Of a DNA stretch of 64,000 nt, positions 1 through 64,000 are shown piece after piece. Both the position numbers and the translations under genes were made by a program. Source of the stretch: Niveispirillum lacus (GTDB lineage Bacteria > Pseudomonadota > Alphaproteobacteria > Azospirillales > Azospirillaceae); NCBI RefSeq assembly GCF_002251795.1, contig NZ_NOXU01000030.1, positions 310,001-374,000 on the forward strand, given 5' to 3'. Numbering within the stretch: the first letter of the stretch is position 1; each line of letters starts with the position of its first letter. The notes beneath the pieces were generated by a model that searched no databases, had not been told where the DNA came from, and saw only the letters and a list, made by a program, of their open reading frames with translations.

Positions 1-308
1 AAGTGCGCCTGTTCCCACCCCGCCTGCTTCAGGTCGTTCAGCGCATAAGACAGCAGTGCCTTGCCCACACCCCTGCCTTCGGCGGCGGGATCGGTGAACA
101 GTGCCCAGATGCTGCCATCACGCGGATCAGCCGCCGCAAAGCCCCGGATGCCGCCTTCATCCTCAAACAGCCAGATAGGGCTGACCGCCAGAAACGCCTG
201 ATAGGCCGACGCCGGCACCCGCGACGGATCGCGCAACCGGTTCTCCTGCACGGCGGCCCGGATGCGCATCAGTTCAGGGATGTCGGCATTGGTCGCGGTG
301 CGGATCAT
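1..308 (-). CDS. GNAT-family N-acetyltransferase (3' part outside window)
   Basis: The 102 visible codons start at an ATG read leftward from position 308 (MIRTATNADIPELMRIR) and run off the left edge, so the C-terminus is missing. The order is typical of a GNAT domain: an N-terminal strand and helix, a central beta-sheet segment (PIWLFEDEGGIRGFAAA), then the acetyl-CoA pyrophosphate-binding motif EGRGVGKALL near residues 82-91. The family transfers an acetyl group from acetyl-CoA to an amine; the acceptor cannot be told here. It is divergent from the helicase gene at 411 with about 100 bp between them, which must hold both promoters. The family is certain, the substrate unknown. Confidence 0.85.
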   Translation of the reverse strand, partial: MIRTATNADIPELMRIRAAVQENRLRDPSRVPASAYQAFLAVSPIWLFEDEGGIRGFAAADPRDGSIWALFTDPAAEGRGVGKALLSYALNDLKQAGWEQAH

Positions 309-410
309 TATGGTTCATACGGTTGAAGGAGTGTGGTCTCGGTATAGGTCGCTGCGGGTCCCGTCGCAACGGCCCTTTCCGTTCGCGCTCCGTTCCGTCA
401 TGATGCGTCC

Positions 411-2912
411 ATGCAGCCCGTGCCCGCCCTGTCCACCGATGACGACCTGCTCCCGCCTGCCATTGCCGGTTGGTTCCGCTCTCAGGGTTGGACTGCGCGG
501 CCGCATCAGGTGGGCATGGTGGCCGCTGCGCGCGACGGGATGCATGCGTTACTGATTGCACCGACGGGGGCGGGCAAGACGCTGGCCGGTTTTCTGCCCA
601 GCCTGATCGACCTGTCGCAGCGGCCGCGCGAAGGTCTGCACACGCTCTATATCTCACCCTTGAAGGCGCTGGCCGTCGATATCCAGCGTAACCTGGAGGC
701 GCCCATCGCCTCTCTGCGCCTGCCCATCCGGGCCGAAACCCGCACCGGCGACACGCCGGAGGCCAAGCGGGCGCGGCAGCGGTCCAAACCACCGCATATT
801 CTAATGACGACCGTCGAAAGTCTGGCACTGATGGTGTCTTACCCTGACGCGGCCGAGATTTTCCGCCCCCTGCGCCGCATCGTCATTGATGAGCTGCATG
901 CGCTTGCCGGCACCAAGCGCGGGGATCAACTGGCTCTGTGTCTGGCGCGCCTGTCCAGCCTGGCCCCCTATGCCCTGCGTGCCGGCCTGTCGGCCACAGT
1001 TGCCGATCCGGACGCCCTGACCGCCTTTCTGTCGCCCACGGGCCGCCTGCATGATGATGATGGTGAAGTGGCGCCTGTGCGGGTCGTGCGTGGTCGGCCG
1101 GGTGCCCCGCCGAAGGTGGAAATTCTGGCCACAAAGGAACATCTGCCGTGGGCCGGCCATATGGCTCTGCATGCGATGGGAGAGGTGTATCAGCGTATCC
1201 GTGACCATGGCGTGACCCTGGTCTTTGTCAACACGCGTGCCCAGGCGGAACTGGCCTTTCAGGAATTGTGGCGGCTGAACACGGACAATCTGCCCATCGC
1301 CCTGCATCATGGCAGCCTGGCTGTAGAGCAGCGGCGCAAGGTGGAAGCGGCGATGGCAGCAGGCAAGTTGCGCGCCGTGGTCGCGACCTCCTCGCTCGAC
1401 CTTGGTATCGACTGGGCTGACATTGATCTGGTGGTGCAGGTGGGGGCACCCAAGGGCGTGTCCCGCCTGTTGCAGCGCATCGGCCGCGCCAACCATCGCC
1501 TGGATGAGGCATCGACGGCCCTGCTGGTCCCTGGCAACCGGTTTGAGGTGCTGGAATGTGAAGCGGCGGTCGCAGCCATCAAGGCCGGCACCCTGGATGG
1601 GGACCGGCTGCGTCCCGGTGCCTTGGATGTGCTGGCCCAACATATTACCGGTGTCGCCTGTTCCGGACCGTTCAGCGCCGATGCGCTTTATGCTGAGGTG
1701 GTGCGGGCGTCGCCTTACGCGAACCTCTCGCGCGATGAATTTGATGATGTCTTTGATTTTGTCGCCACGGGCGGGTATGCGCTGGGCGCCTATGACAAGT
1801 TCAAGCGGCTGACCCAGGACCCGGAGAGCGGATTGTGGCAAGTGGGCAGCGGCATGGTGGCCCGTCAGTATCGTATGAATATCGGCACGATTGTCGAAGA
1901 GGTCATGCTGAATGTCAGGCTGAACCGGGGTCAGGTTTTAGGCCGGGTGGAGGAGTATTTCGTCAATGGTCTGGTGCCGGGCGACACTTTCATCTTTGCC
2001 GGACAGTTGCTGAAATTTGTGGGCCTGCGCGACAATGATGTGATCGCTGCCAAGGGCGGGCAGGGCACACCCAAAGTCCCCGCCTATGCCGGCGGTCGTC
2101 TGCCGCTCTCCACCCATTTGGCCGACCGGGTGCGGGCCTTGCTGTCCGATCCGCGCCAGTGGGCAACGTTTCCGGACGCGGTGCAGGAATGGCTGCAGTT
2201 ACAGCAGTACAGATCGGTGATGCCGGATGCATCGGGACTGCTGATCGAAACCTTTCCCCGCAACGGAAAGGAATATCTGGTCGCCTACTGCTTTGAAGGA
2301 CGCAACGCGCATCAAACCCTGGGCATGCTGCTGACCCGCCGCATGGAACGGGCCGGCCTGCACCCGCTGGGCTTTGTCGCTACTGATTATGTACTGGCCA
2401 TCTGGTCGTTGAAGCCCGCCAGCAACCTGGATGCCCTGTTCGATCAGGATATGCTGGGCGATGATCTGGAAGCGTGGATGGAGGAAAGCTCCATGTTGAA
2501 GCGCCTGTTTCGTTCTGTTGCCGTCATATCCGGCCTGATCGAACGCCGCCATCCGGGGCTGGAAAAGACGGGGCGGCAGGTGATGTTCAGCGCCGATCTG
2601 ATCTATGATGTGTTGCGCAAACATGAACCGGGCCATGTGTTGCTGCGCGCAACACGTGCCGATGCGGCCGCCGGCCTCACCGATGTACGCCGTGTATCCG
2701 ATATGCTGAGCCGTGTGCGGGGCCGTATCCGCCACCGCCGTCTGGACCGCATCTCGCCCCTGGCCGTACCGGTCATTCTGGAAATCGGGCGTGAGCATAT
2801 CCAGGGCAGCGCCATTGACGCCTTGCTGGACGAGGCCGTGAACGAACTGCTGGAAGAAGCGGTTCCGGAATTGCTGTATGGTCCACAACCGATGCAGGGC
2901 CGGTTGCTGTGA
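411..2912 (+). CDS. Ligase-associated DEXH-box helicase (Lhr-type)
   Basis: A superfamily 2 helicase of 833 residues. Visible motifs are Walker A APTGAGKT (residues 50-57), the DELH box (160-163), the SAT-type motif GLSATV, and motif VI QRIGRANH. The C-terminal third matches the layout of Lhr-type helicases (winged helix plus extra domain). The length and start fit the subgroup usually called ligase-associated DNA damage response helicase, which in many alpha- and gammaproteobacteria sits with an MBL-fold exonuclease, an ATP-dependent ligase and a phosphoesterase. None of those partners is adjacent here: upstream is a divergent GNAT gene and downstream is convergent ald. Expected to act in cytoplasmic DNA repair. 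No strong ribosome binding site is seen before the chosen ATG. Confidence 0.88.
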   Translation: MQPVPALSTDDDLLPPAIAGWFRSQGWTARPHQVGMVAAARDGMHALLIAPTGAGKTLAGFLPSLIDLSQRPREGLHTLYISPLKALAVDIQRNLEAPIASLRLPIRAETRTGDTPEAKRARQRSKPPHILMTTVESLALMVSYPDAAEIFRPLRRIVIDELHALAGTKRGDQLALCLARLSSLAPYALRAGLSATVADPDALTAFLSPTGRLHDDDGEVAPVRVVRGRPGAPPKVEILATKEHLPWAGHMALHAMGEVYQRIRDHGVTLVFVNTRAQAELAFQELWRLNTDNLPIALHHGSLAVEQRRKVEAAMAAGKLRAVVATSSLDLGIDWADIDLVVQVGAPKGVSRLLQRIGRANHRLDEASTALLVPGNRFEVLECEAAVAAIKAGTLDGDRLRPGALDVLAQHITGVACSGPFSADALYAEVVRASPYANLSRDEFDDVFDFVATGGYALGAYDKFKRLTQDPESGLWQVGSGMVARQYRMNIGTIVEEVMLNVRLNRGQVLGRVEEYFVNGLVPGDTFIFAGQLLKFVGLRDNDVIAAKGGQGTPKVPAYAGGRLPLSTHLADRVRALLSDPRQWATFPDAVQEWLQLQQYRSVMPDASGLLIETFPRNGKEYLVAYCFEGRNAHQTLGMLLTRRMERAGLHPLGFVATDYVLAIWSLKPASNLDALFDQDMLGDDLEAWMEESSMLKRLFRSVAVISGLIERRHPGLEKTGRQVMFSADLIYDVLRKHEPGHVLLRATRADAAAGLTDVRRVSDMLSRVRGRIRHRRLDRISPLAVPVILEIGREHIQGSAIDALLDEAVNELLEEAVPELLYGPQPMQGRLL

Positions 2913-2983
2913 GGGGATGGTTTGCCCGCTGCACCGGATGGTGACTTGGTATCCTTTGATCCGCCTTGCCGTCAGCAGTCATG

Positions 2984-3017
2984 AAAAAGGCCGGGTCCCA
3001 ACGCAGGACCCGGCCTT
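2984..3017 (-). terminator. Rho-independent terminator of ald
   Basis: A perfect 12-bp stem (2987-2998 pairing with 3006-3017, arm GGCCGGGTCC plus flanks) has a 7-nt loop. Read on the minus strand it is followed by five T (2984-2988, partly within the stem base). It lies 28 bp beyond the ald stop codon, in the gap shared with the convergent helicase gene. Confidence 0.85.
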
Positions 3018-3044
3018 GTATCTCTCCGGCGAACCGGTCTTCCC

Positions 3045-4154
3045 TCAGCCCAGGAGGCTGTCGGCGCTGACCACAGGACCCAGATGGGCGATGCCGGGAT
3101 AGGTCAATTGCCCCTTGGCGACATTCAGACCGTTGCGCAGATGCACATCATCCTTCAGCGCCTGCACCCAGCCCTTGTCGGCCAGGGCCAGCACGAACGG
3201 CGCCGTGGCATTGTTCAGCGCAAAGGTGGAGGTGCGGGCAACCGCCCCCGGCATGTTGGCCACGCAGTAATGGATGACGCCATCCACCACATAGGTCGGG
3301 TCGGCATGCGTCGTGGCGTGGCTGGTCTCAAAGCAGCCGCCCTGATCAATGGCGACATCGACCAGAACCGCACCCTTCTTCATGCGGCCGACCAGTTCAC
3401 GGCTGACCACCTTGGGCGCTTCCGCGCCGGGTACCAGCACGGCGCCGATGACCAGATCGGCTTCCAGAACAGCCTGTTCGATGGTTTCGACATTGGCATA
3501 GACCGTGTTCAGACGGCGGCCGAACTGCTGGTCCAACTGACGCAGCCGGTCCAGCGACTTGTCCAGAACCGTGACATGGGCTTCCAGGCCCATGGCCATG
3601 CGAGCGGCATTGGTGCCGACCACACCGCCGCCAATGATGGCGACCTTGGCCGGGGGCGTGCCGGGCACGCCGCCCAGCAGGATACCGATACCGCCATAGG
3701 ATTTCTCCAGGCAGTGCGCGCCGGCCTGAATGGACATACGCCCGGCCACTTCCGACATCGGCGCCAGCAGCGGCAGGCCGCCATTGCGGTCGGTCACGGT
3801 CTCGTAGGCGATGCAGATGGCGCCGCTTTCCTGAAGCAGCTTGGTCTGCTCCGGATCGGGCGCCAGATGCAGATAGGTGAACAGGACCTGGCCAGGGCGC
3901 AGCATCTTGCATTCGTTCGGCTGCGGCTCCTTCACCTTCACGATCATGTCGGCGCGGGCGAAAATCTCTTCGGCCGTGTCCACGATGCTGGCACCGGCAG
4001 CGATATAGAGATCGTCGCTTAACCCGATGGCGGTGCCGGCGTCCTTCTGAACGATCACCTGATGGCCATGGACCACCAGTTGGCGCACATTGCCGGGGAT
4101 CAGGCCAACGCGATATTCGTGATTCTTGATCTCTTTCGGAACGCCGATGAGCAT
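3045..4154 (-). CDS. ald: Alanine dehydrogenase
   Basis: NAD-dependent L-alanine dehydrogenase of 369 residues, the usual length, interconverting alanine with pyruvate and ammonia in the cytoplasm. The start [18 protein letters not shown] is diagnostic. The substrate-site lysine lies in VKVKEP and the catalytic histidine in YLHLAPD. The nucleotide fold is marked by [11 protein letters not shown] in the middle of the protein. The ribosome binding site GGGAGAG is 8 nt before the ATG and falls inside a hairpin (see the regulatory entry). It is divergent from an Lrp-type regulator at 4284, the classic ald/lrp pairing, so alanine- or leucine-responsive control by that regulator is likely. A terminator follows it. 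Confidence 0.96.
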
Positions 4155-4157
4155 GAT

Positions 4158-4187
4158 TTCTCTCCCTGTTCGGATGTGGGGAGAGAA
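4158..4187 (-). promoter_or_regulatory. Hairpin over the ald ribosome binding site
   Basis: In the ald leader a 9-bp perfect stem pairs 4158-4166 with 4179-4187 (arms TTCTCTCCC and GGGAGAGAA). The arm next to the start codon contains the Shine-Dalgarno sequence. Folding would hide the site, so ald translation may be controlled at this hairpin. The pairing is seen directly; a regulatory role is inference. Confidence 0.5.
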
Positions 4188-4283
4188 TACGCCCGAACCC
4201 AGGTGAATGTCCTTGCAAAGACCGGGTCCGGCATGGCCCTATTTCGACGTTTCGTGCATGAAACTCGGTATACGCGGTGGATA

Positions 4284-4754
4284 ATGCGACCAGCCGACCT
4301 GGATGCCATTGATCGTAAGATTCTGATACAGGTGCAGGCCGATGGCCGCATTTCTGTCGCCGATCTCGCCGACCATGTCGGCCTGTCGCCATCCGCCTGT
4401 CATCGCCGCCTGAAAAGGCTGGAGGATGAGGGTGTGATCGAGGGCTATGTGGCGCTGGTCAGCCCGGCAGCACTCGGCCGTGGCACGTCCGTGTTTGTGC
4501 AGATCACGCTGGACCGGCAGCAGGATCAGGATTTGCGGGCGTTTGAGGCCAAGGTGATGGAATGCCCGGAGGTGATGGAATGTTATCTGATGGCCGGTGA
4601 TGCCGATTTTATGCTGCGCGTGGTTGTTGCCGATGGCAGCGACTATGAGCGCCTGCATACCCAAACCCTCACCCGCCTGCCCGGTGTGGCGCGGGTGCGG
4701 TCCAGCTTCACCCTGCGCACGGTAGCCAAACGCACCACCGTGCCGATGCGCTGA
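4284..4754 (+). CDS. Lrp/AsnC-family transcriptional regulator
   Basis: A 156-residue regulator: an N-terminal winged helix-turn-helix (DLDAIDRKILIQVQADGRIS, then LADHVGLSPSACHRRLKRLE at about residues 24-43) followed by the RAM ligand-binding domain (SVFVQITLDRQ, GDADFMLRVVVAD). The reading frame is open further upstream, but the ATG at 4284 begins the conserved family N-terminus. It is divergent from ald with 129 bp between, so it most likely activates ald in response to alanine or another amino acid, as known Lrp/AldR proteins do. Downstream, a Nudix gene begins 11 bp after its stop, suggesting a two-gene operon. Confidence 0.93.
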   Translation: MRPADLDAIDRKILIQVQADGRISVADLADHVGLSPSACHRRLKRLEDEGVIEGYVALVSPAALGRGTSVFVQITLDRQQDQDLRAFEAKVMECPEVMECYLMAGDADFMLRVVVADGSDYERLHTQTLTRLPGVARVRSSFTLRTVAKRTTVPMR

Positions 4755-4765
4755 GGGGACGGGCC

Positions 4766-5164
4766 ATGAGCATCATTCGTGTCGGCTGCGGCGCCTTTAT
4801 TACCGACGATCAAGACCGCCTGCTGCTGGTCAAGCGCCGCCGCAATCCGGAGGCGGACCATTGGGGCCTGCCCGGTGGCAAGGTGGATTTTCTGGAAAAG
4901 GTACCCGACACGATCCGCCGGGAAATCGCGGAGGAACTGGGCGTGGTCATCGACCTGAAAGGCCTGCTCTGTGTGGTCGATCAGATCGACCCGACCGGCC
5001 CCAGCCACTGGGTCAACCCCGTCCACCGCGCCCGCATCATCGCTGGCGAACCGCATGTGATGGAACCCGACGCGATGGCGGATTGGGGCTGGTTCAGCCT
5101 GGATGCGTTGCCGGAACCGCTGACGGTGTCCACACAGGTGGCGGTGGCGGCGGCGCTGGCTTAA
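4766..5164 (+). CDS. Nudix hydrolase
   Basis: A 132-residue single-domain Nudix protein. The full Nudix box is present with canonical spacing (G-x5-E-x7-REIAEELGV, from GGKVDFLEKV at about residues 37-59); it binds Mg2+ and cleaves a nucleoside diphosphate linked to another group. The substrate cannot be named; the N-terminal VGCGAFITDDQDRLLLVKRR resembles the MutT/ADP-sugar type enzymes. It begins 11 bp after the Lrp gene, so the two are probably co-transcribed. Its stop overlaps the convergent plsY stop by a few bases. Confidence 0.93.
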   Translation: MSIIRVGCGAFITDDQDRLLLVKRRRNPEADHWGLPGGKVDFLEKVPDTIRREIAEELGVVIDLKGLLCVVDQIDPTGPSHWVNPVHRARIIAGEPHVMEPDAMADWGWFSLDALPEPLTVSTQVAVAAALA

Positions 5165-5781
5165 CCCGCCGCCGCATCCTTCTTCTTCGCCCCGATCTTC
5201 GGTTCGGTGCCGTTCAGCAGCCGGGCGATATTGTCCTTGTGGCGGATATAGACCAGGGCGGCGATGAACAGGCACAGGCCCGCCACGGCGGGACCGGCCA
5301 GGAACCAGGCCACAACCGGGCTGGCGCCCACGGCGATCAGGGCCGACAGGGACGAGATACGGAACAGGGCCGCCGCCAGCAGCCAGGTCCCGCAGGCTGC
5401 CAGTCCCACCGGCCAGGAAATGGCCAGCAGCACACCCAGCGAGGTGGCCACCCCCTTGCCGCCCTTGAATCCCAGCCAGACCGGGAAACTGTGGCCCAGC
5501 ATCGACCCCGCCGCCGCCGCGATCCCGGCCTCTGTGCCCGCCAGATACAGCGCGATCAGGGTGGCGATGGCACCCTTGCCGCTATCCAGCAGCAGGGTGG
5601 CCAGCGCCAGGGGCTTGTTGCCGGTACGCAGCACATTGGTGGCGCCGATATTACCGCTGCCGATCTTGCGGATATCGCCATAGCCACCCAGCCGGGTCAG
5701 CACGAGGCCGAAGGGGATGGAGCCCAACAGATAGCCGCCAACCAGCGACAGGATCAACAGCAGGGGGGAAAGATCGGCCAT
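5161..5781 (-). CDS. plsY: Acyl-phosphate:glycerol-3-phosphate acyltransferase
   Basis: A membrane enzyme of 206 residues that puts the first acyl chain on glycerol-3-phosphate using acyl-phosphate, opening phospholipid synthesis. The three PlsY signatures are visible: GSIPFGLVLTR (motif 1), SGNIGATNVLR, and GHSFPVWLGFKGGKGVATSLG. Several hydrophobic helices span the length and the tail is lysine-rich (KIGAKKKDAAAG). The start MADLSPLL at 5781 was chosen because AGAAGA lies 8 nt upstream; an ATG two codons earlier is too close to it. It lies 43 bp downstream of the dihydroorotase-like gene on the same strand, a common pairing in this order of bacteria. Confidence 0.95.
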   Translation of the reverse strand: MADLSPLLLILSLVGGYLLGSIPFGLVLTRLGGYGDIRKIGSGNIGATNVLRTGNKPLALATLLLDSGKGAIATLIALYLAGTEAGIAAAAGSMLGHSFPVWLGFKGGKGVATSLGVLLAISWPVGLAACGTWLLAAALFRISSLSALIAVGASPVVAWFLAGPAVAGLCLFIAALVYIRHKDNIARLLNGTEPKIGAKKKDAAAG

Positions 5782-5824
5782 GGTCATTTCTTCTTGTTTG
5801 GGCGGTGTTGGTTGGTCTCGGGCC

Positions 5825-7114
5825 TCAGGTGCGGCTGAACACCGTGCGCCCATCCACGATGGTACGCAAGACCATGCCCTGCACCGGGCGGCGGTCAAAG
5901 CAGGTGTTTTTGGACTTGGAGGCCAGCTTCTCGGCCTCCACCTGCCACGGCCGGTCGGCATCGAACAGCACCAGATCCGCCTTGCCCCCCACGGCCATGC
6001 GGCCCAGACCCTTCAGGCCCAGGATGTCGGCGGGGATGGAGGTCAGCGCCGCCAGTGCCCGTGCCAGGGGCAATGCCCCCTTATGCACCAGTTCCAGGGT
6101 CAGGGGCAGCAGCGTTTCCAGCCCCACCGCGCCGAAGGCCGCCTGGGCAAAGGGCACGCGCTTGCTGTCCTGGTCGTGCGGCTGGTGGTCGGACGCGATG
6201 GCATCAATGGTCCCGTCCGCCAGCCCGTCAATGATGGCACGGCGGTCCATCTCGCCCCGCAGCGGCGGTGACAGTTTGAAGAAGGTGCGGTAATCGCCGA
6301 CATCGGTTTCGGTCAGTGCGAAATAGGGTGGGGCGGTATCGCAGGTGATTTTCAGGCCACGTGCCTTGGCCCGGCGGATGACGGCGACGGATTCGGCGGT
6401 GGAGATATTGGCTGCGTGATAGCGCCCGCCGGTCATTTCCACCAGCCGCAGGTCGCGTTCCAGCATGATGACTTCCGCCATGCCGGGAATACCGGCCAGC
6501 CCCAGACGGGTGGCCAAATCGCCGGCATTCATCACCCCGCCAGCCAGACGCGGCTCGCTGGGATGCTGGAAAATCGTCTGCCCGAACCCACCAGCATAGG
6601 CCAGGGCGCGGCGCAGCAGGGCCGGGTCGGCGATGGGCCCGCCATCGGTGAAACCCACGGCGCCGGCTTCCGCCAGCAAACCGATCTCGCTGATTTCCTT
6701 GCCGGCCGTTTCCCGCGTGACCGTGCCATAGGCGAAGATCTTGACCAGCTTCACCTCGCGCGCGCGCCGGGCGATGAATTCCAACCCCGCCTCGTCATCA
6801 ATCACCGGGTCGGTATTGGGCAAAGCTGCCAGGGCCGTGATACCGCCAGCGGCGGCGCTGCGGCTGGCGGTCATCAGCGTTTCATTATGCTCCATCCCAG
6901 GCTCGCCAACCTGGGCGCGCAGATCGACCAGACCGGGGGCCAGGACCAGATCGGCGGCGTCAACAATCTCTGCGCCGTCGGGTACGCCCTGGGCCGCGAT
7001 GCCCTGCCCCATGGCGGCGATCGCCTCGCCCACCGTCAGAAGGTCACCGACCTGATCCAGCCCGCTGGCCGGGTCGATCAGACGGGCGTTGCGGTAAAGC
7101 ACGGGGCGGGTCAT
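5825..7114 (-). CDS. Dihydroorotase-like protein, probably non-catalytic (PyrC-prime/PyrX type)
   Basis: A 429-residue amidohydrolase-fold protein aligned by eye with long-type dihydroorotase (PyrC): PGLVDLRAQVGEPG, ALPNTDPVIDD, SDHQPHDQDSKRVPF and LKGLGRMAVGGKADLVLFD are recognisable. The metal ligands are degraded. The usual HxH after PGxxD is RAQ, and the TPHH histidine pair reads APPYF. Only the QHPSE histidine and the DHxPH region persist. This matches the inactive dihydroorotase-like subunit that in several bacteria forms a complex with aspartate transcarbamoylase (PyrB). pyrB, often directly upstream, is absent here; an opposite-strand protease gene stands in that place. A role in pyrimidine synthesis is probable, catalysis doubtful. 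Confidence 0.82.
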   Translation of the reverse strand: MTRPVLYRNARLIDPASGLDQVGDLLTVGEAIAAMGQGIAAQGVPDGAEIVDAADLVLAPGLVDLRAQVGEPGMEHNETLMTASRSAAAGGITALAALPNTDPVIDDEAGLEFIARRAREVKLVKIFAYGTVTRETAGKEISEIGLLAEAGAVGFTDGGPIADPALLRRALAYAGGFGQTIFQHPSEPRLAGGVMNAGDLATRLGLAGIPGMAEVIMLERDLRLVEMTGGRYHAANISTAESVAVIRRAKARGLKITCDTAPPYFALTETDVGDYRTFFKLSPPLRGEMDRRAIIDGLADGTIDAIASDHQPHDQDSKRVPFAQAAFGAVGLETLLPLTLELVHKGALPLARALAALTSIPADILGLKGLGRMAVGGKADLVLFDADRPWQVEAEKLASKSKNTCFDRRPVQGMVLRTIVDGRTVFSRT

Positions 7115-7294
7115 GGCGCGATCATCTCCCTGGCGGCATTGGCAGGCTGTTTACCAGAGGCAACGGCCCGGCGGCTTGCTGATTTCGCGGACGTTGGTTG
7201 AAAAACGGTGTGGACCACCCGAATGCGCCGCTGTTCCGTTCGCCCCGGCTTCTGGTACCATAGGGAGAACATCGTTCATTTTGATGTGGGCGCC

Positions 7295-9856
7295 ATGTGC
7301 ATTCTCTGCGGCCGAATTGAAGAAACCCATGCCATCACCACGGCGGAACTGGCCGCGAATGCCGCTGGCGTGGCTGGGGGCAAGCCGATCCTGTCGGATG
7401 CCGATTTCATCGAGCGCTTGCAAGAGGATGATGGCGGTGCCTGGGCACCGTTACAGACCATCGGTTTCAGCTTTCTGACCAGCCGCCCGGCCAGCAGCAC
7501 GGGCTCCGACTATACTGGCTTCAACAGCTTTATCGACGCACAGAAGGAAACGGCGCGGTTGGCCTTGCAGCTCTGGTCCGATGTGGCCGGTCTGCGGTTT
7601 ACCGAAAACGCTCCCGCATCGGCCCGCCAGGGGCAGATCACCTTTGCCAATTCCAGTTCCATTGCCGACGGTGTCTGGGGTTTTGCCTTCACCACGGGAA
7701 TAACGCGCCCGGTCTGGGTCAATTTCGACAGTACCAAGGATAGCTGGGGCGGTCGCACGCCGGGCAGTTACGACTTGTCTGCCACCTTGCATGAGATCGG
7801 GCATGCCCTGGGTCTGGTCCATCCGGGGGACTACAATGCGTCCGATAATAGCGGGGCTGAGGTCACCTATGCCAACAAAGCCGACTTCATGCAGGACAGC
7901 CGGCAATACACGCTGATGTCCTATTTCTCGGCCACGGAGACCGGCGCCAACCATGCCCGCAAATATGCGGCGACACCCCTGTTGTATGATGTGCTGGCGG
8001 TTCAGGACTGGTATGGCCGCAACTATGCCACCCGCGCCGGCGATACGGTTTATGGCTTCAACAGCACCGCCGGACGCAGTGTCTTTGACTTTACCCAGAA
8101 TACCCAGCCTGTGGTCACCATTTGGGATGGCGGCGGGCGCAACAGTTTGGATCTGTCCGGCTTTTCCAGCAATTCCAATGTCGACCTGCGACCTGGTTCC
8201 TTTTCCGACGTCTCGGGCCTTTCCCGTAACCTTTCCGTTGCCTTTGCCACCTATATCGCCGCTGTGACCACGGGGGCGGGCATCGACACGGTGCGGGACA
8301 ATGGCCTGTCCAACCGCATCCTCACTGGTGCTGGTGATGATCTCGTAACCCTGGCCGGGGGCGGTGATGACACGGTGGACGGTGGCGACGGCACCGACAG
8401 TCTGCGCCTGTTGGGCGGCAGCGATGTCTACCGCGCCATCACCAACAGTGATGGCAGCCTGACCCTGAAGGGCCCCACAGGCAGCCTTCTGGTCAGCAAT
8501 GTTGAAAATTTTGTCTTTACCGGTGGGGCCGGGCAGACACTGACCCGCGAACAGGTGGCTGCCCTTGATTTCAACGGCCTGCTTTACATTGCTTCCAACC
8601 CCGATCTGATTACCGCCTTTGGCGCGGATACGGTGGCGGCGCGCGCCCATTGGCTGGGTTTCGGACAGAGGGAAGGGCGCAGCCAGGACAGTTTTAACCC
8701 GCTCACCTATCTGGCCACGAACAAGGACCTGATTGCGGCCTTTGGCCTGGATCTGGGGGCGGCCACCCGCCACTACATTTCGTATGGCCATAAGGAAGGG
8801 CGGCTGCTGGCCGGGTTTGACGGGCTGGCCTATATTGCCAGCGACACCAGTCGCATCGACACGATTGGGGTCTCAGCGGTGGGGGGGCTGCTGGACTATA
8901 TCCAGAATGGGGCGGCCAAGGGGGCGACCATCACCTTTGATGGTCTGGCCTATCTTGCCTCCTATGCTGATCTGCGGGCCGCTTTCGGCCTGGATGCTAC
9001 GGCCGGCCTCAACCATTATCTGAATTACGGGGTCAAGGAATATCGGGAGGTTCGGTTCGATGCCGCCGCCTATCTGGCGTCCAATCCCGATTTGATCCGC
9101 GCTTTCGGGGCCGATCTCAAGGCCGCCTACAGCCATTATTTCAGTTTCGGCGCTGCGGAGGGGCGGGGCTGGAAAAGCTTCAATGCCTTTGATTATGCTG
9201 GGTCCAACCCGGATCTGGCCAGGGCGCTGGGCTATGATACGGCGGCTCTGACCCGCCATTACCTGACCAATGGTTTTGCCGAAGGGCGGCCAACCGATGC
9301 GTTCGACGTCACCGCCTATGCCATGGCGAACAATATCACCGGTGATGACTGGCAGGTGGCTGCTACCAAGGCTTTCCTGGCCGGGACGCGGGCGAACGGC
9401 ACCCCGTTTGGCACTGATCAGACCAACCATTGGCTGACTGTCGGCACCCCCGCGACAGGCACCTTCAGCAGCATCAATGACAATGACTGGTTCACGTTTC
9501 GGGGCGATGCCTACACAAACTACAAGGTAACCCTGGAATTCCTGACCCTGTCATCCGCGACCACCCTGGCCGAACTGGGATTGCGCGGGCAGGACAATGT
9601 ACTGGTCACTTACAAATATGGCCGCTACCCGTCGGTGACCATGGAGATCTTCACCCAGGAGGCGGAGGATGCGATTATCGAACTGACGCCTTTCAGCGCC
9701 ACCGCCGGCGACTATCGCCTCACTGTATCCGTGGTCACCACCAATATCACCAATGGGAGCGGGGGCGCTCCGGCCGGTGCCCCGGTCGAAGCGGCCCCCT
9801 TTGAGCTGGATATCCCCGCAACCGAACCCCGTCCCGCCGATTATTGGCTGCTGTGA
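7295..9856 (+). CDS. Serralysin-type RTX metalloprotease with 41-residue repeats
   Basis: A secreted zinc protease of 853 residues. The zinc site HEIGHALGLVH (about residues 166-176) and the Met-turn YTLMSYF mark an M10-type serralysin domain. Next come a short RTX calcium-binding run (GAGDDLV, GGGDDTVDGGDGTD), six full and one partial 41-residue repeats, and a beta-rich tail resembling a pre-peptidase C-terminal domain (NDNDWFTFRGDAY). There is no N-terminal signal peptide, as expected for type I secretion with a C-terminal signal, but no ABC/HlyD/TolC secretion genes are adjacent. The start MCILCGRIEE was chosen; the frame is open 29 codons further upstream and in-frame GTG 7286 is an alternative. 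No clear ribosome binding site decides it. Confidence 0.85.
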   Translation: MCILCGRIEETHAITTAELAANAAGVAGGKPILSDADFIERLQEDDGGAWAPLQTIGFSFLTSRPASSTGSDYTGFNSFIDAQKETARLALQLWSDVAGLRFTENAPASARQGQITFANSSSIADGVWGFAFTTGITRPVWVNFDSTKDSWGGRTPGSYDLSATLHEIGHALGLVHPGDYNASDNSGAEVTYANKADFMQDSRQYTLMSYFSATETGANHARKYAATPLLYDVLAVQDWYGRNYATRAGDTVYGFNSTAGRSVFDFTQNTQPVVTIWDGGGRNSLDLSGFSSNSNVDLRPGSFSDVSGLSRNLSVAFATYIAAVTTGAGIDTVRDNGLSNRILTGAGDDLVTLAGGGDDTVDGGDGTDSLRLLGGSDVYRAITNSDGSLTLKGPTGSLLVSNVENFVFTGGAGQTLTREQVAALDFNGLLYIASNPDLITAFGADTVAARAHWLGFGQREGRSQDSFNPLTYLATNKDLIAAFGLDLGAATRHYISYGHKEGRLLAGFDGLAYIASDTSRIDTIGVSAVGGLLDYIQNGAAKGATITFDGLAYLASYADLRAAFGLDATAGLNHYLNYGVKEYREVRFDAAAYLASNPDLIRAFGADLKAAYSHYFSFGAAEGRGWKSFNAFDYAGSNPDLARALGYDTAALTRHYLTNGFAEGRPTDAFDVTAYAMANNITGDDWQVAATKAFLAGTRANGTPFGTDQTNHWLTVGTPATGTFSSINDNDWFTFRGDAYTNYKVTLEFLTLSSATTLAELGLRGQDNVLVTYKYGRYPSVTMEIFTQEAEDAIIELTPFSATAGDYRLTVSVVTTNITNGSGGAPAGAPVEAAPFELDIPATEPRPADYWLL
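8570..9348 (+). repeat. Tandem 41-residue repeats inside the RTX protease
   Basis: Six full copies and a partial seventh follow the pattern F-(D/N)-x3-Y-(I/L)-A-S-N-x-D-L-x2-A-(F/L)-G-x-D-x8-H-Y-x4-G-x2-E-G-R. Copy 3 is the most degenerate. DNA identity between copies is modest, so this is an old protein-level duplication, probably a binding or spacer module. Confidence 0.85.
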
Positions 9857-9913
9857 GCCTTGCTGACTGGGATGGCCAGCGGCAGAAGCGGGAACCAGGC
9901 GCAGACCCGTCCC

Positions 9914-10216
9914 TTAATCTTCCAGCATGTTGGCCAGTTTCAGGGCGATACCCATATTGCCGCTGACCTTCAGTTTGCCGGTCATGAAGGCCAGGGTCGG
10001 GGCCAGCTTGCCATCCGCCAGTTTCATCAGGTTATCACCGGAAATGGTCAGGGTCGTGTCAGGGGCAGCCCCCTGGCGGCCCACCGTCGGCGGGGTGGCA
10101 CGACCATCAATAAACAGGACATCGCCGCCGCCCAGGTCAAACTTCACCAAGGCCCCCAGCCCGACAAAGTTCAGCGCACGGGCTTTCATCTGGGCTTCGA
10201 TCTGATCGATGGTCAT
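9914..10216 (-). CDS. SCP2 sterol-binding domain protein
   Basis: A small 100-residue protein that is entirely one SCP2 domain: TIDQIEAQMKARALNFVGLGALVKFDL, then FIDGRATPPTV and DTTLTISGDNLMKLADGKLAPTLAFMTGKLKVSGNMGIALKLANML. Such domains bind hydrophobic ligands such as acyl chains or sterol-like lipids. The ATG at 10216 was preferred over the in-frame GTG just before it because GAGGAAG sits about 4 nt upstream. It stands alone: the RTX protease gene is convergent and the LysE gene lies upstream on the same strand at 108 bp. The ligand and pathway cannot be inferred. Confidence 0.9.
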   Translation of the reverse strand: MTIDQIEAQMKARALNFVGLGALVKFDLGGGDVLFIDGRATPPTVGRQGAAPDTTLTISGDNLMKLADGKLAPTLAFMTGKLKVSGNMGIALKLANMLED

Positions 10217-10326
10217 CACGCTTCCTCACGCCATTTTTTAAGTAACGTTTACGTAATCGGAACTTATAGCGCAGGCAGGCGATCTGAGCAAGAAGAACGC
10301 CTGCTCCCCTGCCGTCTGCGGTCGGT

Positions 10327-10938
10327 TTATCGTGCGGCCACGGCGACCGCGACGCCTGCCATCACGCCGCCGGTGGCGCGGTTGACCGCGCGCATCCGGT
10401 CCGGTGTCGCAATAAAGCGCCGCGCCCCCGCAGCCAGCAGCGCATAGCCGGTCATGATACCGCCCAACACCACAACCATCACCAGACACAGTTCGGCAAT
10501 GGCCAGCGGCGTCATGGTCCGCAGTGCGATGATCTGCGGCAGGATGGCCAGGAAAAACACCATGGTCTTCGGGTTGCCCAGGGTCAGCCCCAGCCCGCCC
10601 AGCACCAGTTTGAACCCTTCACCTTTGATCTGCGGCTGTTCGGCAATCCCTTGCGCCGGTGCCCGCCAGAGTTTCCAGGCCATATAAAGAAGATAGGCGG
10701 CGCCAGCATATTTGATCACGGTGAAAACGATCTGAAAACTTTGCGCCAGAACGGCCAGCCCACCCATCACCAGCGCAAACCAGGTCAGGTCACCCAAGAC
10801 GATGCCGGCGATAAAGGGCAGGGTCCGCCGCGTGCCTGTCCCCAGAGCGCGGGCCACCACGGCGGCCACACCGGGACCAGGCGAGGCCACGGCGACGGCG
10901 TAGATACCGGCGAAGATCAAAAGGGCGGTGAGTTCCAT
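10327..10938 (-). CDS. LysE/RhtB-family amino acid exporter
   Basis: An inner-membrane protein of 203 residues starting MELTALLIFAGIYAVAVASPGPG. The N-terminal SPGPG motif, the central GGLGLTLGNPKTMVFFLAILPQ segment and about six hydrophobic helices identify the LysE/RhtB family, which exports amino acids or derivatives by proton exchange. The frame is open 30 codons upstream, but that extension lacks family features and was dropped. It lies 98 bp downstream of the histidine kinase gene on the same strand; read-through is possible but the gap is large enough for its own promoter. The substrate is not predictable. Confidence 0.92.
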   Translation of the reverse strand: MELTALLIFAGIYAVAVASPGPGVAAVVARALGTGTRRTLPFIAGIVLGDLTWFALVMGGLAVLAQSFQIVFTVIKYAGAAYLLYMAWKLWRAPAQGIAEQPQIKGEGFKLVLGGLGLTLGNPKTMVFFLAILPQIIALRTMTPLAIAELCLVMVVVLGGIMTGYALLAAGARRFIATPDRMRAVNRATGGVMAGVAVAVAAR

Positions 10939-11036
10939 GGCGCAGGCCTGTCTGAAAGTCGTCGCGATAGCGTAGCACGGAACAGGATGCGCGGCAGGGG
11001 AAACGTGAGGCCGATGCCCGGCGCCCACCTTCCCCC

Positions 11037-12398
11037 TCAGAAGCGCAACGTGAACACCGATCCGCCATCAGGGTCCGGGGTCAGGTTGATGCTGCCGCCA
11101 TGGGCCAGCATGACTTGCCGCGCCAAGGACAGGCCCACGCCCGACCCGTCACGCTTGGTAGTATAGAAGGGGATGAAGATCTTTTCGGCGACATCAGACG
11201 GAATACCCGGCCCATTGTCGCCGACATTGATCACCACATGCCCGCCCTCGTCCAGATGGGCGGTCAGGCGGATCAGGTGGCCGCCCGTGCGGGGTTGCAC
11301 GTCGCGCATGGCCTCCACCGCGTTTTTCAGCAGGTTGATCAGCACCTGTTCGACCATGTCGGCATCGGCCAGCAGTTCCAACTGCGGCGGCAGCACCAGC
11401 ACTTCCATGGACACGCCGTGGCTGTCGGCGGCAGGCGCCATCAGGCGCTGCAGACGTTCGGTGATCTCTTTCACCTTGATACGCGCCAGTTGCGGTTTGG
11501 GGACTGAGGTGAACTGGCGATAGCGTTCGACAAAACGCAGCAGGCTGTTGGAGCGGCGGGCCACGGTATCAATGGCCATTTCCGCATCCTGCATCTCATC
11601 CACCAGATCGGCCTGACCCGCGACCTTTTCCTTCAAATCAGATAGTACCCCCTGTGCGGTGCGGGTCAGCGACGCGATGGGGGTTAGGGAATTCATCATT
11701 TCGTGTGTCAGCACCCGCACCAGGTCCTGCCAGGCCCGCACTTCCGTGGCTTCCAGATCGCCGGCGATATTCTGCAAGGACAAGAGCAGCCGGCTTTCCC
11801 CGCCCAGGATCAGGCGTGTCGCCGTCACGGTCAGTTGCTGCGGTCCCACCGAACTGCCCGCCGCGACCCGGATCAGGGTTCGGGTGCCGGGTGCCAACCC
11901 GCGCAGCGCGTCGGCCAGAAACTGTCCGTCCGTGGTCCGCCGGCTCAGCTCCTCCGGCCCCAGCAGCCGATGGGCAAAATTGTTCAGCAGCTCAACGCGC
12001 CCATCCTCAAACATCGCGGCCAGGGCCACCGGCGCATGGTTCAGCATGGCGTTCAGATAATCAGCCTGCTTCTCTGAACTGGCGCGGCTGGCGCGGAACT
12101 TGTCCATCACTTGGGTGATGGCGGTGCCCAGTTCATCAAAGGCCGACCCTTGGTCAGACTGGCGGAAGGTCTGGCTGAAATCGGAATGGGCGATGGCGCC
12201 CAGGAACCGTGCCACTTCGCGGTTGGTCTTGGTGACCGTCCGCAACAGTCCTCCGACCTGTGCCAGGATCGCCAGGGCTACCAGCAGGCTGGTGGCACGC
12301 AGCGACGTCTCCACCAGCATGATGCCCAGCAGCATGGAGGACAGGGCCAGCAGTGCCACCCGGATCGTGACATTCAGCTCAAACCGCCTAGAGCCCAT
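11037..12398 (-). CDS. Sensor histidine kinase (NtrY/NtrB-like) partner of the sigma-54 regulator
   Basis: A 453-residue kinase. Two N-terminal hydrophobic segments (residues about 10-55) anchor it; a HAMP-like stretch and a PAS-like domain (LNAMLNHAPVALAAMFEDGRVELLN) follow. The phosphoacceptor is in VLTHEMMNSLTPIASLT. The ATPase boxes are NLLKNAVEAM, VGDNGPGIP, FIPFYTTK and GSGVGLSLARQ. The start codon lies 11 bp inside the end of the upstream response regulator gene, so the two are translationally coupled. The small periplasmic loop suggests sensing in or near the membrane, as in kinases that monitor envelope stress or peptide antibiotics. The signal is unknown. Together the pair probably drives the sigma-54 promoters at 44-64 kb. 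Confidence 0.92.
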   Translation of the reverse strand: MGSRRFELNVTIRVALLALSSMLLGIMLVETSLRATSLLVALAILAQVGGLLRTVTKTNREVARFLGAIAHSDFSQTFRQSDQGSAFDELGTAITQVMDKFRASRASSEKQADYLNAMLNHAPVALAAMFEDGRVELLNNFAHRLLGPEELSRRTTDGQFLADALRGLAPGTRTLIRVAAGSSVGPQQLTVTATRLILGGESRLLLSLQNIAGDLEATEVRAWQDLVRVLTHEMMNSLTPIASLTRTAQGVLSDLKEKVAGQADLVDEMQDAEMAIDTVARRSNSLLRFVERYRQFTSVPKPQLARIKVKEITERLQRLMAPAADSHGVSMEVLVLPPQLELLADADMVEQVLINLLKNAVEAMRDVQPRTGGHLIRLTAHLDEGGHVVINVGDNGPGIPSDVAEKIFIPFYTTKRDGSGVGLSLARQVMLAHGGSINLTPDPDGGSVFTLRF

Positions 12399-13800
12399 GC
12401 TTTTCCATCCGGCGATAGAGGGAGGCGCGCGTGATGCCCAGGTCCTGGGCCGCGTGGCTGATATTGCCCTGATGTTTGGAGAGTGCTTTGCGGATGGCCT
12501 CGCGCTCCACCGCCTCCAGGTCCAGCGTATCCAGGATCAGGGCATTGCCGCTGGTGGCGACGGGTGGGGCCGGTGTCGGCGCGGCCTGACCAGCCGTCGA
12601 TGGCAGAGAAAAATCTTCGGCTTCCAGCATCGGACCGGCTGACAGGATCATGGCCCGTTCCACAGCATGACGAAGGGCCCGCACATTGCCGGGCCAGCGC
12701 CAGGCCATCAGCCGGGGCAGGGCGCCGGGCGACACTTTCTTCGCCGGCATATTGTATTTGCGGGCATAGATCGCGACGAAATGGTCAATCAGGACGGGGA
12801 TATCATCGGCCCGGTCGCGCAGCGGCGGCAGGTGCAGTTCCACCGTGTTGATGCGGTATAGCAAGTCCTGGCGGAACACATCTTCCCGGCCCAACTGGTC
12901 CAGCGGCATGTTGGTGGCGCTGACCAGTCTTACATCAATGGAGATAGGCTTGGTTCCGCCCACGGGGATCACCACCCGTTGTTCCAGCACCGACAGCAGC
13001 TTGGATTGCAAATACAGTGGCAGATTGCCGATTTCATCCAAGAACAGCGTGCCGCCATTGGCTGCCACCAGACGGCCCACACGGTCCTCTTTCGCGTCGG
13101 TGAAGGCACCTTTCTTGTGACCGAACAGTTCACTTTCAAACAGGCTTTCCGACACCGAACCCAGATCGACCGAGACAAAAACCTGGTCCCGGCGTTTCGA
13201 CCGGCGGTGGATTTCACGCGCAATCACCTCCTTGCCGGTGCCGTTTTCGCCCAGGATCAGGACATTGGCTTCGGTCGGTGCGGCGCGGTCCAGCAGGGCA
13301 AAGATTCGGGCCATGGCGGGTGATGACCCGATGATCGTGCTGGATGCACCATCCACATTGACGCCGGCCAGCTCTTTGGTGGTGGCGGCGGATTGCCGGG
13401 CTTCGCGTTTTGAGGCGGTCAGTTTCAGCGCAGAAGACAGGGTGGCCAGCAACCGTTCATTCTGCCAAGGCTTCAGCACAAAATCGGCGGCCCCTTGCTT
13501 CATCGCCTCGACCGCCGTCCCGACATCGCCATAGGCGGTGATCAGCACAACCGACAGCGTTGGGTCGATTTCGACGATCCGTTTCAGCCATTGAAATCCC
13601 TCGCGCCCGGTATTGGCGCCGATGGCGAAATTCATGTCCAGCAGGACAGCGTCGAAGCTTCCTTCCTTCAGCAGATGCGGAATCCGGTCCGGCCTGGGTT
13701 CCGTGTGGCAAAGAATGCCCTCGCGTTTCAGCATCAAGCGGGCAGCCACCAGGATATCTTCGTCATCATCGACGATCAGGACACGCGACTGTTCAGCCAT
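12388..13800 (-). CDS. Sigma-54-dependent response regulator (NtrC family)
   Basis: A 470-residue enhancer-binding protein: a receiver domain with phospho-acceptor in VLLDMNF (about residue 54), an AAA+ domain with Walker A GENGTGKE and Walker B GGTLFLDEIG, and a Fis-type helix-turn-helix at the C-terminus (NISHAAQDLGITRASLYRRM). The sigma-54 contact loop reads GAFTDA instead of GAFTGA. The start MAEQSRVLIVDDDED is the true domain start; 59 extra upstream codons in the open frame are not family-like. The gene heads an operon with the kinase at 12398. A dyad TGTCCG-N4-CGTACA lies 23 bp before the start, and near-identical dyads flank sigma-54 promoters at 44, 62.7 and 63.8 kb, so this is the best candidate regulator for those sites. 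Confidence 0.93.
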   Translation of the reverse strand: MAEQSRVLIVDDDEDILVAARLMLKREGILCHTEPRPDRIPHLLKEGSFDAVLLDMNFAIGANTGREGFQWLKRIVEIDPTLSVVLITAYGDVGTAVEAMKQGAADFVLKPWQNERLLATLSSALKLTASKREARQSAATTKELAGVNVDGASSTIIGSSPAMARIFALLDRAAPTEANVLILGENGTGKEVIAREIHRRSKRRDQVFVSVDLGSVSESLFESELFGHKKGAFTDAKEDRVGRLVAANGGTLFLDEIGNLPLYLQSKLLSVLEQRVVIPVGGTKPISIDVRLVSATNMPLDQLGREDVFRQDLLYRINTVELHLPPLRDRADDIPVLIDHFVAIYARKYNMPAKKVSPGALPRLMAWRWPGNVRALRHAVERAMILSAGPMLEAEDFSLPSTAGQAAPTPAPPVATSGNALILDTLDLEAVEREAIRKALSKHQGNISHAAQDLGITRASLYRRMEKHGL

Positions 13801-13822
13801 GATCCACCAGGACAAGGAAAAC

Positions 13823-13838
13823 TGTCCGGAAACGTACA
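13823..13838. promoter_or_regulatory. Dyad TGTCCG-N4-CGTACA before the sigma-54 regulator gene
   Basis: The 16-bp element TGTCCGGAAACGTACA is one mismatch from a perfect dyad and lies 23 bp upstream of the regulator start. The same consensus occurs in pairs in front of the exporter operon and both peptide cassettes. A location this close to the start suggests autoregulation, probably repression. No sigma-54 promoter was found for this gene. Confidence 0.65.
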
Positions 13839-13880
13839 GTCTTTGCCTGGTCAAGGCGAGCGGAATAGGGGTGGCGGGCG

Positions 13881-13912
13881 CCACCGAAATATTCGCCCGA
13901 ATATCTCGGTGG
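13881..13912. promoter_or_regulatory. Large inverted repeat in the regulator/iorA intergenic region
   Basis: Two 15-bp arms (13881-13895 and 13898-13912) match at 14 of 15 positions with a 2-bp centre; the core is ATATTCG-CC-CGAATAT. No T-run follows on either side, so an operator or promoter element is more likely than a terminator. It is shared by the divergent regulator and iorA genes. Confidence 0.45.
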
Positions 13913-14068
13913 AGAATGTGAAACCATGTCACAAAATGGCCGCCGTTGGGACTTGCAGGCATGGTTTGAGACGCCATTTACCGTCCTGAAACAAAATGCC
14001 GGCCCCATGACACCGGTGTTATCTTTATTCTGCTTCCAAAATAAATGTCCTGGCAGAAGGTGAAGGCG

Positions 14069-14518
14069 ATGATCGAACTGACCATCAATGGCAAGGTTCA
14101 CCGGCTGGATGCCGATCCGGATATGCCCTTGCTGTGGGCCATCCGTGACATTCTGGGCCTGACCGGTACCAAATATGGCTGTGGTGTCGCCCAGTGTGGC
14201 GCCTGCACGGTACATGTCGACGGTGTCGCCACCCGGTCCTGCGTCATCCCGCTACAATCGGCGGCCGGCTCGACCGTCACCACGATTGAGGCCCTGGGCG
14301 GCACACATGCGCTGCAGAAAGCGTGGGAAGCCCTGCAGGTGCCGCAATGCGGCTATTGCCAGTCCGGACAGATCATGTCGGCCGCTGCCCTTTTGAAGGA
14401 AACGCCCAAACCCACGGATGCAGAAATTGATGCCGCCATGGATGGCAATCTGTGCCGTTGTGGCACCTATCCGCGCATCAAGGCCGCGATCAAGCGCGCT
14501 GCCGGCATCGCCTCGTGA
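14069..14518 (+). CDS. iorA: Isoquinoline 1-oxidoreductase-type small subunit, 2x[2Fe-2S]
   Basis: A 149-residue electron-transfer subunit of the xanthine oxidase family. The N-terminal plant-type cluster has CGVAQCGAC with a further cysteine after it; the C-terminal cluster has CGYCQSG and the CRC of [15 protein letters not shown]. The start MIELTINGK follows a strong GAAGGTGAAGG ribosome binding site. It passes electrons from the molybdenum subunit encoded 11 bp downstream. The two-gene layout without a separate FAD subunit fits the IorAB/aldehyde dehydrogenase type. The substrate may be an N-heterocycle or an aldehyde; the sequence does not decide it. Confidence 0.93.
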
Positions 14519-14529
14519 CGCAGGAAGGG

Positions 14530-16728
14530 ATGATTGACGCCATGGATAGCCACCTGATCCACGACACCGACCTGTCGCGCCGCGCGCTTCTGGCTGGCCT
14601 GGGCGGCCTTGCGGTCGCCATCGCCCTGCCGCTGCCCACGCGGGCGCAAACCGCACCGCCGGGCCCGCCGCCGCTGGGTGCTGCCGCTGCCGGCGCCAAT
14701 GCCCAGACTGGCATGGTCACCGCCTATTTGGTGGTGAAGCCCGACGGTAAGCTGGTGATCATTTCCCCCACCACAGAGATGGGGCAGGGTACCCACACCG
14801 CCCATGCTGCCATCATCGCCGATGAAGTGGGCGTGGATTTTGCCGACGTGTCGGTGGAAACCGCCATTCCTGCCGATGCCTATCGCTGGGGCGGTGCCAT
14901 GGGGTCGGGGGGCAGTCAGGGTGTCCGCCGCTGGAACGACCATCTGCGCAAGGGTGCGGCGCAGGCGCGTGTCATGCTGATCCAGGCTGGCGCCAGCCGC
15001 TGGAATGTTGATCCGGCCGGCATCACCATCGAACGCGGCTATCTGGTTCACACTCAAACCCAGCGCCGCATGCGTATCGGGGATGTGGCAGCGGATGCGG
15101 CAACATTCACGCCGCCCGACAATCCACCGCTGCGCGATCCGTCGACCCGCCGGTATGTTGGCCAGAATATCCCGCGTCTTGATATTCCAGCCAAGGTGCG
15201 GGGCGAAACCATTTACAGCATGGATTTCCGCCTGCCGGGCATGCTCTACGCCTGCGCCCGCCTCAATCCGGTGTTCCATGGCGATATTGCCAGCTTTGAT
15301 GCGGCGCCCGCGCTTAAGGTCAAGGGTGTCCGGAAGGTGGTGAAGATCCAGGGCGGCGTTGCCGTCATCGCTGACACGGCCTGGGCGGCGATCAAGGGGG
15401 CGGATGCTGTGACGGTCAGTATGGCCCCTTCGCCCCAGGACGGCATCAATAGCGCCGCCCTGGCTGAGGCGATGGTGGAAGGGCTGGGCGCGGCCCAGGC
15501 CATCCCGGCCACGTCACGCGGTGATGTCGATGCTGCCTTCAAATCGGCCGCTAAGACGGTAACCGCCGATTACAGCGTGCCGTATATTTGCCACGCGCCG
15601 ATGGAAGCGTGGAGCTGCACCGGTCTGTTCAAGGATGGCAAGCTGGAGCTGTGGGCGCCGACCCAGGTGCAAGACCGGTCGCGGCGCACGGCAGCGGCGA
15701 CCCTCGGCATCGATGCCGAGGCCGTGACCCTCCACACGCTGATGCTGGGTGGCGGTTTCGGCCGGCGTCTGATGGATGATGGCATTCCGGGTGCCGCACA
15801 GGTCGCCAAGGACATGGCAGGCACCCCGGTGAAATTTTTCTGGCGGCGGGAGGACGAGTTTGACCGTGGCTATTTCCGCCCGGCCCAGATGGCGCGCCTG
15901 ACCGCATCGCTGGACGCCAAAGGGACGGTGACCGGCATGGCCATCCGCATTTCCGGTCCCTCCATGCGTGCCGAGTTTGCGCCGGGCGGGCTGAAGGAAG
16001 GGGAACTGGACGGTTCCTCGGTGCAGGATCTTGGCAACCTTCCTTACAACCTGCCCAACTTCAAGTTGGATTGGGCCCGCCGGCATGTCCGGGTCACGGC
16101 CTCGCCCTGGCGCGCGGTGGGCGCCACCCATAATGCTTTTTTCCTGGAATGTTTTATTGACGAACTGGCCGCCGCGGCCGGCAAGGACCCGCTCGCCTTC
16201 CGCCGCGAATTGCTGGCCGGGAACAAGCGGGCGCTGGCCGTGATTGATCTGGTGGCGGAAAAGGCGCAATGGGGCAGGACCTTGCCGAAGGGCCATGGCC
16301 AGGGCATTGGTTTTTTTGTCAGCTACGGGTCCCTCTCCGCTCATGTGGTGGAGGCGTCGGTGGTCGACGGGCAGCCGCGTGTCCACCGGGTAACCACGGT
16401 GCTGGATTGCGGCGATGTCGTGCTGCCCGATGGCGCACGCAGCCAGATGGAGGGTGGGGTGGTCATGGCCCTATCGGCGGGCCTGTATGAAGCGGTGACG
16501 GTCAAGGATGGCCGGGCCGAGCAGCGTAACTTCGACACCTACCGCCTGATGCGCCATTCAGAAACGCCGCCTGTGATTGACGTCCATTTCATCAAGTCCG
16601 GTGAAACGCTGGGCGGCGTTGGCGAACCCGGCGTGCCGCCGACATTCCCGGCCGTGGCCAATGCTTTGTCGGCGGCAAGCGGCAAGCGCCTGCGCAGTCT
16701 GCCCCTGGTAGAGGCACTGTCGGTCTGA
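14530..16728 (+). CDS. iorB: Isoquinoline 1-oxidoreductase-type molybdopterin subunit
   Basis: A molybdenum hydroxylase large subunit of 732 residues with a Tat signal at its N-terminus (DLSRRALLAGLGGLAVAIAL, then PTRAQTA), so the enzyme is probably exported folded to the periplasm. Family marks include EMGQGTHTAHAAIIADEVGVD, RWGGAMGSGGSQGVR, LGGGFGRRL, and the C-terminal GGVGEPGVPPTFPAVANAL containing the catalytic glutamate region. The start at 14530 is preceded by AGGAAGGG. It is 11 bp after iorA and forms an operon with it. No XdhC-like maturation gene is near, although mobA lies 40 kb away in this window. The substrate is unknown. Confidence 0.92.
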   Translation: MIDAMDSHLIHDTDLSRRALLAGLGGLAVAIALPLPTRAQTAPPGPPPLGAAAAGANAQTGMVTAYLVVKPDGKLVIISPTTEMGQGTHTAHAAIIADEVGVDFADVSVETAIPADAYRWGGAMGSGGSQGVRRWNDHLRKGAAQARVMLIQAGASRWNVDPAGITIERGYLVHTQTQRRMRIGDVAADAATFTPPDNPPLRDPSTRRYVGQNIPRLDIPAKVRGETIYSMDFRLPGMLYACARLNPVFHGDIASFDAAPALKVKGVRKVVKIQGGVAVIADTAWAAIKGADAVTVSMAPSPQDGINSAALAEAMVEGLGAAQAIPATSRGDVDAAFKSAAKTVTADYSVPYICHAPMEAWSCTGLFKDGKLELWAPTQVQDRSRRTAAATLGIDAEAVTLHTLMLGGGFGRRLMDDGIPGAAQVAKDMAGTPVKFFWRREDEFDRGYFRPAQMARLTASLDAKGTVTGMAIRISGPSMRAEFAPGGLKEGELDGSSVQDLGNLPYNLPNFKLDWARRHVRVTASPWRAVGATHNAFFLECFIDELAAAAGKDPLAFRRELLAGNKRALAVIDLVAEKAQWGRTLPKGHGQGIGFFVSYGSLSAHVVEASVVDGQPRVHRVTTVLDCGDVVLPDGARSQMEGGVVMALSAGLYEAVTVKDGRAEQRNFDTYRLMRHSETPPVIDVHFIKSGETLGGVGEPGVPPTFPAVANALSAASGKRLRSLPLVEALSV

Positions 16729-16740
16729 TCCGGCCCCTTC

Positions 16741-16791
16741 GGCCCCGCCGCGGCGGGGCCGGCAGGAGAGGTGCGATTATCGCACCTCTCC
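16741..16791. terminator. Two stacked hairpins between convergent genes
   Basis: GGCCCCGCCG-CGGCGGGGCC (16741-16760) is a perfect 20-bp palindrome. A second stem pairs 16765-16776 with 16780-16791 (12 bp, 3-nt loop); its loop is the TAA stop codon of the minus-strand MarR-like gene. There is no T-run, so a role in termination or 3'-end protection for iorB and the convergent gene is probable but not certain. Confidence 0.5.
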
Positions 16792-17445
16792 CCGGTCATT
16801 CAGAAACCCGGCCCAGACTTCGTCCGCGACGGGCAGGGGGGCCGGAGACTGTTCCGGGCAATCCAGCCGCAGGTGCCGATCGCCCAGCGGGGCGCCGACG
16901 AAATGGCAATGGTGCGGAAGATCGGTTCCTGGTGCCACTTTGGGCTGGAAAAACTTGCAGTCCAGACACATGCGGCTGTTGGGGACATGCCCGGCACGCT
17001 GCAAGCTGCGGATCAGGCGCAACATCAGCCGCAACAGGGACAATTGGTCCGATGCCGGCATATCGCCCAAAGCATCAATCAGGAACAGTGGCCCGCCACC
17101 AAACCGGTCGGCCAGCTTCAGCCCGTCGCGGGTAGCCAGCACCAGATTGCCGCGCCCGTCATCTGGGGCCGCCACACGCAGGGCCAGACCCTTCTGGATC
17201 AAGGTGGTGGTGGCCTCGCTGGCGGTGGGCGCCTTCACCCCGATGCGCGCCGCGATGGTCACAGGCCGCAACCCTTCGGGATTGTCACGCAGCAAGGAGA
17301 GGATGCGGGCCTGGGTCGCGGTCAATCCATGCGGGGTGGCATCGCGCCAGTCATTGGCCTTCAACGCTGCTGCCACCCGCACAAACCCGTCCGCCAGCCG
17401 ATTGGCCGCCGGTTCGCTCAACCGGTCGAACATGTCTTCGATCAT
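16777..17445 (-). CDS. MarR-like transcriptional regulator with a C-terminal Cys/His cluster
   Basis: A 222-residue protein. The winged helix (LTATQARILSLLRDNPEGLRP, then IAARIGVKAPTASEATTTLIQKGL) matches the MarR fold. The last 70 residues carry MCLDCKFFQP, HHCHFVGAPLG and RLDCPEQ: four cysteines and several histidines that could bind a metal or an Fe-S cluster. This suggests a regulator that senses a metal, oxidant or redox state. A 13-bp perfect dyad lies 34 bp upstream of its start, a likely operator. It is downstream of phaC on the same strand with 88 bp between. Its target could be itself or phaC; this is inference. Confidence 0.82.
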   Translation of the reverse strand: MIEDMFDRLSEPAANRLADGFVRVAAALKANDWRDATPHGLTATQARILSLLRDNPEGLRPVTIAARIGVKAPTASEATTTLIQKGLALRVAAPDDGRGNLVLATRDGLKLADRFGGGPLFLIDALGDMPASDQLSLLRLMLRLIRSLQRAGHVPNSRMCLDCKFFQPKVAPGTDLPHHCHFVGAPLGDRHLRLDCPEQSPAPLPVADEVWAGFLNDRGEVR

Positions 17446-17478
17446 GACACCCCAGCCTTTGGTTGCAGGGTGTTTATA

Positions 17479-17491
17479 TTCGGACTCCGAA
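17479..17491. promoter_or_regulatory. 13-bp palindrome upstream of the MarR-like gene
   Basis: TTCGGA-C-TCCGAA is a perfect inverted repeat placed 34 bp before the regulator start, next to an AT-rich run (AAATTTTT) that may hold a promoter. This is the usual place for a MarR-type autoregulatory operator. Confidence 0.5.
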
Positions 17492-17533
17492 ATTTTTACA
17501 AGGAATTGCGGATATGGTGTCTCCGGCTCTCGT

Positions 17534-19333
17534 CTATTCCACCACCCGGACCTTCACATAGGAACCCGGTGCCGGTTCAATAGGCGTCAGCTTGCCGTCG
17601 CCAGGCTGGCGGGCCGGAACCTTGGGCCCGGCATATTTCTGCACCCATTTGGCATATTCTGGCCACCAGCTTCCCTCCACTTGGCGGGCGCCGGCCAGCC
17701 ACTGTTCGGGGTCCTTGGGCAGTTTGGTATTCAGGAAGTGGCTGTATTTATTGGCTGATGGCGGATTGACGACGCCGGCGATATGGCCGGATGCCGCCAG
17801 CACGAATTTCACCGGTCCGCCATAAAGCTGGGTCGCGGCATAGGTCGACTTCCAGGGTGTGATGTGGTCCTCCCGCGTGGACAGCATGAAGGTCGGGGTT
17901 TTGATCCGGCTCAGATCAATCTCCACGCCTTTCAGGGTCAGGCCGCACGGTTTCACCAGCAGGTTACGCTGATACATGTTGCGCAAATAGAAACTGTGCA
18001 TGGCAGCGGGCATGCGGGTGGCATCGGAGTTCCAGTAGAGCAGGTCGAACGGGAACGGGTCCTTGCCCAGCAGGTAGTTATTCACCACGAATGACCAGAT
18101 CAGGTCGTTGGCGCGCAGCATGTTAAAGGTGGTCGCCATGGACTGCCCATTCAGGTAGCCCTGGCTGTTCATCTTTTCTTCCAGCGCCGCCAACTGTTCC
18201 TCGTCGATGAAGACGGACAGTTCGCCCGGTTCGGTGAAGTCGGTCAGGGTGACGAGGTAAAGCACGCTCTTCACCCGGTCGTCCCCCTTTTCCGCCATAT
18301 AGGCGAGCGTCGAGGCGGTCAGCGTTCCACCGATGCAATAGCCGACCATGTTGATTTCGCTCTCCCCCGTCGCCTGTTCGATGGCGTCGATGGCGGCCAG
18401 CGGGCCCAAAGTCATGTAATCTTCCCAGGTCTTGGCGGCCAGCGCCTCATCCGGATTGACCCAGGACACGATAAATACCGTATGCCCCTGATCACACAGC
18501 CATTTCACCAGCGAATTGGCCGGGCGCAGGTCCAGGATATAGAACTTGTTAATCCAGGGCGGCACGATCAGCAGCGGCCGCTTATGCTGCTGCTCCGTCG
18601 TCGGGTTGTACTGGATCAACTGCATCAGCTCGTTCTGATAGACGACCTGACCGGGCGTGGCGGCAATATTCTTGCCCACCTCGAATTTCTTATAGTCGGT
18701 CATGGAGATGGCGAGCTGGCCTTTGCCGCGCTCCAGATCGCCCAGCAGGTTTTCCAGTCCCTTGACCAGATTTTCACCGCCGGATTCGATGGTGGCGCGC
18801 AAGACCTCCGGGTTGGTCAGGACAAAGTTGCTGGGGGCCATCGCGTCCACGAACTGGCGCGTATAGAAATCCACCTTCTTGGCGGTCTTGTCGTCCATGC
18901 CCTCCACTTCCTGCACGGTGGATTGCAGCCAGCGCGCCGTCAGCAGGTAGGATTGCTTGATATAGTCGAACAGGGCGTTCTCGTCCCAGGCGCTGTCCTT
19001 GAAGCGCTTATCCTCCTTGGCCGGCGCCACCACGGGAGCGGCTTCCTGGCCTAACAGGCGCTGGGTGGTCCGCTGCCACAGCGACAGGTAATCCTGCCAC
19101 AGCGACATTTGCGCCTGCATCAGCTTGGCTGGATCGGCCATCATCCGGGCCGTCATTTCCATGAAGGCGGCGCCGATATGCATCATGCTCTGCGAGGCGG
19201 ACGCATCGCCGCCGCTCTGCCGTTGCAGGAAATCTGCCACCAGCCGCTGGCTCTGTTCGGCGATACGCGCCACGTTGCGCGACATTTCAACCGGATCGGG
19301 GATCTTGATCTCGGGGCTTTGCGGCTCGGCCAT
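17534..19333 (-). CDS. phaC: Class I poly(3-hydroxyalkanoate) synthase
   Basis: A 599-residue cytoplasmic granule-associated enzyme that polymerises 3-hydroxyacyl-CoA into PHA storage polymer. The lipase-like box is GYCIGGT, with cysteine as nucleophile. The catalytic aspartate lies in REDHITPW and the histidine in ASGHIAGVVNPPS. The N-terminal helical region (SLWQDYLSLWQRTTQRLLG) and length fit class I PhaC. The open frame continues 257 codons upstream, but the start MAEPQSPEIKIPDP at 19333 with AAGGAAG just before it is the correct one. It faces away from a lipoprotein gene at 19502. The MarR-like gene follows it on the same strand. No phaAB or phasin gene is in the window. Confidence 0.96.
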   Translation of the reverse strand: MAEPQSPEIKIPDPVEMSRNVARIAEQSQRLVADFLQRQSGGDASASQSMMHIGAAFMEMTARMMADPAKLMQAQMSLWQDYLSLWQRTTQRLLGQEAAPVVAPAKEDKRFKDSAWDENALFDYIKQSYLLTARWLQSTVQEVEGMDDKTAKKVDFYTRQFVDAMAPSNFVLTNPEVLRATIESGGENLVKGLENLLGDLERGKGQLAISMTDYKKFEVGKNIAATPGQVVYQNELMQLIQYNPTTEQQHKRPLLIVPPWINKFYILDLRPANSLVKWLCDQGHTVFIVSWVNPDEALAAKTWEDYMTLGPLAAIDAIEQATGESEINMVGYCIGGTLTASTLAYMAEKGDDRVKSVLYLVTLTDFTEPGELSVFIDEEQLAALEEKMNSQGYLNGQSMATTFNMLRANDLIWSFVVNNYLLGKDPFPFDLLYWNSDATRMPAAMHSFYLRNMYQRNLLVKPCGLTLKGVEIDLSRIKTPTFMLSTREDHITPWKSTYAATQLYGGPVKFVLAASGHIAGVVNPPSANKYSHFLNTKLPKDPEQWLAGARQVEGSWWPEYAKWVQKYAGPKVPARQPGDGKLTPIEPAPGSYVKVRVVE

Positions 19334-19501
19334 GCTGACTTCCTTGACGTCACGTTTCCCAGGTTTGGGGACATGCCGATTCTCCATTACCCCGGGGTGG
19401 GGCCGTCGGCTCTGTCCAGGATCAGTCCCGCATGCCAGCCTGTCCGATGGCGGTATGGCGGGCGGGTTGCCGTCCCGCTTTTTTTCATACACGATCCCAT
19501 C

Positions 19502-19951
19502 ATGATTTTCACCGACGCATACGTATCGCCCCGACATCTCCGCCTGATGGCTGTCATGACCATGCTGGCCTTGGCGGGTTGTGCGCAATTGCCTGTGCCC
19601 GACATCGTCTTCGATGATGGGCCGGCTCCGGCGCTGGCCACGGAAATCACCGATGCCGACCCCATCAAGGCGCTGACTGGTGTGCGGCCCATCCGCCGCG
19701 CCGATCCCACCTTGCAGGGAGAGGCCAATCTCGGTTCTGTTCCGCCGCGACCAGAGGCATTTTCCAGCCCTATCGAGCGGCAGGCGATGATCGACCGGTT
19801 GCAGGCCGATCAGGCGGAAGGGGAGGCGGCGGGGGACGCGTTGCGCGCCCGGTCGACCGATCCGCGTGGCCGGGCGGAGGACGTGCCCGACGTACCGGAC
19901 GCCCCACCGCCGGTGCCGCAGGCACTGCCGAGGCCGCCGGAGGGGAGTTAG
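19502..19951 (+). CDS. Putative lipoprotein, proline-rich tail
   Basis: A 149-residue protein with a lipobox: RLMAVMTMLALAGC, where the cysteine at about residue 27 would be lipidated and anchor it to the membrane facing the periplasm. The remainder is low in secondary-structure signal and ends in DVPDAPPPVPQALPRPPEGS, a proline-rich tail that may cross or bind peptidoglycan. I do not recognise a family. The start at 19502 supplies basic residues before the hydrophobic core; a second ATG at 19547 is possible. Divergent from phaC with about 170 bp between; followed by an inverted-repeat element, then the aminotransferase. Confidence 0.65.
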   Translation: MIFTDAYVSPRHLRLMAVMTMLALAGCAQLPVPDIVFDDGPAPALATEITDADPIKALTGVRPIRRADPTLQGEANLGSVPPRPEAFSSPIERQAMIDRLQADQAEGEAAGDALRARSTDPRGRAEDVPDVPDAPPPVPQALPRPPEGS

Positions 19952-19964
19952 CAGGAACCAACTG

Positions 19965-20080
19965 CCTCCCCGGCGAAGGCCGGGGCCCAGGGGCCAAAGG
20001 CTCTGCCGTTGCCGCCGCGATGATGAAATTTGCCGAGGGGTCGTGCGCTTGGCCCCTGGGTCCCGGCCTTCGCCGGGAAG
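19965..20080. repeat. Long inverted repeat (intergenic palindromic element)
   Basis: Arms of about 32 bp (19965-19996 and 20049-20080) match except at about two positions and enclose 52 bp. Each arm itself holds short palindromes (CCGGCGAAGGCCGG). Such elements recur between genes in many alphaproteobacterial genomes as REP-like units. Only this copy was seen in the window. Confidence 0.65.
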
Positions 20081-20230
20081 GCGAGGTGTGATGGTGAACT
20101 TCATTATCCCCCGCCATCCCGCCCGCTCATGGCAGATTGGCGCATGCCCTGCGCAAAATCATGTCGCTTGGGGCTGTTGCGGTGCGCTACATATTTCGCC
20201 CCTTTCATTGTCAACCCGGTGCCCAGGTCC

Positions 20231-21460
20231 ATGAGCGACACTGAATTCCACCGCATCAAGCGGCTTCCGCCCTATGTCTTCGCTGAAGTGAATGCGATGA
20301 AGGCGCGAGCTAGGGCCGCGGCGGAGGACATTATCGATCTCGGCATGGGTAACCCGGACCAGCCGACCCCACCGCATATCGTGGCGAAGATGATCGAGGC
20401 GGTCCAGAACCCCAAGACCCATCGCTACAGCCAGAGCCGCGGCATTCCCGGCCTGCGCAAGGCCATCAGTGCCTATTACAAGCGCCGCTTCGATGTCGAT
20501 ATCGACCCCGAGACCGAAGCCATTGTGACCATCGGGTCCAAGGAAGGTCTGGCCAACCTGGCCCAGGCGATTACCGGTCCCGGTGATGTCATCCTGGTGC
20601 CGAACCCGTCCTACCCGATCCATCCGTTCGGCTTCATGCTGGCCGGTGCCGCCCTGCGCCATATCCCGGTGAATAACGGCCTGGATGATTTTGTGCCGGC
20701 GCTGGAACGCGCCATCAAACATTCGGTGCCCAAGCCTACGGCCCTGATCGTCAGCTTTCCGGCCAACCCGACGGGTCAGACGGTAACGCTGGACTGGTAC
20801 CGGCCCATCGTGGATCTGTGCCTGAAGCACGGCATCTATATCCTCTCCGACATTGCCTATGCCGAGATCTATTTCGATGGCAATCCGCCGCCTTCGGTGT
20901 TGCAGATCCCGGAAGCGCGCGACATCACGGTCGAATTCAACAGCCTGTCCAAAACCTACAACATGCCGGGCTGGCGTGTCGGGTTTGGCGTGGGTTCCAA
21001 GAAGCTGGTGGGCGCCCTGGCCAAGTTCAAATCCTATGTGGATTACGGCGCCTTCACGCCCATCCAGGTGGCGGCCACCGCCGCCTTGAACGGGCCGCAG
21101 GATTGTGTGCTGGAAATCCGCGAGATGTACAAGCAGCGCCGCGACGTGCTGATTGAAGGCTTGCATCAGGCTGGCTGGATGGTGCCAAGCCCTAATGCCT
21201 CGATGTTTGTCTGGGCCGAAATTCCGGAACCGTTCAAACATCTGAGCAGTCTCGAATTCGCCAAGCTGCTGATGCAGGAGGCCAAGGTGGCCGTCAGCCC
21301 CGGCATTGGTTTTGGCGAATATGGAGACACGCATGTGCGTTTCGGTCTGGTCGAGAACAACCAGCGTATCCGGCAGGCCACCCGCAATATCAAGATTTTC
21401 CTGGACAAGGCGCGTAAGGTCAACGCGCCCATCACGTCCGAACCCGCCGCTGTCGAGTGA
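20231..21460 (+). CDS. Class I/II aminotransferase (AlaC/DapL-like)
   Basis: A PLP-dependent aminotransferase of 409 residues. The cofactor lysine is in [15 protein letters not shown]; substrate and PLP contacts appear as [34 protein letters not shown] and [12 protein letters not shown]. The start [20 protein letters not shown] is the conserved N-terminus of enzymes annotated either as LL-diaminopimelate aminotransferase or as alanine-synthesising transaminase (AlaC). The homoserine dehydrogenase gene begins 12 bp downstream, an arrangement common in alphaproteobacteria, so it probably works in aspartate-family or alanine metabolism. Substrate choice cannot be decided from sequence by eye. 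Confidence 0.92.
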
Positions 21461-21472
21461 GGATCAGATCTT

Positions 21473-22771
21473 ATGGTTGATGGCAAACCTTTGCGCATCG
21501 GTGTCGCCGGTCTGGGTACGGTCGGCGGCGGGGTTCTGAAGCTGGTCTCGGCCAATGCCGATCTTCTCGCCAAGCGAACGGGCCGCCCCATCCAGGTGGT
21601 GGCCGTTTCCGCCCGCGACCGCCACCGCGACCGTGGTGTCGATCTGTCAGGCCTGCGCTGGTACGAGAATGCGGCCGATCTGGCCGTTGATCCCGATGTC
21701 GATGTCTTTGTCGAACTGATCGGCGGGTCCGACGGCATCGCCCGCCAAGCTGTCGAGGCGGCATTGGCGGCTGGCAAGCATGTGGTCACCGCCAACAAGG
21801 CGCTGTTGGCCCATCATGGTGCGGCCCTGGCCGCCAAGGCCGAGTCCGCCGGCCTGACCCTGGCGTTCGAGGCGGCGGTGGCCGGTGGCATCCCGGCCAT
21901 CAAGGGTCTGCGCGAAGGTTTGGCCGCCAACAATATCCGGGAAGTTCACGGCATCCTGAACGGCACCTGCAATTACATCCTGACCGAAATGCGGACCACA
22001 GGCCGCGATTTCGCCGATGTTCTGGCCGATGCCCAGCGCCTGGGCTATGCCGAGGCCGACCCGTCCTTCGACGTGGATGGCGTGGATGCTGCGCACAAGC
22101 TGGCGGTCCTCACGGCCGTGGCCTTTGGGGCGCATGTCGATTTCAAGTCGGTGCATATCGAGGGCATCCGCCACGTCTCAGCGCTGGACATCAACTATGC
22201 CCAGGAACTGGGCTACCGCATTCGTCTGCTGGGCATTGCGCGGCGGACGGAGGAGGGGATCGAACAGCGGGTGCATCCCTGCATGGTGCCGATCACCAGC
22301 CCCTGCGGTGCCACGGATGGTGTGTTCAACGCCGTGGTTGCTGACGGCGACTTCGTGGACAAGGTTGTGCTGGTCGGCCGGGGGGCCGGTGCCGGCCCGA
22401 CCGCGTCTGCGGTCGTCGCCGATCTGGTGGATATTGCGCGCGGCCGGTCGACGCCGACCTTTGGCGTGCCGGCGGCGGATCTGCTGCTGGCCAAGGCAGC
22501 TCCGCTCAGCCGCCGCCGCGGCCGCTATTATGTCCGCCTGATGGTGGTCGACCGTCCGGGCGTGATCGCGGAAATCGCGGCCACCCTGCGCGACCAGAAT
22601 GTCTCGATGGAGGCGTTCTTGCAGCGTGGCCGCGCGCCGGGTGAGGCGGTGCCGGTGGTCTGGACCACGCACGACACGGATGAGGCCGCCATGCAGCAGG
22701 CGCTCGCCACCATCGCGTCGTTGGACAGTGTTCTGGAACCGCCGCGCATGATCCGCATCGAGGATTTCTGA
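21473..22771 (+). CDS. hom: Homoserine dehydrogenase
   Basis: A cytoplasmic enzyme of 432 residues reducing aspartate semialdehyde to homoserine on the threonine/methionine branch. The nucleotide motif GVAGLGTVGGGVL is at residues 10-22; the catalytic core has NGTCNYILTEM, AEADPSFDVDGVDAAHKLAVL, and a C-terminal ACT domain (YYVRLMVVDRPGVIAEIAATL) for feedback by threonine. It is 12 bp after the aminotransferase gene and 66 bp before glpX, so the three probably form one transcript. Confidence 0.97.
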   Translation: MVDGKPLRIGVAGLGTVGGGVLKLVSANADLLAKRTGRPIQVVAVSARDRHRDRGVDLSGLRWYENAADLAVDPDVDVFVELIGGSDGIARQAVEAALAAGKHVVTANKALLAHHGAALAAKAESAGLTLAFEAAVAGGIPAIKGLREGLAANNIREVHGILNGTCNYILTEMRTTGRDFADVLADAQRLGYAEADPSFDVDGVDAAHKLAVLTAVAFGAHVDFKSVHIEGIRHVSALDINYAQELGYRIRLLGIARRTEEGIEQRVHPCMVPITSPCGATDGVFNAVVADGDFVDKVVLVGRGAGAGPTASAVVADLVDIARGRSTPTFGVPAADLLLAKAAPLSRRRGRYYVRLMVVDRPGVIAEIAATLRDQNVSMEAFLQRGRAPGEAVPVVWTTHDTDEAAMQQALATIASLDSVLEPPRMIRIEDF

Positions 22772-22837
22772 TACACACTCAAACCAAGGAACGGCGCAAT
22801 CGACAAGACGCCGGTCTCAGCCATAGGGGAACGAGAT

Positions 22838-23854
22838 ATGAGTGAGAAGAGCAATCCGAAGGGCGATTTTTCCCTGGTGATGGATCGCAACCTGGCGCTG
22901 GAAGTGGTCCGCGTCACCGAAGCGGCGGCCTTGTCCGCATCGCTGCTGATGGGCCGCGGCGATGAGAAAGCCGCCGATCAGGCCGCTGTGGACGCGATGC
23001 GCAAGGCGCTGAACAGCCTTTCCATCGACGGTACGGTGGTTATTGGCGAGGGCGAGCGTGACGAAGCCCCGATGCTGTATATCGGGGAAAAGGTCGGCAC
23101 CGGCAACGGGCCTAAGATCGACATCGCGCTGGACCCGTTGGAAGGCACGACGATCTGCGCCAAGGGCGGCCCGAACGCTCTGGCCGTTATCGCCATGGCG
23201 GAGGCCGGTGGCTTCCTGAACGCGCCTGACGTGTACATGGAAAAGATCGCGGTGGGCGGTGGCCTGCCGGGCGGTGTTGTCGACCTGGACGAAAAGGTCG
23301 AGACCAATCTGCGCAATCTGGCGCTGGCCAAGGGGGCGGACGTCTCGGAACTGGTGGTCTGTATTCTGGACCGTCCGCGCCATGCCGAACTGATCGCCCG
23401 CGTGCGGGAGGCCGGTGCGCGCATCATGCTGATTGGTGACGGCGACGTGTCAGGCGTCATCGCCACGGCCCAGCCCAATGCCGGCATCGACCTGTATATG
23501 GGGTCGGGTGGTGCGCCGGAGGGGGTTTTGGCCGCTGCCGCCCTGCGCTGCATCGGTGGGCAGTTCCAGGGCCGTCTGATTTTCCGCAACGATGCCGAGC
23601 GGGAGCGCGCCAAGCGCTGGGGCGTCACCGACCTGGACAAGAAGTACAGCCTGTACGATCTGGCCCGTGGCGATGTGATGTTCTGCGCCACCGGCGTGAC
23701 CACCGGCCCCATGCTGGGCGGTGTGCGCCGCTTCCCCGGCGGCGCCATCACTCATTCGGTGGTGATGCGGTCCAAGTCGGGGACGGTGCGCTATGTCGAG
23801 GCACACCACAATCTGCGCACCAAGACCAGCTTCATTCCGGAAGCCAAGCGGTAA
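22838..23854 (+). CDS. glpX: Class II fructose-1,6-bisphosphatase
   Basis: A 338-residue GlpX-type phosphatase removing the 1-phosphate from fructose-1,6-bisphosphate in gluconeogenesis (and sedoheptulose bisphosphate in Calvin-cycle organisms). Signatures are VVIGEGERDEAPMLYIGE, the metal site IDIALDPLEGT, and GSGGAPEGVLAAAAL. AGGGGAACGAGAT precedes the ATG. It follows hom on the same strand, a frequent order in Rhodospirillales. A strong terminator stands 30 bp after its stop, closing the aminotransferase-hom-glpX unit. Confidence 0.96.
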   Translation: MSEKSNPKGDFSLVMDRNLALEVVRVTEAAALSASLLMGRGDEKAADQAAVDAMRKALNSLSIDGTVVIGEGERDEAPMLYIGEKVGTGNGPKIDIALDPLEGTTICAKGGPNALAVIAMAEAGGFLNAPDVYMEKIAVGGGLPGGVVDLDEKVETNLRNLALAKGADVSELVVCILDRPRHAELIARVREAGARIMLIGDGDVSGVIATAQPNAGIDLYMGSGGAPEGVLAAAALRCIGGQFQGRLIFRNDAERERAKRWGVTDLDKKYSLYDLARGDVMFCATGVTTGPMLGGVRRFPGGAITHSVVMRSKSGTVRYVEAHHNLRTKTSFIPEAKR

Positions 23855-23883
23855 GCGGCTTCGCTTATCGGTGTACCGTGATT

Positions 23884-23915
23884 GTCATCCCCGCTTTTGC
23901 GGGGATGACTGTTTT
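23884..23915 (+). terminator. Rho-independent terminator after glpX
   Basis: An 11-bp perfect stem (GTCATCCCCGC at 23884-23894 with 23899-23909) and TTTT loop, followed by TGTTTT. Confidence 0.85.
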
Positions 23916-23980
23916 GGGCATTCGCGCGCAGTGCTCTATGCTCATCCGGTATCTCCCCTCCCTGGATCTGGCACTCCCCC

Positions 23981-25780
23981 ATGACCATCCCCGCCTTTCT
24001 TGGCGTTGAAAGTTCGCTCACCGGCCGTCGCTGGAAGGCGCGCAATAGCGATGACCGGCTGGCCCTGACGCTGGCGCAGGCGCATGGGTTGCCGGAACTG
24101 GTGGGTCGCCTGCTGGCCGGGCGTGGGGTGGGGGTGGAGGAGGTGGAGCGGTACCTTTCGCCCACCTTGCGCGCCTTTATGCCCGACCCGTCGGTCCTGC
24201 GCGATATGGACATTGCCGCCGACCGGGTGGCCCGCGCCATCCGCGACGGGGAGAAGGTGGCCGTTTTCGGTGATTATGACGTGGATGGCGCCACCTCCAC
24301 GGCCCTGCTGAACCGGTTCTTCCGGGCCGTGGGCCGGGAACTGCGGGTCTATATCCCCGACCGCATTGAAGAAGGGTATGGCCCAAACCTGCCAGCTTTG
24401 TTGAAACTGAAGCAGGAAGGCATCGATCTGGTTATTACCGTCGATTGCGGCGTGACCAGTTTCGACCCGCTGCAGGGGGCGGTGGCCGCCGGGTTGGAGG
24501 TGGTGGTGGTGGACCATCACAAGGCCGAACCGCGTCTGCCGGCCGTGACCGCTGTTGTCAATCCCAACCGTCTTGATGAACCGGCCGGCGGGCCGCTTTC
24601 GACTCTGGCGGCTGTGGGCGTCAGTTTTCTGCTGATCGTGGCGGTCAACCGGGTGCTGCGCGGCAGCGGCTATTACAGCGCTGGCAGAACGGAACCGGAC
24701 CTGATGTCGTGGCTGGATATTGTGGCCCTGGGTACAGTGTGTGACGTGGTGCCGCTGGTCGGGCTGAACCGGGCATTTGTGGCACAGGGTCTGCGTGTCA
24801 TGGGTAAACGGGCCAATATCGGCATTGCGGCTCTGGCCGATGTCGCCGGTGTGAACGAGGTGATGGACGCCTACCATGCCGGATACATTATTGGACCCCG
24901 CGTAAATGCCGGCGGGCGGGTGGGCCGGGCCGATCTGGGCACGCGGCTTTTGTCGACGGAGTCGACGGCAGAAGCAGCCGACCTGGCCAAGGAGCTGCAC
25001 GCCTTCAATGCCGCACGCCGTGCGATCGAGGCAGCCGTGCTGGAAGAGGCCATCGCCAGCACCGAAGCCAGCGTGGACGAGAGCCCTGAACTTGTCTTGG
25101 CTGTGGGGGAAGGCTGGCATCCCGGCGTCATCGGCATTGTCGCCTCACGGCTGAAGGACCGGTATAACCGCCCGGCTTGCGTGGTGGCCCTGGACGGCCT
25201 GTTGGGCAAAGCATCGGGCCGTTCCGTGCGTGGCGTCGACCTGGGCTCCGCCATCATCGCGGCGCGGCAGGCTGGATTGCTGGTGGCGGGCGGCGGCCAT
25301 GCTATGGCGGCCGGCTTCACCGTGGCGCGGGAAAAGATCGACGATCTGCGCACTTTCCTGCGGGATCGCATCGCCCGGCAGTTGGAAGATGCCGGCCCGC
25401 TAGTCCCCTCCCTTTCCTTGGACGGGGCCTTGTCGGTTCGGGCTGCCAGCACCGATCTGCTGCGGCATCTGGAAAGGCTTGCTCCCTATGGTACGGGTAA
25501 CTCCGAACCCCGCTTCGCCGTGGCTGATGCCCGCATTGTCAAGGCTGATCTGGTTGGGGCTGAAGGTAAGCATGTGCGCTGCATCCTGACCGGCAGCGAC
25601 GGCAGTCGTTTGAAATCAATCGCCTTCCGCGCCATGGACAGTGATCTGGGCCCGGCCTTGCTGCAAAGCGGCGGACGGCCGATGCATCTGGCAGGGACCT
25701 TGCGGCCTGACCGCTGGAATGGAAATGACGGCGTACAGTTGTTAATTGACGATGGCGCTATTTCCGGCAACGCTGGATAA
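23981..25780 (+). CDS. recJ: Single-stranded-DNA-specific exonuclease RecJ
   Basis: A 599-residue 5'-3' exonuclease of the DHH family acting in recombination and mismatch repair. Motif I is VFGDYDVDGATSTALL (about residue 95), the DHH box is VVVDHHKAE, and the DHHA1 region has ADLGTRLLSTES and GGGHAMAAGFTVAREKIDDL. The C-terminal OB-like segment (KHVRCILTGSDGSRLKSIAFR) is present. The length is typical. It stands as its own unit after the glpX terminator, on the same strand as an unrecognised gene at 25955. Confidence 0.96.
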   Translation: MTIPAFLGVESSLTGRRWKARNSDDRLALTLAQAHGLPELVGRLLAGRGVGVEEVERYLSPTLRAFMPDPSVLRDMDIAADRVARAIRDGEKVAVFGDYDVDGATSTALLNRFFRAVGRELRVYIPDRIEEGYGPNLPALLKLKQEGIDLVITVDCGVTSFDPLQGAVAAGLEVVVVDHHKAEPRLPAVTAVVNPNRLDEPAGGPLSTLAAVGVSFLLIVAVNRVLRGSGYYSAGRTEPDLMSWLDIVALGTVCDVVPLVGLNRAFVAQGLRVMGKRANIGIAALADVAGVNEVMDAYHAGYIIGPRVNAGGRVGRADLGTRLLSTESTAEAADLAKELHAFNAARRAIEAAVLEEAIASTEASVDESPELVLAVGEGWHPGVIGIVASRLKDRYNRPACVVALDGLLGKASGRSVRGVDLGSAIIAARQAGLLVAGGGHAMAAGFTVAREKIDDLRTFLRDRIARQLEDAGPLVPSLSLDGALSVRAASTDLLRHLERLAPYGTGNSEPRFAVADARIVKADLVGAEGKHVRCILTGSDGSRLKSIAFRAMDSDLGPALLQSGGRPMHLAGTLRPDRWNGNDGVQLLIDDGAISGNAG

Positions 25781-25954
25781 AGGAAACCTGAGTCTTTATT
25801 CATTAATTCGCCGTGCGCCTTTAACAAACTATTGCCAAATCGTTAAAGACAGCAATCGCGGCATGGCATATAGTCACCCATCGCCCAGTTGCCGCTTGCA
25901 TTATCACTGCCGGGGCAGGGCGGTTGCGTTGATTTTGTGCGGGGCGTTGGTGTC

Positions 25955-27481
25955 ATGAATGTACGCGCGGCGGGCATGCCGGCCGATCGGTCGGATACAG
26001 GCAAGGTGAAGGAAAACACGGTCTCACCGCCTGAACCCGCTACCACTATTTCCAAGCTGCAGGCCCATTTTGAGCAGTTGGACGAAAGTTCGTTGCTGCG
26101 GGTGGCGCGGGCGGTCGAATTGGCCCGTGCTGCGGAACGACGCGATCCGACTGATGAACAGATTCTGGAAACCTTGCGCCCCCGCCTGCGTGCATTGCGC
26201 CCCCATCGTGTTCCCACCTTTCAGCGGTCGATCTGCACGGCGTTGGAGATTTTCCTTTATGAAGGCGACCTGCATGAAGAAAAGCGCAAGGGAGCCCTGG
26301 CGCGCCAGGTCCTGAACCCGTGGTGGCGGGTGCTGATGGCCTCGCCCTACCGTGCCACGCTGGCCGGGCTGGAGGGGGAATATGGCAAGGCTGTGCGTGA
26401 ACAGCGTTGGACCGATCTTCCCGCCATTGCCGAACGCGGTATCCAGGCTGCGGCCTCCGCGACGGAGTCGCTGCTGGCAGAGGCGCTTAAATCCTACGGC
26501 CGGCGCGGTGAGTTATCCGCCATGCTGGGGGGCGACCGGGCGCTGGAAGATATGAAGGAAATCGGGGTGCTGCTGGGGCTGCATGCCCAGTTGACACCTG
26601 CCCTGGACCGGGTGCGCCGGATGGCCGGGGTGGAGGGATCGGGTCGTATTTTTGATTTCACCCCCAATGCCGTTGTGGCGGCGCGCACCGCCTACATGAA
26701 TGTCCATGACCGGGGCGCCGACCTGGTCGAGTATTTCTTTTTCGGCCTGATGACGATGCTGGTCCAGCCCTTCCAGGCGCTGCGACTGGTTCGTATGCTG
26801 TCGCAGGACATGAGCCATGTTTCCGGCAACCATCCAGCCCGGCTGATCCCGGCCCGGTTGTTTTCTGACCTGACGCGGACTTTGTCGGAGATCGGGCGCG
26901 CTTCTGGCGGGCCGGTGATGGCGCGGCGTGTCTGGCTGCTGACCTGTGCCCGGCTTGTGTCGGACGCACAGCTCATGATCAAGGGGCTGGCAGACGAGGT
27001 TCAGGTGGAACCGAATCCCGAGTGGCAGAAGCTGTTGGCCGAAGCACGCGGACGGGTGATGCAGGCGGTCGACACCTTCATTCTGGCGGCACTGCAAGAT
27101 TGTGTTGTGGTGCTGCCGGTGAAGCAGTTGCAGGAAAAGAAGGGCTCCGAAGTGCGTTTGGAACCCGACATGGCCCATATCCCGACGGAGGAGGAGGTGG
27201 GCATTGCGCAGGCCGCCACCGTGCTGTTCACGGCAGTGAAAAAGCTGATGGAACAGGAAGGTCAGGACCGGTTGATGCGGTCGAAGGAGGGTGATCTGGA
27301 GCAACGGCTGGAAATTGGTATCAATTTCCGGGTCGAATATCTGCGCGCCCGACCCAAGCATGCCGTGGCCATTGCCCATCTGCGGGGGGTCCAGAAGGTG
27401 CTGAAGGGCCTGCCGTCGCTGAACATCATCCGCGATTTGGAATATCGTGTCGAACGCACCCTTGACCGGTATAAGAATTGA
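25955..27481 (+). CDS. Unrecognised 508-residue protein, largely helical
   Basis: I do not recognise a family. The frame is long, has normal codon bias and no internal stop, so it is a real gene. The first ~35 residues look disordered; the rest is mostly alpha-helical with many Arg/Leu/Ala and no signal peptide or clear membrane span. Landmarks are FQRSICTALEIFLYEGDLHEE, LNPWWRVLMASPYRATLAGLEG, VEYFFFGLMTMLVQPFQALR and a C-terminal LEIGINFRVEYLRARPKHAV. The start MNVRAAGMPADRS was chosen; a GTG-rich upstream region and a later ATG at 25976 are alternatives. It is 175 bp after recJ and followed by tRNA-Glu. Likely cytoplasmic; function unknown. Confidence 0.75.
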   Translation: MNVRAAGMPADRSDTGKVKENTVSPPEPATTISKLQAHFEQLDESSLLRVARAVELARAAERRDPTDEQILETLRPRLRALRPHRVPTFQRSICTALEIFLYEGDLHEEKRKGALARQVLNPWWRVLMASPYRATLAGLEGEYGKAVREQRWTDLPAIAERGIQAAASATESLLAEALKSYGRRGELSAMLGGDRALEDMKEIGVLLGLHAQLTPALDRVRRMAGVEGSGRIFDFTPNAVVAARTAYMNVHDRGADLVEYFFFGLMTMLVQPFQALRLVRMLSQDMSHVSGNHPARLIPARLFSDLTRTLSEIGRASGGPVMARRVWLLTCARLVSDAQLMIKGLADEVQVEPNPEWQKLLAEARGRVMQAVDTFILAALQDCVVVLPVKQLQEKKGSEVRLEPDMAHIPTEEEVGIAQAATVLFTAVKKLMEQEGQDRLMRSKEGDLEQRLEIGINFRVEYLRARPKHAVAIAHLRGVQKVLKGLPSLNIIRDLEYRVERTLDRYKN

Positions 27482-27576
27482 TCGAAGTTGGCTCTGGCAT
27501 GGGCGATATGCACGAAACTGAAAAAAAGTGCTTGAACAGCCCGGCTGGTCCGGCTAATTAACCGCCCACCGACGAC

Positions 27577-27652
27577 GTCCCCATCGTCTAGAGGCCTAGG
27601 ACACCAGCCTTTCACGTTGGTAACACGGGTTCGAATCCCGTTGGGGACGCCA
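27577..27652 (+). tRNA. tRNA-Glu (TTC anticodon)
   Basis: A 76-nt gene with encoded CCA. The acceptor stem GTCCCCA pairs with TGGGGAC; the T arm has GGGTTCGAATCCC; the anticodon loop CTTTCAC places TTC at the anticodon. The D arm CGTCTAGAGGCCTAGG is typical of bacterial tRNA-Glu. Confidence 0.97.
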
Positions 27653-27725
27653 CCTTCCAAGAAACGAATTCTTGGGTGCCGGTGGCGGTGCCGGATGGAG
27701 ACTTGAAAACCATTTGGCGGAAACG

Positions 27726-27760
27726 GAAAAAGCCCCGTGCCATAAGGCCGGGGCTTTTTC
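27726..27760 (+). terminator. Rho-independent terminator downstream of tRNA-Glu
   Basis: Stem GAAAAAGCCCC (27726-27736) with GGGGCTTTTTC (27750-27760), 13-nt loop that can itself pair partly, and a T-run inside the right arm. It would end the tRNA transcript. Confidence 0.85.
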
Positions 27761-27801
27761 GTTGCTAGACCTGCATTAGCATTCTCAACAAGGGATTGAT
27801 C

Positions 27802-28029
27802 ATGCGTTCGATGGAAGGACAGCGCAGCGACAACCGGCCTCTGAAGCGCAGTGATGACGAAAAGCGCCGGGCCCTGTTGCAGCTGGAAGCGGCCTATGCC
27901 GCGCTCGGTCCGAAGCCGACGCCGGGCCTCAAGGAAACCATGGCAGAGCGTATCCGGGCGCTGAAGGCTGAAATCGCCGAGGGTGCGAGCAAGCCGCCAC
28001 GCCGCGAGCGGGATCGTGACCGGGGTTGA
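27802..28029 (+). CDS. Small charged protein, unrecognised (75 residues)
   Basis: A 75-residue cytoplasmic protein with many Arg, Lys and Glu, ending RERDRDRG. The middle (DDEKRRALLQLEAAYAALGP, then LKETMAERIRALKAEIAEG) reads as two amphipathic helices. The ATG at 27802 follows AAGGG by 7 nt. It is framed by two terminators (27726-27760 before, 28082-28120 after), so it is its own transcription unit. No family recognised; the helix pair and basic tail would suit an RNA- or protein-binding helper, but that is only inference. Confidence 0.7.
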   Translation: MRSMEGQRSDNRPLKRSDDEKRRALLQLEAAYAALGPKPTPGLKETMAERIRALKAEIAEGASKPPRRERDRDRG

Positions 28030-28081
28030 ACAACCATTGCCGTCAAGCCGCCCCGGTGGCGTCGGCGGTTGAAGAAAATCA

Positions 28082-28120
28082 AAAAAGGCGGGTGCCGTGC
28101 GATGCGGCTCCCGCCTTTTT
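28082..28120 (+). terminator. Rho-independent terminator after the small charged gene
   Basis: Stem AAAAAGGCGGG (28082-28092) with CCCGCCTTTTT (28110-28120) around a loop that holds further pairing; T5 at the end. Confidence 0.88.
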
Positions 28121-28218
28121 CGTATCACGGCATAAAACACCGCCATCACAACGGTAAGGGTCTTGCGCATGCCGCGATCAGGTCCCATTCTCCACAGTCT
28201 GTCATCAAAGGCCGGGCC

Positions 28219-28650
28219 ATGTGCCATATCGCATCATTCTGGACGGGGTTGCTGAAGGCCGGCGCGGTTGCGCTGGTTCTGACTCTGTTCGGCTTTGCGA
28301 CGGCATCGGCGCATGAGGGTCATCACGATCATCATGCGTCGACGGTCCCTGCGGCTGCGCATCAGGTTCTGGCCGTGTCGGGCGACTGTCATGAGCAAGG
28401 GGGCGCGCAGCCCGTGTCTGCATCCCATGACCATGCGCACAAACATGGCCAGGGCATGGGTGATGATTGCTGCAAGGATGCCTGTACCTGTGGCTGTGCG
28501 GCCACCTGTGCCGCCCACATCACCGCGGGTTTGCCGGTGGTGACGACCCTGATGCATCCGGTGCCGGCGGGCCTGCTGCTGCCGGGTCGGGCCCTTGACC
28601 CGGCGGGCTGGGCGACACCGCCCGAACCACGTCCACCACTGTCCATCTGA
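28219..28650 (+). CDS. His/Cys-rich periplasmic protein, head of the metal-efflux operon
   Basis: A 143-residue protein with a signal peptide (LLKAGAVALVLTLFGFATASA, cleavage before HEGHHDHH). The mature part has histidine clusters (HEGHHDHH, SHDHAHKHGQ) and a cysteine cluster (DDCCKDACTCGCAATC), so periplasmic metal binding is likely. No named family is recognised. The start MCHIASFW at 28219 was chosen because it places the signal peptide at the N-terminus; the frame is open 50 codons upstream. It lies 69 bp before the RND adaptor gene. It may buffer or present metal to the pump, or sense it. Confidence 0.72.
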   Translation: MCHIASFWTGLLKAGAVALVLTLFGFATASAHEGHHDHHASTVPAAAHQVLAVSGDCHEQGGAQPVSASHDHAHKHGQGMGDDCCKDACTCGCAATCAAHITAGLPVVTTLMHPVPAGLLLPGRALDPAGWATPPEPRPPLSI

Positions 28651-28719
28651 AACGCCCACAGCATCGGCGCGCCTTGCCGCCGCTGATGCCCGTTTTGCGT
28701 TGTCAGATGGAATCCCCCC

Positions 28720-30360
28720 ATGAAAAGACTGTCGCGCCATTTGCTGGCGGTGGCTTTGTTTCTCGTCCCGGTCCTGCCCACACTTGCCCATGAAGGGCAT
28801 GATCATGGCGCCGCCGATCCGGTTGTTTCCACCCCATCGCCCGCTGCGATACCAACCTTGGAGGCAGATGGCGGGGAAGTGCAGCTTGTCGCCCTGACCC
28901 AGGGCGGGACCATCACCCTGTTCATCGACCGGCTTACCGACAACAGTCCGGTGACTGGGGCTGCCGTGACGCTCTCGGTCAATGGTGGCAAGCCGGTGCC
29001 GGTGCCGGCGGCATCGGACGGCACCTACCGACTGTCAGCGCCCTGGGCGGTACCGGGCGACCATGCCCTCAATTTCACCGTGTCCGGCGACGGGGTGGCT
29101 GACCTGCTGGTCGGAACCCTGACGGTGCCGGCGGCCAATGCCATGGGGGGCGCGGCGACAGGATGGGGTCCGGTGTTGTGGACCGTCGGTGCGCTGCTGG
29201 TGGGCATGGGACTGGGGGCGGCCTTGCTGTCGCTGCGCATGCGTCGGGCGCTCCCGGTCTTGCTGCTGATGGCGGCGCTGACCCTTCCTGCCGATCCTGT
29301 GCGGGCGCATGAAGGCCATGATCATGGCGCACCGGCACCAGAGCCGGTGGCAGGCAATACCCCCCGACGCCTGCCCGATGGCGCCCTTTTTGTACCCAAG
29401 GCCACGCAGCGCCTGCTGTCCATCCGGACCCAGGAGCTGGTCAGCGCTGAACTGTCACCCACGACCACGCTGACAGGCCGGGTGATCCATGATCCCAACC
29501 GGTCCGGCCGGGTGCAGGCACCACAGTCTGGTCGCCTGATGCCGCCCGATGGCGGCTTTCCCCTACCGGGCACACCTGTAAAAGCGGGGCAGGTGCTGGG
29601 CTATGTTGAACTGGTACTGCGTGCCGAGGATGGCAGCGGCATCTCCCAGCAACTGGCCGCGCTGGATAAAGATATCCGGCTGGCCCAACAACAGTGGAAC
29701 CGGCTGTCAAGCCTGAAAGGGGCCGTGGCCCAGGCGGAGATTGACGATGCCCGTGCCACCCTGGATGGGTTGCTGCGCGAGCGGGAGGCGATGGCCCGTG
29801 CGGTGGCCAAGCGCGTGCCCCTGACATCGCCCATCGACGGGGTGATCAGCAGCAGCAATGCCGTTCCCGGCCTGATGATCGAGGATCGCGATATCACCCT
29901 CGTCTTCGAGGTGGCGGAGCCGGGGGCGGTGATGGTGGAGGCACTGTCCTTTGACGGGCCGCTGCCGGAAGGGGCAGCCGTAACGGCAAGGGTTGGGGAT
30001 AAGGCGGTAACCCTCGTCATGGCGGGACAGGGGGTTGCCCCGGTACCGGGGGCGACCCGTCTGCTGCTGCGGGCCGGCCCTGCCGGTTGGGGAGGCACGG
30101 TCCCGACAGTGGGCACCCTGCTGACCCTGTCGCGCCCTGCGGGGCCGGCGGTGGTGGGCCTGCTGGTCCCGCGCGATGCGCTCATCCGGGGCTCGGACGG
30201 GCTGCCTGCTCTGCTGGTGCATGAGACAGCCCAGCGCTTTGTCCCGCGCACGGTGCGGGTGGAACCGGCGGGAGCCGATGCCGTCCGTGTACTGGCGGGT
30301 GTTGATGCCGGTGTTCGTGTGGTGGTGCGCAGTGCCAATCTTCTTAACCAGATCCGATAG
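28720..30360 (+). CDS. RND efflux periplasmic adaptor with N-terminal FixH-like extension
   Basis: A 546-residue membrane fusion protein. Residues 1-25 form a signal followed by HEGHDHG. A beta-sandwich stretch (VQLVALTQGGTITLFIDRLTDNSPVTGAAVTL) resembles FixH/YtkA-type domains. Then come a transmembrane helix (about 150-170), a second signal-like helix ending in VRAHEGHDHG, and the adaptor proper with lipoyl halves (GRVQAPQSGRLMPPDGG and VPLTSPIDGVISSSNAVPG) around a helical hairpin. It links the inner-membrane pump at 30370 to an outer-membrane channel that is not encoded here. Two copies of HEGHDHG imply a metal substrate. The second HEGHDHG suggests two ancestral genes were fused. Confidence 0.85.
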   Translation: MKRLSRHLLAVALFLVPVLPTLAHEGHDHGAADPVVSTPSPAAIPTLEADGGEVQLVALTQGGTITLFIDRLTDNSPVTGAAVTLSVNGGKPVPVPAASDGTYRLSAPWAVPGDHALNFTVSGDGVADLLVGTLTVPAANAMGGAATGWGPVLWTVGALLVGMGLGAALLSLRMRRALPVLLLMAALTLPADPVRAHEGHDHGAPAPEPVAGNTPRRLPDGALFVPKATQRLLSIRTQELVSAELSPTTTLTGRVIHDPNRSGRVQAPQSGRLMPPDGGFPLPGTPVKAGQVLGYVELVLRAEDGSGISQQLAALDKDIRLAQQQWNRLSSLKGAVAQAEIDDARATLDGLLREREAMARAVAKRVPLTSPIDGVISSSNAVPGLMIEDRDITLVFEVAEPGAVMVEALSFDGPLPEGAAVTARVGDKAVTLVMAGQGVAPVPGATRLLLRAGPAGWGGTVPTVGTLLTLSRPAGPAVVGLLVPRDALIRGSDGLPALLVHETAQRFVPRTVRVEPAGADAVRVLAGVDAGVRVVVRSANLLNQIR

Positions 30361-30369
30361 GGGGCGGCC

Positions 30370-33300
30370 ATGTTTACGGCAATCGTCTCCAGTTCTCTGC
30401 ACAATCGCCTGATGGTGCTGGTGGCATCCCTGCTGCTGACACTGTATGGCGCCTTCACCCTGGGCCATCTGTCGGTGGATGTGTTCCCTGACCTGAACCG
30501 GCCCACCATCACCTTGATGACCGAAAGCCCCGGCATGGCCCCCGAAGAGGTGGAAAGGCTGGTCAGCTTTCCCATCGAAACCACCATGAACGGCATGCCG
30601 GGGGTGGAACGTGTCCGTTCCACCTCCTCTGCCGGCCTGTCGGTGGTAACGGTGGAATTCGGTTGGGGCACCGAGATTTATCGTAACCGGCAGCAGGTTA
30701 CCGAACGTCTTTCGCTGCTGACGGGGCAGTTGCCGCCGGGGGTCGTACCGCAGATGGGCCCCATCTCCTCCATCATGGGCGAGATCATGCTGGTGGCTTT
30801 GACCCCGGCGGATGGGGCCACCATCGACCCGATGCGCCTGCGCGATGTCGGCGACTGGACCCTGCGGCCTCGCATCCTGTCTATTCCCGGTGTATCGCAG
30901 GTCATCCCCATTGGGGGGGAGGTGCGGCAGTTCCGGGTGGCGCCCGACACGGGCCGTATGGCCCTGCTGGGCGTAACCCTGGAGCAGGTGCGCGCCGCGT
31001 TGACGGATTACGGCGCCAATGTCGGCGGCGGCATCGTGGAACGGCAAGGGGAGGAACTGCTGGTGCGCGGCATTGGCCGCACCAGTCGCCTGGACGATCT
31101 GCGTAAGCTGCCCGTTGCCACCCTGGATGGCGGGGTCATCACGCTGGGTGATGTGGCTGCTGTCGATCATGCCGCCCGTCCGCGCCGGGGTGATGCCGGT
31201 CTGAATGCCGCCACGGCGGTTCTGGTCTCGGTCCAAAAACAGCCGGATGCGGATACGCTGACCGTTACCCGTGCCGTGGAACAGGCCCTGATCGAACTGA
31301 CAGGCGGCTTGCCCCAGGGCGTGGCCGCACCCGTTGTGGTCTTCCGTCAGGCGGATTTCATCAAGAACAGCGTCAAGAATGTTGAACGTGTGCTGGTGGA
31401 AGCTGGCATCGTCGTGGCTGTTATCCTGTTCCTGTTCCTTGGCAATGTCCGCACCACCATCATCAGCCTGACGGCCATTCCCATCTCTATCCTGGTGGCG
31501 GTTCTGGTGTTCAAGGCGATGGGCCTGACCATCAACACCATGACCATGGGCGGGCTTGCCATCGCCATCGGTGAACTGGTTGATGATGCCGTGGTGGATG
31601 TGGAGAACATCTTCCGACGCCTGCGCGAAAACGCCCGGCGCCCGCAACCGCTGCCCGTGCTGTCCATCGTGCTGTCGGCCAGTACGGAGGTACGGTCGGG
31701 TATTGTCTATGCCACGGCCATCATTGTGTTGGTCTTTGTGCCGCTGTTCGCGCTGTCAGGCATTGAGGGGCGGTTGTTCGCGCCACTGGGCATCGCCTAT
31801 ATCGTCTCGATCCTGGCCAGCCTGATCACGGCCATCACCGTCACCCCGGTGCTCTGCTATTTCCTGCTGCCCAAACTGGCGAACACCACCCATCATGATG
31901 GGTGGCTGGTCGCCAGGCTGAAGGCCGTCAATGACAGGCTGCTGGACTGGGCCTTTGCCCACCGGCCATTGGTGTTCGCCTCGGTCGTGGCAGCGGTGCT
32001 GGCCTCTGCGGCCGCCGTTCCGTTCCTGCCGCGCGCATTTTTGCCTGACTTTAATGAAGGCACGGTGACCATCACCCTGGCCCTCAATCCCGGCATCTCG
32101 CTGGACCAGTCCGCCACGGTCGGTCGCATGGCGGAGACCTTGATCCTTCAGGTTCCCGAAGTGACCAGCATTGCCCGCCGCACGGGCCGTGCTGAACTGG
32201 ACGAGCATGCGATGGGCGTCCATATGTCGGAGATGGAGGCCCATCTGAAGCCCTCCGATCGGTCCAAGGCCGAGATCCTGACGGATATCCGGGCCCGGCT
32301 TTCGGCCCTGCCAGCCAGTGTCAATCTGGGCCAGCCCATATCCCACCGCCTGGATCACATGCTATCCGGCGTGCGCGCCCAGTTGGCCGTGAAGCTCTAT
32401 GGCGATGACATGGTCGCGCTGCGCGCCCTGGCCGGCGGGTTGCAGCAAAAACTGTCCAGCATTCCCGGTCTGGTCGATTTGCAGATCGAAAAGCAGGTGT
32501 TGATTCCGCAACTGCGCGTCGATGTCGATCCCGACCGGGCGCGGGCCCATGGTATCACCCCGTACGCCGTTCTGGCGGCTGTGCAGAGCCTGTCCAACGG
32601 GGAGGTGGTGACGGAGATCATCGAGGGCGATCGTCGGCACGATCTTGTCCTGCGTCTGAAGGATGAGGCGCGGGATACGGCGACACTGGGCCGCGTGCTG
32701 ATTGATACGCCAGTCGGACCGGTGCCCCTGTCACACCTGGCCAATGTCAGTGAAGGCGACGGCCCCAACGAAGTGATGCGCGAGAATGGACAGCGGCGTC
32801 TGGCCCTTCTGGCCAATGGCGATGGCAAGCGCGACATGGCGGCCATCGTGGCCGATATTCGCGCGGTGCTGGATGCGACGCCGATGCCTGCCGGCACCCA
32901 TGCCAGCCTGGAAGGCACCTTCCAGGCACAAGAACAGGCGGCCCGCACCATTGCCGCCCTGTCGGCCGTGTCCTTCACCCTGATTTTCCTGGTGCTGTAC
33001 AGCCGCTACCGCGCCGCCGTGCCGGTGCTGATCATCATGGGCACGGTGCCGATGGCCCTGGTTGGCTCGGTCGTGGCGTTGTGGTTGGCGGGGTTGCCGC
33101 TGTCGGTGGCCAGTATGGTTGGGTTTATCACCCTGGCTGGCATTTCCACGCGCAACGGTATCCTGAAAATCAGCCATTACATCAATCTCTGCCGGATCGA
33201 GGGCGAGGTCTTCGGCCCTGCCATGATCCGGCGTGGCAGTCGGGAACGGTTGGTGCCCGTGCTGATGACCGCCTTGTCGGCGGGTCTGGCCCTGATCCCG

Positions 33301-33498
33301 CTGCTGGTCGGCGCCGACGCGCCGGGTAAGGAGATCCTGCACCCGGTTGCCGTCACCATCTTCGGCGGATTGATCAGCGCCACCCTGCTGGACACGGTCG
33401 TCACCCCGCTTTTGTTCGCCCGCTATGGCGGTCCGGCCGTTGACCGGCTCTTGACCACCGCTCCCACCATACCCGGCCAGGTGGCCGAAACATTTTAA
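30370..33498 (+). CDS. Heavy-metal-type RND efflux pump (CusA/CzcA family)
   Basis: An inner-membrane proton-driven pump of 1042 residues. The family N-terminus (LMVLVASLLLTLYGAFTLGHLSVDVFPDLNRP), the TM4 charge cluster GELVDDAVVDVENIFRRLREN and the second membrane bundle (GFITLAGISTRNGILKISHYINL) are all clear, with two large periplasmic loops. It pumps a periplasmic or cytoplasmic cation outward with the adaptor 9 bp upstream. Neighbouring His-rich proteins suggest a metal; copper, silver, zinc, cobalt and nickel cannot be told apart by eye. No outer-membrane factor gene is adjacent. Confidence 0.92.
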   Translation: MFTAIVSSSLHNRLMVLVASLLLTLYGAFTLGHLSVDVFPDLNRPTITLMTESPGMAPEEVERLVSFPIETTMNGMPGVERVRSTSSAGLSVVTVEFGWGTEIYRNRQQVTERLSLLTGQLPPGVVPQMGPISSIMGEIMLVALTPADGATIDPMRLRDVGDWTLRPRILSIPGVSQVIPIGGEVRQFRVAPDTGRMALLGVTLEQVRAALTDYGANVGGGIVERQGEELLVRGIGRTSRLDDLRKLPVATLDGGVITLGDVAAVDHAARPRRGDAGLNAATAVLVSVQKQPDADTLTVTRAVEQALIELTGGLPQGVAAPVVVFRQADFIKNSVKNVERVLVEAGIVVAVILFLFLGNVRTTIISLTAIPISILVAVLVFKAMGLTINTMTMGGLAIAIGELVDDAVVDVENIFRRLRENARRPQPLPVLSIVLSASTEVRSGIVYATAIIVLVFVPLFALSGIEGRLFAPLGIAYIVSILASLITAITVTPVLCYFLLPKLANTTHHDGWLVARLKAVNDRLLDWAFAHRPLVFASVVAAVLASAAAVPFLPRAFLPDFNEGTVTITLALNPGISLDQSATVGRMAETLILQVPEVTSIARRTGRAELDEHAMGVHMSEMEAHLKPSDRSKAEILTDIRARLSALPASVNLGQPISHRLDHMLSGVRAQLAVKLYGDDMVALRALAGGLQQKLSSIPGLVDLQIEKQVLIPQLRVDVDPDRARAHGITPYAVLAAVQSLSNGEVVTEIIEGDRRHDLVLRLKDEARDTATLGRVLIDTPVGPVPLSHLANVSEGDGPNEVMRENGQRRLALLANGDGKRDMAAIVADIRAVLDATPMPAGTHASLEGTFQAQEQAARTIAALSAVSFTLIFLVLYSRYRAAVPVLIIMGTVPMALVGSVVALWLAGLPLSVASMVGFITLAGISTRNGILKISHYINLCRIEGEVFGPAMIRRGSRERLVPVLMTALSAGLALIPLLVGADAPGKEILHPVAVTIFGGLISATLLDTVVTPLLFARYGGPAVDRLLTTAPTIPGQVAETF

Positions 33499-33510
33499 GG
33501 AGAGACCATC

Positions 33511-33921
33511 ATGAAGTTTGCCGCTGTCGCCCTGGCCACCCTGCTGACCCTGTCCCCCGTTGCCGCCTTCGGCCATGCTCCGCCTGTGGGTGCCCATGGT
33601 GGGATGCAGGTACATGCGGGGCCCCTGCACCAGGAACTGGTGATCAAGGACAAGGTCCTGACCGTTTATATGAACACAATGGAAGACAAGCCCATCGACA
33701 CTGCCGGCGCCACGGGCAGCGTCACCCTGCTGATTGACGGCGCCCCGGTGCAGGTCATCCTGACCCCCGCCGGTTCCAACAGCCTGTCTGGCAAGATCGA
33801 CCGCGACGTGCCGGTGGGTACGCGCATCGCCACGGTCGTGACGCTGGCCGGCAAGGGCCCGGTGCAGGCGCGGTATGAGTGGAAGCCGGCAGCGGCTGGT
33901 GGGGAGCATGCCGGGCATTGA
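33511..33921 (+). CDS. Small periplasmic protein of the efflux operon
   Basis: A 136-residue protein with a signal peptide (MKFAAVALATLLTLSPVAAFG). The mature part begins HAPPVGAHGGMQVHAG and ends AAGGEHAGH, so it carries histidines at both ends around a beta-rich core (ELVIKDKVLTVYMNTMEDKPI). It is 12 bp after the pump gene with AGGAGAGACC before its ATG, hence the last gene of the operon. Probably a periplasmic metal-binding accessory; no family name is recognised with certainty. Confidence 0.75.
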   Translation: MKFAAVALATLLTLSPVAAFGHAPPVGAHGGMQVHAGPLHQELVIKDKVLTVYMNTMEDKPIDTAGATGSVTLLIDGAPVQVILTPAGSNSLSGKIDRDVPVGTRIATVVTLAGKGPVQARYEWKPAAAGGEHAGH

Positions 33922-34027
33922 GGGGGCTCTAAAAACACTTCCGATATCGGATGATATCCCTTGACGGCAGCTCCAGCCTGACCCATCTTCACCTTGTTGT
34001 GTCAACGTACAGAAAGGAGGTGATCCG

Positions 34028-34090
34028 ATGTCTCGTTCCACTTTGCGGACCCGCGCGGATCTCTCCGGCATCCGGTCTTTCGCCGGTTGA
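34028..34090 (+). CDS. 20-residue ORF with perfect Shine-Dalgarno
   Basis: ATG at 34028 is preceded by AAAGGAGGTGATCC, fully complementary to the conserved 3' end of 16S rRNA, with 1-2 nt between the complementary block and the ATG and about 8 nt from the GGAGG core. The product would be MSRSTLRTRADLSGIRSFAG, basic and soluble. A terminator follows 64 bp later. A ribosome binding site this strong suggests real translation or a decoy/leader role; no homologue is known to me. It could be a leader peptide, or chance. Confidence 0.45.
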   Translation: MSRSTLRTRADLSGIRSFAG

Positions 34091-34154
34091 TCGGAAGATG
34101 TCCGCTGGCGGGGTCCACCGCCAAAGCGGATCGTCCATGCGTCATCATGGAAGG

Positions 34155-34188
34155 CAGGGCCGGTTCCCCGGGGAACCGGCCCTGTTTT
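34155..34188 (+). terminator. Rho-independent terminator before the TPR gene
   Basis: A perfect 15-bp palindrome (CAGGGCCGGTTCCCC and its complement, 34155-34184) followed by TTTT. It ends the transcript carrying the 20-codon ORF and probably the efflux operon. Confidence 0.88.
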
Positions 34189-34294
34189 ATGTGGAAAAGC
34201 GTGTTGGGCGGCCCGTTCCTTGGTTCCGTTTTGCCGAAGGGCTTGCTATCAAGACCCAAGCAGAAGAGTTCCACCAAAAATCCGGGTCCTTTTG

Positions 34295-35197
34295 ATGAAT
34301 CGCCAAGATCGCCGCCGTCAGCTTTCCGATTTGGCCAAGTCGGATGCGATGTATTCCAGCTTTCCGTCCGATATGCGGGCGGCCACGGAACTGCATCGTC
34401 AGGGCCGCATGAAGGAAGCGGCGGATACGCTGCGCAAGATCACCAAGGTCTATGCCGACCACCCGGATGTCCGTGTCGCCTGGTCCAACCTGGGCGCCAC
34501 CTTGCAGGGGCTGGGCAAGCTTGACGATGCTGTTGCGGCCCTGAAGAAGGCGCGCGCGCTGAAGCCGGACCATCCGCCGCCGCACCATAATCTGGGCATG
34601 GCGCTGGCCCAGCAGGGCAAGCTGGACGAGGCGATTGAAAGCCTGCAGCGCGCCTGTGAACTGGACCCCAATTTCCGCGATGCCTGGGCCGGGCTGGCCC
34701 TGGTGCGCGAACAGATGGGCGACATCCCGCTGGCCGCCGAGGCGTGGCAGCGCGCCGTCCAGGCCGATCCCAACGCGGTGGAGCCGCTGTTCAATTTCGG
34801 CAACTGCCTGTTCCGCCTGGGCATGCTGCAAGAAGCGGCCAACGCCTTCCAGGGCTGTCTGGCCCGCCGGCCCAACATGCCGGAAGCCGTCTATGCCCTG
34901 GGTCGCGTGCATGAAGAGGCGGGCAGCGTGGACACCGCTGCTGAGGCCTATCTGGCGGCGACCCGCATTGCGCCGCAGGTAGGGCAGGGCCATACCCAAC
35001 TGGCCGGTTTGATTGTGCATGTTGCCGGTACTGACCTGGCCAAGGCCCAGGGCTTGGCCGATACCTATCGGCAGACCCACCCGGACAGCCCCATTGTGCC
35101 GCAGCTCTTCGCCCGGTTGGAAGAAATTGCCAAGCAGGCGGCGGCCAATAGCCCGTCCGAACCGGCTGCCGACGCCACAGGGGCCACCGACGCCTGA
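34295..35197 (+). CDS. TPR-repeat protein
   Basis: A 300-residue protein made almost only of tetratricopeptide repeats; clear units include VAWSNLGATLQGLGKLDDAV, HHNLGMALAQQGKLDEAIES, DAWAGLALVREQMGDIPLAA and PLFNFGNCLFRLGMLQEAAN. No signal peptide is present, so it is cytoplasmic, and no catalytic domain is fused. The ATG at 34295 begins MNRQDRRRQLSDL; a 25-codon open stretch upstream was rejected for lack of coding character. It is a single-gene unit between terminators at 34155 and 35228. The partner protein is unknown. Confidence 0.88.
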   Translation: MNRQDRRRQLSDLAKSDAMYSSFPSDMRAATELHRQGRMKEAADTLRKITKVYADHPDVRVAWSNLGATLQGLGKLDDAVAALKKARALKPDHPPPHHNLGMALAQQGKLDEAIESLQRACELDPNFRDAWAGLALVREQMGDIPLAAEAWQRAVQADPNAVEPLFNFGNCLFRLGMLQEAANAFQGCLARRPNMPEAVYALGRVHEEAGSVDTAAEAYLAATRIAPQVGQGHTQLAGLIVHVAGTDLAKAQGLADTYRQTHPDSPIVPQLFARLEEIAKQAAANSPSEPAADATGATDA

Positions 35198-35227
35198 TCC
35201 TGATCCGCGTTCACAACAACGACAAAC

Positions 35228-35262
35228 GGGGCCGCGATCCGATCAGGATGGCGGCCCTTTTT
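35228..35262 (+). terminator. Rho-independent terminator after the TPR gene
   Basis: Stem GGGCCGC (35229-35235) with GCGGCCC (35251-35257), further pairing in the loop (GATCC/GGATG), then TTTTT. Confidence 0.85.
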
Positions 35263-35296
35263 ATACGTGCATGGCGGCGGTGAACGCGCTCACACC

Positions 35297-36064
35297 TTAG
35301 CCGCGTCGTTCCTTTTCGATCCGCTCATAGGCGGCGTTCAGGGCCGACATTTTTTCCTGCGCCAGATCAATGAATTCCTGCGGCAATCCCTTGGCGATCA
35401 ACGCATCGGGATGGTTTTCGCGTACCAGCTTGCGATAGGCGGATTTGATCGTCGCCATGTCGGCATCGGGCGATACGCCCAGAATGGCATAAGGATCATC
35501 GGCGGGTGCGCTCTCTCCCTCTACCCGCGTCCCGTGCTGACGCCAGACCTGTTCAAACTCGTCCGGTGGGAATCCGAAAATCTCTGCCACCCGGCGCAGA
35601 AAGTTGAGCTCGGCCAGATGCACAATGTCGTCGGCAACCGCGATGTGGAACAGCCCGGCCAGCAACTCTTCCAGAACCTCGGGCCGGTCCTGAAACATCT
35701 GCGCCAACTGTCTGGCATAGGATTCGAAACCGGCGCTATCGCGTTTGGCCGCATCGAACAGACGGCCAACATTGCGCAATTCATGGTCCGGGACATGAAA
35801 AATCCGCTTGAACGCATCGATTTCCACCCGGTGGACGACCCCATCAGCTTTGGCCATCTTGGCGGACAGGACGATCACCCCGACGGTGAAGGCAATTGTT
35901 TGCGTCTGATCGGGACGGCCCTGATCATCTGCACCGCGTGGGGTCTGTTCCGTCGTGCGATATCCATCCACGGCGTGACCGGCCAGCGCGCCCAGCAGCG
36001 CGCCCAACGGCCCCCCCATGGCAAAACCAGCCGCGCCGCCAATGACCTTGCCCCAGATGCTCAT
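35297..36064 (-). CDS. DjlA-like co-chaperone (TerB plus J domain)
   Basis: A 255-residue protein. The N-terminus (IWGKVIGGAAGFAMGGPLGALLGALAGHAVDGY) is a glycine-rich membrane-associated segment typical of DjlA. A TerB-type helical domain follows (AFTVGVIVLSAKMAKADGVV, about 57-165). The C-terminal J domain (DPYAILGVSPDADMATIKSAY) has the HPD signature as ENHPDAL, which stimulates DnaK ATPase. It is convergent with the TPR gene and divergent from the GNAT gene at 36307. Probably an inner-membrane-linked DnaK partner. Confidence 0.92.
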   Translation of the reverse strand: MSIWGKVIGGAAGFAMGGPLGALLGALAGHAVDGYRTTEQTPRGADDQGRPDQTQTIAFTVGVIVLSAKMAKADGVVHRVEIDAFKRIFHVPDHELRNVGRLFDAAKRDSAGFESYARQLAQMFQDRPEVLEELLAGLFHIAVADDIVHLAELNFLRRVAEIFGFPPDEFEQVWRQHGTRVEGESAPADDPYAILGVSPDADMATIKSAYRKLVRENHPDALIAKGLPQEFIDLAQEKMSALNAAYERIEKERRG

Positions 36065-36306
36065 GATATCCGCCTATCGCCGATGTCGGGTCTCAGGATA
36101 GCGGGGGCGGGCGAGGATGCAATGATGTTGGTGTTACACCCGTCCGTACTGCGTTTCCGGCATGGCTGCCCAAATCTTCACAGCCCCGACCCCCGGCGCT
36201 ATATTGCGGCGCACAATGATCCGGCGGCAAGGTATCGCGGGGCAGTTCTCGGGGAAGGGGACACCGGAGGGGTGTGTCATGTGCCTGTTTGCCCGAGGTT
36301 GTCCTG

Positions 36307-36846
36307 ATGACTGTGTTCCGTCCCCTGCTGCCCACCGAAGCCGACCGTTACGCTGCCCACTTGCTGCGCCTTTCTGCTGCTGACCGCCGTGCGCGTTTTA
36401 TGGGCGGGTTGAGCGATGCAGCGGTATGCGCGCATGTTGGCCGGATCGACTGGTCCCGGTCCATCATCCTGGCCGCTCTCTGCCAGGGAGAGGTGCGCGG
36501 TGCAGTAGAACTGCTCATTGCCTCTGATCGCGCCGAACTGGCCATTTCCATCGAGGGGGACTGGCAGAACAAGGGACTGGGCGGTGTCCTGGTCCGTCGT
36601 GCTTTCACTATGGCCCGTAACCGCGCGATCCGGGGGATCGCGCTTTATTGCCTGGGCGACAACCATCGTATGCTGCGGATCGCCGGCCGCCTGTCGGCCC
36701 TGACCCGCTTTGATGGCAGCGAAGTGCAGTGCGATTTTCACTTGGCACCCGCCGACGCCTTTTCCCTGGCGCTGGAAGCCATGGATCGTGGTGGCACCGC
36801 CTTGACATTGATGCTGGAACCGGCGGCCCTGCCGCGCGCGGCGTGA
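36307..36846 (+). CDS. GNAT-fold acetyltransferase-like protein
   Basis: A 179-residue protein starting MTVFRPLLPTEADRYAAHLL. The GNAT core appears as ELAISIEGDWQNKGLGGVLVRRAFTMARNRAIRGIALYCLGDN, with the acetyl-CoA loop QNKGLGGVL. The initial stretch (RFMGGLSDAAVCAHV) matches a subgroup of uncharacterised alphaproteobacterial GNAT proteins. Acceptor unknown. The ATG at 36307 was preferred over the upstream open frame because the domain begins there. A terminator at 36931 lies between it and the DUF2141 gene. Confidence 0.82.
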   Translation: MTVFRPLLPTEADRYAAHLLRLSAADRRARFMGGLSDAAVCAHVGRIDWSRSIILAALCQGEVRGAVELLIASDRAELAISIEGDWQNKGLGGVLVRRAFTMARNRAIRGIALYCLGDNHRMLRIAGRLSALTRFDGSEVQCDFHLAPADAFSLALEAMDRGGTALTLMLEPAALPRAA

Positions 36847-36860
36847 ACATGCCGTTTGGC

Positions 36861-36885
36861 GCTTCGTGAAATCGCTTCACGAAGC
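36861..36885. repeat. Short inverted repeat GCTTCGTGAA / TTCACGAAGC
   Basis: A perfect 10-bp dyad with a 5-nt centre, 14 bp after the GNAT stop codon. No T-run follows, so it may be an operator for the next gene or an mRNA 3' hairpin. Confidence 0.4.
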
Positions 36886-36930
36886 GACCGGTTTGTTGCA
36901 CGAAGCCAGCCTTTATCCGGCCCCTCTCCC

Positions 36931-36959
36931 GGTGGATGTAGCCTTCATCCACCATTTTT
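36931..36959 (+). terminator. Probable terminator between GNAT and DUF2141 genes
   Basis: Stem GGTGGATG (36931-36938) with CATCCACC (36946-36953), 7-nt loop, then ATTTTT. It is only 17 bp before the DUF2141 start, so an attenuator reading is also possible. Confidence 0.6.
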
Positions 36960-36975
36960 CGGGAGAGTTCCTGCC

Positions 36976-37386
36976 ATGCGCGCCATTGCATTCATCCTTT
37001 TGGCCTTCGCTATCCTGTCGCCCGCAGCCCACGCCGGTGATGTCACCATCCAGATCAGCGACGCAGAAGCCGATGGCCGGATGGTGTATGTTCAGCTCTG
37101 CACCCAGGCGGAATTCCTGCAACGCTGTGCTGTGGGTGACCGTCTGGCCGCCAAGGATGACACCGTGACGGTGCTGTTTAAGAACGTGCCGCCCGGCACC
37201 TATGCCGCCACGGCATTTCAGGACATGAATGGCAATGCCAAGCTGGATCGCGGCATGTATGGCGCCCCCAGCGAGCCCTGGGCCGTGAGCCGCGATGCCA
37301 AGGGCCATATGGGTCCGCCGGCCTTCGACGATGCCAAGGTGGAGGTCACCGACCAGCCCCTGACCTTGAAGATGGACCTGGACTGA
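36976..37386 (+). CDS. DUF2141-family secreted protein
   Basis: A 136-residue periplasmic protein with a signal peptide (MRAIAFILLAFAILSPAAHAG). The mature domain matches DUF2141: VTIQISDAEADGRMVYVQLC, then VLFKNVPPGTYAATAFQDMNGNAKLDRGMYGAPSEPWA, including the DMNGNxKLD element and GxPxEPW. The family has no settled function. GGGAGA precedes the ATG at 36976. It is a single gene preceded by a terminator-like hairpin and followed by a long gene-poor stretch. Confidence 0.9.
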   Translation: MRAIAFILLAFAILSPAAHAGDVTIQISDAEADGRMVYVQLCTQAEFLQRCAVGDRLAAKDDTVTVLFKNVPPGTYAATAFQDMNGNAKLDRGMYGAPSEPWAVSRDAKGHMGPPAFDDAKVEVTDQPLTLKMDLD

Positions 37387-38448
37387 TGCCAAGGCCCGAT
37401 GATTGCGACTGATCACCGGGCATCAATCGCCAGCACTGCCCTGTAACGCATTGCTTCCATCGCCGTTGTACCCCACTGCGATGCGGTCCACGCACCGGAG
37501 TGGGGTATAGGCTTGTCTTCAGGACAAGATCCGCATTGCCGTCGGGCGCTCTGTCTGCGCAAGCAGGACGGGTGTCTCCTGGTCAGACAGCGCCGCCGCC
37601 GCCCCGCTGATGCGGCGCTGCCAAGCCAACCGATCGGGATGATGGTGAGAGGGGCCGGTAATCAGAACCCACCGGTTCTGGTCACCGCAAAACGACATGA
37701 GGCAGACGGCATGCAACGGATCAGCATCATCGGGGATCTGAAGCAGCGCGGCGCTTAGGCGGTGATCCTGGGTTGTACTGAGATTTCGATGCTGGCACGT
37801 CCCCAGGATACCGACCTTCCGCTGTTCGACACCACTGCCATCCATGCCGCTGCCACCGCCGATCAGGCCATGTCGCGGTAGTGGAAACGGGAGCGTCCAC
37901 CTATCATCCGCTTCCCTTGCGGCAGGCGGTTTCCCGGCCATTGCTGTCTGCGTGTCGGCGCACTGCGCTGTCCCGCGCCCCCGACGATCGGGCAAAAGGG
38001 CCGCTGCCTACCTGCCGCCCGATTGCCCCATGATCTCCCCAGAATCTGTGGATAAGTCTGTGGCTAATGGGTCGGTAACCGCGCCGGTTCGTGGCGTGGT
38101 GCGGGTCTGCGGGTTTTGCCTAAAAAATGGGCGGTTTGATGCCAATGGAAATGCCAAACCTGCAGCCCGCGGTTAAGATTTTCTTTTAAATCAGTGTATT
38201 AGTGGACAACGACCGTCTCCGCTCCGGTGATGCGGCATGGAGATGTGGAAACACACACTTCCCAATGTTATGCGCCATCTGCATGCAGAAACCGGGGATG
38301 CAGAACTTTCCGGAGGTTCCCGGACAATCATGATGGATTTATGCGGCGGTGGACAAGTAATCGACCAAGGGCAGGGCTTTTGTTGCTTGTGCCAGCCGCC
38401 CACTTCCGGCTGAACATTTGTCAGCCCCTTGGCGCCGGCCCCTGCTGG
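37387..38448. other. 1.06-kb gene-poor stretch
   Basis: No convincing gene is seen. The longest frames (a 158-codon minus frame at 37519-37995 and a 110-codon plus frame) lack ribosome binding sites, family motifs and steady codon bias. The minus frame could hold a small real gene in its C-terminal part (ALLQIPDDADPLHAVCLM), but support is weak. A 9-bp stem TACCCCACT/AGTGGGGTA lies at 37469-37507. One DnaA-box-like TGTGGATAA stands near 38048, and an AT-rich run near 38175-38200. Confidence 0.5.
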
Positions 38449-39393
38449 TTATTTCTGCGCCCGCGGATGGGCCTTTTCATAAACCGCCATCATCTGCTCT
38501 GTATCGACATCGGTATAGCGCTGGGTGGTCGACAGGCTGCTATGGCCCAGCAGATCCTGAATGGCGCGCAGGTCCGCCCCACCGCCCAGCAGATGGGTGG
38601 CAAAGCTATGGCGAAGCGCGTGCGGGGTGGCGCTATCCGGGAGGCCCATTTGTTGACGCAGCACTTGCATCTGCCGTCGGGCCACCGACGGGTTCAGCCG
38701 GTCACCCCGTGCCCCGACAAACAAGGGTGTTTCGGGCGTTGCCGGCAAGGGACAGGCTGCTTGATAGGCGTCAAGAGCAGCATGTATGGCGGGCAGCACC
38801 GGCACCTGCCGTTGCTTCGACCCTTTGCCCAGCACCCGCACTGTGGCCGATCCGGGTGGCAGGTCATTGCGGTTCAGGGCCAGCGCTTCGGAAATGCGCA
38901 GGCCACAGCCATAGAGCAGGGTGAACAGCGCCCGGTCGCGCAAACCAATCCAGGCTGCTTCCGGCAGCGCGGCTGCTTCATCCAGAAGGGTGGCGGCATC
39001 GGGTGCTGTCAGGGGCCGCGGGATCGGCGGTTTCAGTTTTGGAGCCTTGAGCACGCCGATATGTGGATTATGCACAATGCCCTGGCGGTCCAGCCACCGG
39101 AACAGGTTGCGCACCCCGGCGATGGCGCGGGCGCGTGTGGCCGCCGTTGCCCCATCGCGTGCCCGTCCCGACAGCCAGGCCCGCAATTCGGTCAGCGTCA
39201 GGGATGACAGGTCGTTGAGACCGGGCCGCCGTTCACGATAATCCGCAATAAAGCTGAGAAACCCCGCCAGATCATGAGCGTAGGCACGGATCGTGGCAGG
39301 CGAGGCACCCTTTTCGGTGGTCAGCCAGCGCTGCCACGCCTCAACCGCGTTCAAAAGATCGGCTTGCGCCGCAAAGCCAAGGGCGCTGGTCAC
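38449..39393 (-). CDS. xerC: Tyrosine recombinase XerC
   Basis: A 314-residue site-specific recombinase. The N-terminal SAM-like core-binding domain (WLTTEKGASPATIRAYAHDLAGF) is followed by the catalytic domain with Arg in GCGLRISEALAL, Lys in GKGSKQRQVPV, His/Arg in HALRHSFATHLL, His in LLGHSSLSTTQRYT and the nucleophile Tyr in that last motif. It acts with XerD at dif to resolve chromosome dimers. Its ATG overlaps the DUF484 stop by 4 nt, and fsa lies upstream, giving the operon fsa-DUF484-xerC seen in related bacteria. Confidence 0.95.
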   Translation of the reverse strand: MTSALGFAAQADLLNAVEAWQRWLTTEKGASPATIRAYAHDLAGFLSFIADYRERRPGLNDLSSLTLTELRAWLSGRARDGATAATRARAIAGVRNLFRWLDRQGIVHNPHIGVLKAPKLKPPIPRPLTAPDAATLLDEAAALPEAAWIGLRDRALFTLLYGCGLRISEALALNRNDLPPGSATVRVLGKGSKQRQVPVLPAIHAALDAYQAACPLPATPETPLFVGARGDRLNPSVARRQMQVLRQQMGLPDSATPHALRHSFATHLLGGGADLRAIQDLLGHSSLSTTQRYTDVDTEQMMAVYEKAHPRAQK

Positions 39394-40115
39394 CAGACCG
39401 GGTCCAGATAGGCGGCGATGACCCGTTCGACCACGCCGGCCAGGAACAGCAGCAGATCCGTGGCTTGGCCCGGATGGAACATTTCGGCATCGGCAGACCC
39501 GAAGGCCAGCAGGGCCGGCGACATTTCCTCTCCGTCACCCAGACGCAGGCGCACCAGCGCCTGGCTGCGGATCAGACCTGCCTGATGTCCCCATAATTCC
39601 ACCGACCCCAGAATGTCGGACTGCAAGGCCACATCCGCACGGCCCATGGCGCGGTGGATGGTACCGGGATGGGCCATGCCCAGTCCGGCGGGGCCGATCA
39701 TGGCCACCGGACCGGACGGCTGTTCCACCACCAGTGTCGCGGCGTCCAGGTCCAGAAGAACGGCCAGATCGGATGTGATCGCCTGCACCATGGCTTCCAA
39801 TCCACGACAGGACAGAAGATGCAGGACCGCAGCATGGACACGCCGCAGATTCATCATGTTGGCGCGGGTCGTGTCGACCAGAAGCTGCTGCTGATCAGAC
39901 AGGCGCCCGACCTCACCCCGCAGTTTCTCCAGGATACGTTCGCGAAGATCGACAATGCCCTGGCCGCGCTCCGGCCCGCTGGGCGGCAGAAGATGGCGCA
40001 GTAGGTCGGGCCGTCGTGCCAGGAAATCGGGGTGTTCAAGCAGAAAGGCCGCCACATCCTCCGCCGTCAGCTCATCCATCGGGTTGGTGGTGATCTGTCC
40101 GGGTCCGGTGGTCAT
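39390..40115 (-). CDS. DUF484-family protein (GAF-like)
   Basis: A 241-residue cytoplasmic protein. The opening MDELTAEDVAAFLLEHPDFLARRPDLLRHLLPP is the DUF484 signature, followed by a coiled region (LRERILEKLRGEVGRLSDQQQLL) and a GAF-like domain (LAVLLDLDAATLVVEQP, LLAFGSADAEMFHPGQATDLL). Its genes usually sit next to xerC, as here with a 4-nt overlap, but its role is not established; association with cell division or recombination is inference from context. Confidence 0.92.
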   Translation of the reverse strand: MTTGPGQITTNPMDELTAEDVAAFLLEHPDFLARRPDLLRHLLPPSGPERGQGIVDLRERILEKLRGEVGRLSDQQQLLVDTTRANMMNLRRVHAAVLHLLSCRGLEAMVQAITSDLAVLLDLDAATLVVEQPSGPVAMIGPAGLGMAHPGTIHRAMGRADVALQSDILGSVELWGHQAGLIRSQALVRLRLGDGEEMSPALLAFGSADAEMFHPGQATDLLLFLAGVVERVIAAYLDPVW

Positions 40116-40156
40116 GGGCGGCCTTTCTTTTTATTGTTGGTCAGCCTGAACGGGGA

Positions 40157-40837
40157 TCAGCCCTTCTTGGGCAGCGGCTGATCCAGAATGGATTGACCGG
40201 TCTTGGCCCAGTCGGAAACGAAGGTGGCCAGACCTTTATCAGTCAACACATGGTTGCCCAACTGACGGATGACGCTGGGCGGCATGGTGGCGACATGTGC
40301 CCCCATGCGGGCCGACTCCACCACATGGATCGGGTTGCGGACCGATGCCACCAGCACCTCGGTGGTGAAGGCCGGGTAATTGGCATAGATCTCAACGATT
40401 TCCTGGATCAGGTTCAGGCCATTCTGCCCGATATCATCCAGACGGCCCACAAAGGGAGAGATGAAGGCGGCACCGGCCTTGGCGGCCAGGATGGCCTGGG
40501 CTGCGGAGAAGCACAGGGTCACATTCACCATGGTGCCTTCATTGGCCAGGGTGCGACAGACCTTCAGGCCCGCCGGTGTCAGCGGCACTTTGACCGCCAC
40601 GTTCGGGGCGATCTGGGCCAGATAACGGCCTTCCTTCAGCATCGTGTCGAAATCGGTAGCGGCCACTTCGGCGCTGACCGGGCCTTCAACGACGTCGCAG
40701 ATCTCAGCGATCAGTTCCACGAAATTACGGCCGGCCTTGGCGACCAGCGACGGGTTGGTGGTGACGCCATCCAACAGGCCGGTATCGGCAAGGTCGCGGA
40801 TTTCGGCGAGATCGGCGGTATCGACGAAGAACTTCAT
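40157..40837 (-). CDS. fsa: Fructose-6-phosphate aldolase/transaldolase (TalC type)
   Basis: A 226-residue enzyme of the small transaldolase family. [32 protein letters not shown] is diagnostic; the Schiff-base lysine is in [40 protein letters not shown] completes the barrel. It transfers dihydroxyacetone units in the pentose phosphate pathway. The open frame is longer upstream, but the start at 40837 is the family start. It leads the operon with DUF484 and xerC, and is divergent from the DUF2948 gene with about 230 bp between. Confidence 0.94.
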
Positions 40838-41071
40838 GGGATCGGGTCCTGACGGGCGATGAAAGGGGCATCCGGGCCGCACGCCCGAACATGCGCGGGA
40901 AACTACCAATATCCCGCCCCCGTCGCCAGCACGGCCAATATCGTCCGTGCGCATGGGTGGCCGGCGATGGAAGGGATTCTGACAAAAGCCGTGACCCGTA
41001 GCAAGGGCTTGCCCTTGGCAAGTGCTCTCCATCTTCGTACTTTGTCGGCCGGAACAGGCGGGGGGGATGAA

Positions 41072-41518
41072 ATGACCGGCGTGGTGCGGCTGCGGGCTGT
41101 GGATATAGAGGATTTACGGGTGGTTTCCGCTCTGTTGCAGGATGCGATCATCCCTATCGCTGACATGGCCTTTTTGCCCGATGCCCAGCAGTTTGTGATG
41201 CTGGCCAGCCGATTCCAGTGGGAGGGCAGGGCGCCCGAGGATGGCCCCACCCCGGATGATGGCGCAGAAGCCGCCACACGCATCAATTGTGCGGTCCATT
41301 TTTCCGGTGTGACCGCCGTGCGCCGGCGGGGGGTTGACCTACGCCAACGCGGCGCTTTCCTGTCCTTGCTGGCACTGGAACCGTCGGAAGGCGCCCTGTT
41401 GCTGCGCCTGTCGGGCGGTGCGGATATCCGGTTGGAAGGTGGGGCCATTGAATGCCGACTGTCCGACCGGGGTGACCCCTGGCCGGTGCCGGCCCGTCCC
41501 GATCATGGGCTGGATTAA
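41072..41518 (+). CDS. DUF2948-family protein
   Basis: A 148-residue alphaproteobacterial protein: [31 protein letters not shown], then [27 protein letters not shown] and a C-terminal [20 protein letters not shown]. This pattern fits DUF2948, a cytoplasmic family with no assigned function. The ATG at 41072 begins the domain and follows a G-rich ribosome binding site. In many relatives this gene lies next to hisD; here it stands alone, facing the flagellin-like gene. Confidence 0.85.
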
Positions 41519-41535
41519 GACCTTCCCCGTCCCGA

Positions 41536-44076
41536 TCAGAACAGGCCCAGGATTCGCTGCTGCTGCTGCACCATCAGGCTGAGCATGGTGCCGGCCAACT
41601 GCGTGCGGACATTGGCTGTCAGAACCTTGGCGGCTTCGAGCTTTTCGTCGGCGGCGACCAGATTTTCGGCACCGCTGCGCAGCACAACCGCAAATTCGGA
41701 CGTGAAATTATCGCGTGCGCGCAGAAGGTCGGCATTGACCTGCAGGCTGCGTAACGCGCCCTCCAGCCGGCTATCGGCCCGCGTCAGATCCTGGATAGCA
41801 ACCGCGACATCACTGCGGTCACGCCAGCCATTGGCTGCATTGTCAATGCCAAGGCCCAGTGGTCCGGCATCGACATTCACCGCCTTGATCTCCAGCCGGC
41901 TGCTGCCATTGGCATTCAGGTTGACAGTGAGGTCATTTTCCGTTGTCGCCACGCTGACCTGCCGCGTGGAAATGGTGGCTGTTTCGCCATCGGCCTGACT
42001 GCGGACCACCACGGTGGGCGCCTGTTGCAGCGTTTTACCCATGGCGGCAACACGGAAATTCAGGTCTGTGGCGCTGGCGGGTCCGTCGAAACGGATATTG
42101 GCGCCGGCATTGGGACCAGTGGTCAGGACATAAAACAGATTGTTGAATGCGCCATTACTGATCGTCACACTCTCCTGTGATGTCTGGCCCGTATCAATCG
42201 CCGTCTGGGTGATGGTCAGGCTGCGCAGACCCAGCCCGGCACTGTCGGCGCCGCCAATGGACACGTTGATGGCTGCATCGGTCTGAAACCCGTTCCATTG
42301 CGACATGTCCTGCAAGTCCAGCCGCGACAAGCTGTCCGCATCGTCGGCGGTGACCCATGAATCCTGACCAGGAAGGATAAAGATTGTCCGCTGGCCGGCA
42401 CTGCCATCCTTATGGAACAAACCGATGGTGGCGCCGTTGTTAACGCCACCGGAGATCCGCACGACACTGGGCTGACCATTGCCCCTGTCTGTCAGGGTGC
42501 CGTTGAAACTGCCACCCAGCCCATCATTGATGGACACCGTCCGGTTGCCGTTGACCAACGCACCATAGGTCACCTGAAGCTCAGCATTTGCGCGCCATCC
42601 GGTGACATAGGGGTTCAGGAATTCACCATTGTCCCAGTCGCCATCGGCGACGGTGGTCAGCCCCCCCCCACCGGGATCACGGTTATAGATGAAGGTGTTG
42701 CTGCTGCTCATTCCTTGCAGGGCCTGCGTGTCGATACCGAACTCGGCCCGGCTGACATCGGCCCTGTTGCCGCCCAGCACCCCGTTACCACCCGAAATGT
42801 CACTGTAGGACCAGGTGGCGCTGCTGGCGTTGGCCAACTGAGTATACTGGTTCAAGGCGATGTTTCCCGCACCAAAACCCAGTCGTTCTACACCCACCCT
42901 GACCCTGGTCTCCGGCATCTCCTTGGTCAGCACAGAACCGGGTCTCAGGATATCGGTCAGTCCCCCCAGGTCACCATAGGTATTGCTGCTGACATCGGCG
43001 GCATCCTGGATGCGGGACGGGTCGATGGTCAGGCGGACGGTCCCATCGTCGAAACGGAAACTGTTTTCGCCGGCGCGCAGGCGAGTGGACTGATCCTGGG
43101 TGCGGGCATCGCGGGAAATGGTGATGCCCTCATTATTCGTCACCCGGATTTCAAGATCGATATCCCGTTGCACCTGCGCCTTGACCACACCGGACGCCTG
43201 GAGCGCCTGTTTCATGCTGTTGCCGTCGATCAGCAGGTCGATCTGGGCGCCGGACCGGAAACTGTGGCTTAGCTCAATCTTCTGACCGCTGTCCGCTGCG
43301 GCGGTCAGTTGCACTTGGCTCAGGCTGGTGGTCCAGGTTTCATCGCCATCCAGCACCACCAGGCGGGCATCACGCCCTGGGGTGCCGTACAGTTCGAAGC
43401 GGATATCGTCCATCCGGCCGCCATTGAGGGCATTGATGCCGCCAACGGTCAATTGGGCCAGCCCAAGTGCGTCCTCGGCCGCGACGATATCGTCGGCAGC
43501 GCCCGTGATCTCACCATTGCCGTCAACCTCGATACGGTAGTCATCCTGGCCGATCACACCGGTCATCTCGACCTTGGTGATACCCGTGATCTGGCTGGCA
43601 TCGCGGATGGTTTCGTCTGTGGCGGAAAATGTCGCGGGCTGGGCGCGCAGCAGGTTCTTACCGCCGTAACCGCTGTCGCCAACAATATCGCCGATCTTTG
43701 CCAGGATCGTGTTGAACTGGTCGGCCAGTTGCTGGCGGGCGGTGATGGCCAGCGGGGTATTATCCAGGGTTGACAGGGCGACGCTGGTCAGGCCTCGCGC
43801 CTGATCCATCAACGCCTTGACGGAACTGACACCGGCGCTGGCTGCTTGCAGGGTGGAAATGCCCTGCGCGATCCCGGATTTCAGGGCATCAAGATCGTTG
43901 GCGCGCTGCTGAAGATCGCGGGCTTTGAAATACTGGGTCGGACCGTCGAGGGGGGCGCTGATTTTCTGCCCCGTGGCCAACCGCTTGAGCGCATCACTTT
44001 GGCCAGCAGAAAGGGTTCGCAGCATCGATGTCGTGCTGCGCAAGGATGCCGGCATATTGACCGACATGTCCTGCAT
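41536..44076 (-). CDS. Very long flagellin-like protein
   Basis: An 846-residue protein with flagellin ends: MSVNMPASLRSTTSMLRTLSAGQ and RLATGQKISAPLDGPTQYFKARDLQQRANDL at the N-terminus, and DNFTSEFAVVLRSGAENLVAADEKLEAAKVLTANVRTQL to LGLF at the C-terminus. Alphaproteobacterial flagellins are usually 270-550 residues; the extra length is a Ser/Thr/Gly-rich variable region that would be surface-exposed. The N-terminal domain lacks the classic QRSMERLSSG-type wording. The start MQDMSVN at 44076 was chosen partly because a sigma-54-like promoter lies 42 bp upstream. No other flagellar gene is near. It is divergent from the exporter operon and shares its regulatory region. Confidence 0.8.
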   Translation of the reverse strand: MQDMSVNMPASLRSTTSMLRTLSAGQSDALKRLATGQKISAPLDGPTQYFKARDLQQRANDLDALKSGIAQGISTLQAASAGVSSVKALMDQARGLTSVALSTLDNTPLAITARQQLADQFNTILAKIGDIVGDSGYGGKNLLRAQPATFSATDETIRDASQITGITKVEMTGVIGQDDYRIEVDGNGEITGAADDIVAAEDALGLAQLTVGGINALNGGRMDDIRFELYGTPGRDARLVVLDGDETWTTSLSQVQLTAAADSGQKIELSHSFRSGAQIDLLIDGNSMKQALQASGVVKAQVQRDIDLEIRVTNNEGITISRDARTQDQSTRLRAGENSFRFDDGTVRLTIDPSRIQDAADVSSNTYGDLGGLTDILRPGSVLTKEMPETRVRVGVERLGFGAGNIALNQYTQLANASSATWSYSDISGGNGVLGGNRADVSRAEFGIDTQALQGMSSSNTFIYNRDPGGGGLTTVADGDWDNGEFLNPYVTGWRANAELQVTYGALVNGNRTVSINDGLGGSFNGTLTDRGNGQPSVVRISGGVNNGATIGLFHKDGSAGQRTIFILPGQDSWVTADDADSLSRLDLQDMSQWNGFQTDAAINVSIGGADSAGLGLRSLTITQTAIDTGQTSQESVTISNGAFNNLFYVLTTGPNAGANIRFDGPASATDLNFRVAAMGKTLQQAPTVVVRSQADGETATISTRQVSVATTENDLTVNLNANGSSRLEIKAVNVDAGPLGLGIDNAANGWRDRSDVAVAIQDLTRADSRLEGALRSLQVNADLLRARDNFTSEFAVVLRSGAENLVAADEKLEAAKVLTANVRTQLAGTMLSLMVQQQQRILGLF

Positions 44077-44117
44077 ACCCGATGCCCGCCCTTTGGCCGA
44101 CGTTTCCCCAATCGGCG

Positions 44118-44132
44118 GCAAGTCACCTGCCG
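44118..44132 (-). promoter_or_regulatory. Sigma-54-like promoter of the flagellin-like gene
   Basis: Read on the minus strand, CGGCAGGTGACTTGC keeps GGCA and TTGC at the exact -24/-12 spacing; only the first base (C for T) and base 6 depart from consensus. It lies 42 nt before the chosen start, almost the same leader as in the peptide cassettes. Sigma-54-driven flagellin genes are known in other alphaproteobacteria. Confidence 0.55.
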
Positions 44133-44233
44133 TCGATGCCAACGTCGTCAGGATTTTTTCCCTCAGACATTAACCTCATAGATTTACCTAAAAAGTCTTA
44201 GATCGTCCAGTGTTCGCTTGTTGTGAAAGTAGC

Positions 44234-44266
44234 TGTCCGAAATCGGACACTGTCCGTTTCCGAACA
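44234..44266. promoter_or_regulatory. Two TGTCCG-N4-CGGACA dyads in the flagellin/exporter region
   Basis: Site 1 is TGTCCGAAATCGGACA (44234-44249), a perfect dyad; site 2 is TGTCCGTTTCCGAACA (44251-44266), one mismatch. They are placed about 102-120 bp upstream of the flagellin-side promoter and 46 bp upstream of the exporter-side promoter, so one pair could serve both. A half site TGTTCG lies at 44211. Confidence 0.8.
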
Positions 44267-44311
44267 AGGTTCCGGGCCGGAAATATATATTTAAATCAAT
44301 GGGATGGTCTC

Positions 44312-44327
44312 TGGCATGCCGATTGCG
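44312..44327 (+). promoter_or_regulatory. Sigma-54 promoter of the exporter operon
   Basis: TGGCATGCCGATTGCG has the GG and GC of the -24/-12 elements at the required spacing and matches consensus at nearly all fixed positions. It lies 47 nt before the first gene of the operon, the 50-residue peptide at 44374. Confidence 0.82.
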
Positions 44328-44373
44328 AAACCATGGTCGAAGAACAGAGCCAGCAGCCTGTGGGGAGCAGACC

Positions 44374-44526
44374 ATGGACCGGATGCAGGGGCAGATCGAC
44401 AGGATCAGCGATGAGACAGCGCTGATGGATCGGATCGAGGATGCGCTGCTCAGCGTCAACCCGGACCTGTGGCTGGCCGCCCTTGTGCTGGTGGTCGCCA
44501 TCAGTTGGCTTGGCCGGTTGCTCTGA
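44374..44526 (+). CDS. 50-residue membrane micropeptide heading the exporter operon
   Basis: Encodes 50 residues: an acidic, helical N-terminal half (MDRMQGQIDRISDETALMDR) and a hydrophobic C-terminus (LWLAALVLVVAISWLGRLL) that could span the membrane. GGGGAG lies 7 nt before the ATG. It is the first gene after a sigma-54 promoter and is 35 bp before the adaptor gene. Its size and layout are the same as the five micropeptides at 62-63.7 kb, which share the same promoter type and dyads, although its sequence is not obviously homologous. It may be a substrate, a small subunit or a regulator of the exporter. Confidence 0.72.
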   Translation: MDRMQGQIDRISDETALMDRIEDALLSVNPDLWLAALVLVVAISWLGRLL

Positions 44527-44561
44527 TGCGGCAATGAATTTCGGGTGAGGGGAGTGGCACC

Positions 44562-45824
44562 ATGGCGATGGATCGCCGGATCGAAAAAACAGGTTTTCAG
44601 AAGCACCAGAAGGCAATTGCCGGTGCCGCCATCGCCCTGTTGGTCGGGGCGGGTGGACTTTACCTGGCGCTGGGCGGAACGGGGGGGCAGACGGTACGTG
44701 TGGCCGAGGATCGGCTGATCGTCTCCAGTGTTTCTCAGGGCCAGTTCGAAGATTTTATCCCCGTGCGCGGGTCTGTGGAGCCGTTGACCAGTATCTTCCT
44801 GGACAGTGTTGAAGGAGGACGGGTGGAGCGCCGCTTTGCCGAAGCTGGGCAGTTCGTGAAGGCCGGTCAGCCGCTGCTGGAACTGACCAACACCGACCTG
44901 CAGCTGGAGGTGATCAGCCGCGAAGCACAGGTGATTGAACAGTTGAACCAGTTGCGCACGGTGGAACTGAACCTGGAAGTGACCCGCCTGAACAACCGGC
45001 AAAGTCTGGTGGAGGTGGAGTATAGGCTGGTGCAGTTGAAGCGCACCCTGGACCGCCGGGCCGAACTGATCAAAACCAAAGCCATCAGCCAGGCGCAGTT
45101 CGATGAGACACAGGATGAATATGAATATCTGCTTCGCCGCCGCGAGGTGCTGAAAGAAACGCAGAACGTCACCGATCGTCTGCGCGGAGAGCAGTATGAC
45201 AAACTGAAAGAAAGCACCAGCAAGCTACAGGAGAACCTGGAGTTTGCCCGCCGCAACCTGGACAATCTTATCGTCAAGGCCCCGGTCGATGGGCAGTTAA
45301 CCTCGCTTGAGGCCGAGGTGGGCCAGAACAAGACACGCGGTGAACGATTGGGCCGGATCGACCGCATGGACGGCTTCAAGGTGGTGGCCCAGGTCGATGA
45401 ATTCTATCTGCCACGCCTCGCCACGGGGCAGACGGCAGAAGTCGCCATGGGGACAGACACCTATGTCCTGCGCGTCGCCAAGATTTTCCCGCAGGTTCGC
45501 GATGGTCAGTTCCGGGTCGAACTGGAATTTGCCGGGGAGGCACCCAAGGACATCCGTCCCGGCCAGAGCCTGCAACTGCGGCTGAAGCTGGGCGATACCA
45601 CCACGGCGCTGCTGATCCCCAACGGCGCCTTTTATCAGGATACGGGCGGAGCGTGGCTGTTTGTCGTCGGTCCTGACGGCAGATACGCCACCAAGCGCAA
45701 TGTCCAGCTTGGCCGGCGCAATGCCCAGGTCATTGAAGTCAAAAGCGGTCTGGACAAGGGCGAGCGGGTCGTCACCTCGGCTTATGGCGACATGATCCGC
45801 ATGGACCGTATCCAGTTGAATTAA
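44562..45824 (+). CDS. HlyD/MacA-like periplasmic adaptor
   Basis: A 420-residue membrane fusion protein with one N-terminal membrane helix (AIAGAAIALLVGAGGLYLAL). The lipoyl domain halves (VEGGRVERRFAEAGQFVKAGQPLLEL and LIVKAPVDGQLTSLEAEVGQ) enclose a long coiled-coil hairpin (about residues 110-235) that would dock on an outer-membrane channel. A beta-barrel and membrane-proximal domain follow (LLIPNGAFYQDTGGAWLFVV). It is the adaptor for the ATPase and permeases downstream. GAGGGGAG precedes the ATG at 44562. No TolC-type gene is adjacent. Confidence 0.92.
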   Translation: MAMDRRIEKTGFQKHQKAIAGAAIALLVGAGGLYLALGGTGGQTVRVAEDRLIVSSVSQGQFEDFIPVRGSVEPLTSIFLDSVEGGRVERRFAEAGQFVKAGQPLLELTNTDLQLEVISREAQVIEQLNQLRTVELNLEVTRLNNRQSLVEVEYRLVQLKRTLDRRAELIKTKAISQAQFDETQDEYEYLLRRREVLKETQNVTDRLRGEQYDKLKESTSKLQENLEFARRNLDNLIVKAPVDGQLTSLEAEVGQNKTRGERLGRIDRMDGFKVVAQVDEFYLPRLATGQTAEVAMGTDTYVLRVAKIFPQVRDGQFRVELEFAGEAPKDIRPGQSLQLRLKLGDTTTALLIPNGAFYQDTGGAWLFVVGPDGRYATKRNVQLGRRNAQVIEVKSGLDKGERVVTSAYGDMIRMDRIQLN

Positions 45825-45970
45825 CAGAAGGAAGAGGGCCGGTGGTCAAAAAATGACCGCCGGAACCCGCCGGCGGGTGGACCGCGCCGCAGGGCGCGCA
45901 AGCCAGAGCCGCTCATTGGCGGCCCCCGGCAGTACAAGGACAACGATATCTTACAGGAAGGAACAAGGGA

Positions 45971-46651
45971 ATGTTGAAGCTGGTCGATCTGGTCAAGGCT
46001 TACCGCACCGAAGAAGTGGAAACCACGGCGCTGAATTCGGTGAACATCCATGTCCGTGATGGCGAATTCGTCGCCATCATGGGCCCGTCGGGCTGTGGCA
46101 AGTCCTCCTTGCTGAATATCGTGGGCATGCTGGATACGCCTACCAGCGGTCAATATTGGTTCAACGGCGAAGAAGTGTCGAAATATGGGGAGCGTAAGCT
46201 GGCCGATATCCGCAAGAAAAATATCGGTTTTATCTTCCAGAGCTTCAACCTGATCGACGAGCTGACTGTGTTCGAGAATGTCGAACTGGCCTTGCTGTAC
46301 CATGATATCCCGGCGCGTGAACGCAAGGAACGGGTGAAGGCGGCCCTGGAGAAGGTGAATATCGGCCATCGTGAGAGCCATCTGCCGCAGCAACTGTCCG
46401 GGGGTCAGCAGCAGCGTGTGGCGATCGCGCGTGCCGTGGTTGCCAAACCGAAAATGTTGCTGGCCGATGAACCGACCGGCAATCTGGACAGCGCGAATGG
46501 TGACGAGGTCATGCGCATGCTGACCGACTTGAACGCCGAAGGCACCACCATCGTCATGGTCACCCACTCCATGCCGCACGCTCAGTACGCAACGCGCATC
46601 ATCAATCTGTTTGACGGCCAGGTTGTGGCCGAAAACCTGCGCGCTGCCTGA
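45971..46651 (+). CDS. MacB/LolD-type ABC transporter ATPase
   Basis: A 226-residue ATPase: Walker [10 protein letters not shown] (about residues 38-46), Q-loop FIFQSFNL, signature LSGGQQQR, Walker [13 protein letters not shown] and the switch histidine in VMVTHS. The family powers FtsX-type permeases that move substrates from the periplasm outward by mechanotransmission. It lies 146 bp after the adaptor gene and 34 bp before the first of four permeases; it is the only ATPase in the cluster and must serve all four. AGGAAGGAACAAGGGA precedes the start. Confidence 0.95.
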
Positions 46652-46685
46652 TCGGTGTCACCCACGGCATCCGGGGGGATCTGCC

Positions 46686-49169
46686 ATGTTGAAGAACTAT
46701 CTGATGGTTGCCTTGCGCAACCTCCTTAAACACAAGCTCTATTCGGCAATCAATGTCACGGGTCTGGCGGTTGGTCTGGCGACCTGTGTGCTGATCTTGC
46801 TGTTTGTGCGTAATGAAACCTCCTACGACCGTTTCTTCACCGACAGCGACCGCCTTTATCAGGTGGCCTTCAAGGCGCAATTGCCAGGACGTCAGGTCGA
46901 TCATTTCGCCGTCTCCATGCTGCCCTTGGCCGCCGCAATGAAGGAAGGGCTGCCGGAGGTGGAAATGGCAGCCCGTGTGGTGCAGAGCAGTATCGTCATC
47001 AAACATGCGGGGGAGAGTTTTTCGGAGTCCGCCCGCGCCGTTGATCCCGACTTTTTCCGGATGTTTGATTTTCAGTTCCTGCGTGGCGATCGTCTGACCG
47101 CCCTGGACGAGCCGAACAGCATTGTCCTGACCGAAAGCATGGCGCGGAAATATTTCAAGGACGCGGAGGCTTTGGGCCAGACACTGGATATTGACGGGTC
47201 CGGTCCTGCCAAGGTTACGGGCGTCATTCAGGACATGCCCTCCAACACCCATTTCGACCTCGAAATCATCCGCCCCTATGCGGCGGTGGCTCAGGTCATG
47301 CGCCCGCTGGAATCCAACTGGGGCGGTGTCTGCTGCGAAACCTATGTGCGGTTGAAACCGGGGACGGATGGTAAGGCGCTCAGTGATCGCATGCCCGCCT
47401 GGTTCAAGACGGCCGCCCCGACGTTGAATTCCCCCACCGGCAATGTCGTGCTGGGGGAGATTTTTACGCCCCGCCTGCGTAACCTGAAGGATATTCATAC
47501 CGACCCGGTCATGTCTTCCATGCGGCCCGCCACGTCCTACGCGGAGATCATCACCTTCGCGGCCGTGGCAGCCCTGGTTCTGGCCATCGCGTCGATCAAT
47601 TTCATGAACTTGGCCACGGCGCGCGCCACCCAGCGGGCGCGGGAGGTCAGTGTGCGCAAGGTTGTGGGTGCGTCCCGCAGCCAGATCATCTTGCAGTTTA
47701 TTGGAGAGTCGTTGCTGCTGACCCTGATCGGCCTTGTTCTGTCCATTGCCCTGGTCGAGCTGGCCCTGCCGGCCTATTCGGCCTTCCTGGACAAGAAGTT
47801 GACCTTCAACCTGTTCACGGATCCGCTTCTCGGGCCGGCCCTGATCGGTCTGGCTCTTGTGGTGGGGGTGGCAGGGGGTGCCTATCCGGCGTTCTTCCTG
47901 TCCTCCTTTAACCCGGCCCGGGTGTTGAAAGGGGCCTCATCGGGTGTGGGCGGTGGTTCTGGCCGTCTGCGCATGGCCCTGGTGGTGGTGCAGTTCGCCA
48001 TCTCCATCGCTCTGATGGTGGCGACGGCTGTTGTCTATGGCCAACTCCTTTATGCCCAGAACAAGAATCTGGGGTTTGAGAAAGAAAACACCCTGGTCGT
48101 TCGCGGCTTCGCGCGCAGCGCGGACCGGGCCCGGCAGGAGACGCTGGTGGAAGCCTTGGCCAAACTGGATGGTGTGGTTGCCGTGGCGGGCAGCAACAGC
48201 ACGCCCGGTGATGGCAGTGAAAACAACACCAATGTCCGGCTGCCTGGCACCGATCCCAACCAGATGCTGGTGCTGCGCCAAAGTGGGGTTGATTGGGACT
48301 TTGTGAAGGCGCTGGGCCTGCGCATGGTCGCTGGCCGGGACTTTGACCGTAACCGTCCGGCCGACCAATTGCCGCCCCTGGCCGACCCGGCCGAGGCGCC
48401 GGCCGGTGGTAGCGCTGCCCCCACCTATCCCGGTTCCGTCATCCTCAACGAAGCGGCGGTCAAACGTCTGGGCTTTGCCAGCAATGAAGAGGCAATTGGC
48501 AAACAGTTCGAGGCACCGGCCGATGATGATGGCACCAACAAGCTCACCATTATCGGGGTCGTAGCGGATTTCCATTTCCGGTCGATCCATGACCCCATCC
48601 CGCCGGCGATGTTTTTCATTGACCGGGACCGGTTCTCCGACGTGCTGGTCCGGGTAAAGCCAGGTGATGTGCAGGCCACCCTGCGGGATATTGAGCGGGT
48701 CTGGCGCGACATGTTCCCGAACCGCCCGCTGAACCGGGAGTTCCTGGACGACCGTATCCAGTCGCAATATATCCGCGAAGCCAAGACCTCGCAGATGTTC
48801 GCCACCTTCTCCGGCCTCGCGATCCTGATCGCCTGTCTGGGTCTGTTCGGCTTGGCCAGCTTTACGGCTGAACGCCGGACCAAGGAAATTGGCCTGCGCA
48901 AGGTGCTGGGTGCCAGTGTCCTGGACATTGTGCGCCTGCTGGTCTGGCAGTTCAGCAAGCCTGTTCTGATCGCCAACCTCATTGCCTGGCCTGTGGCCTG
49001 GTACTTCATGGACTTGTGGCTGAACGGCTTCACGTTCCGGATTGGCCTCAATCCGCTGCTGTTTGTTGCGGCGGGCGGGCTGGCCCTGCTGATCGCCTGG
49101 GCGACCGTGGGTCTGCATGCGGCCCGGGTGGCCCAGGCCAAGCCGGTGACGGCGCTTCGGTACGAATGA
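46686..49169 (+). CDS. FtsX-type ABC permease 1
   Basis: An 827-residue permease. The N-terminal membrane helix (MLKNYLMVALRNLLKHKLYSAINVTGLAVGLATC) is followed by a periplasmic MacB-like domain, a bundle of membrane helices beginning at FMNLATARATQRAREVSVRKVVGAS (about 300), a second periplasmic domain (GLRMVAGRDFDRNRP) and a C-terminal helix bundle (FTAERRTKEIGLRKVLGASV). So it looks like two FtsX halves fused. The repeated RKVxGAS element is the coupling helix to the ATPase. Closest by eye to permease 2. Substrate unknown. Confidence 0.92.
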   Translation: MLKNYLMVALRNLLKHKLYSAINVTGLAVGLATCVLILLFVRNETSYDRFFTDSDRLYQVAFKAQLPGRQVDHFAVSMLPLAAAMKEGLPEVEMAARVVQSSIVIKHAGESFSESARAVDPDFFRMFDFQFLRGDRLTALDEPNSIVLTESMARKYFKDAEALGQTLDIDGSGPAKVTGVIQDMPSNTHFDLEIIRPYAAVAQVMRPLESNWGGVCCETYVRLKPGTDGKALSDRMPAWFKTAAPTLNSPTGNVVLGEIFTPRLRNLKDIHTDPVMSSMRPATSYAEIITFAAVAALVLAIASINFMNLATARATQRAREVSVRKVVGASRSQIILQFIGESLLLTLIGLVLSIALVELALPAYSAFLDKKLTFNLFTDPLLGPALIGLALVVGVAGGAYPAFFLSSFNPARVLKGASSGVGGGSGRLRMALVVVQFAISIALMVATAVVYGQLLYAQNKNLGFEKENTLVVRGFARSADRARQETLVEALAKLDGVVAVAGSNSTPGDGSENNTNVRLPGTDPNQMLVLRQSGVDWDFVKALGLRMVAGRDFDRNRPADQLPPLADPAEAPAGGSAAPTYPGSVILNEAAVKRLGFASNEEAIGKQFEAPADDDGTNKLTIIGVVADFHFRSIHDPIPPAMFFIDRDRFSDVLVRVKPGDVQATLRDIERVWRDMFPNRPLNREFLDDRIQSQYIREAKTSQMFATFSGLAILIACLGLFGLASFTAERRTKEIGLRKVLGASVLDIVRLLVWQFSKPVLIANLIAWPVAWYFMDLWLNGFTFRIGLNPLLFVAAGGLALLIAWATVGLHAARVAQAKPVTALRYE

Positions 49170-49177
49170 TTGGAAAC

Positions 49178-49217
49178 GGTTCGGCATGGTCCTGTGGGGA
49201 CCGGACCATGCCGAACC
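49178..49217 (+). promoter_or_regulatory. Long hairpin between permeases 1 and 2
   Basis: A perfect 15-bp stem (GGTTCGGCATGGTCC at 49178-49192 with 49203-49217) and 10-nt loop lie in the 95-bp gap. Only a weak TTTT occurs 10 nt later, so partial termination or mRNA processing is possible, which could set lower output for the last permeases. Confidence 0.55.
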
Positions 49218-49264
49218 ATCCCGCGTTTTAAGCACGGGGGCGTGTTTCGCGAAGGGGGGATGAG

Positions 49265-51757
49265 ATGCTTCGCAACTGGATCATGGTGGCCTTGCGCACG
49301 CTGCTGCGCCACCGGCTGCACGCTGTCCTTAATCTGTCCGGTTTGGCAGTCGGTCTGTCCGCCTGCCTCCTGATCCTGTTGTTCGTGCGCCATGAGACGG
49401 GTTACGACCGTTTCTTTACGGATGCCGACCGCCTCTATCAGGTGACCCTGGAATGGCGGGTGCCGGGTCGCAAGCCGGAACGCGCTGCCTATAGCCAGAT
49501 GGGCTTCGGCCCCGCCTTCAAGAATGCCCATCCGGAGGTCCAGGATTTCACCCGTTTCACCCAGGGACGGTCCATTTTATCCACTGGCGACCGGCAATTT
49601 TATGAATGGACGGTCACGGTTGATCCCAATTTTCTCTCCATGTTTGATTTCCGTCTGATTGCAGGCGATGCGGCGACAGCGCTGACCGATCCGTCATCCA
49701 TCGTCATGACCGAAGAAATGGCCCGTAAATATTTCGGCGATGCCCCGGCGCTGGGTCAGGTTGTGACGGTGGACCGTAAGCATGCGTTGAAGGTAACAGC
49801 GGTGCTGGCCAATCTGCCGCCCAATACCAGTCTGGATTTTGACCTTCTGCTGCCACAGCATTCGCCCGTCTCCGCCTGGATGCTGGAACAGGAGAAGCAC
49901 TGGGGTAACTCGAACGGGGCAACCTTCATCCGGCTGAAGCCGGGCGCCAGTGTCGAAGCGCTGCGGGCCGGCATGCGCGATTGGGTGAAACGGACCGTCA
50001 CCCCGTTGCAGACCCCACAAGGACCCATCGATCTGGCGGAACTGGTCTATCCCGATCTGCGTCCCCTGACGGATATCCATACCCATCCTTTGGCAGGCGA
50101 CATCACGCCGGGGATCAGCCAGACGGAACTGACCACCTTTACGGCAGTCGCCTTTCTGATCCTGATCATTGCCTGTATCAATTTCATGAATCTGGCAACG
50201 GCCCGCGCCACCCAGCGCGCGCGGGAAGTCAGCGTGCGCAAGGTGGTGGGCGCCAGCCGGGCCCAGTTGGTGGCACAGTTTCTTGGCGAAAGCGTACTGA
50301 TGACCGTTTTTGCCCTGTTGCTGTCCCTGGCCCTGGTGGAATTGGCTTTGCCGGCCTTCAGTGACTTTTTGGGTAAGGAACTGTCGCTGGATGTGCAGCA
50401 GGACCCGCTGCTGCTGCCGATGCTGCTGGGCCTTGTGCTGTTGGTCGGTATTGGCGGGGGGGCCTATCCGGCCTTCCTGCTATCCTCCTTCAATCCGGCC
50501 TACACGATGAAAAGTGCCGGCGCTGGCACCACGGGCGGTTCGGGTCGGCTGCGCACCACGCTGGTGGTGGTGCAGTTCGCCATCTCCATTGCGCTGATGG
50601 TGGCGACCTCAGTCGTGTATGGCCAGTTCATCTATGCCCAGCATAAAAACCTGGGATACAACACGGACAATACCCTGATCATTGGTCATTTCCGCGATGA
50701 TGGGGTCCGGGAGAAGACGCAGACCTTCATTGACATGCTGCGTCAGGACCCGGGTGTCGTTGGCATTGGGCTGTCCGGCCATATCCCTGGTGACGCCGGA
50801 GAGAACAATACCCTGATCAAGCGCCTGACCGGTGGTGCCCCTGATGATCTGCTGATGCGGCAGGACAGTGTCAGCCCCGGCTTTTTCGAGGCGCTGGGCA
50901 TGCAGATGGTCGCCGGCCGATCCTTTGACCGCGACCGTGCCGCAGATCTGGTGCAGCGCCCTGACTGGATGACGGAGAACCGCCCGCCGCCAGAGGGGAC
51001 CACCGAACTCTTCCTGCCGGCAGGTGTCATCTTGAATGAAAGCGCGGTTAAGGCGCTGGGGTTCGAGGGACCGGCAGCAGCCCTGGGCCAGCAGGTGAAA
51101 ATCATGGATGGCCCGGTCAGCTATCTGTTGGGCACCATCATCGGGGTGGTGGCGGATTTCCACTATCGCTCTGTTCATGAACCGATCCGGCCCGTCATGT
51201 ATATCAGCGACGAAACCCGTCACCATGCCATGGCTGTGCGGGCCAAGGCTGGGCACCTGCAGGCAGTGGTGGACAAGATCGACCGTGTCTGGGCCGAACT
51301 GGTCCCTGACCGGCCGATCCAGCGCAGTTTCTTCGATGTCAACATCGCCAACCAATATCAGCGCGAACAGAAAACTTCCCAGATGTTCGCCACCTTCTCG
51401 GCGCTTGCGATCTTCATTTCCTGCCTGGGGCTTTATGGGTTGGCCAGCTTCACGGCCGAACGCCGGACCAAGGAGATCGGCTTGCGCAAGGTGCTGGGCG
51501 CCAGTGTCCCGGACATTGTCCGTCTGCTGGTCTGGCAATTTTCCAAACCGGTTCTGGTCGCCAACCTGATTGCCTGGCCGGTGGCGTGGGTGTGTATGGA
51601 CCGCTGGCTGTCGGACTTCACTTACCGGATTGATCTGAATCCGTTGCTGTTTATGGGCGCGGGTTTGGTTGCCCTTGTGATCGCCTGGCTGACAGTGGGC
51701 CTGCACGCCGCCCGTGTCGCCCGGTCCCGGCCCATCACGGCCTTGCGGTACGAGTAG
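49265..51757 (+). CDS. FtsX-type ABC permease 2
   Basis: An 830-residue permease with the same two-half plan as its neighbours: N-terminal helix MLRNWIMVALRTLLRHRLHAVLNLSGLAVGLSAC, first periplasmic domain, FMNLATARATQRAREVSVRKVVGAS, second periplasmic domain (GMQMVAGRSFDRDRA) and FTAERRTKEIGLRKVLGASVPDIVRLL near the C-terminus. It is closest to permease 1; the two share long identical stretches around the first coupling helix. GAAGGGGGGATGAG precedes the ATG. A hairpin separates it from permease 1. Confidence 0.92.
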   Translation: MLRNWIMVALRTLLRHRLHAVLNLSGLAVGLSACLLILLFVRHETGYDRFFTDADRLYQVTLEWRVPGRKPERAAYSQMGFGPAFKNAHPEVQDFTRFTQGRSILSTGDRQFYEWTVTVDPNFLSMFDFRLIAGDAATALTDPSSIVMTEEMARKYFGDAPALGQVVTVDRKHALKVTAVLANLPPNTSLDFDLLLPQHSPVSAWMLEQEKHWGNSNGATFIRLKPGASVEALRAGMRDWVKRTVTPLQTPQGPIDLAELVYPDLRPLTDIHTHPLAGDITPGISQTELTTFTAVAFLILIIACINFMNLATARATQRAREVSVRKVVGASRAQLVAQFLGESVLMTVFALLLSLALVELALPAFSDFLGKELSLDVQQDPLLLPMLLGLVLLVGIGGGAYPAFLLSSFNPAYTMKSAGAGTTGGSGRLRTTLVVVQFAISIALMVATSVVYGQFIYAQHKNLGYNTDNTLIIGHFRDDGVREKTQTFIDMLRQDPGVVGIGLSGHIPGDAGENNTLIKRLTGGAPDDLLMRQDSVSPGFFEALGMQMVAGRSFDRDRAADLVQRPDWMTENRPPPEGTTELFLPAGVILNESAVKALGFEGPAAALGQQVKIMDGPVSYLLGTIIGVVADFHYRSVHEPIRPVMYISDETRHHAMAVRAKAGHLQAVVDKIDRVWAELVPDRPIQRSFFDVNIANQYQREQKTSQMFATFSALAIFISCLGLYGLASFTAERRTKEIGLRKVLGASVPDIVRLLVWQFSKPVLVANLIAWPVAWVCMDRWLSDFTYRIDLNPLLFMGAGLVALVIAWLTVGLHAARVARSRPITALRYE

Positions 51758-51778
51758 ATATCAACGGGGAGAGGGGCC

Positions 51779-54226
51779 ATGCTGCGGAACTGGCTTCTGA
51801 TCGCTTGGCGGCAATTGCTGCGGCACAAGCTCTACACCGCGATTAACGTGGTGGGTTTGGCCATTGGGCTGTCAGCCTGCATGATGATCGCGGTGCAGGT
51901 GCGCTTTGAAACCGGCTTCGATAGCTTCCATGCCAAGGCCGACCGTATCGTGCGCGTCAACCGCACGGACCAGTTCGCGGATATGCCGCGTTTGCGCAGC
52001 AACGTCACGGCTCTCCCCGTAGCGCCGGCTCTTGCCACCTTGCCGGAGGTGGAGGACACGGTGCGGCTGATCCCTTCCTTAGCCATGATCATCCATGGCG
52101 GGCAGCCGTTTCAGGAGGGTATGCTGCGCGTCGACCCGTCCTATGCGCGCATCTTCGACATTGTCTTTCTGAAGGGCGATCCATCTCTGGCCCTGGCACA
52201 GCCAGGTGATGCGGTGATCGCTAGAAGCACCGCTGCCAAATTCTTCGGCAGTGACGAAGCCCTGGGCCGGACCCTGACACTGGATAGCGGTCGCGTCCTG
52301 CGTATCACGGGCGTGATGGAGGACCCGCCGGTCAATTCACGCTTCCAGGCGAGCGTTCTGACCAACATAGCGACCAGCCTGAGCGATGCTGGTGACCGTG
52401 ATTTTCGACGGCGGGAGTTTTCCTGGAACAATTCCTGGCTTCAGACTTATCTGCTGCTGCGACCGGGCACCGATCCGGCGGCTGTGGAGGCGCGGTTCAG
52501 TGCGCTGCTGGCCGCATCGGTCCCCGACTACGTATCCCCCGACGATGCCAATGGGCGCTACAGCTTTACCCTGTCATTGCAGCCCCTGACCGATATCCGC
52601 ACCGATCCCGTCGCCGGGGAGCCTGGAACGCCGATAGAAGTTGTGCGCGGACTGGCCCTGATCGGCATTCTGGTGCTGTTGATTGCCGGCATCAATTTCG
52701 TGAACTTGACAACGGCGCGGGCCAGCCTGCGCCTGCGTGAAATCGGCGTGCGCAAGACGTTGGGCGCCCGGCGCGGCGGGCTTGTGGCACAGTTCCTTCT
52801 GGAATCTGTGATGCTCAGTTTAGTCGCCGGCATTGTGGCGTTGGCGGCAACGGAACTGCTGCTGCCAGTGGTGTTGGCCGCCCTCCAGGTTGTGGGCTTT
52901 ATCGATCCGTTCGCAGACCCGGTGCTTCTGGTGTCGCTATTGCTGCTGCCGCCCCTGCTCGGGCTGATCGCCGGTCTTTACCCGGCCCTGATCCTGTCAC
53001 GTGTCGGTGCGTCCGAAGGGGTGCGCGGGGCCATGGGGATAGGCGGCAAGCTGCGATCAGCGTTGGTGGTGATGCAGTTCGCCATTGCCATCACTCTGGC
53101 GATCGGTGCGCTGTTCGTGCTGATCCAGACCCGTTTCGCCGCCACCGAACGCCTGGGCTTCGACCGGGAGAATGTTCTGGTGATATGGGGTGCGCTGGGC
53201 AACAGCACGGAGCCGGTGGCTGATGCAAGGTTGGACGCATTGGCCCGTCTTCCGGGTGTGCTTTCGGTGGCCATGTCGGCCTGGGCCCCGGCTGATGGAT
53301 CACGGTCGAGTTCGGTCTATATCGTACCTGGCCGCATCGCGCCTGCGACCATGCGGGTGGAGCCGGTGGATTTCGGCTATATGAAGACACTGGGTGTGCC
53401 TCTGCTGGCTGGCCGGACCTTCGATCCTGCGTACGCCACCGACATTCTGCGTGCCGATAACGAGGGAGCGGATCGACCGCAAGCGAATGTGCTCGTCTCG
53501 CGCGCAGCCCTGCCCATACTTGGTGTGTCGCGGCCAGAAGATGCGCTCGGCCTGGTGATCCGACGCCCAGCCCTTGATGGCAATCCGACCGGCCAGGTCC
53601 TGACTGTCGTCGGCGTGGTGGAGGATATCCGGTTCGGCAGCGCGCGTGGCGATCTGGATGCAACGATCTTCACGATCGATCTGATGCAGCGGGGTACGAC
53701 GCTGGTTCGGCTGGCGCCGGGTGACCAACGCGCCACGCTGTCGGCTATTGACGAGCTTTGGAGCCGGATGGCGCCAAACCAGCCAATCCGCCGCTCCTTC
53801 CTGGATGAGAACATTGACCGTCTTTATGCCGCCGACGCCCGCCACGGCAAGGTCATCGCCACCTTCGCCGGTCTGGCCGTGATCATCGCCTGCATGGGCC
53901 TATACGGTCTGGCGGCGTTCACGGCGGAGCAGCGGACCAAGGAGATCGGCATCCGCAAGGTGCTGGGGGCCAGCGTGCCGGACATTGTCCGTCTGCTGGT
54001 CTGGCAATTCTCAAGGCCGGTGCTGCTGGCCAATCTCATTGCTTGGCCGCTAGCTTGGTATAGCGTCAGCCTGTGGCTGGAGGGGTTCGCTAGCAGAATT
54101 TCTCTCAACCCATTGGTCTTTATTGGTGTCAGTCTGGCGGCTCTGGTCATTGCCTGGGGTACCGTTGCGGGTCATGCGGCACGGGTGGCGGCGGAAACGC
54201 CCGTCCGCGCCTTGCGGTATGAATAG
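51779..54226 (+). CDS. FtsX-type ABC permease 3
   Basis: An 815-residue permease. The opening MLRNWLLIAWRQLLRHKLYTAINVVGLAIGLSAC, the coupling helices LRLREIGVRKTLGARRGG and EQRTKEIGIRKVLGASVPDIV, and the two periplasmic domains repeat the plan of permeases 1 and 2. The leader GGGGAGAGGGGCC directly before the ATG is identical in permease 4, and about 40 bp of early coding DNA are almost identical too, pointing to a recent duplication or gene conversion. It lies 21 bp after permease 2. Confidence 0.92.
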   Translation: MLRNWLLIAWRQLLRHKLYTAINVVGLAIGLSACMMIAVQVRFETGFDSFHAKADRIVRVNRTDQFADMPRLRSNVTALPVAPALATLPEVEDTVRLIPSLAMIIHGGQPFQEGMLRVDPSYARIFDIVFLKGDPSLALAQPGDAVIARSTAAKFFGSDEALGRTLTLDSGRVLRITGVMEDPPVNSRFQASVLTNIATSLSDAGDRDFRRREFSWNNSWLQTYLLLRPGTDPAAVEARFSALLAASVPDYVSPDDANGRYSFTLSLQPLTDIRTDPVAGEPGTPIEVVRGLALIGILVLLIAGINFVNLTTARASLRLREIGVRKTLGARRGGLVAQFLLESVMLSLVAGIVALAATELLLPVVLAALQVVGFIDPFADPVLLVSLLLLPPLLGLIAGLYPALILSRVGASEGVRGAMGIGGKLRSALVVMQFAIAITLAIGALFVLIQTRFAATERLGFDRENVLVIWGALGNSTEPVADARLDALARLPGVLSVAMSAWAPADGSRSSSVYIVPGRIAPATMRVEPVDFGYMKTLGVPLLAGRTFDPAYATDILRADNEGADRPQANVLVSRAALPILGVSRPEDALGLVIRRPALDGNPTGQVLTVVGVVEDIRFGSARGDLDATIFTIDLMQRGTTLVRLAPGDQRATLSAIDELWSRMAPNQPIRRSFLDENIDRLYAADARHGKVIATFAGLAVIIACMGLYGLAAFTAEQRTKEIGIRKVLGASVPDIVRLLVWQFSRPVLLANLIAWPLAWYSVSLWLEGFASRISLNPLVFIGVSLAALVIAWGTVAGHAARVAAETPVRALRYE

Positions 54227-54238
54227 GGGAGAGGGGCC

Positions 54239-56680
54239 ATGCTGCGGAACTGGATACTGGTGGCGGTGCGCAACCTCATGCGCCATAAGCTCTATACCGC
54301 GATTAACGTGGTGGGTTTGGCCGTGGGTCTGGCGGCGGCGCTGTTGATCATGGTCTTTGTCCGCCATGAACTGTCCTACAATGAGCGGTTTACCCAAATT
54401 GATGATGTCTGGCGTGTCAACCGGACCATGATCATCAATGATCGGGCGCCAGAGGCGACAGCCGCCATTTCCATGCCGGTCGGCCCCGCCTTGACACAGG
54501 ATTTCCCCGAAATCGTGCAGGCGGTGCGGGCGGCCCGCGTGCGTGAGGTGGTGCGGCGAGGTGGTGACAGCCTCTATCAGTTGTTCACTGCCGTTGACCC
54601 GGATTATTTCAGCATTTTTGATTGGCATTTCCTGGCGGGTGATCCGGCCACGGCGCTGGCCCAGCCCAATACGACTGTTCTCACCCTCGCGACTGCCGAG
54701 AAACTGTTCGGCACCAGCAATGTCTTGGACCGGACGGTCGAACTGGGGTCCGGAGTGGTGCTGCGGGTGACCGGGGTGATTGAGAACCCGCCCCTCAATG
54801 TCACGCATCGCCCGGAGGCACTGATCGCACTTTCCACCCCGTTGCAGTCAATCGACCGGACACGCGATCAATGGGGGTGGAACTGGATCGACACCTATGT
54901 CCGGCTGGCGCCGGGTGCCGATGCCAGGCGGATCGAGGCGGCTTTGCCCGATTTCCTGCGCCGTAACAATCCTGCTGCGGCCGAGTATGAACGCAACGGC
55001 GATCGCACCATCCTGACCCTGCAGCCGGTGCGGGATATCCATACTGCGCCGTTGAATGCCGATGAAGGCACCAGCATGGCGATGATTTCCGGCCTGCTGG
55101 CCCTGGCCTTCCTCATTCTGGGCATAGCCGGCATCAACTTCGTCAATCTGGCGACGGCGCGGGCCACCACGCGGGCGCGGGAGGTGGCAATGCGCAAAAC
55201 GCTGGGGGCGTCACGCGCATTACTGGTGCTGCAATTTCTGGCGGAGAGCGTGCTGCTGACCTTCATCGCGGGGCTGATTGCGGTGGCGCTGGTGGAGATC
55301 TTGCTGCCAACCTTCCAGGACATGATGTCCATGGCCATTGAACCCGACTATCGCAGTCTGGCGAGCATGGTGGTCATCGCAACCGGCCTGTCTTTCGGCC
55401 TGGGGGTGCTGGGCGGGTTCTATCCAGCCCTTGTTCTGTCGGGTTTCCGGCCTGCGCACATATTGCGGGGCAGCAGTAAGGGCGGTGCCGGGGCTGGCCG
55501 GCTGCGGGCCATCCTGGTGGTCGTGCAGTTTGCCGTGGCCATCGCCCTGACTGTTGGTACGTTTGTGGTGTTACAACAGACCCGTTATGCCAGTTCGCAG
55601 CGTCTGGGTTTTGACAAGGACAATGTCGTCCTGTTGCGCGGTATGGATAATCCGGCAGCGCTGCCCCGCATGCAGATGCTGAAGCAGCGGTTGGCGGCCG
55701 ATCCCGGCGTGGTGGCCGTGGCCGGCGCGCCTTGGGTTCCGTCCGATACGTCGGAAACCACCAGCACTTATCGCCGCACCGATGACGGCCAAGGGGCCGC
55801 CATCACCATCCGCACCGATCTGGTTGATTTTGGATATTTCGAGGTGCTGGGTGCCCGCTTGCTGGCCGGCCGGACATTTGACGAAAATTATGGAACCGAT
55901 GCCGTGCTCTCTGCGGCTGACGGAAAGGTGATACAGGGGCGAACAGCCGCGACCGTCCTGTCATTGACGGCGGTGCGGCAACTGGGCTGGGGGGATGCAT
56001 CCTCGGCCCTGGGCCGCACCTTGCTGTATCCCGATGATGGCGGCGATGTGACCCTGACCGTTGTCGGCGTGGTGGAAGATCTGCAATATCGCAGCGCGCG
56101 GGACCGCACTGTGGCCACGGTTTATCAGGCTGCGCCCGACGCCACCGGAACCTTGATGGTACGGGTCCGGCCCGATACCGTTCCCGCCGTGCTGAACCGC
56201 ATCGACAGTCTGTGGAAAGAACTTGTGCCGGAAGTGCCGGTGCGTCGGCAGTTCCTGGATGAGCGGATCGAACAGCTCTATGCGCTGGATGTTCGCCAGG
56301 GGCAATTGTTCGCGGCCTTTGCGGGTCTGGCCGTAATCATTGCCTGTCTGGGCCTGTTTGGCCTCGCCAGTTTCACCGCCGAACGCCGGACAAAGGAGAT
56401 CGGTATCCGTAAGGTGCTGGGCGCTTCTGTTGCGGATTTGGTGCGCCTGCTGGTCTGGCAATTCTCAAGGCCGGTGCTGCTGGCCAACCTGATCGCTTGG
56501 CCGGTCGCTTGGTATGGGCTAAGCCGCTGGCTGGAAGGATTTGCGTATCGGATCGACCTGAACCCGTTGCTGTTTCTGGCGGCTGGGGGCGGGGCGTTGC
56601 TGATCGCCTGGGTCACCGTCGCGGGGCAAGCGGCCCGTGTTGCGGTGGAAAAGCCGATCAAGGCCTTGCGGTACGAATGA
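54239..56680 (+). CDS. FtsX-type ABC permease 4
   Basis: An 813-residue permease, last gene of the exporter operon, 12 bp after permease 3. It shows MLRNWILVAVRNLMRHKLYTAINVVGLAVGLAAA, FVNLATARATTRAREVAMRKTLGAS, a second periplasmic domain (GARLLAGRTFDENYG) and FTAERRTKEIGIRKVLGASVADLVRLLVWQ. It is closest to permease 3. The stop codon lies 23 bp inside the convergent mobA gene. With one ATPase for four permeases, different heterodimers may form; this is inference. Confidence 0.92.
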   Translation: MLRNWILVAVRNLMRHKLYTAINVVGLAVGLAAALLIMVFVRHELSYNERFTQIDDVWRVNRTMIINDRAPEATAAISMPVGPALTQDFPEIVQAVRAARVREVVRRGGDSLYQLFTAVDPDYFSIFDWHFLAGDPATALAQPNTTVLTLATAEKLFGTSNVLDRTVELGSGVVLRVTGVIENPPLNVTHRPEALIALSTPLQSIDRTRDQWGWNWIDTYVRLAPGADARRIEAALPDFLRRNNPAAAEYERNGDRTILTLQPVRDIHTAPLNADEGTSMAMISGLLALAFLILGIAGINFVNLATARATTRAREVAMRKTLGASRALLVLQFLAESVLLTFIAGLIAVALVEILLPTFQDMMSMAIEPDYRSLASMVVIATGLSFGLGVLGGFYPALVLSGFRPAHILRGSSKGGAGAGRLRAILVVVQFAVAIALTVGTFVVLQQTRYASSQRLGFDKDNVVLLRGMDNPAALPRMQMLKQRLAADPGVVAVAGAPWVPSDTSETTSTYRRTDDGQGAAITIRTDLVDFGYFEVLGARLLAGRTFDENYGTDAVLSAADGKVIQGRTAATVLSLTAVRQLGWGDASSALGRTLLYPDDGGDVTLTVVGVVEDLQYRSARDRTVATVYQAAPDATGTLMVRVRPDTVPAVLNRIDSLWKELVPEVPVRRQFLDERIEQLYALDVRQGQLFAAFAGLAVIIACLGLFGLASFTAERRTKEIGIRKVLGASVADLVRLLVWQFSRPVLLANLIAWPVAWYGLSRWLEGFAYRIDLNPLLFLAAGGGALLIAWVTVAGQAARVAVEKPIKALRYE

Positions 56681-57320
56681 GTTGTTCGGCCCGGTCCAGG
56701 TCTGCCGGGTCGTTGATATTGAAAAACGGATCGACGCCGCCAGACCCGGCTGGGAAGGGGACCAAGGTCAGTTCGTGGCGAGCGGCGAATTCTCCGACCC
56801 GGCGCAGCCCCACGGTCACCAGCGCGTGGCGTAGGTCATGGCGCAGGGCGACGGGCCAAAGAGCAACGGTCGGTTGCCGCTGCCCATCCGGTCCCTGGGC
56901 CATGGCAATACCGTTCCCAGCTTTCGCCGACAGCATCGGCCCCAGTTCGGCGGGCAGAAAAGGCGTGTCGCAGGGTACGCTCAGGACATGGGTTCGTTCC
57001 GGCGCCTGTTCGGCTGTCCATTCCATGGCGGCCAGAATACCGGCCAGCGGTCCTGGCTGATCGGGCACGCCATCCGCCAGAACCGGAATGAAGGCAAGCC
57101 CGTCCACATTGTGGAAACGGCCCGGATCGCCAAGGGCGGACAGCAAGACCAGATCCGTCCAATGCCGCGCCCGCGCCAGTACATGGTGCAGGATGGGTGT
57201 CCCTGCCAGCAGACGCAGTCCTTTGTCGCCGCCGCCCATCCGCTGTGCCTGCCCACCGGCCAGGACCACCAAGACCGGACAAATCGGGCACGGTGGTGCG
57301 GGGCTGCCGCTGTTTTGCAT
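56658..57320 (-). CDS. mobA: Molybdenum cofactor guanylyltransferase
   Basis: A 220-residue nucleotidyltransferase. LVVLAGGQAQRMGGGDKGL near the N-terminus is the GTP-binding signature of MobA, followed by VLSVPCDTPFLPAELGPML and a C-terminal FFNINDPADLDRAE. It joins GMP to molybdopterin to make the guanine dinucleotide form. A related nucleotidyltransferase for the cytosine form (MocA) is an alternative, but the motifs favour MobA. The start MQNSGSPAPPCPICP with AGGAAAA upstream was preferred over a longer frame. It overlaps permease 4 tail-to-tail by 23 bp. Confidence 0.9.
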   Translation of the reverse strand: MQNSGSPAPPCPICPVLVVLAGGQAQRMGGGDKGLRLLAGTPILHHVLARARHWTDLVLLSALGDPGRFHNVDGLAFIPVLADGVPDQPGPLAGILAAMEWTAEQAPERTHVLSVPCDTPFLPAELGPMLSAKAGNGIAMAQGPDGQRQPTVALWPVALRHDLRHALVTVGLRRVGEFAARHELTLVPFPAGSGGVDPFFNINDPADLDRAEQLIRTARP

Positions 57321-57523
57321 TTTTCCTACAGCCCCTTTCCCGGCACCACCGCGCCGCCCGGTCCCATGACCCGCAACAAGCCAGAGATGTAGATCGAATT
57401 GGCTCTCTCTAATTTTACGGAATGCATTCATGCCTCGAATGCGTTAGGGTCATGGCGCCTTCGGCGTAGCCCGTTTGGAAATCAATCTCAGCTTGATCTT
57501 CGCATCCAGGGGGAACAAAGACG

Positions 57524-59218
57524 ATGCCCAATTCCATTGATGTGTCCAAGCCGCTTGTCGCCGGCCAGACGCACGGCAGCCTGACCGTGGTTGGCACTGG
57601 TATTCGTTCGATTTCGCACTTCACGCAGGAAGCCATCGGCCATATCCGCGATGCTGATGCGGTGTTTTTTGCTGTGCCGGATGGTGTCACCGCCAGTTTT
57701 ATCCGCGATCTGAATCCAGACGCTTATAATCTTGCCCTGCATTATGGCGAGGATAAGCGTCGCCTGGTCACCTATGTGCAGATGGCGGAGATTATCCTGC
57801 GGGCCGTACGCGAAGGCAAGCGCGTGACCGCTGTGTTCTATGGACATCCGGGTTTCTTTGTGTCACCGGCCCGCCGCGCCCTGAATATCGCGCGCAAGGA
57901 AGGCCATCGTACGGAGATGCTGCCTGGCATTTCCTCCACCGACTATCTGTTTGCCGACCTGCGCATTGATCCGGCGGTGAGTGGCTGCCAGATCCTGGAA
58001 GCCAGCGACATGCTTCTGCGCAACCGGCCGGTCGTCACTTCCAGCCATGTCGTCCTTCTCCAGGTGGGTTCTGTCGGTGACAGCTATTATTCGGTCAAGG
58101 GTTTCAAGAACAACAAGCGCGCCATTCTGTTTGAGCGCCTGATTGAGCTGTATGGTGAGAACCACCCCTCCTACCATTATGTTGGCGCTACCTTCCCCGG
58201 TATGGAGAGCCAGATCGTGCGCCGGCCGCTGAAGGCCTACCGTGATCCGGCCGTACGCGCCTCTGTGCATTCCGCCTGCACCTTCTATCTGCCGCCGAAG
58301 GACATTCTGCCGCTGGATCAGGAGATGGCGGAGAAGCTGGGTATGGGATTGCCCGCCAGTTCCTCCACCCGTCCCGGTGATGCCCTGCCGCCGAGCCGTA
58401 CCGGTGACTATGGTCTGTTCGAGTTGGACGCGATTGCCCGACTGGATCGTGAAGGGCTTGGGGGCCGTGAACGCATGCCGTCCAAGGCGCTTTTCCGCGT
58501 CCTGGCGCAAATGGCGACCAATCCCGATGCCACGGATGCCTACCGACGTGACTCCAAAACCTATGTCAGTCTGTTCAGTGGCCTAACGATCGAAGAAAAG
58601 TCGGCGCTGGCACAGCGCAGCGCCCCGGCCCTCCACGCTGTTGCATTGCAAATCGACCGCGCTGTGTCCGATGCGTCCGGTGCTCAATCGCCGGTTCTGT
58701 CAGCCGGACAGAAGCATACCGCGGTTGGTCAGCAACCTGTGGACACTCCGCCTCTGGTGACGCCGACCAGTGCCTCTCACGCCGAGCAGCATGAGACGGA
58801 ACAGCACGAGGCGGAACAGCACGTCACGGAGCAGCACGAGACGGAGCAGCACGAGGCGGAACAGCACGTCACGGAGCAGCACGAGACGGAGCAGCACGAG
58901 GCAGAGCAGCACGTCACGGCCCAGCATGACACGGAGCAGCACGAGACGGAGCAGCACGAGGCGGAACAGCACGTCACGGAGCAGCATGAGACGGAGCAGC
59001 ACGAAGCGGAACAGCACGTCACGGAGCAGCACGAGACGGAGCAGCACGAGGCAGAGCAGCACGTCACGGAGCAGCACGAGACGGAACAGCACGTCACGGA
59101 ACAACACGTCACGGAGCAGCACGAGACGGAACAACACGTCACGGAACAACACGTCACGGAGCAGCATGATGCCATGGAGCAGCATGATGTGCTTGAGCAA
59201 CACGTGACAGATAAGTAA
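57524..59218 (+). CDS. Borosin-type peptide N-methyltransferase fused to an EQHxx repeat tail
   Basis: A 564-residue protein in three parts. Residues 1-250 are a tetrapyrrole-methylase fold like OphMA: GSLTVVGTGIRSIS (18-31, SAM loop), FYGHPGFFVSPARRALNIARKEG (105-127), MLPGISSTDYLFADLRIDPAVSGCQILEASD (132-162) and LLQVGSVGDSYYS. Y74, R80 and Y84 have the spacing of the catalytic Tyr-Arg-Tyr of OphMA. Residues ~270-370 include a helical part (LFRVLAQMATNPDATDAYRR, then LTIEEKSALAQ) like the clasp/borosin-binding domain. From residue ~422 the tail is 28 units of EQHxx. In borosins the C-terminal core is N-methylated in trans by the partner of a dimer, giving a RiPP. AGGGGGAAC precedes the ATG. 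No sigma-54 promoter was found for it. Confidence 0.85.
   Translation: MPNSIDVSKPLVAGQTHGSLTVVGTGIRSISHFTQEAIGHIRDADAVFFAVPDGVTASFIRDLNPDAYNLALHYGEDKRRLVTYVQMAEIILRAVREGKRVTAVFYGHPGFFVSPARRALNIARKEGHRTEMLPGISSTDYLFADLRIDPAVSGCQILEASDMLLRNRPVVTSSHVVLLQVGSVGDSYYSVKGFKNNKRAILFERLIELYGENHPSYHYVGATFPGMESQIVRRPLKAYRDPAVRASVHSACTFYLPPKDILPLDQEMAEKLGMGLPASSSTRPGDALPPSRTGDYGLFELDAIARLDREGLGGRERMPSKALFRVLAQMATNPDATDAYRRDSKTYVSLFSGLTIEEKSALAQRSAPALHAVALQIDRAVSDASGAQSPVLSAGQKHTAVGQQPVDTPPLVTPTSASHAEQHETEQHEAEQHVTEQHETEQHEAEQHVTEQHETEQHEAEQHVTAQHDTEQHETEQHEAEQHVTEQHETEQHEAEQHVTEQHETEQHEAEQHVTEQHETEQHVTEQHVTEQHETEQHVTEQHVTEQHDAMEQHDVLEQHVTDK
58789..59212 (+). repeat. 28-unit pentapeptide (EQHxx) DNA repeat
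   Basis: A 15-bp unit (for example ACGGAGCAGCACGAG) repeated without frame loss. Amino-acid units are EQHET, EQHEA and EQHVT, arranged mostly as a 45-bp higher-order triplet ET-EA-VT, six times with one AQHDT substitution; later units simplify to VT/VT/ET, and two near the end are six residues long (EQHDAM, EQHDVL). The last is EQHVTDK. Copy number probably varies between strains. Confidence 0.95.
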
Positions 59219-59225
59219 AGCTGTA

Positions 59226-59258
59226 GGCGCGGGAACAGGTTAGACTTGTTCCCGCGCC
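59226..59258 (+). terminator. Hairpin after the borosin-like gene
   Basis: A perfect 12-bp stem GGCGCGGGAACA (59226-59237) with 59247-59258 and 9-nt loop, 8 bp after the stop codon. No T-run follows, so it may be a weak terminator or an mRNA 3'-end stabiliser between this gene and the kinase. Confidence 0.55.
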
Positions 59259-59345
59259 ATCCTGCGCGGTAAAGGCTAGATGGCTCGGCTGATGAGGCCA
59301 GAGGGTGGAAGTGCCCAGAACGTGAGATATCGGGGTACCTGATCT

Positions 59346-62183
59346 GTGCGCGACTCTGTTTCTGGCATTCCGATTGACTATTTCGGCTTGCCAAGCGATG
59401 TGGCTGAGGCTGAATTGCGCGCCAATGGGCCTGATGCCGACTGGCGGGATGTGGTTATTCTTGCGTGGTACCTGCGGCAGCGCAATCCGATGCGATGCCA
59501 GGATCTCATTGCCTCAGTGCTGCCCAGCGCCGGCCAGCTTTCCGACGTTTTGAAAGGTCGGCTTCTTTTATCAGTTTCAGAAAGTCTGAGATTACAAGCG
59601 AAGTTTGATGAAGCACTTCGTAACGTGAACGAAGCTGATTCTTATTTTGCTGCGGCTGGGGACAGTCTGGGGCGTGGTGACAGTGCTTTTTGTCGCGCTG
59701 AAATCCATTTAATGTCGGGAACGGTCTCTTCTGCGTATGCGGATTTCGATTCAGCGATCTGCTTCTATCAGGCGGCCAATGATGATATCCGGCTGTTTAC
59801 TGTCAGATGTCGGGTGGCATATCAGCGGCAATACGAAGATTTGAAAAGTGCGGCACGCCAGTGGATGGATACGTTGCGGGAAGACTTGCTTCCGGCCCAT
59901 CCCGGTGTTCTGGCCTATATGGCCGCCTTTCGCGGTGGCGTAGCGTTCCAGCGCGGTGATTTTCCAACGGCCATTCGTATCTGGCAGGCCGGATTTGAAA
60001 GTGCGGGAACAACAGGTGCAGTTTGGCTGGCCGTCCATCTGGCAATGATGATCGGGTCCGCTTTCGCCAATCTGTACGATCTTTCCACTGCGATGGAGTG
60101 GAAAGAAAAGGCTTACAACCTCGCCGCACCAACCGGCTGGCCAGAAGCCATCGGTACGTCACTCGCTTCGATGGCGGAGACGACGACGAGCCTCGGGCAG
60201 CTCGAACGGGCGCGTGTGTTGTTTGAAGATGCTTTGCCTTATCTGGACAGGCTCAACAGTATTCGTCGGCACGTTATCAGTTATAATGCATTCGGTGGTC
60301 TTTGCCTGCTGATGAACGCGCCGGAAGAAGCCCTGTCCTGGTTTGAGAAGGGCCTTGCGATTGCGCGTAAACTTGGGCAACCGGATTTGGAGTTGCCCAA
60401 TGGCGTGGGGGTTGTGACGGCCCTTCTCCAGACCGGCCGACTTGAGGCTGCGGCGGCCATGGCAGAAGAGGTTCGTCGGCAGGCGTGTGACCAACGCAAT
60501 CCATATTATGAAATTGAAGCGATAAGGGTGCGGGCTGCCATTCTGCGCACCACGTCGCCGACAGACCTGGCTCCGGTTATTGAAATCATGGAACAGGCCA
60601 TCGCCTTGGGTGACAGCCTGAGTGGGATGATGATCCGGTCAGAAATTTATGCTGAGCTGGCCCGTGATTACGAGGCGGCTGGCGATTACCGGAAGGCGCT
60701 AGCCTATGAACGGCGCAGCCGCGAAAGCTGGCAGCGTAACTTCGACCGCCAGAACGGTGCGCGTATTCAGGCCTTGCAGGTTCGTTTTGATACCGCCCGG
60801 GCCAAGGCAGAGGCGGAGCATAACCGAGCGCTGGCAGAGGCTGAGGCGACGCGGGCGGCCGAGTTGGACCATGCCAATCAGACACTGGAACGGCTGGGTG
60901 TGATCGGGCAGGAAATTACGGCGCGTCTGGATGCGGAAGCAGTGTTTACCACCCTGTCGCGCCATCTGCACGATCTCATGCCCACCAACACCCTGTTCGT
61001 GGGACTGAAGGACGAAGTCAACCAGATCATTGATATTCGTTTCCGTACGGAGGATGGCCGGCGCCTGCCGCCGCGTCAGGTGCCGCTGGCATCTGACAAA
61101 CTCTCTGCCCGTTGTGTGCGGGATAATGAGGAGATCCTGGTGGCCTGGGGGGAACGCACCATTCCCGACAGCGTGCCGGGTACACGTCACATGCGCACGG
61201 TCCTGTTCCGACCGCTGGCGCTTGGCAATCGTGTTTTGGGTGTTGTGTCCGTTCAGAGCGACCAGCCCAATGCCTATGGGCCCCGGGAACTGCTGATTTT
61301 CCGGACCATCTGCGCTTATGGGGCCATCGCCATGGCCAATGCTGAGGCCTATCAGCAGTTGGACCGCGCCGTGGGTGAAACCCGCGAGGCTCTGCAGCGT
61401 CTGGTGCAGCAGGAAAAAATGGCGGCCCTGGGTCAATTGGTGGCCGGCGTGGCGCATGAGGTCAACACACCGCTCGGCGTCACCCTGTCTGCCGTATCAC
61501 AGTTGAATGACAGTATTCGCTCTCTGCACGGGCAGGTCGAAAAGGGACTGCTGACCCGGTCCGGTCTGACAGAGGCGCTGGATAATGGGCGGGAACTGGC
61601 TGCCCTGGCCCAGCGCAATGTGACCCGTGCGGCTGACATGATCCGCACCTTCAAGGGCGTGGCGGTGGATCATGGCAGTGATGAACGCCGTATCTTTGAA
61701 CTGGGCGATTATCTGTCAGAGATCATGTCGCTGATCCGGGCCCGTGTTGCCGGTAACGGCAATCGCATCGAAATCGATGTCATGCCGATCCAGATGGATA
61801 CCTATCCTGGCGCCCTGGCCCAGGTCATCACCAATCTGGTGACCAATATCGCTGATCATGCCTATGCACCCGACCGGCCCGGGCGCATCATTCTGCGCGG
61901 GCGGGCGATTGACGCCTATATGGTGGAAATTGCGGTGGTGGATCAGGGCTGTGGCATCCCAGCCGATATCCTGCCCAAGGTGTTTGATCCGTTCTTCACC
62001 ACCCGTCGGGCGGCTGGCAGTATGGGGTTGGGTCTGCATGTTGTGTTTAATCAGGTGACGCAACGGCTTAGCGGGGCCATCACCATCGACAGTGTTCTGG
62101 GCCAGGGCACCGTGGCCACAGTGCGCATTCCGCGCGAAGTGCCGAACTATGTTCCCACGGCCTTCTTTCCCCTGCCAACCTGA
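59346..62183 (+). CDS. TPR-GAF hybrid-sensor histidine kinase (no receiver)
   Basis: A 945-residue soluble kinase. Residues ~40-450 are TPR-like helical repeats (LLMNAPEEALSWFEKGLAIARKLG), then a coiled coil (ARAKAEAEHNRALAEAEATRAA, ~470-500), a GAF domain (IGQEITARLDAEAVFTTLSRHLHDLMPTNTLFVGL, ~510-675), and the kinase core with phosphoacceptor in VAGVAHEVNTPLGVTL and ATPase boxes VTNIADHAYAPDRPG, VVDQGCGIP, FDPFFTTRR and GSMGLGLHVV. The start is a GTG at 59346; an ATG 47 codons later is an alternative. No response regulator is adjacent. It follows the borosin-like gene at 127 bp and ends 20 bp from the convergent micropeptide cassette; it may sense the peptide product, which is inference. 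Confidence 0.9.
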   Translation: MRDSVSGIPIDYFGLPSDVAEAELRANGPDADWRDVVILAWYLRQRNPMRCQDLIASVLPSAGQLSDVLKGRLLLSVSESLRLQAKFDEALRNVNEADSYFAAAGDSLGRGDSAFCRAEIHLMSGTVSSAYADFDSAICFYQAANDDIRLFTVRCRVAYQRQYEDLKSAARQWMDTLREDLLPAHPGVLAYMAAFRGGVAFQRGDFPTAIRIWQAGFESAGTTGAVWLAVHLAMMIGSAFANLYDLSTAMEWKEKAYNLAAPTGWPEAIGTSLASMAETTTSLGQLERARVLFEDALPYLDRLNSIRRHVISYNAFGGLCLLMNAPEEALSWFEKGLAIARKLGQPDLELPNGVGVVTALLQTGRLEAAAAMAEEVRRQACDQRNPYYEIEAIRVRAAILRTTSPTDLAPVIEIMEQAIALGDSLSGMMIRSEIYAELARDYEAAGDYRKALAYERRSRESWQRNFDRQNGARIQALQVRFDTARAKAEAEHNRALAEAEATRAAELDHANQTLERLGVIGQEITARLDAEAVFTTLSRHLHDLMPTNTLFVGLKDEVNQIIDIRFRTEDGRRLPPRQVPLASDKLSARCVRDNEEILVAWGERTIPDSVPGTRHMRTVLFRPLALGNRVLGVVSVQSDQPNAYGPRELLIFRTICAYGAIAMANAEAYQQLDRAVGETREALQRLVQQEKMAALGQLVAGVAHEVNTPLGVTLSAVSQLNDSIRSLHGQVEKGLLTRSGLTEALDNGRELAALAQRNVTRAADMIRTFKGVAVDHGSDERRIFELGDYLSEIMSLIRARVAGNGNRIEIDVMPIQMDTYPGALAQVITNLVTNIADHAYAPDRPGRIILRGRAIDAYMVEIAVVDQGCGIPADILPKVFDPFFTTRRAAGSMGLGLHVVFNQVTQRLSGAITIDSVLGQGTVATVRIPREVPNYVPTAFFPLPT

Positions 62184-62203
62184 CAGCAGGGGTACCGTCT
62201 ACC

Positions 62204-62356
62204 TTAAATCAGCGCGTGCAGCGTGATGGACAGAAAGGCGGCGACGGCCAGGACGGTGACGGCCTCGATGATGCCGGCGCTGTCTTTGAGCGTGCTCGCC
62301 AAACCGGACAGGACATCTTCGGCATCATGGGCGGCGGCGTGGATGTAAGCGGACAT
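62204..62356 (-). CDS. Micropeptide A1 (MSAYIH type)
   Basis: A 50-residue peptide below the usual size cut-off. The N-terminus is MSAYIHAAAHDAEDVLSGLA; the C-terminus (IIEAVTVLAVAAFLSITLHALI) is hydrophobic and could form a membrane helix. AAGGAGAA lies 5 nt before the ATG. It differs from micropeptide A3 at 63146 in only 2 of 50 residues. It is the second gene of a two-gene cassette behind a sigma-54 promoter at 62603. No cysteine and no double-glycine leader, so it is not a typical bacteriocin precursor. Function unknown; it could be exported or act in the membrane. Confidence 0.85.
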   Translation of the reverse strand: MSAYIHAAAHDAEDVLSGLASTLKDSAGIIEAVTVLAVAAFLSITLHALI

Positions 62357-62409
62357 GATGTTCTCCTTCAGGGTGGGGTGGGGCAGGGAAGGGCTGGGGT
62401 CGGGTTTGA

Positions 62410-62559
62410 TCAGAGCATCAGGTTCAGGCAGGCGGTCAGGACGGCCGCGATGCTCAGCACGGCCGTCGCTTCGGCCAGGTCTGCGGCTGTCGGCACCGAG
62501 GCCAGCACCGTTTCGATCAGGGAGCCTTCGGTTTCGATCTTGTTCGTCAGGTCGGTCAT
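62410..62559 (-). CDS. Micropeptide B2 (MTDLTN type)
   Basis: A 49-residue peptide: MTDLTNKIETEGSLIETVLA, then SVPTAADLAEATAVLSIAAV and LTACLNLML. Acidic N-terminal half, hydrophobic C-terminal half, one cysteine. GGAG lies 6 nt before the ATG at 62559. It is first in its cassette, 44 nt after a perfect sigma-54 promoter. It is homologous to micropeptide B5 at 63518 (shared MTDLTN start, LASxPTAADL core and ML end). The longer frame upstream is not coding. Confidence 0.85.
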   Translation of the reverse strand: MTDLTNKIETEGSLIETVLASVPTAADLAEATAVLSIAAVLTACLNLML

Positions 62560-62602
62560 TTTTATCTCCATCATGATTTGTTGTCTGGATGTCTGTAGTA
62601 CA

Positions 62603-62617
62603 GCAAAGGCCGTGCCA
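62603..62617 (-). promoter_or_regulatory. Sigma-54 promoter of the left micropeptide cassette
   Basis: On the minus strand TGGCACGGCCTTTGC matches the -24/-12 consensus TGGCAC-N5-TTGC at every fixed position. It is 44 nt before micropeptide B2 and exactly 116 bp from the first upstream dyad. Confidence 0.92.
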
Positions 62618-62732
62618 AGTGCTATTTGGGTGTATTCTGGAAAATAATTAGCCATCATGATGGTCGCTTTATTCACTTGATGGAAAAAATAACGATATTA
62701 TGGCCCATTGATCATGTGGTGGTGATGGCGAC

Positions 62733-62780
62733 TGTCCGAAAACGGACAATGGCATCTCGTTCGCTGTCCGTGTGCGAACA
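62733..62780. promoter_or_regulatory. Paired upstream dyads of the left cassette
   Basis: TGTCCGAAAACGGACA (62733-62748, perfect) and TGTCCGTGTGCGAACA (62765-62780, one mismatch), centre to centre 32 bp, about three helical turns. They fit upstream activating sites for an NtrC-type activator. Confidence 0.88.
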
Positions 62781-62850
62781 ATGTCGCCGAACGTAGTTTT
62801 ACGTTGTCCTGCTCCGGCGATCTCCGGCAGGTCGGTTTTGCGACAAACGC

Positions 62851-62876
62851 AAAAACCCGCCGGAAAGGCCGGCGGG
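62851..62876 (-). terminator. Terminator of the right micropeptide cassette
   Basis: On the minus strand a CCCGCCGG/CCGGCGGG stem (62856-62863 with 62869-62876, 5-nt loop) is followed by five T. It lies 270 bp after the stop of micropeptide A3 and before the dyads of the left cassette. Confidence 0.85.
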
Positions 62877-63145
62877 CGCGGATGCGAGGAGGGGCGTAAT
62901 CTGGGTGATCTAAGGGACCGGCGCGTCGACCCGGCGAGGGCGGGTGCGCAATGCCGGCGTCCGACCGGGCGGATGCCTGTGCTGAAGCGGGGACTGGAAA
63001 GCAGAAGGGGCGCTTTGGGCGCGACCGTCAGGGCGGTCTGTGTGGCGCTGCCGTTAAGGGGGCGGTGCGCAGCAGGGTGTGACGGCTCTCCGGCCATCGC
63101 CACCCCCATCCCCCGCCGCCGGGCGGCATGGGGGAGAAGGGTGGA
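62877..63145. other. 270-bp stretch between A3 and its terminator
   Basis: Transcribed with the right cassette if the terminator at 62851 is used. The only long frame (62669-63109, minus) lacks a ribosome binding site and runs through the terminator, so it was not called. It may hold a long 3' UTR or a small RNA; nothing specific is seen. Confidence 0.4.
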
Positions 63146-63298
63146 TCAGATCAAGGCATGCAGTGTGATGGACAGAAAGGCGGCAACGGCCAGGACGGTG
63201 GCTGCTTCGATGATGCCGGCGCTGTCTTTGAGCGTGCTGGCCAAACCGGACAGGACATCTTCGGCATCATGGGCGGCGGCATGAAGATAAGCGGACAT
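63146..63298 (-). CDS. Micropeptide A3 (MSAYLH type)
   Basis: A 50-residue peptide, MSAYLHAAAHDAEDVLSGLA at the start and IIEAATVLAVAAFLSITLHALI at the end. It is 48/50 identical to micropeptide A1 (I5L and V33A), with the same AAGGAGAA ribosome binding site, so the cassette was duplicated recently. Third and last gene of the right cassette, 29 bp after A4. Acidic helix plus hydrophobic C-terminus; function unknown. Confidence 0.85.
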   Translation of the reverse strand: MSAYLHAAAHDAEDVLSGLASTLKDSAGIIEAATVLAVAAFLSITLHALI

Positions 63299-63327
63299 GA
63301 TGTTCTCCTTCGGGGTGGGGTGGGGGA

Positions 63328-63480
63328 TCAGAACAGGGTGTTCAGGCTGATCGCCACGAAGGCGGCGGCCAGAACCAGGGTGGCGGCCTCGATCACATCG
63401 GCGATGGTGGGCAGCGAGGTTCGCAGGCCCGACAGCACGTCGTGGGCGTCATCGGCGGCGGTGTGGATAAAAGCGGGCAT
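63328..63480 (-). CDS. Micropeptide A4 (MPAFIH type)
   Basis: A 50-residue divergent member of the same family: MPAFIHTAADDAHDVLSGLR, then TSLPTIADVIEAATLVLAAA and FVAISLNTLF. It keeps the A-x-IH-x-AA-x-DA-x-DVLSGL pattern, the IEAAT block and the hydrophobic end. GGAGAAGAC precedes its ATG at 63480. It is the middle gene of the right cassette, 37 bp after B5; no counterpart exists in the left cassette. Confidence 0.85.
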   Translation of the reverse strand: MPAFIHTAADDAHDVLSGLRTSLPTIADVIEAATLVLAAAFVAISLNTLF

Positions 63481-63517
63481 TGTCTTCTCCATCATTTCAA
63501 AAACATGGGGGCAGTGA

Positions 63518-63667
63518 TCAGAGCATCACATGCAGGCTGATCGTCATCAGGGCGCCAACGGCCAGGGCCGCGCCGGCTTCGATCAGGTCTGCCGCGGTGG
63601 GCAGGGAAGCCAGGAAGCTGCTCAGCAGGCTCTCATCGGCTTGGCTGTTATTGGTCAGATCGGTCAT
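63518..63667 (-). CDS. Micropeptide B5 (MTDLTN type)
   Basis: A 49-residue peptide: MTDLTNNSQADESLLSSFLA, then SLPTAADLIEAGAALAVGAL and MTISLHVML. Homologous to micropeptide B2. The ISLH near its end and the IEA block in the middle also recur in the A family, so A and B families probably share an origin. GGAG lies 8 nt before the ATG at 63667. It is first in the right cassette, 44 nt after a perfect sigma-54 promoter. Confidence 0.85.
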   Translation of the reverse strand: MTDLTNNSQADESLLSSFLASLPTAADLIEAGAALAVGALMTISLHVML

Positions 63668-63710
63668 TTTGGTCTCCGTCAGTGTGTGTCGTCTTGATGA
63701 ACCTGTATCA

Positions 63711-63725
63711 GCAAACACCGTGCCA
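63711..63725 (-). promoter_or_regulatory. Sigma-54 promoter of the right micropeptide cassette
   Basis: On the minus strand TGGCACGGTGTTTGC matches the -24/-12 consensus at every fixed position. It is 44 nt before micropeptide B5, the same leader as in the left cassette. Confidence 0.92.
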
Positions 63726-63840
63726 AGTGGCTTTTTGGCGCATTCTGGAAAATCGGTAGGCATCTACAGGGCGTTTATGGCGACAAAGTGGTGATTTTTG
63801 CAAAAAGTGGATTGGATTGCGATCATCCTAGGGCGGCGAT

Positions 63841-63887
63841 TGTCCGGAAACGGACAGTGATCGGGGCCAGATGTTCGCTGATGGACG
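63841..63887. promoter_or_regulatory. Paired upstream dyads of the right cassette
   Basis: TGTCCGGAAACGGACA (63841-63856, perfect) lies exactly 116 bp from the -24 element, as in the left cassette. A weaker partner TGTTCGCTGATGGACG (63872-63887) is centred 31 bp further. Confidence 0.85.
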
Positions 63888-63955
63888 GTTTACGCTCTTG
63901 TCGCTGTGGCATGCGTGATTTGCATCACATGGCTTAACAGGCATGCAAAAACAGC

Positions 63956-63983
63956 AAAAACCCCGCCGGACGGGCCGGCGGGG
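63956..63983 (-). terminator. Terminator of a gene or cassette beyond the right edge
   Basis: Stem CCCCGCCGG/CCGGCGGGG (63961-63969 with 63975-63983, 5-nt loop) followed on the minus strand by five T. It resembles the terminator at 62851 in sequence and orientation, so another micropeptide cassette may lie to the right. Confidence 0.8.
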
Positions 63984-64000
63984 GCAATGAACAGTCAGAA

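Follow-up and report, generated by a model that had tools for sequence, protein, structure and literature searches.

A gene of the alphaproteobacterium Niveispirillum lacus appears, with good support from sequence comparison, to encode a peptide backbone N-methyltransferase of the OphMA type that is fused to its own probable substrate. The gene starts with ATG and lies in a 64,000-nucleotide stretch of contig NZ_NOXU01000030.1, the whole of which we call the window. The reading we favor, and consider likely, is that of a fused borosin whose C-terminal repeat tail is the core, methylated on its backbone to give an acidic product specific to the species.

Table 1. Position, strand and basis of the features discussed, in window coordinates
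Feature	Position	Strand	Basis
Fused protein of borosin type, 564 aa, made up of methyltransferase, clasp/BBD, linker and repeat tail	57524..59218	+	ORF, Pfam, structure matches
Alpha-N-methyltransferase domain, residues about 17-258, with Y74, R80, Y84, Y106, S137, Q180	57572..58297	+	OphMA and family alignment
Clasp / borosin-binding-domain (BBD) region, residues about 300-384, SKALFRVLAQMATNPDATDAYRRD...	58421..58675	+	OphMA clasp alignment; family conservation
Linker from clasp to repeat array, unconserved across relatives	58676..58783	+	Family comparison
Predicted core of 28 [E/A]QHxx units, with six-residue spacing in the last three	58784..59209	+	TRF; unit and codon table
TPR-GAF-HisKA-HATPase sensor kinase, directly downstream of the borosin gene	59346..62183	+	Pfam; synteny
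DarC-like periplasmic adaptor, possible exporter part (tentative)	44562..45824	+	NCBIfam DarC 2.6e-62, under curated cut-off
DarD-like ABC ATPase, possible exporter part (tentative)	45971..46651	+	NCBIfam best match DarD 1e-82, under curated cut-off
Four tandem ADOP/DarB-like ABC permeases (borosin association tentative)	46611..56680	+	NCBIfam

The only Pfam domain found in the protein is TP_methylase (5e-18), a superfamily that holds both the corrin enzymes and the borosin methyltransferases. Compared with solved structures, the protein matches OphMA best (E-value 2e-71, 38% identity over 368 aa). MroMA (9e-70) and SonM (7e-36) also match, and the highest-placed precorrin enzyme has an E-value of 0.003. 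The OphMA match extends over residues 17-384, and it covers the clasp as well as the catalytic domain. OphMA residues Y66, R72, Y76, Y98, S129, and Q172 align with Y74, R80, Y84, Y106, S137, and Q180, and all six are kept in the 16 aligned members of the repeat clade (15 fused proteins and the split enzyme of genome G012). A preliminary description of this DNA had proposed an OphMA-type methyltransferase with its own C-terminal repeats as probable substrate, a proposal that the OphMA match, the retained residues, and the precursor-like gene of G012 described below bear out. Both motif blocks it pointed to, FYGHPGFFVSP and MLPGISSTDYLFADL, are in the open reading frame, and the Tyr-Arg-Tyr triad it gave (Y74, R80, Y84) aligns exactly with that of OphMA. 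It had also called for an alignment to OphMA and SonM, whose E-values are those above, and had named as fatal a placement among precorrin enzymes without the catalytic Tyr and Arg; the Tyr and Arg residues are all there and the precorrin similarity is marginal.

In bacterial KchMA, mutants at the equivalent catalytic positions lose activity, apart from the Tyr to Phe change at the Y66 equivalent, which is mild, and the counterpart of OphMA Y63 is of moderate importance only (PMC11395268). The Y63 position, a substrate contact in OphMA, is an alanine (A71) in the window protein according to the family alignment. The clasp is assigned by sequence alignment to OphMA; an AlphaFold2 model of the methyltransferase and clasp, made with only four related sequences, has a pLDDT of 45 and is too poor to confirm it.

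The repeat units of the tail occupy residues 421-562 (about 142 residues). We count 27 EQH units and one AQH unit, in agreement with the 28 first reported. The array ends in EQHDAM EQHDVL EQHVT, and this six-residue spacing is the period found in sister species. Tandem Repeats Finder describes a 15-bp unit in 25.5 copies (score 437), and its two rows for the whole window both correspond to this array. The tail is 25% D/E and 21% aliphatic or aromatic. For units one super-repeat (15 codons) apart, the single-base codon differences are 17 synonymous to 3 non-synonymous, when about 27% synonymous would be expected. This synonymous excess in the frame of the gene argues that the array is not chance DNA. 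One antisense frame shows a similar excess (20:7), so that the codon test alone cannot choose the strand; it is the continuity with the methyltransferase frame that does.

The repeat tail is not unique to this protein, as had been supposed. Fifteen relatives within the Azospirillaceae carry repeat tails after the same domains, built of different units. The alignment of 15 fused proteins consists of the window protein and fourteen others, and G039 (locus L016, with a VQDQN tail) completes the fifteen relatives. In all 15 aligned proteins, the array comes after the clasp, in the place that the core takes in OphMA. Acidic and with hardly any Lys or Arg, the arrays have periods of 5 or 15, 6 or 12, 9, 10, and 13, and with units such as EQHET, AELNDA, EEHIAT, VEELNEHND, VQDQNVSTED, EQDAAELSSx, and TENVPPSDTDLNV. 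Single-base codon differences between units add up to 449 synonymous and 81 non-synonymous over the 15 arrays (85% synonymous, versus about 27% expected by mutation alone), counts that lack independence, since duplication gives rise to the units; the synonymous excess is present in every one of the arrays. On the other hand, the window protein and that of G003 have methyltransferase domains that are 94% identical, yet their tails are made of EQHxx and GENHDA units, respectively. Taken together, the synonymous excess and this contrast suggest that the sequence of the unit is constrained inside a species and free to change across species. Copy number also changes, from 8 to 12 units among close enzymes of genus g2. 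The tails at loci L043 and L044 (G003 and G010) have a conserved non-repeat element (GTWDYLLSAAKADA / SQWDYMLSAGKQDA) between two repeat blocks, which the window tail does not have.

Genome G012 presents the same two parts as separate genes. Its enzyme has the clasp and a short non-repeat tail. A 125-aa ORF (MTTIVPTELDQPDVIELSGGELDVA...) made of ELSGGELDVA units precedes the enzyme gene on that strand, about 100 nt away. In the tree, the G012 enzyme groups with the fused enzymes in one clade with support 98/96. That the repeats are part of the enzyme in some genomes and are encoded by a small gene of their own in another is the pattern one expects of a substrate or precursor. A strong hairpin lies between the array gene and the enzyme gene, and a pattern scan of that gap finds no consensus terminator. 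We presume that the G012 enzyme may be RceM. The name RceM appears among enzymes of types V, VII, and VIII in the borosin literature (PMC11395268).

In all 12 loci for which there is downstream sequence, the gene directly after the borosin gene encodes a GAF-HisKA-HATPase kinase and has the same orientation. The N-terminus of the kinase is variable: TPR in genera g1, g3, and g13, and a two-component-regulator propeller in g2 (L037). Full-length orthologs of the kinase are present in the borosin-bearing genomes of g1, g3, and g13, and none is found in G001 and G008, two genomes of the same genus that lack the borosin (G001 has a 38% paralog only). Past the window kinase and convergent with it, positions 62207-63667 of the reverse strand hold about five ORFs for peptides of about 50 aa (for example MTDLTN...SLLSSFLASLPTAADLIEA...) with a hydrophilic start and a hydrophobic end. 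These peptides have no family match, and relatives of them occur at the equivalent place in L033 and L035.

How does this protein compare with known borosins? The type I fused fungal enzymes OphMA and dbOphMA likewise consist of methyltransferase, clasp, and C-terminal core, with the same catalytic residues. The OphMA core, however, is short and hydrophobic (the omphalotins are dodecapeptides), whereas the window tail is a long series of acidic five-residue repeats. The type III borosins, including the bacterial KchMA, are also fused and carry a long putative core that alternates acidic and other residues, with up to 11 methylations in KchMA, some of them on Asp (PMC11395268). KchMA is the longer protein, its modified residues lying between 742 and 796, and the part of its description at hand contains no link to a kinase (PMC11395268), in contrast with the GAF kinase adjoining the window gene. 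The word "repeat" does not occur in the KchMA paper (PMC11395268); the window tail, compared here with the description of type III cores, is long and acidic but made of strict tandem repeats. Thus, the window protein is a variant of a known borosin class, and long acidic cores are not new in themselves, contrary to the first impression that a long hydrophilic core would define a different class of product. Class 2 split borosins, as far as the same source describes them, have a methyltransferase with BBD and a core on a separate protein (PMC11395268); G012 matches this arrangement with a repeat core, and the window gene, with the core on the same polypeptide, does not. The type IV split system SonM/SonA has a homologous methyltransferase and BBD, but there the BBD belongs to the separate precursor SonA, together with a short core whose methylated residues are Leu63 and Ile65 (PMC8429565). 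In the literature on Rhodospirillum centenum and Niveispirillum, searches turned up nothing on this locus; that on bacterial borosins was covered in part, so an earlier description of this lineage may exist.

By homology to OphMA, the protein would work as a homodimer, the clasp/BBD guiding each C-terminal repeat tail into the active site of the other subunit. There, backbone amides within the repeats would be methylated iteratively, with S-adenosylmethionine as the methyl donor. SonM chiefly contacts the backbone of the peptide and has a hydrophobic pocket for the residue that is methylated (PMC8429565). KchMA has a preference for Ala, Val, and Leu, and acidic, basic, and aromatic residues went unmethylated at the position tested in the engineered enzyme (PMC11395268). 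Given a hydrophobic pocket at the methylated residue, side chains that elsewhere are hardly read, and the KchMA preference, the likeliest methylation sites would be the small V, A, or T residues in the variable part of the units (as in EQHVT or EQHEA). Units such as EQHET, which have only T on offer, may be poor substrates under the limits seen for KchMA. With arrays turning over in unit, period, and copy number, each species would probably make its own acidic repetitive product, one that is co-regulated with the neighboring GAF histidine kinase or sensed by way of it. A much larger claim, that this lineage makes long polyanionic repetitive backbone N-methylated polypeptides, varied in each species by turnover of the repeats, and has a dedicated signaling module in which the GAF kinase senses or controls the product, strikes us as rather unlikely. 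No releasing protease was identified adjoining the window borosin gene.

Three other explanations need to be weighed against a methylated repeat core. One accepts a genuine borosin methyltransferase but takes the tail as a spacer, a tag, or a disordered expansion, with the true substrate a separate peptide that is modified in trans. Such split borosins are well known (PMC8429565), the window and two relatives offer a candidate in the cluster of small peptides downstream of the kinase, and the tail is strongly hydrophilic and differs much from species to species. Against it, an array of like acidic composition stands after the clasp in every fused member, the codon differences indicate constraint at the protein level, and in G012 the array has its own gene beside an enzyme that lacks it; a genome-wide search also finds no second EQH array. 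We therefore hold this explanation to be distinctly unlikely.

The two remaining alternatives fare worse. A His/Glu-rich metal-binding domain, methylated or not, was suggested early on by the EQH units, and indeed His accounts for 30 of the 192 residues of the window tail, and EEH, EDH, or ENH units occur in several of the sister species. The orthologous tails of G006, G004, G022, and five g2 genomes, however, have between none and two His, and with His absent or rare in so many relatives, metal binding is rejected as the shared function and is very improbable as an account of the tail. As for an ordinary tetrapyrrole or precorrin methylase that acquired a low-complexity tail by slippage, there is the Pfam family itself, plus weak NCBIfam matches to CbiE and YabN that fall far under their cut-offs. 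Yet the precorrin-2 methyltransferase similarity (0.003) is nowhere near that to OphMA, the protein has the Tyr/Arg set of borosins as well as the clasp, and no corrin gene is found among the neighbors of the borosin gene. A corrin-pathway identity is rejected on these grounds, and we give this last explanation almost no credence.

If the repeats are indeed the substrate, then this family, with about fifteen naturally fused enzymes that share a conserved catalyst and differ sharply in their repeat cores, plus one split version, amounts to an experiment by nature on which sequences a borosin methyltransferase accepts, very hydrophilic ones included. Ribosomal routes to backbone N-methylation are rare, and they are in demand for making drug-like peptides. 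We know of no physiological role for most bacterial borosins, and the constant kinase neighbor is a testable lead to one.

Genes for RiPP exporters are often found nearby and their type varies, with a complete NHLM export set in G009 and matching genes in G002. In the window, the first of the four permeases matches ADOP (1e-103) and DarB (6e-44), and two other permeases tested behave alike, all of them under the curated NCBIfam cut-offs. ADOP/DarB-like permeases are also seen upstream of the borosin gene in several genomes of the genus. The link between exporter and borosin is only suggestive, and it is weakened by mobA, which lies on the opposite strand between the permeases and the borosin gene in the window. 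In genus g2, the borosin neighbors include an Os1348-type NHLP peptide and a RiPP radical SAM enzyme. As an example, L037 (13951-16323) has an Os1348-family NHLP peptide and a B12 radical SAM RiPP C-methyltransferase near the fused borosin, and a solute-binding protein and a second GAF kinase stand between those genes and the borosin.

Of the 13 genera in the family, 4 were found to have borosin-type enzymes of this clade, three with the repeat-tailed form and the fourth with the split form. A sample of the class (385 genomes) adds a single member, G091, which is tailless and distant. The enzymes from a sample of the phylum are mostly shorter, apart from a single large fused protein. Large fused homologs of 740-800 aa, carried on plasmids of Azospirillum lipoferum and Mycetohabitans, have a different C-terminus and no repeats, and they are adjoined by a StrG-annotated gene in two of the three records. 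The genome of the window itself has a second borosin-type methyltransferase of about 1000 aa (G000:C26:268433-269425, reverse strand; L003 5160-9396), with a long C-terminal extension that includes an Asp/Asn-rich run and with a cytochrome P450 gene following it; in G003 (L042) the same protein occurs, and a similar gene follows there too. Finally, the tailless enzyme of G091 (L031 8609-12271) adjoins lasso-peptide-like genes, for a PqqD-type chaperone and a lasso-cyclase-like protein, that hint at a possible RiPP cluster of hybrid type.
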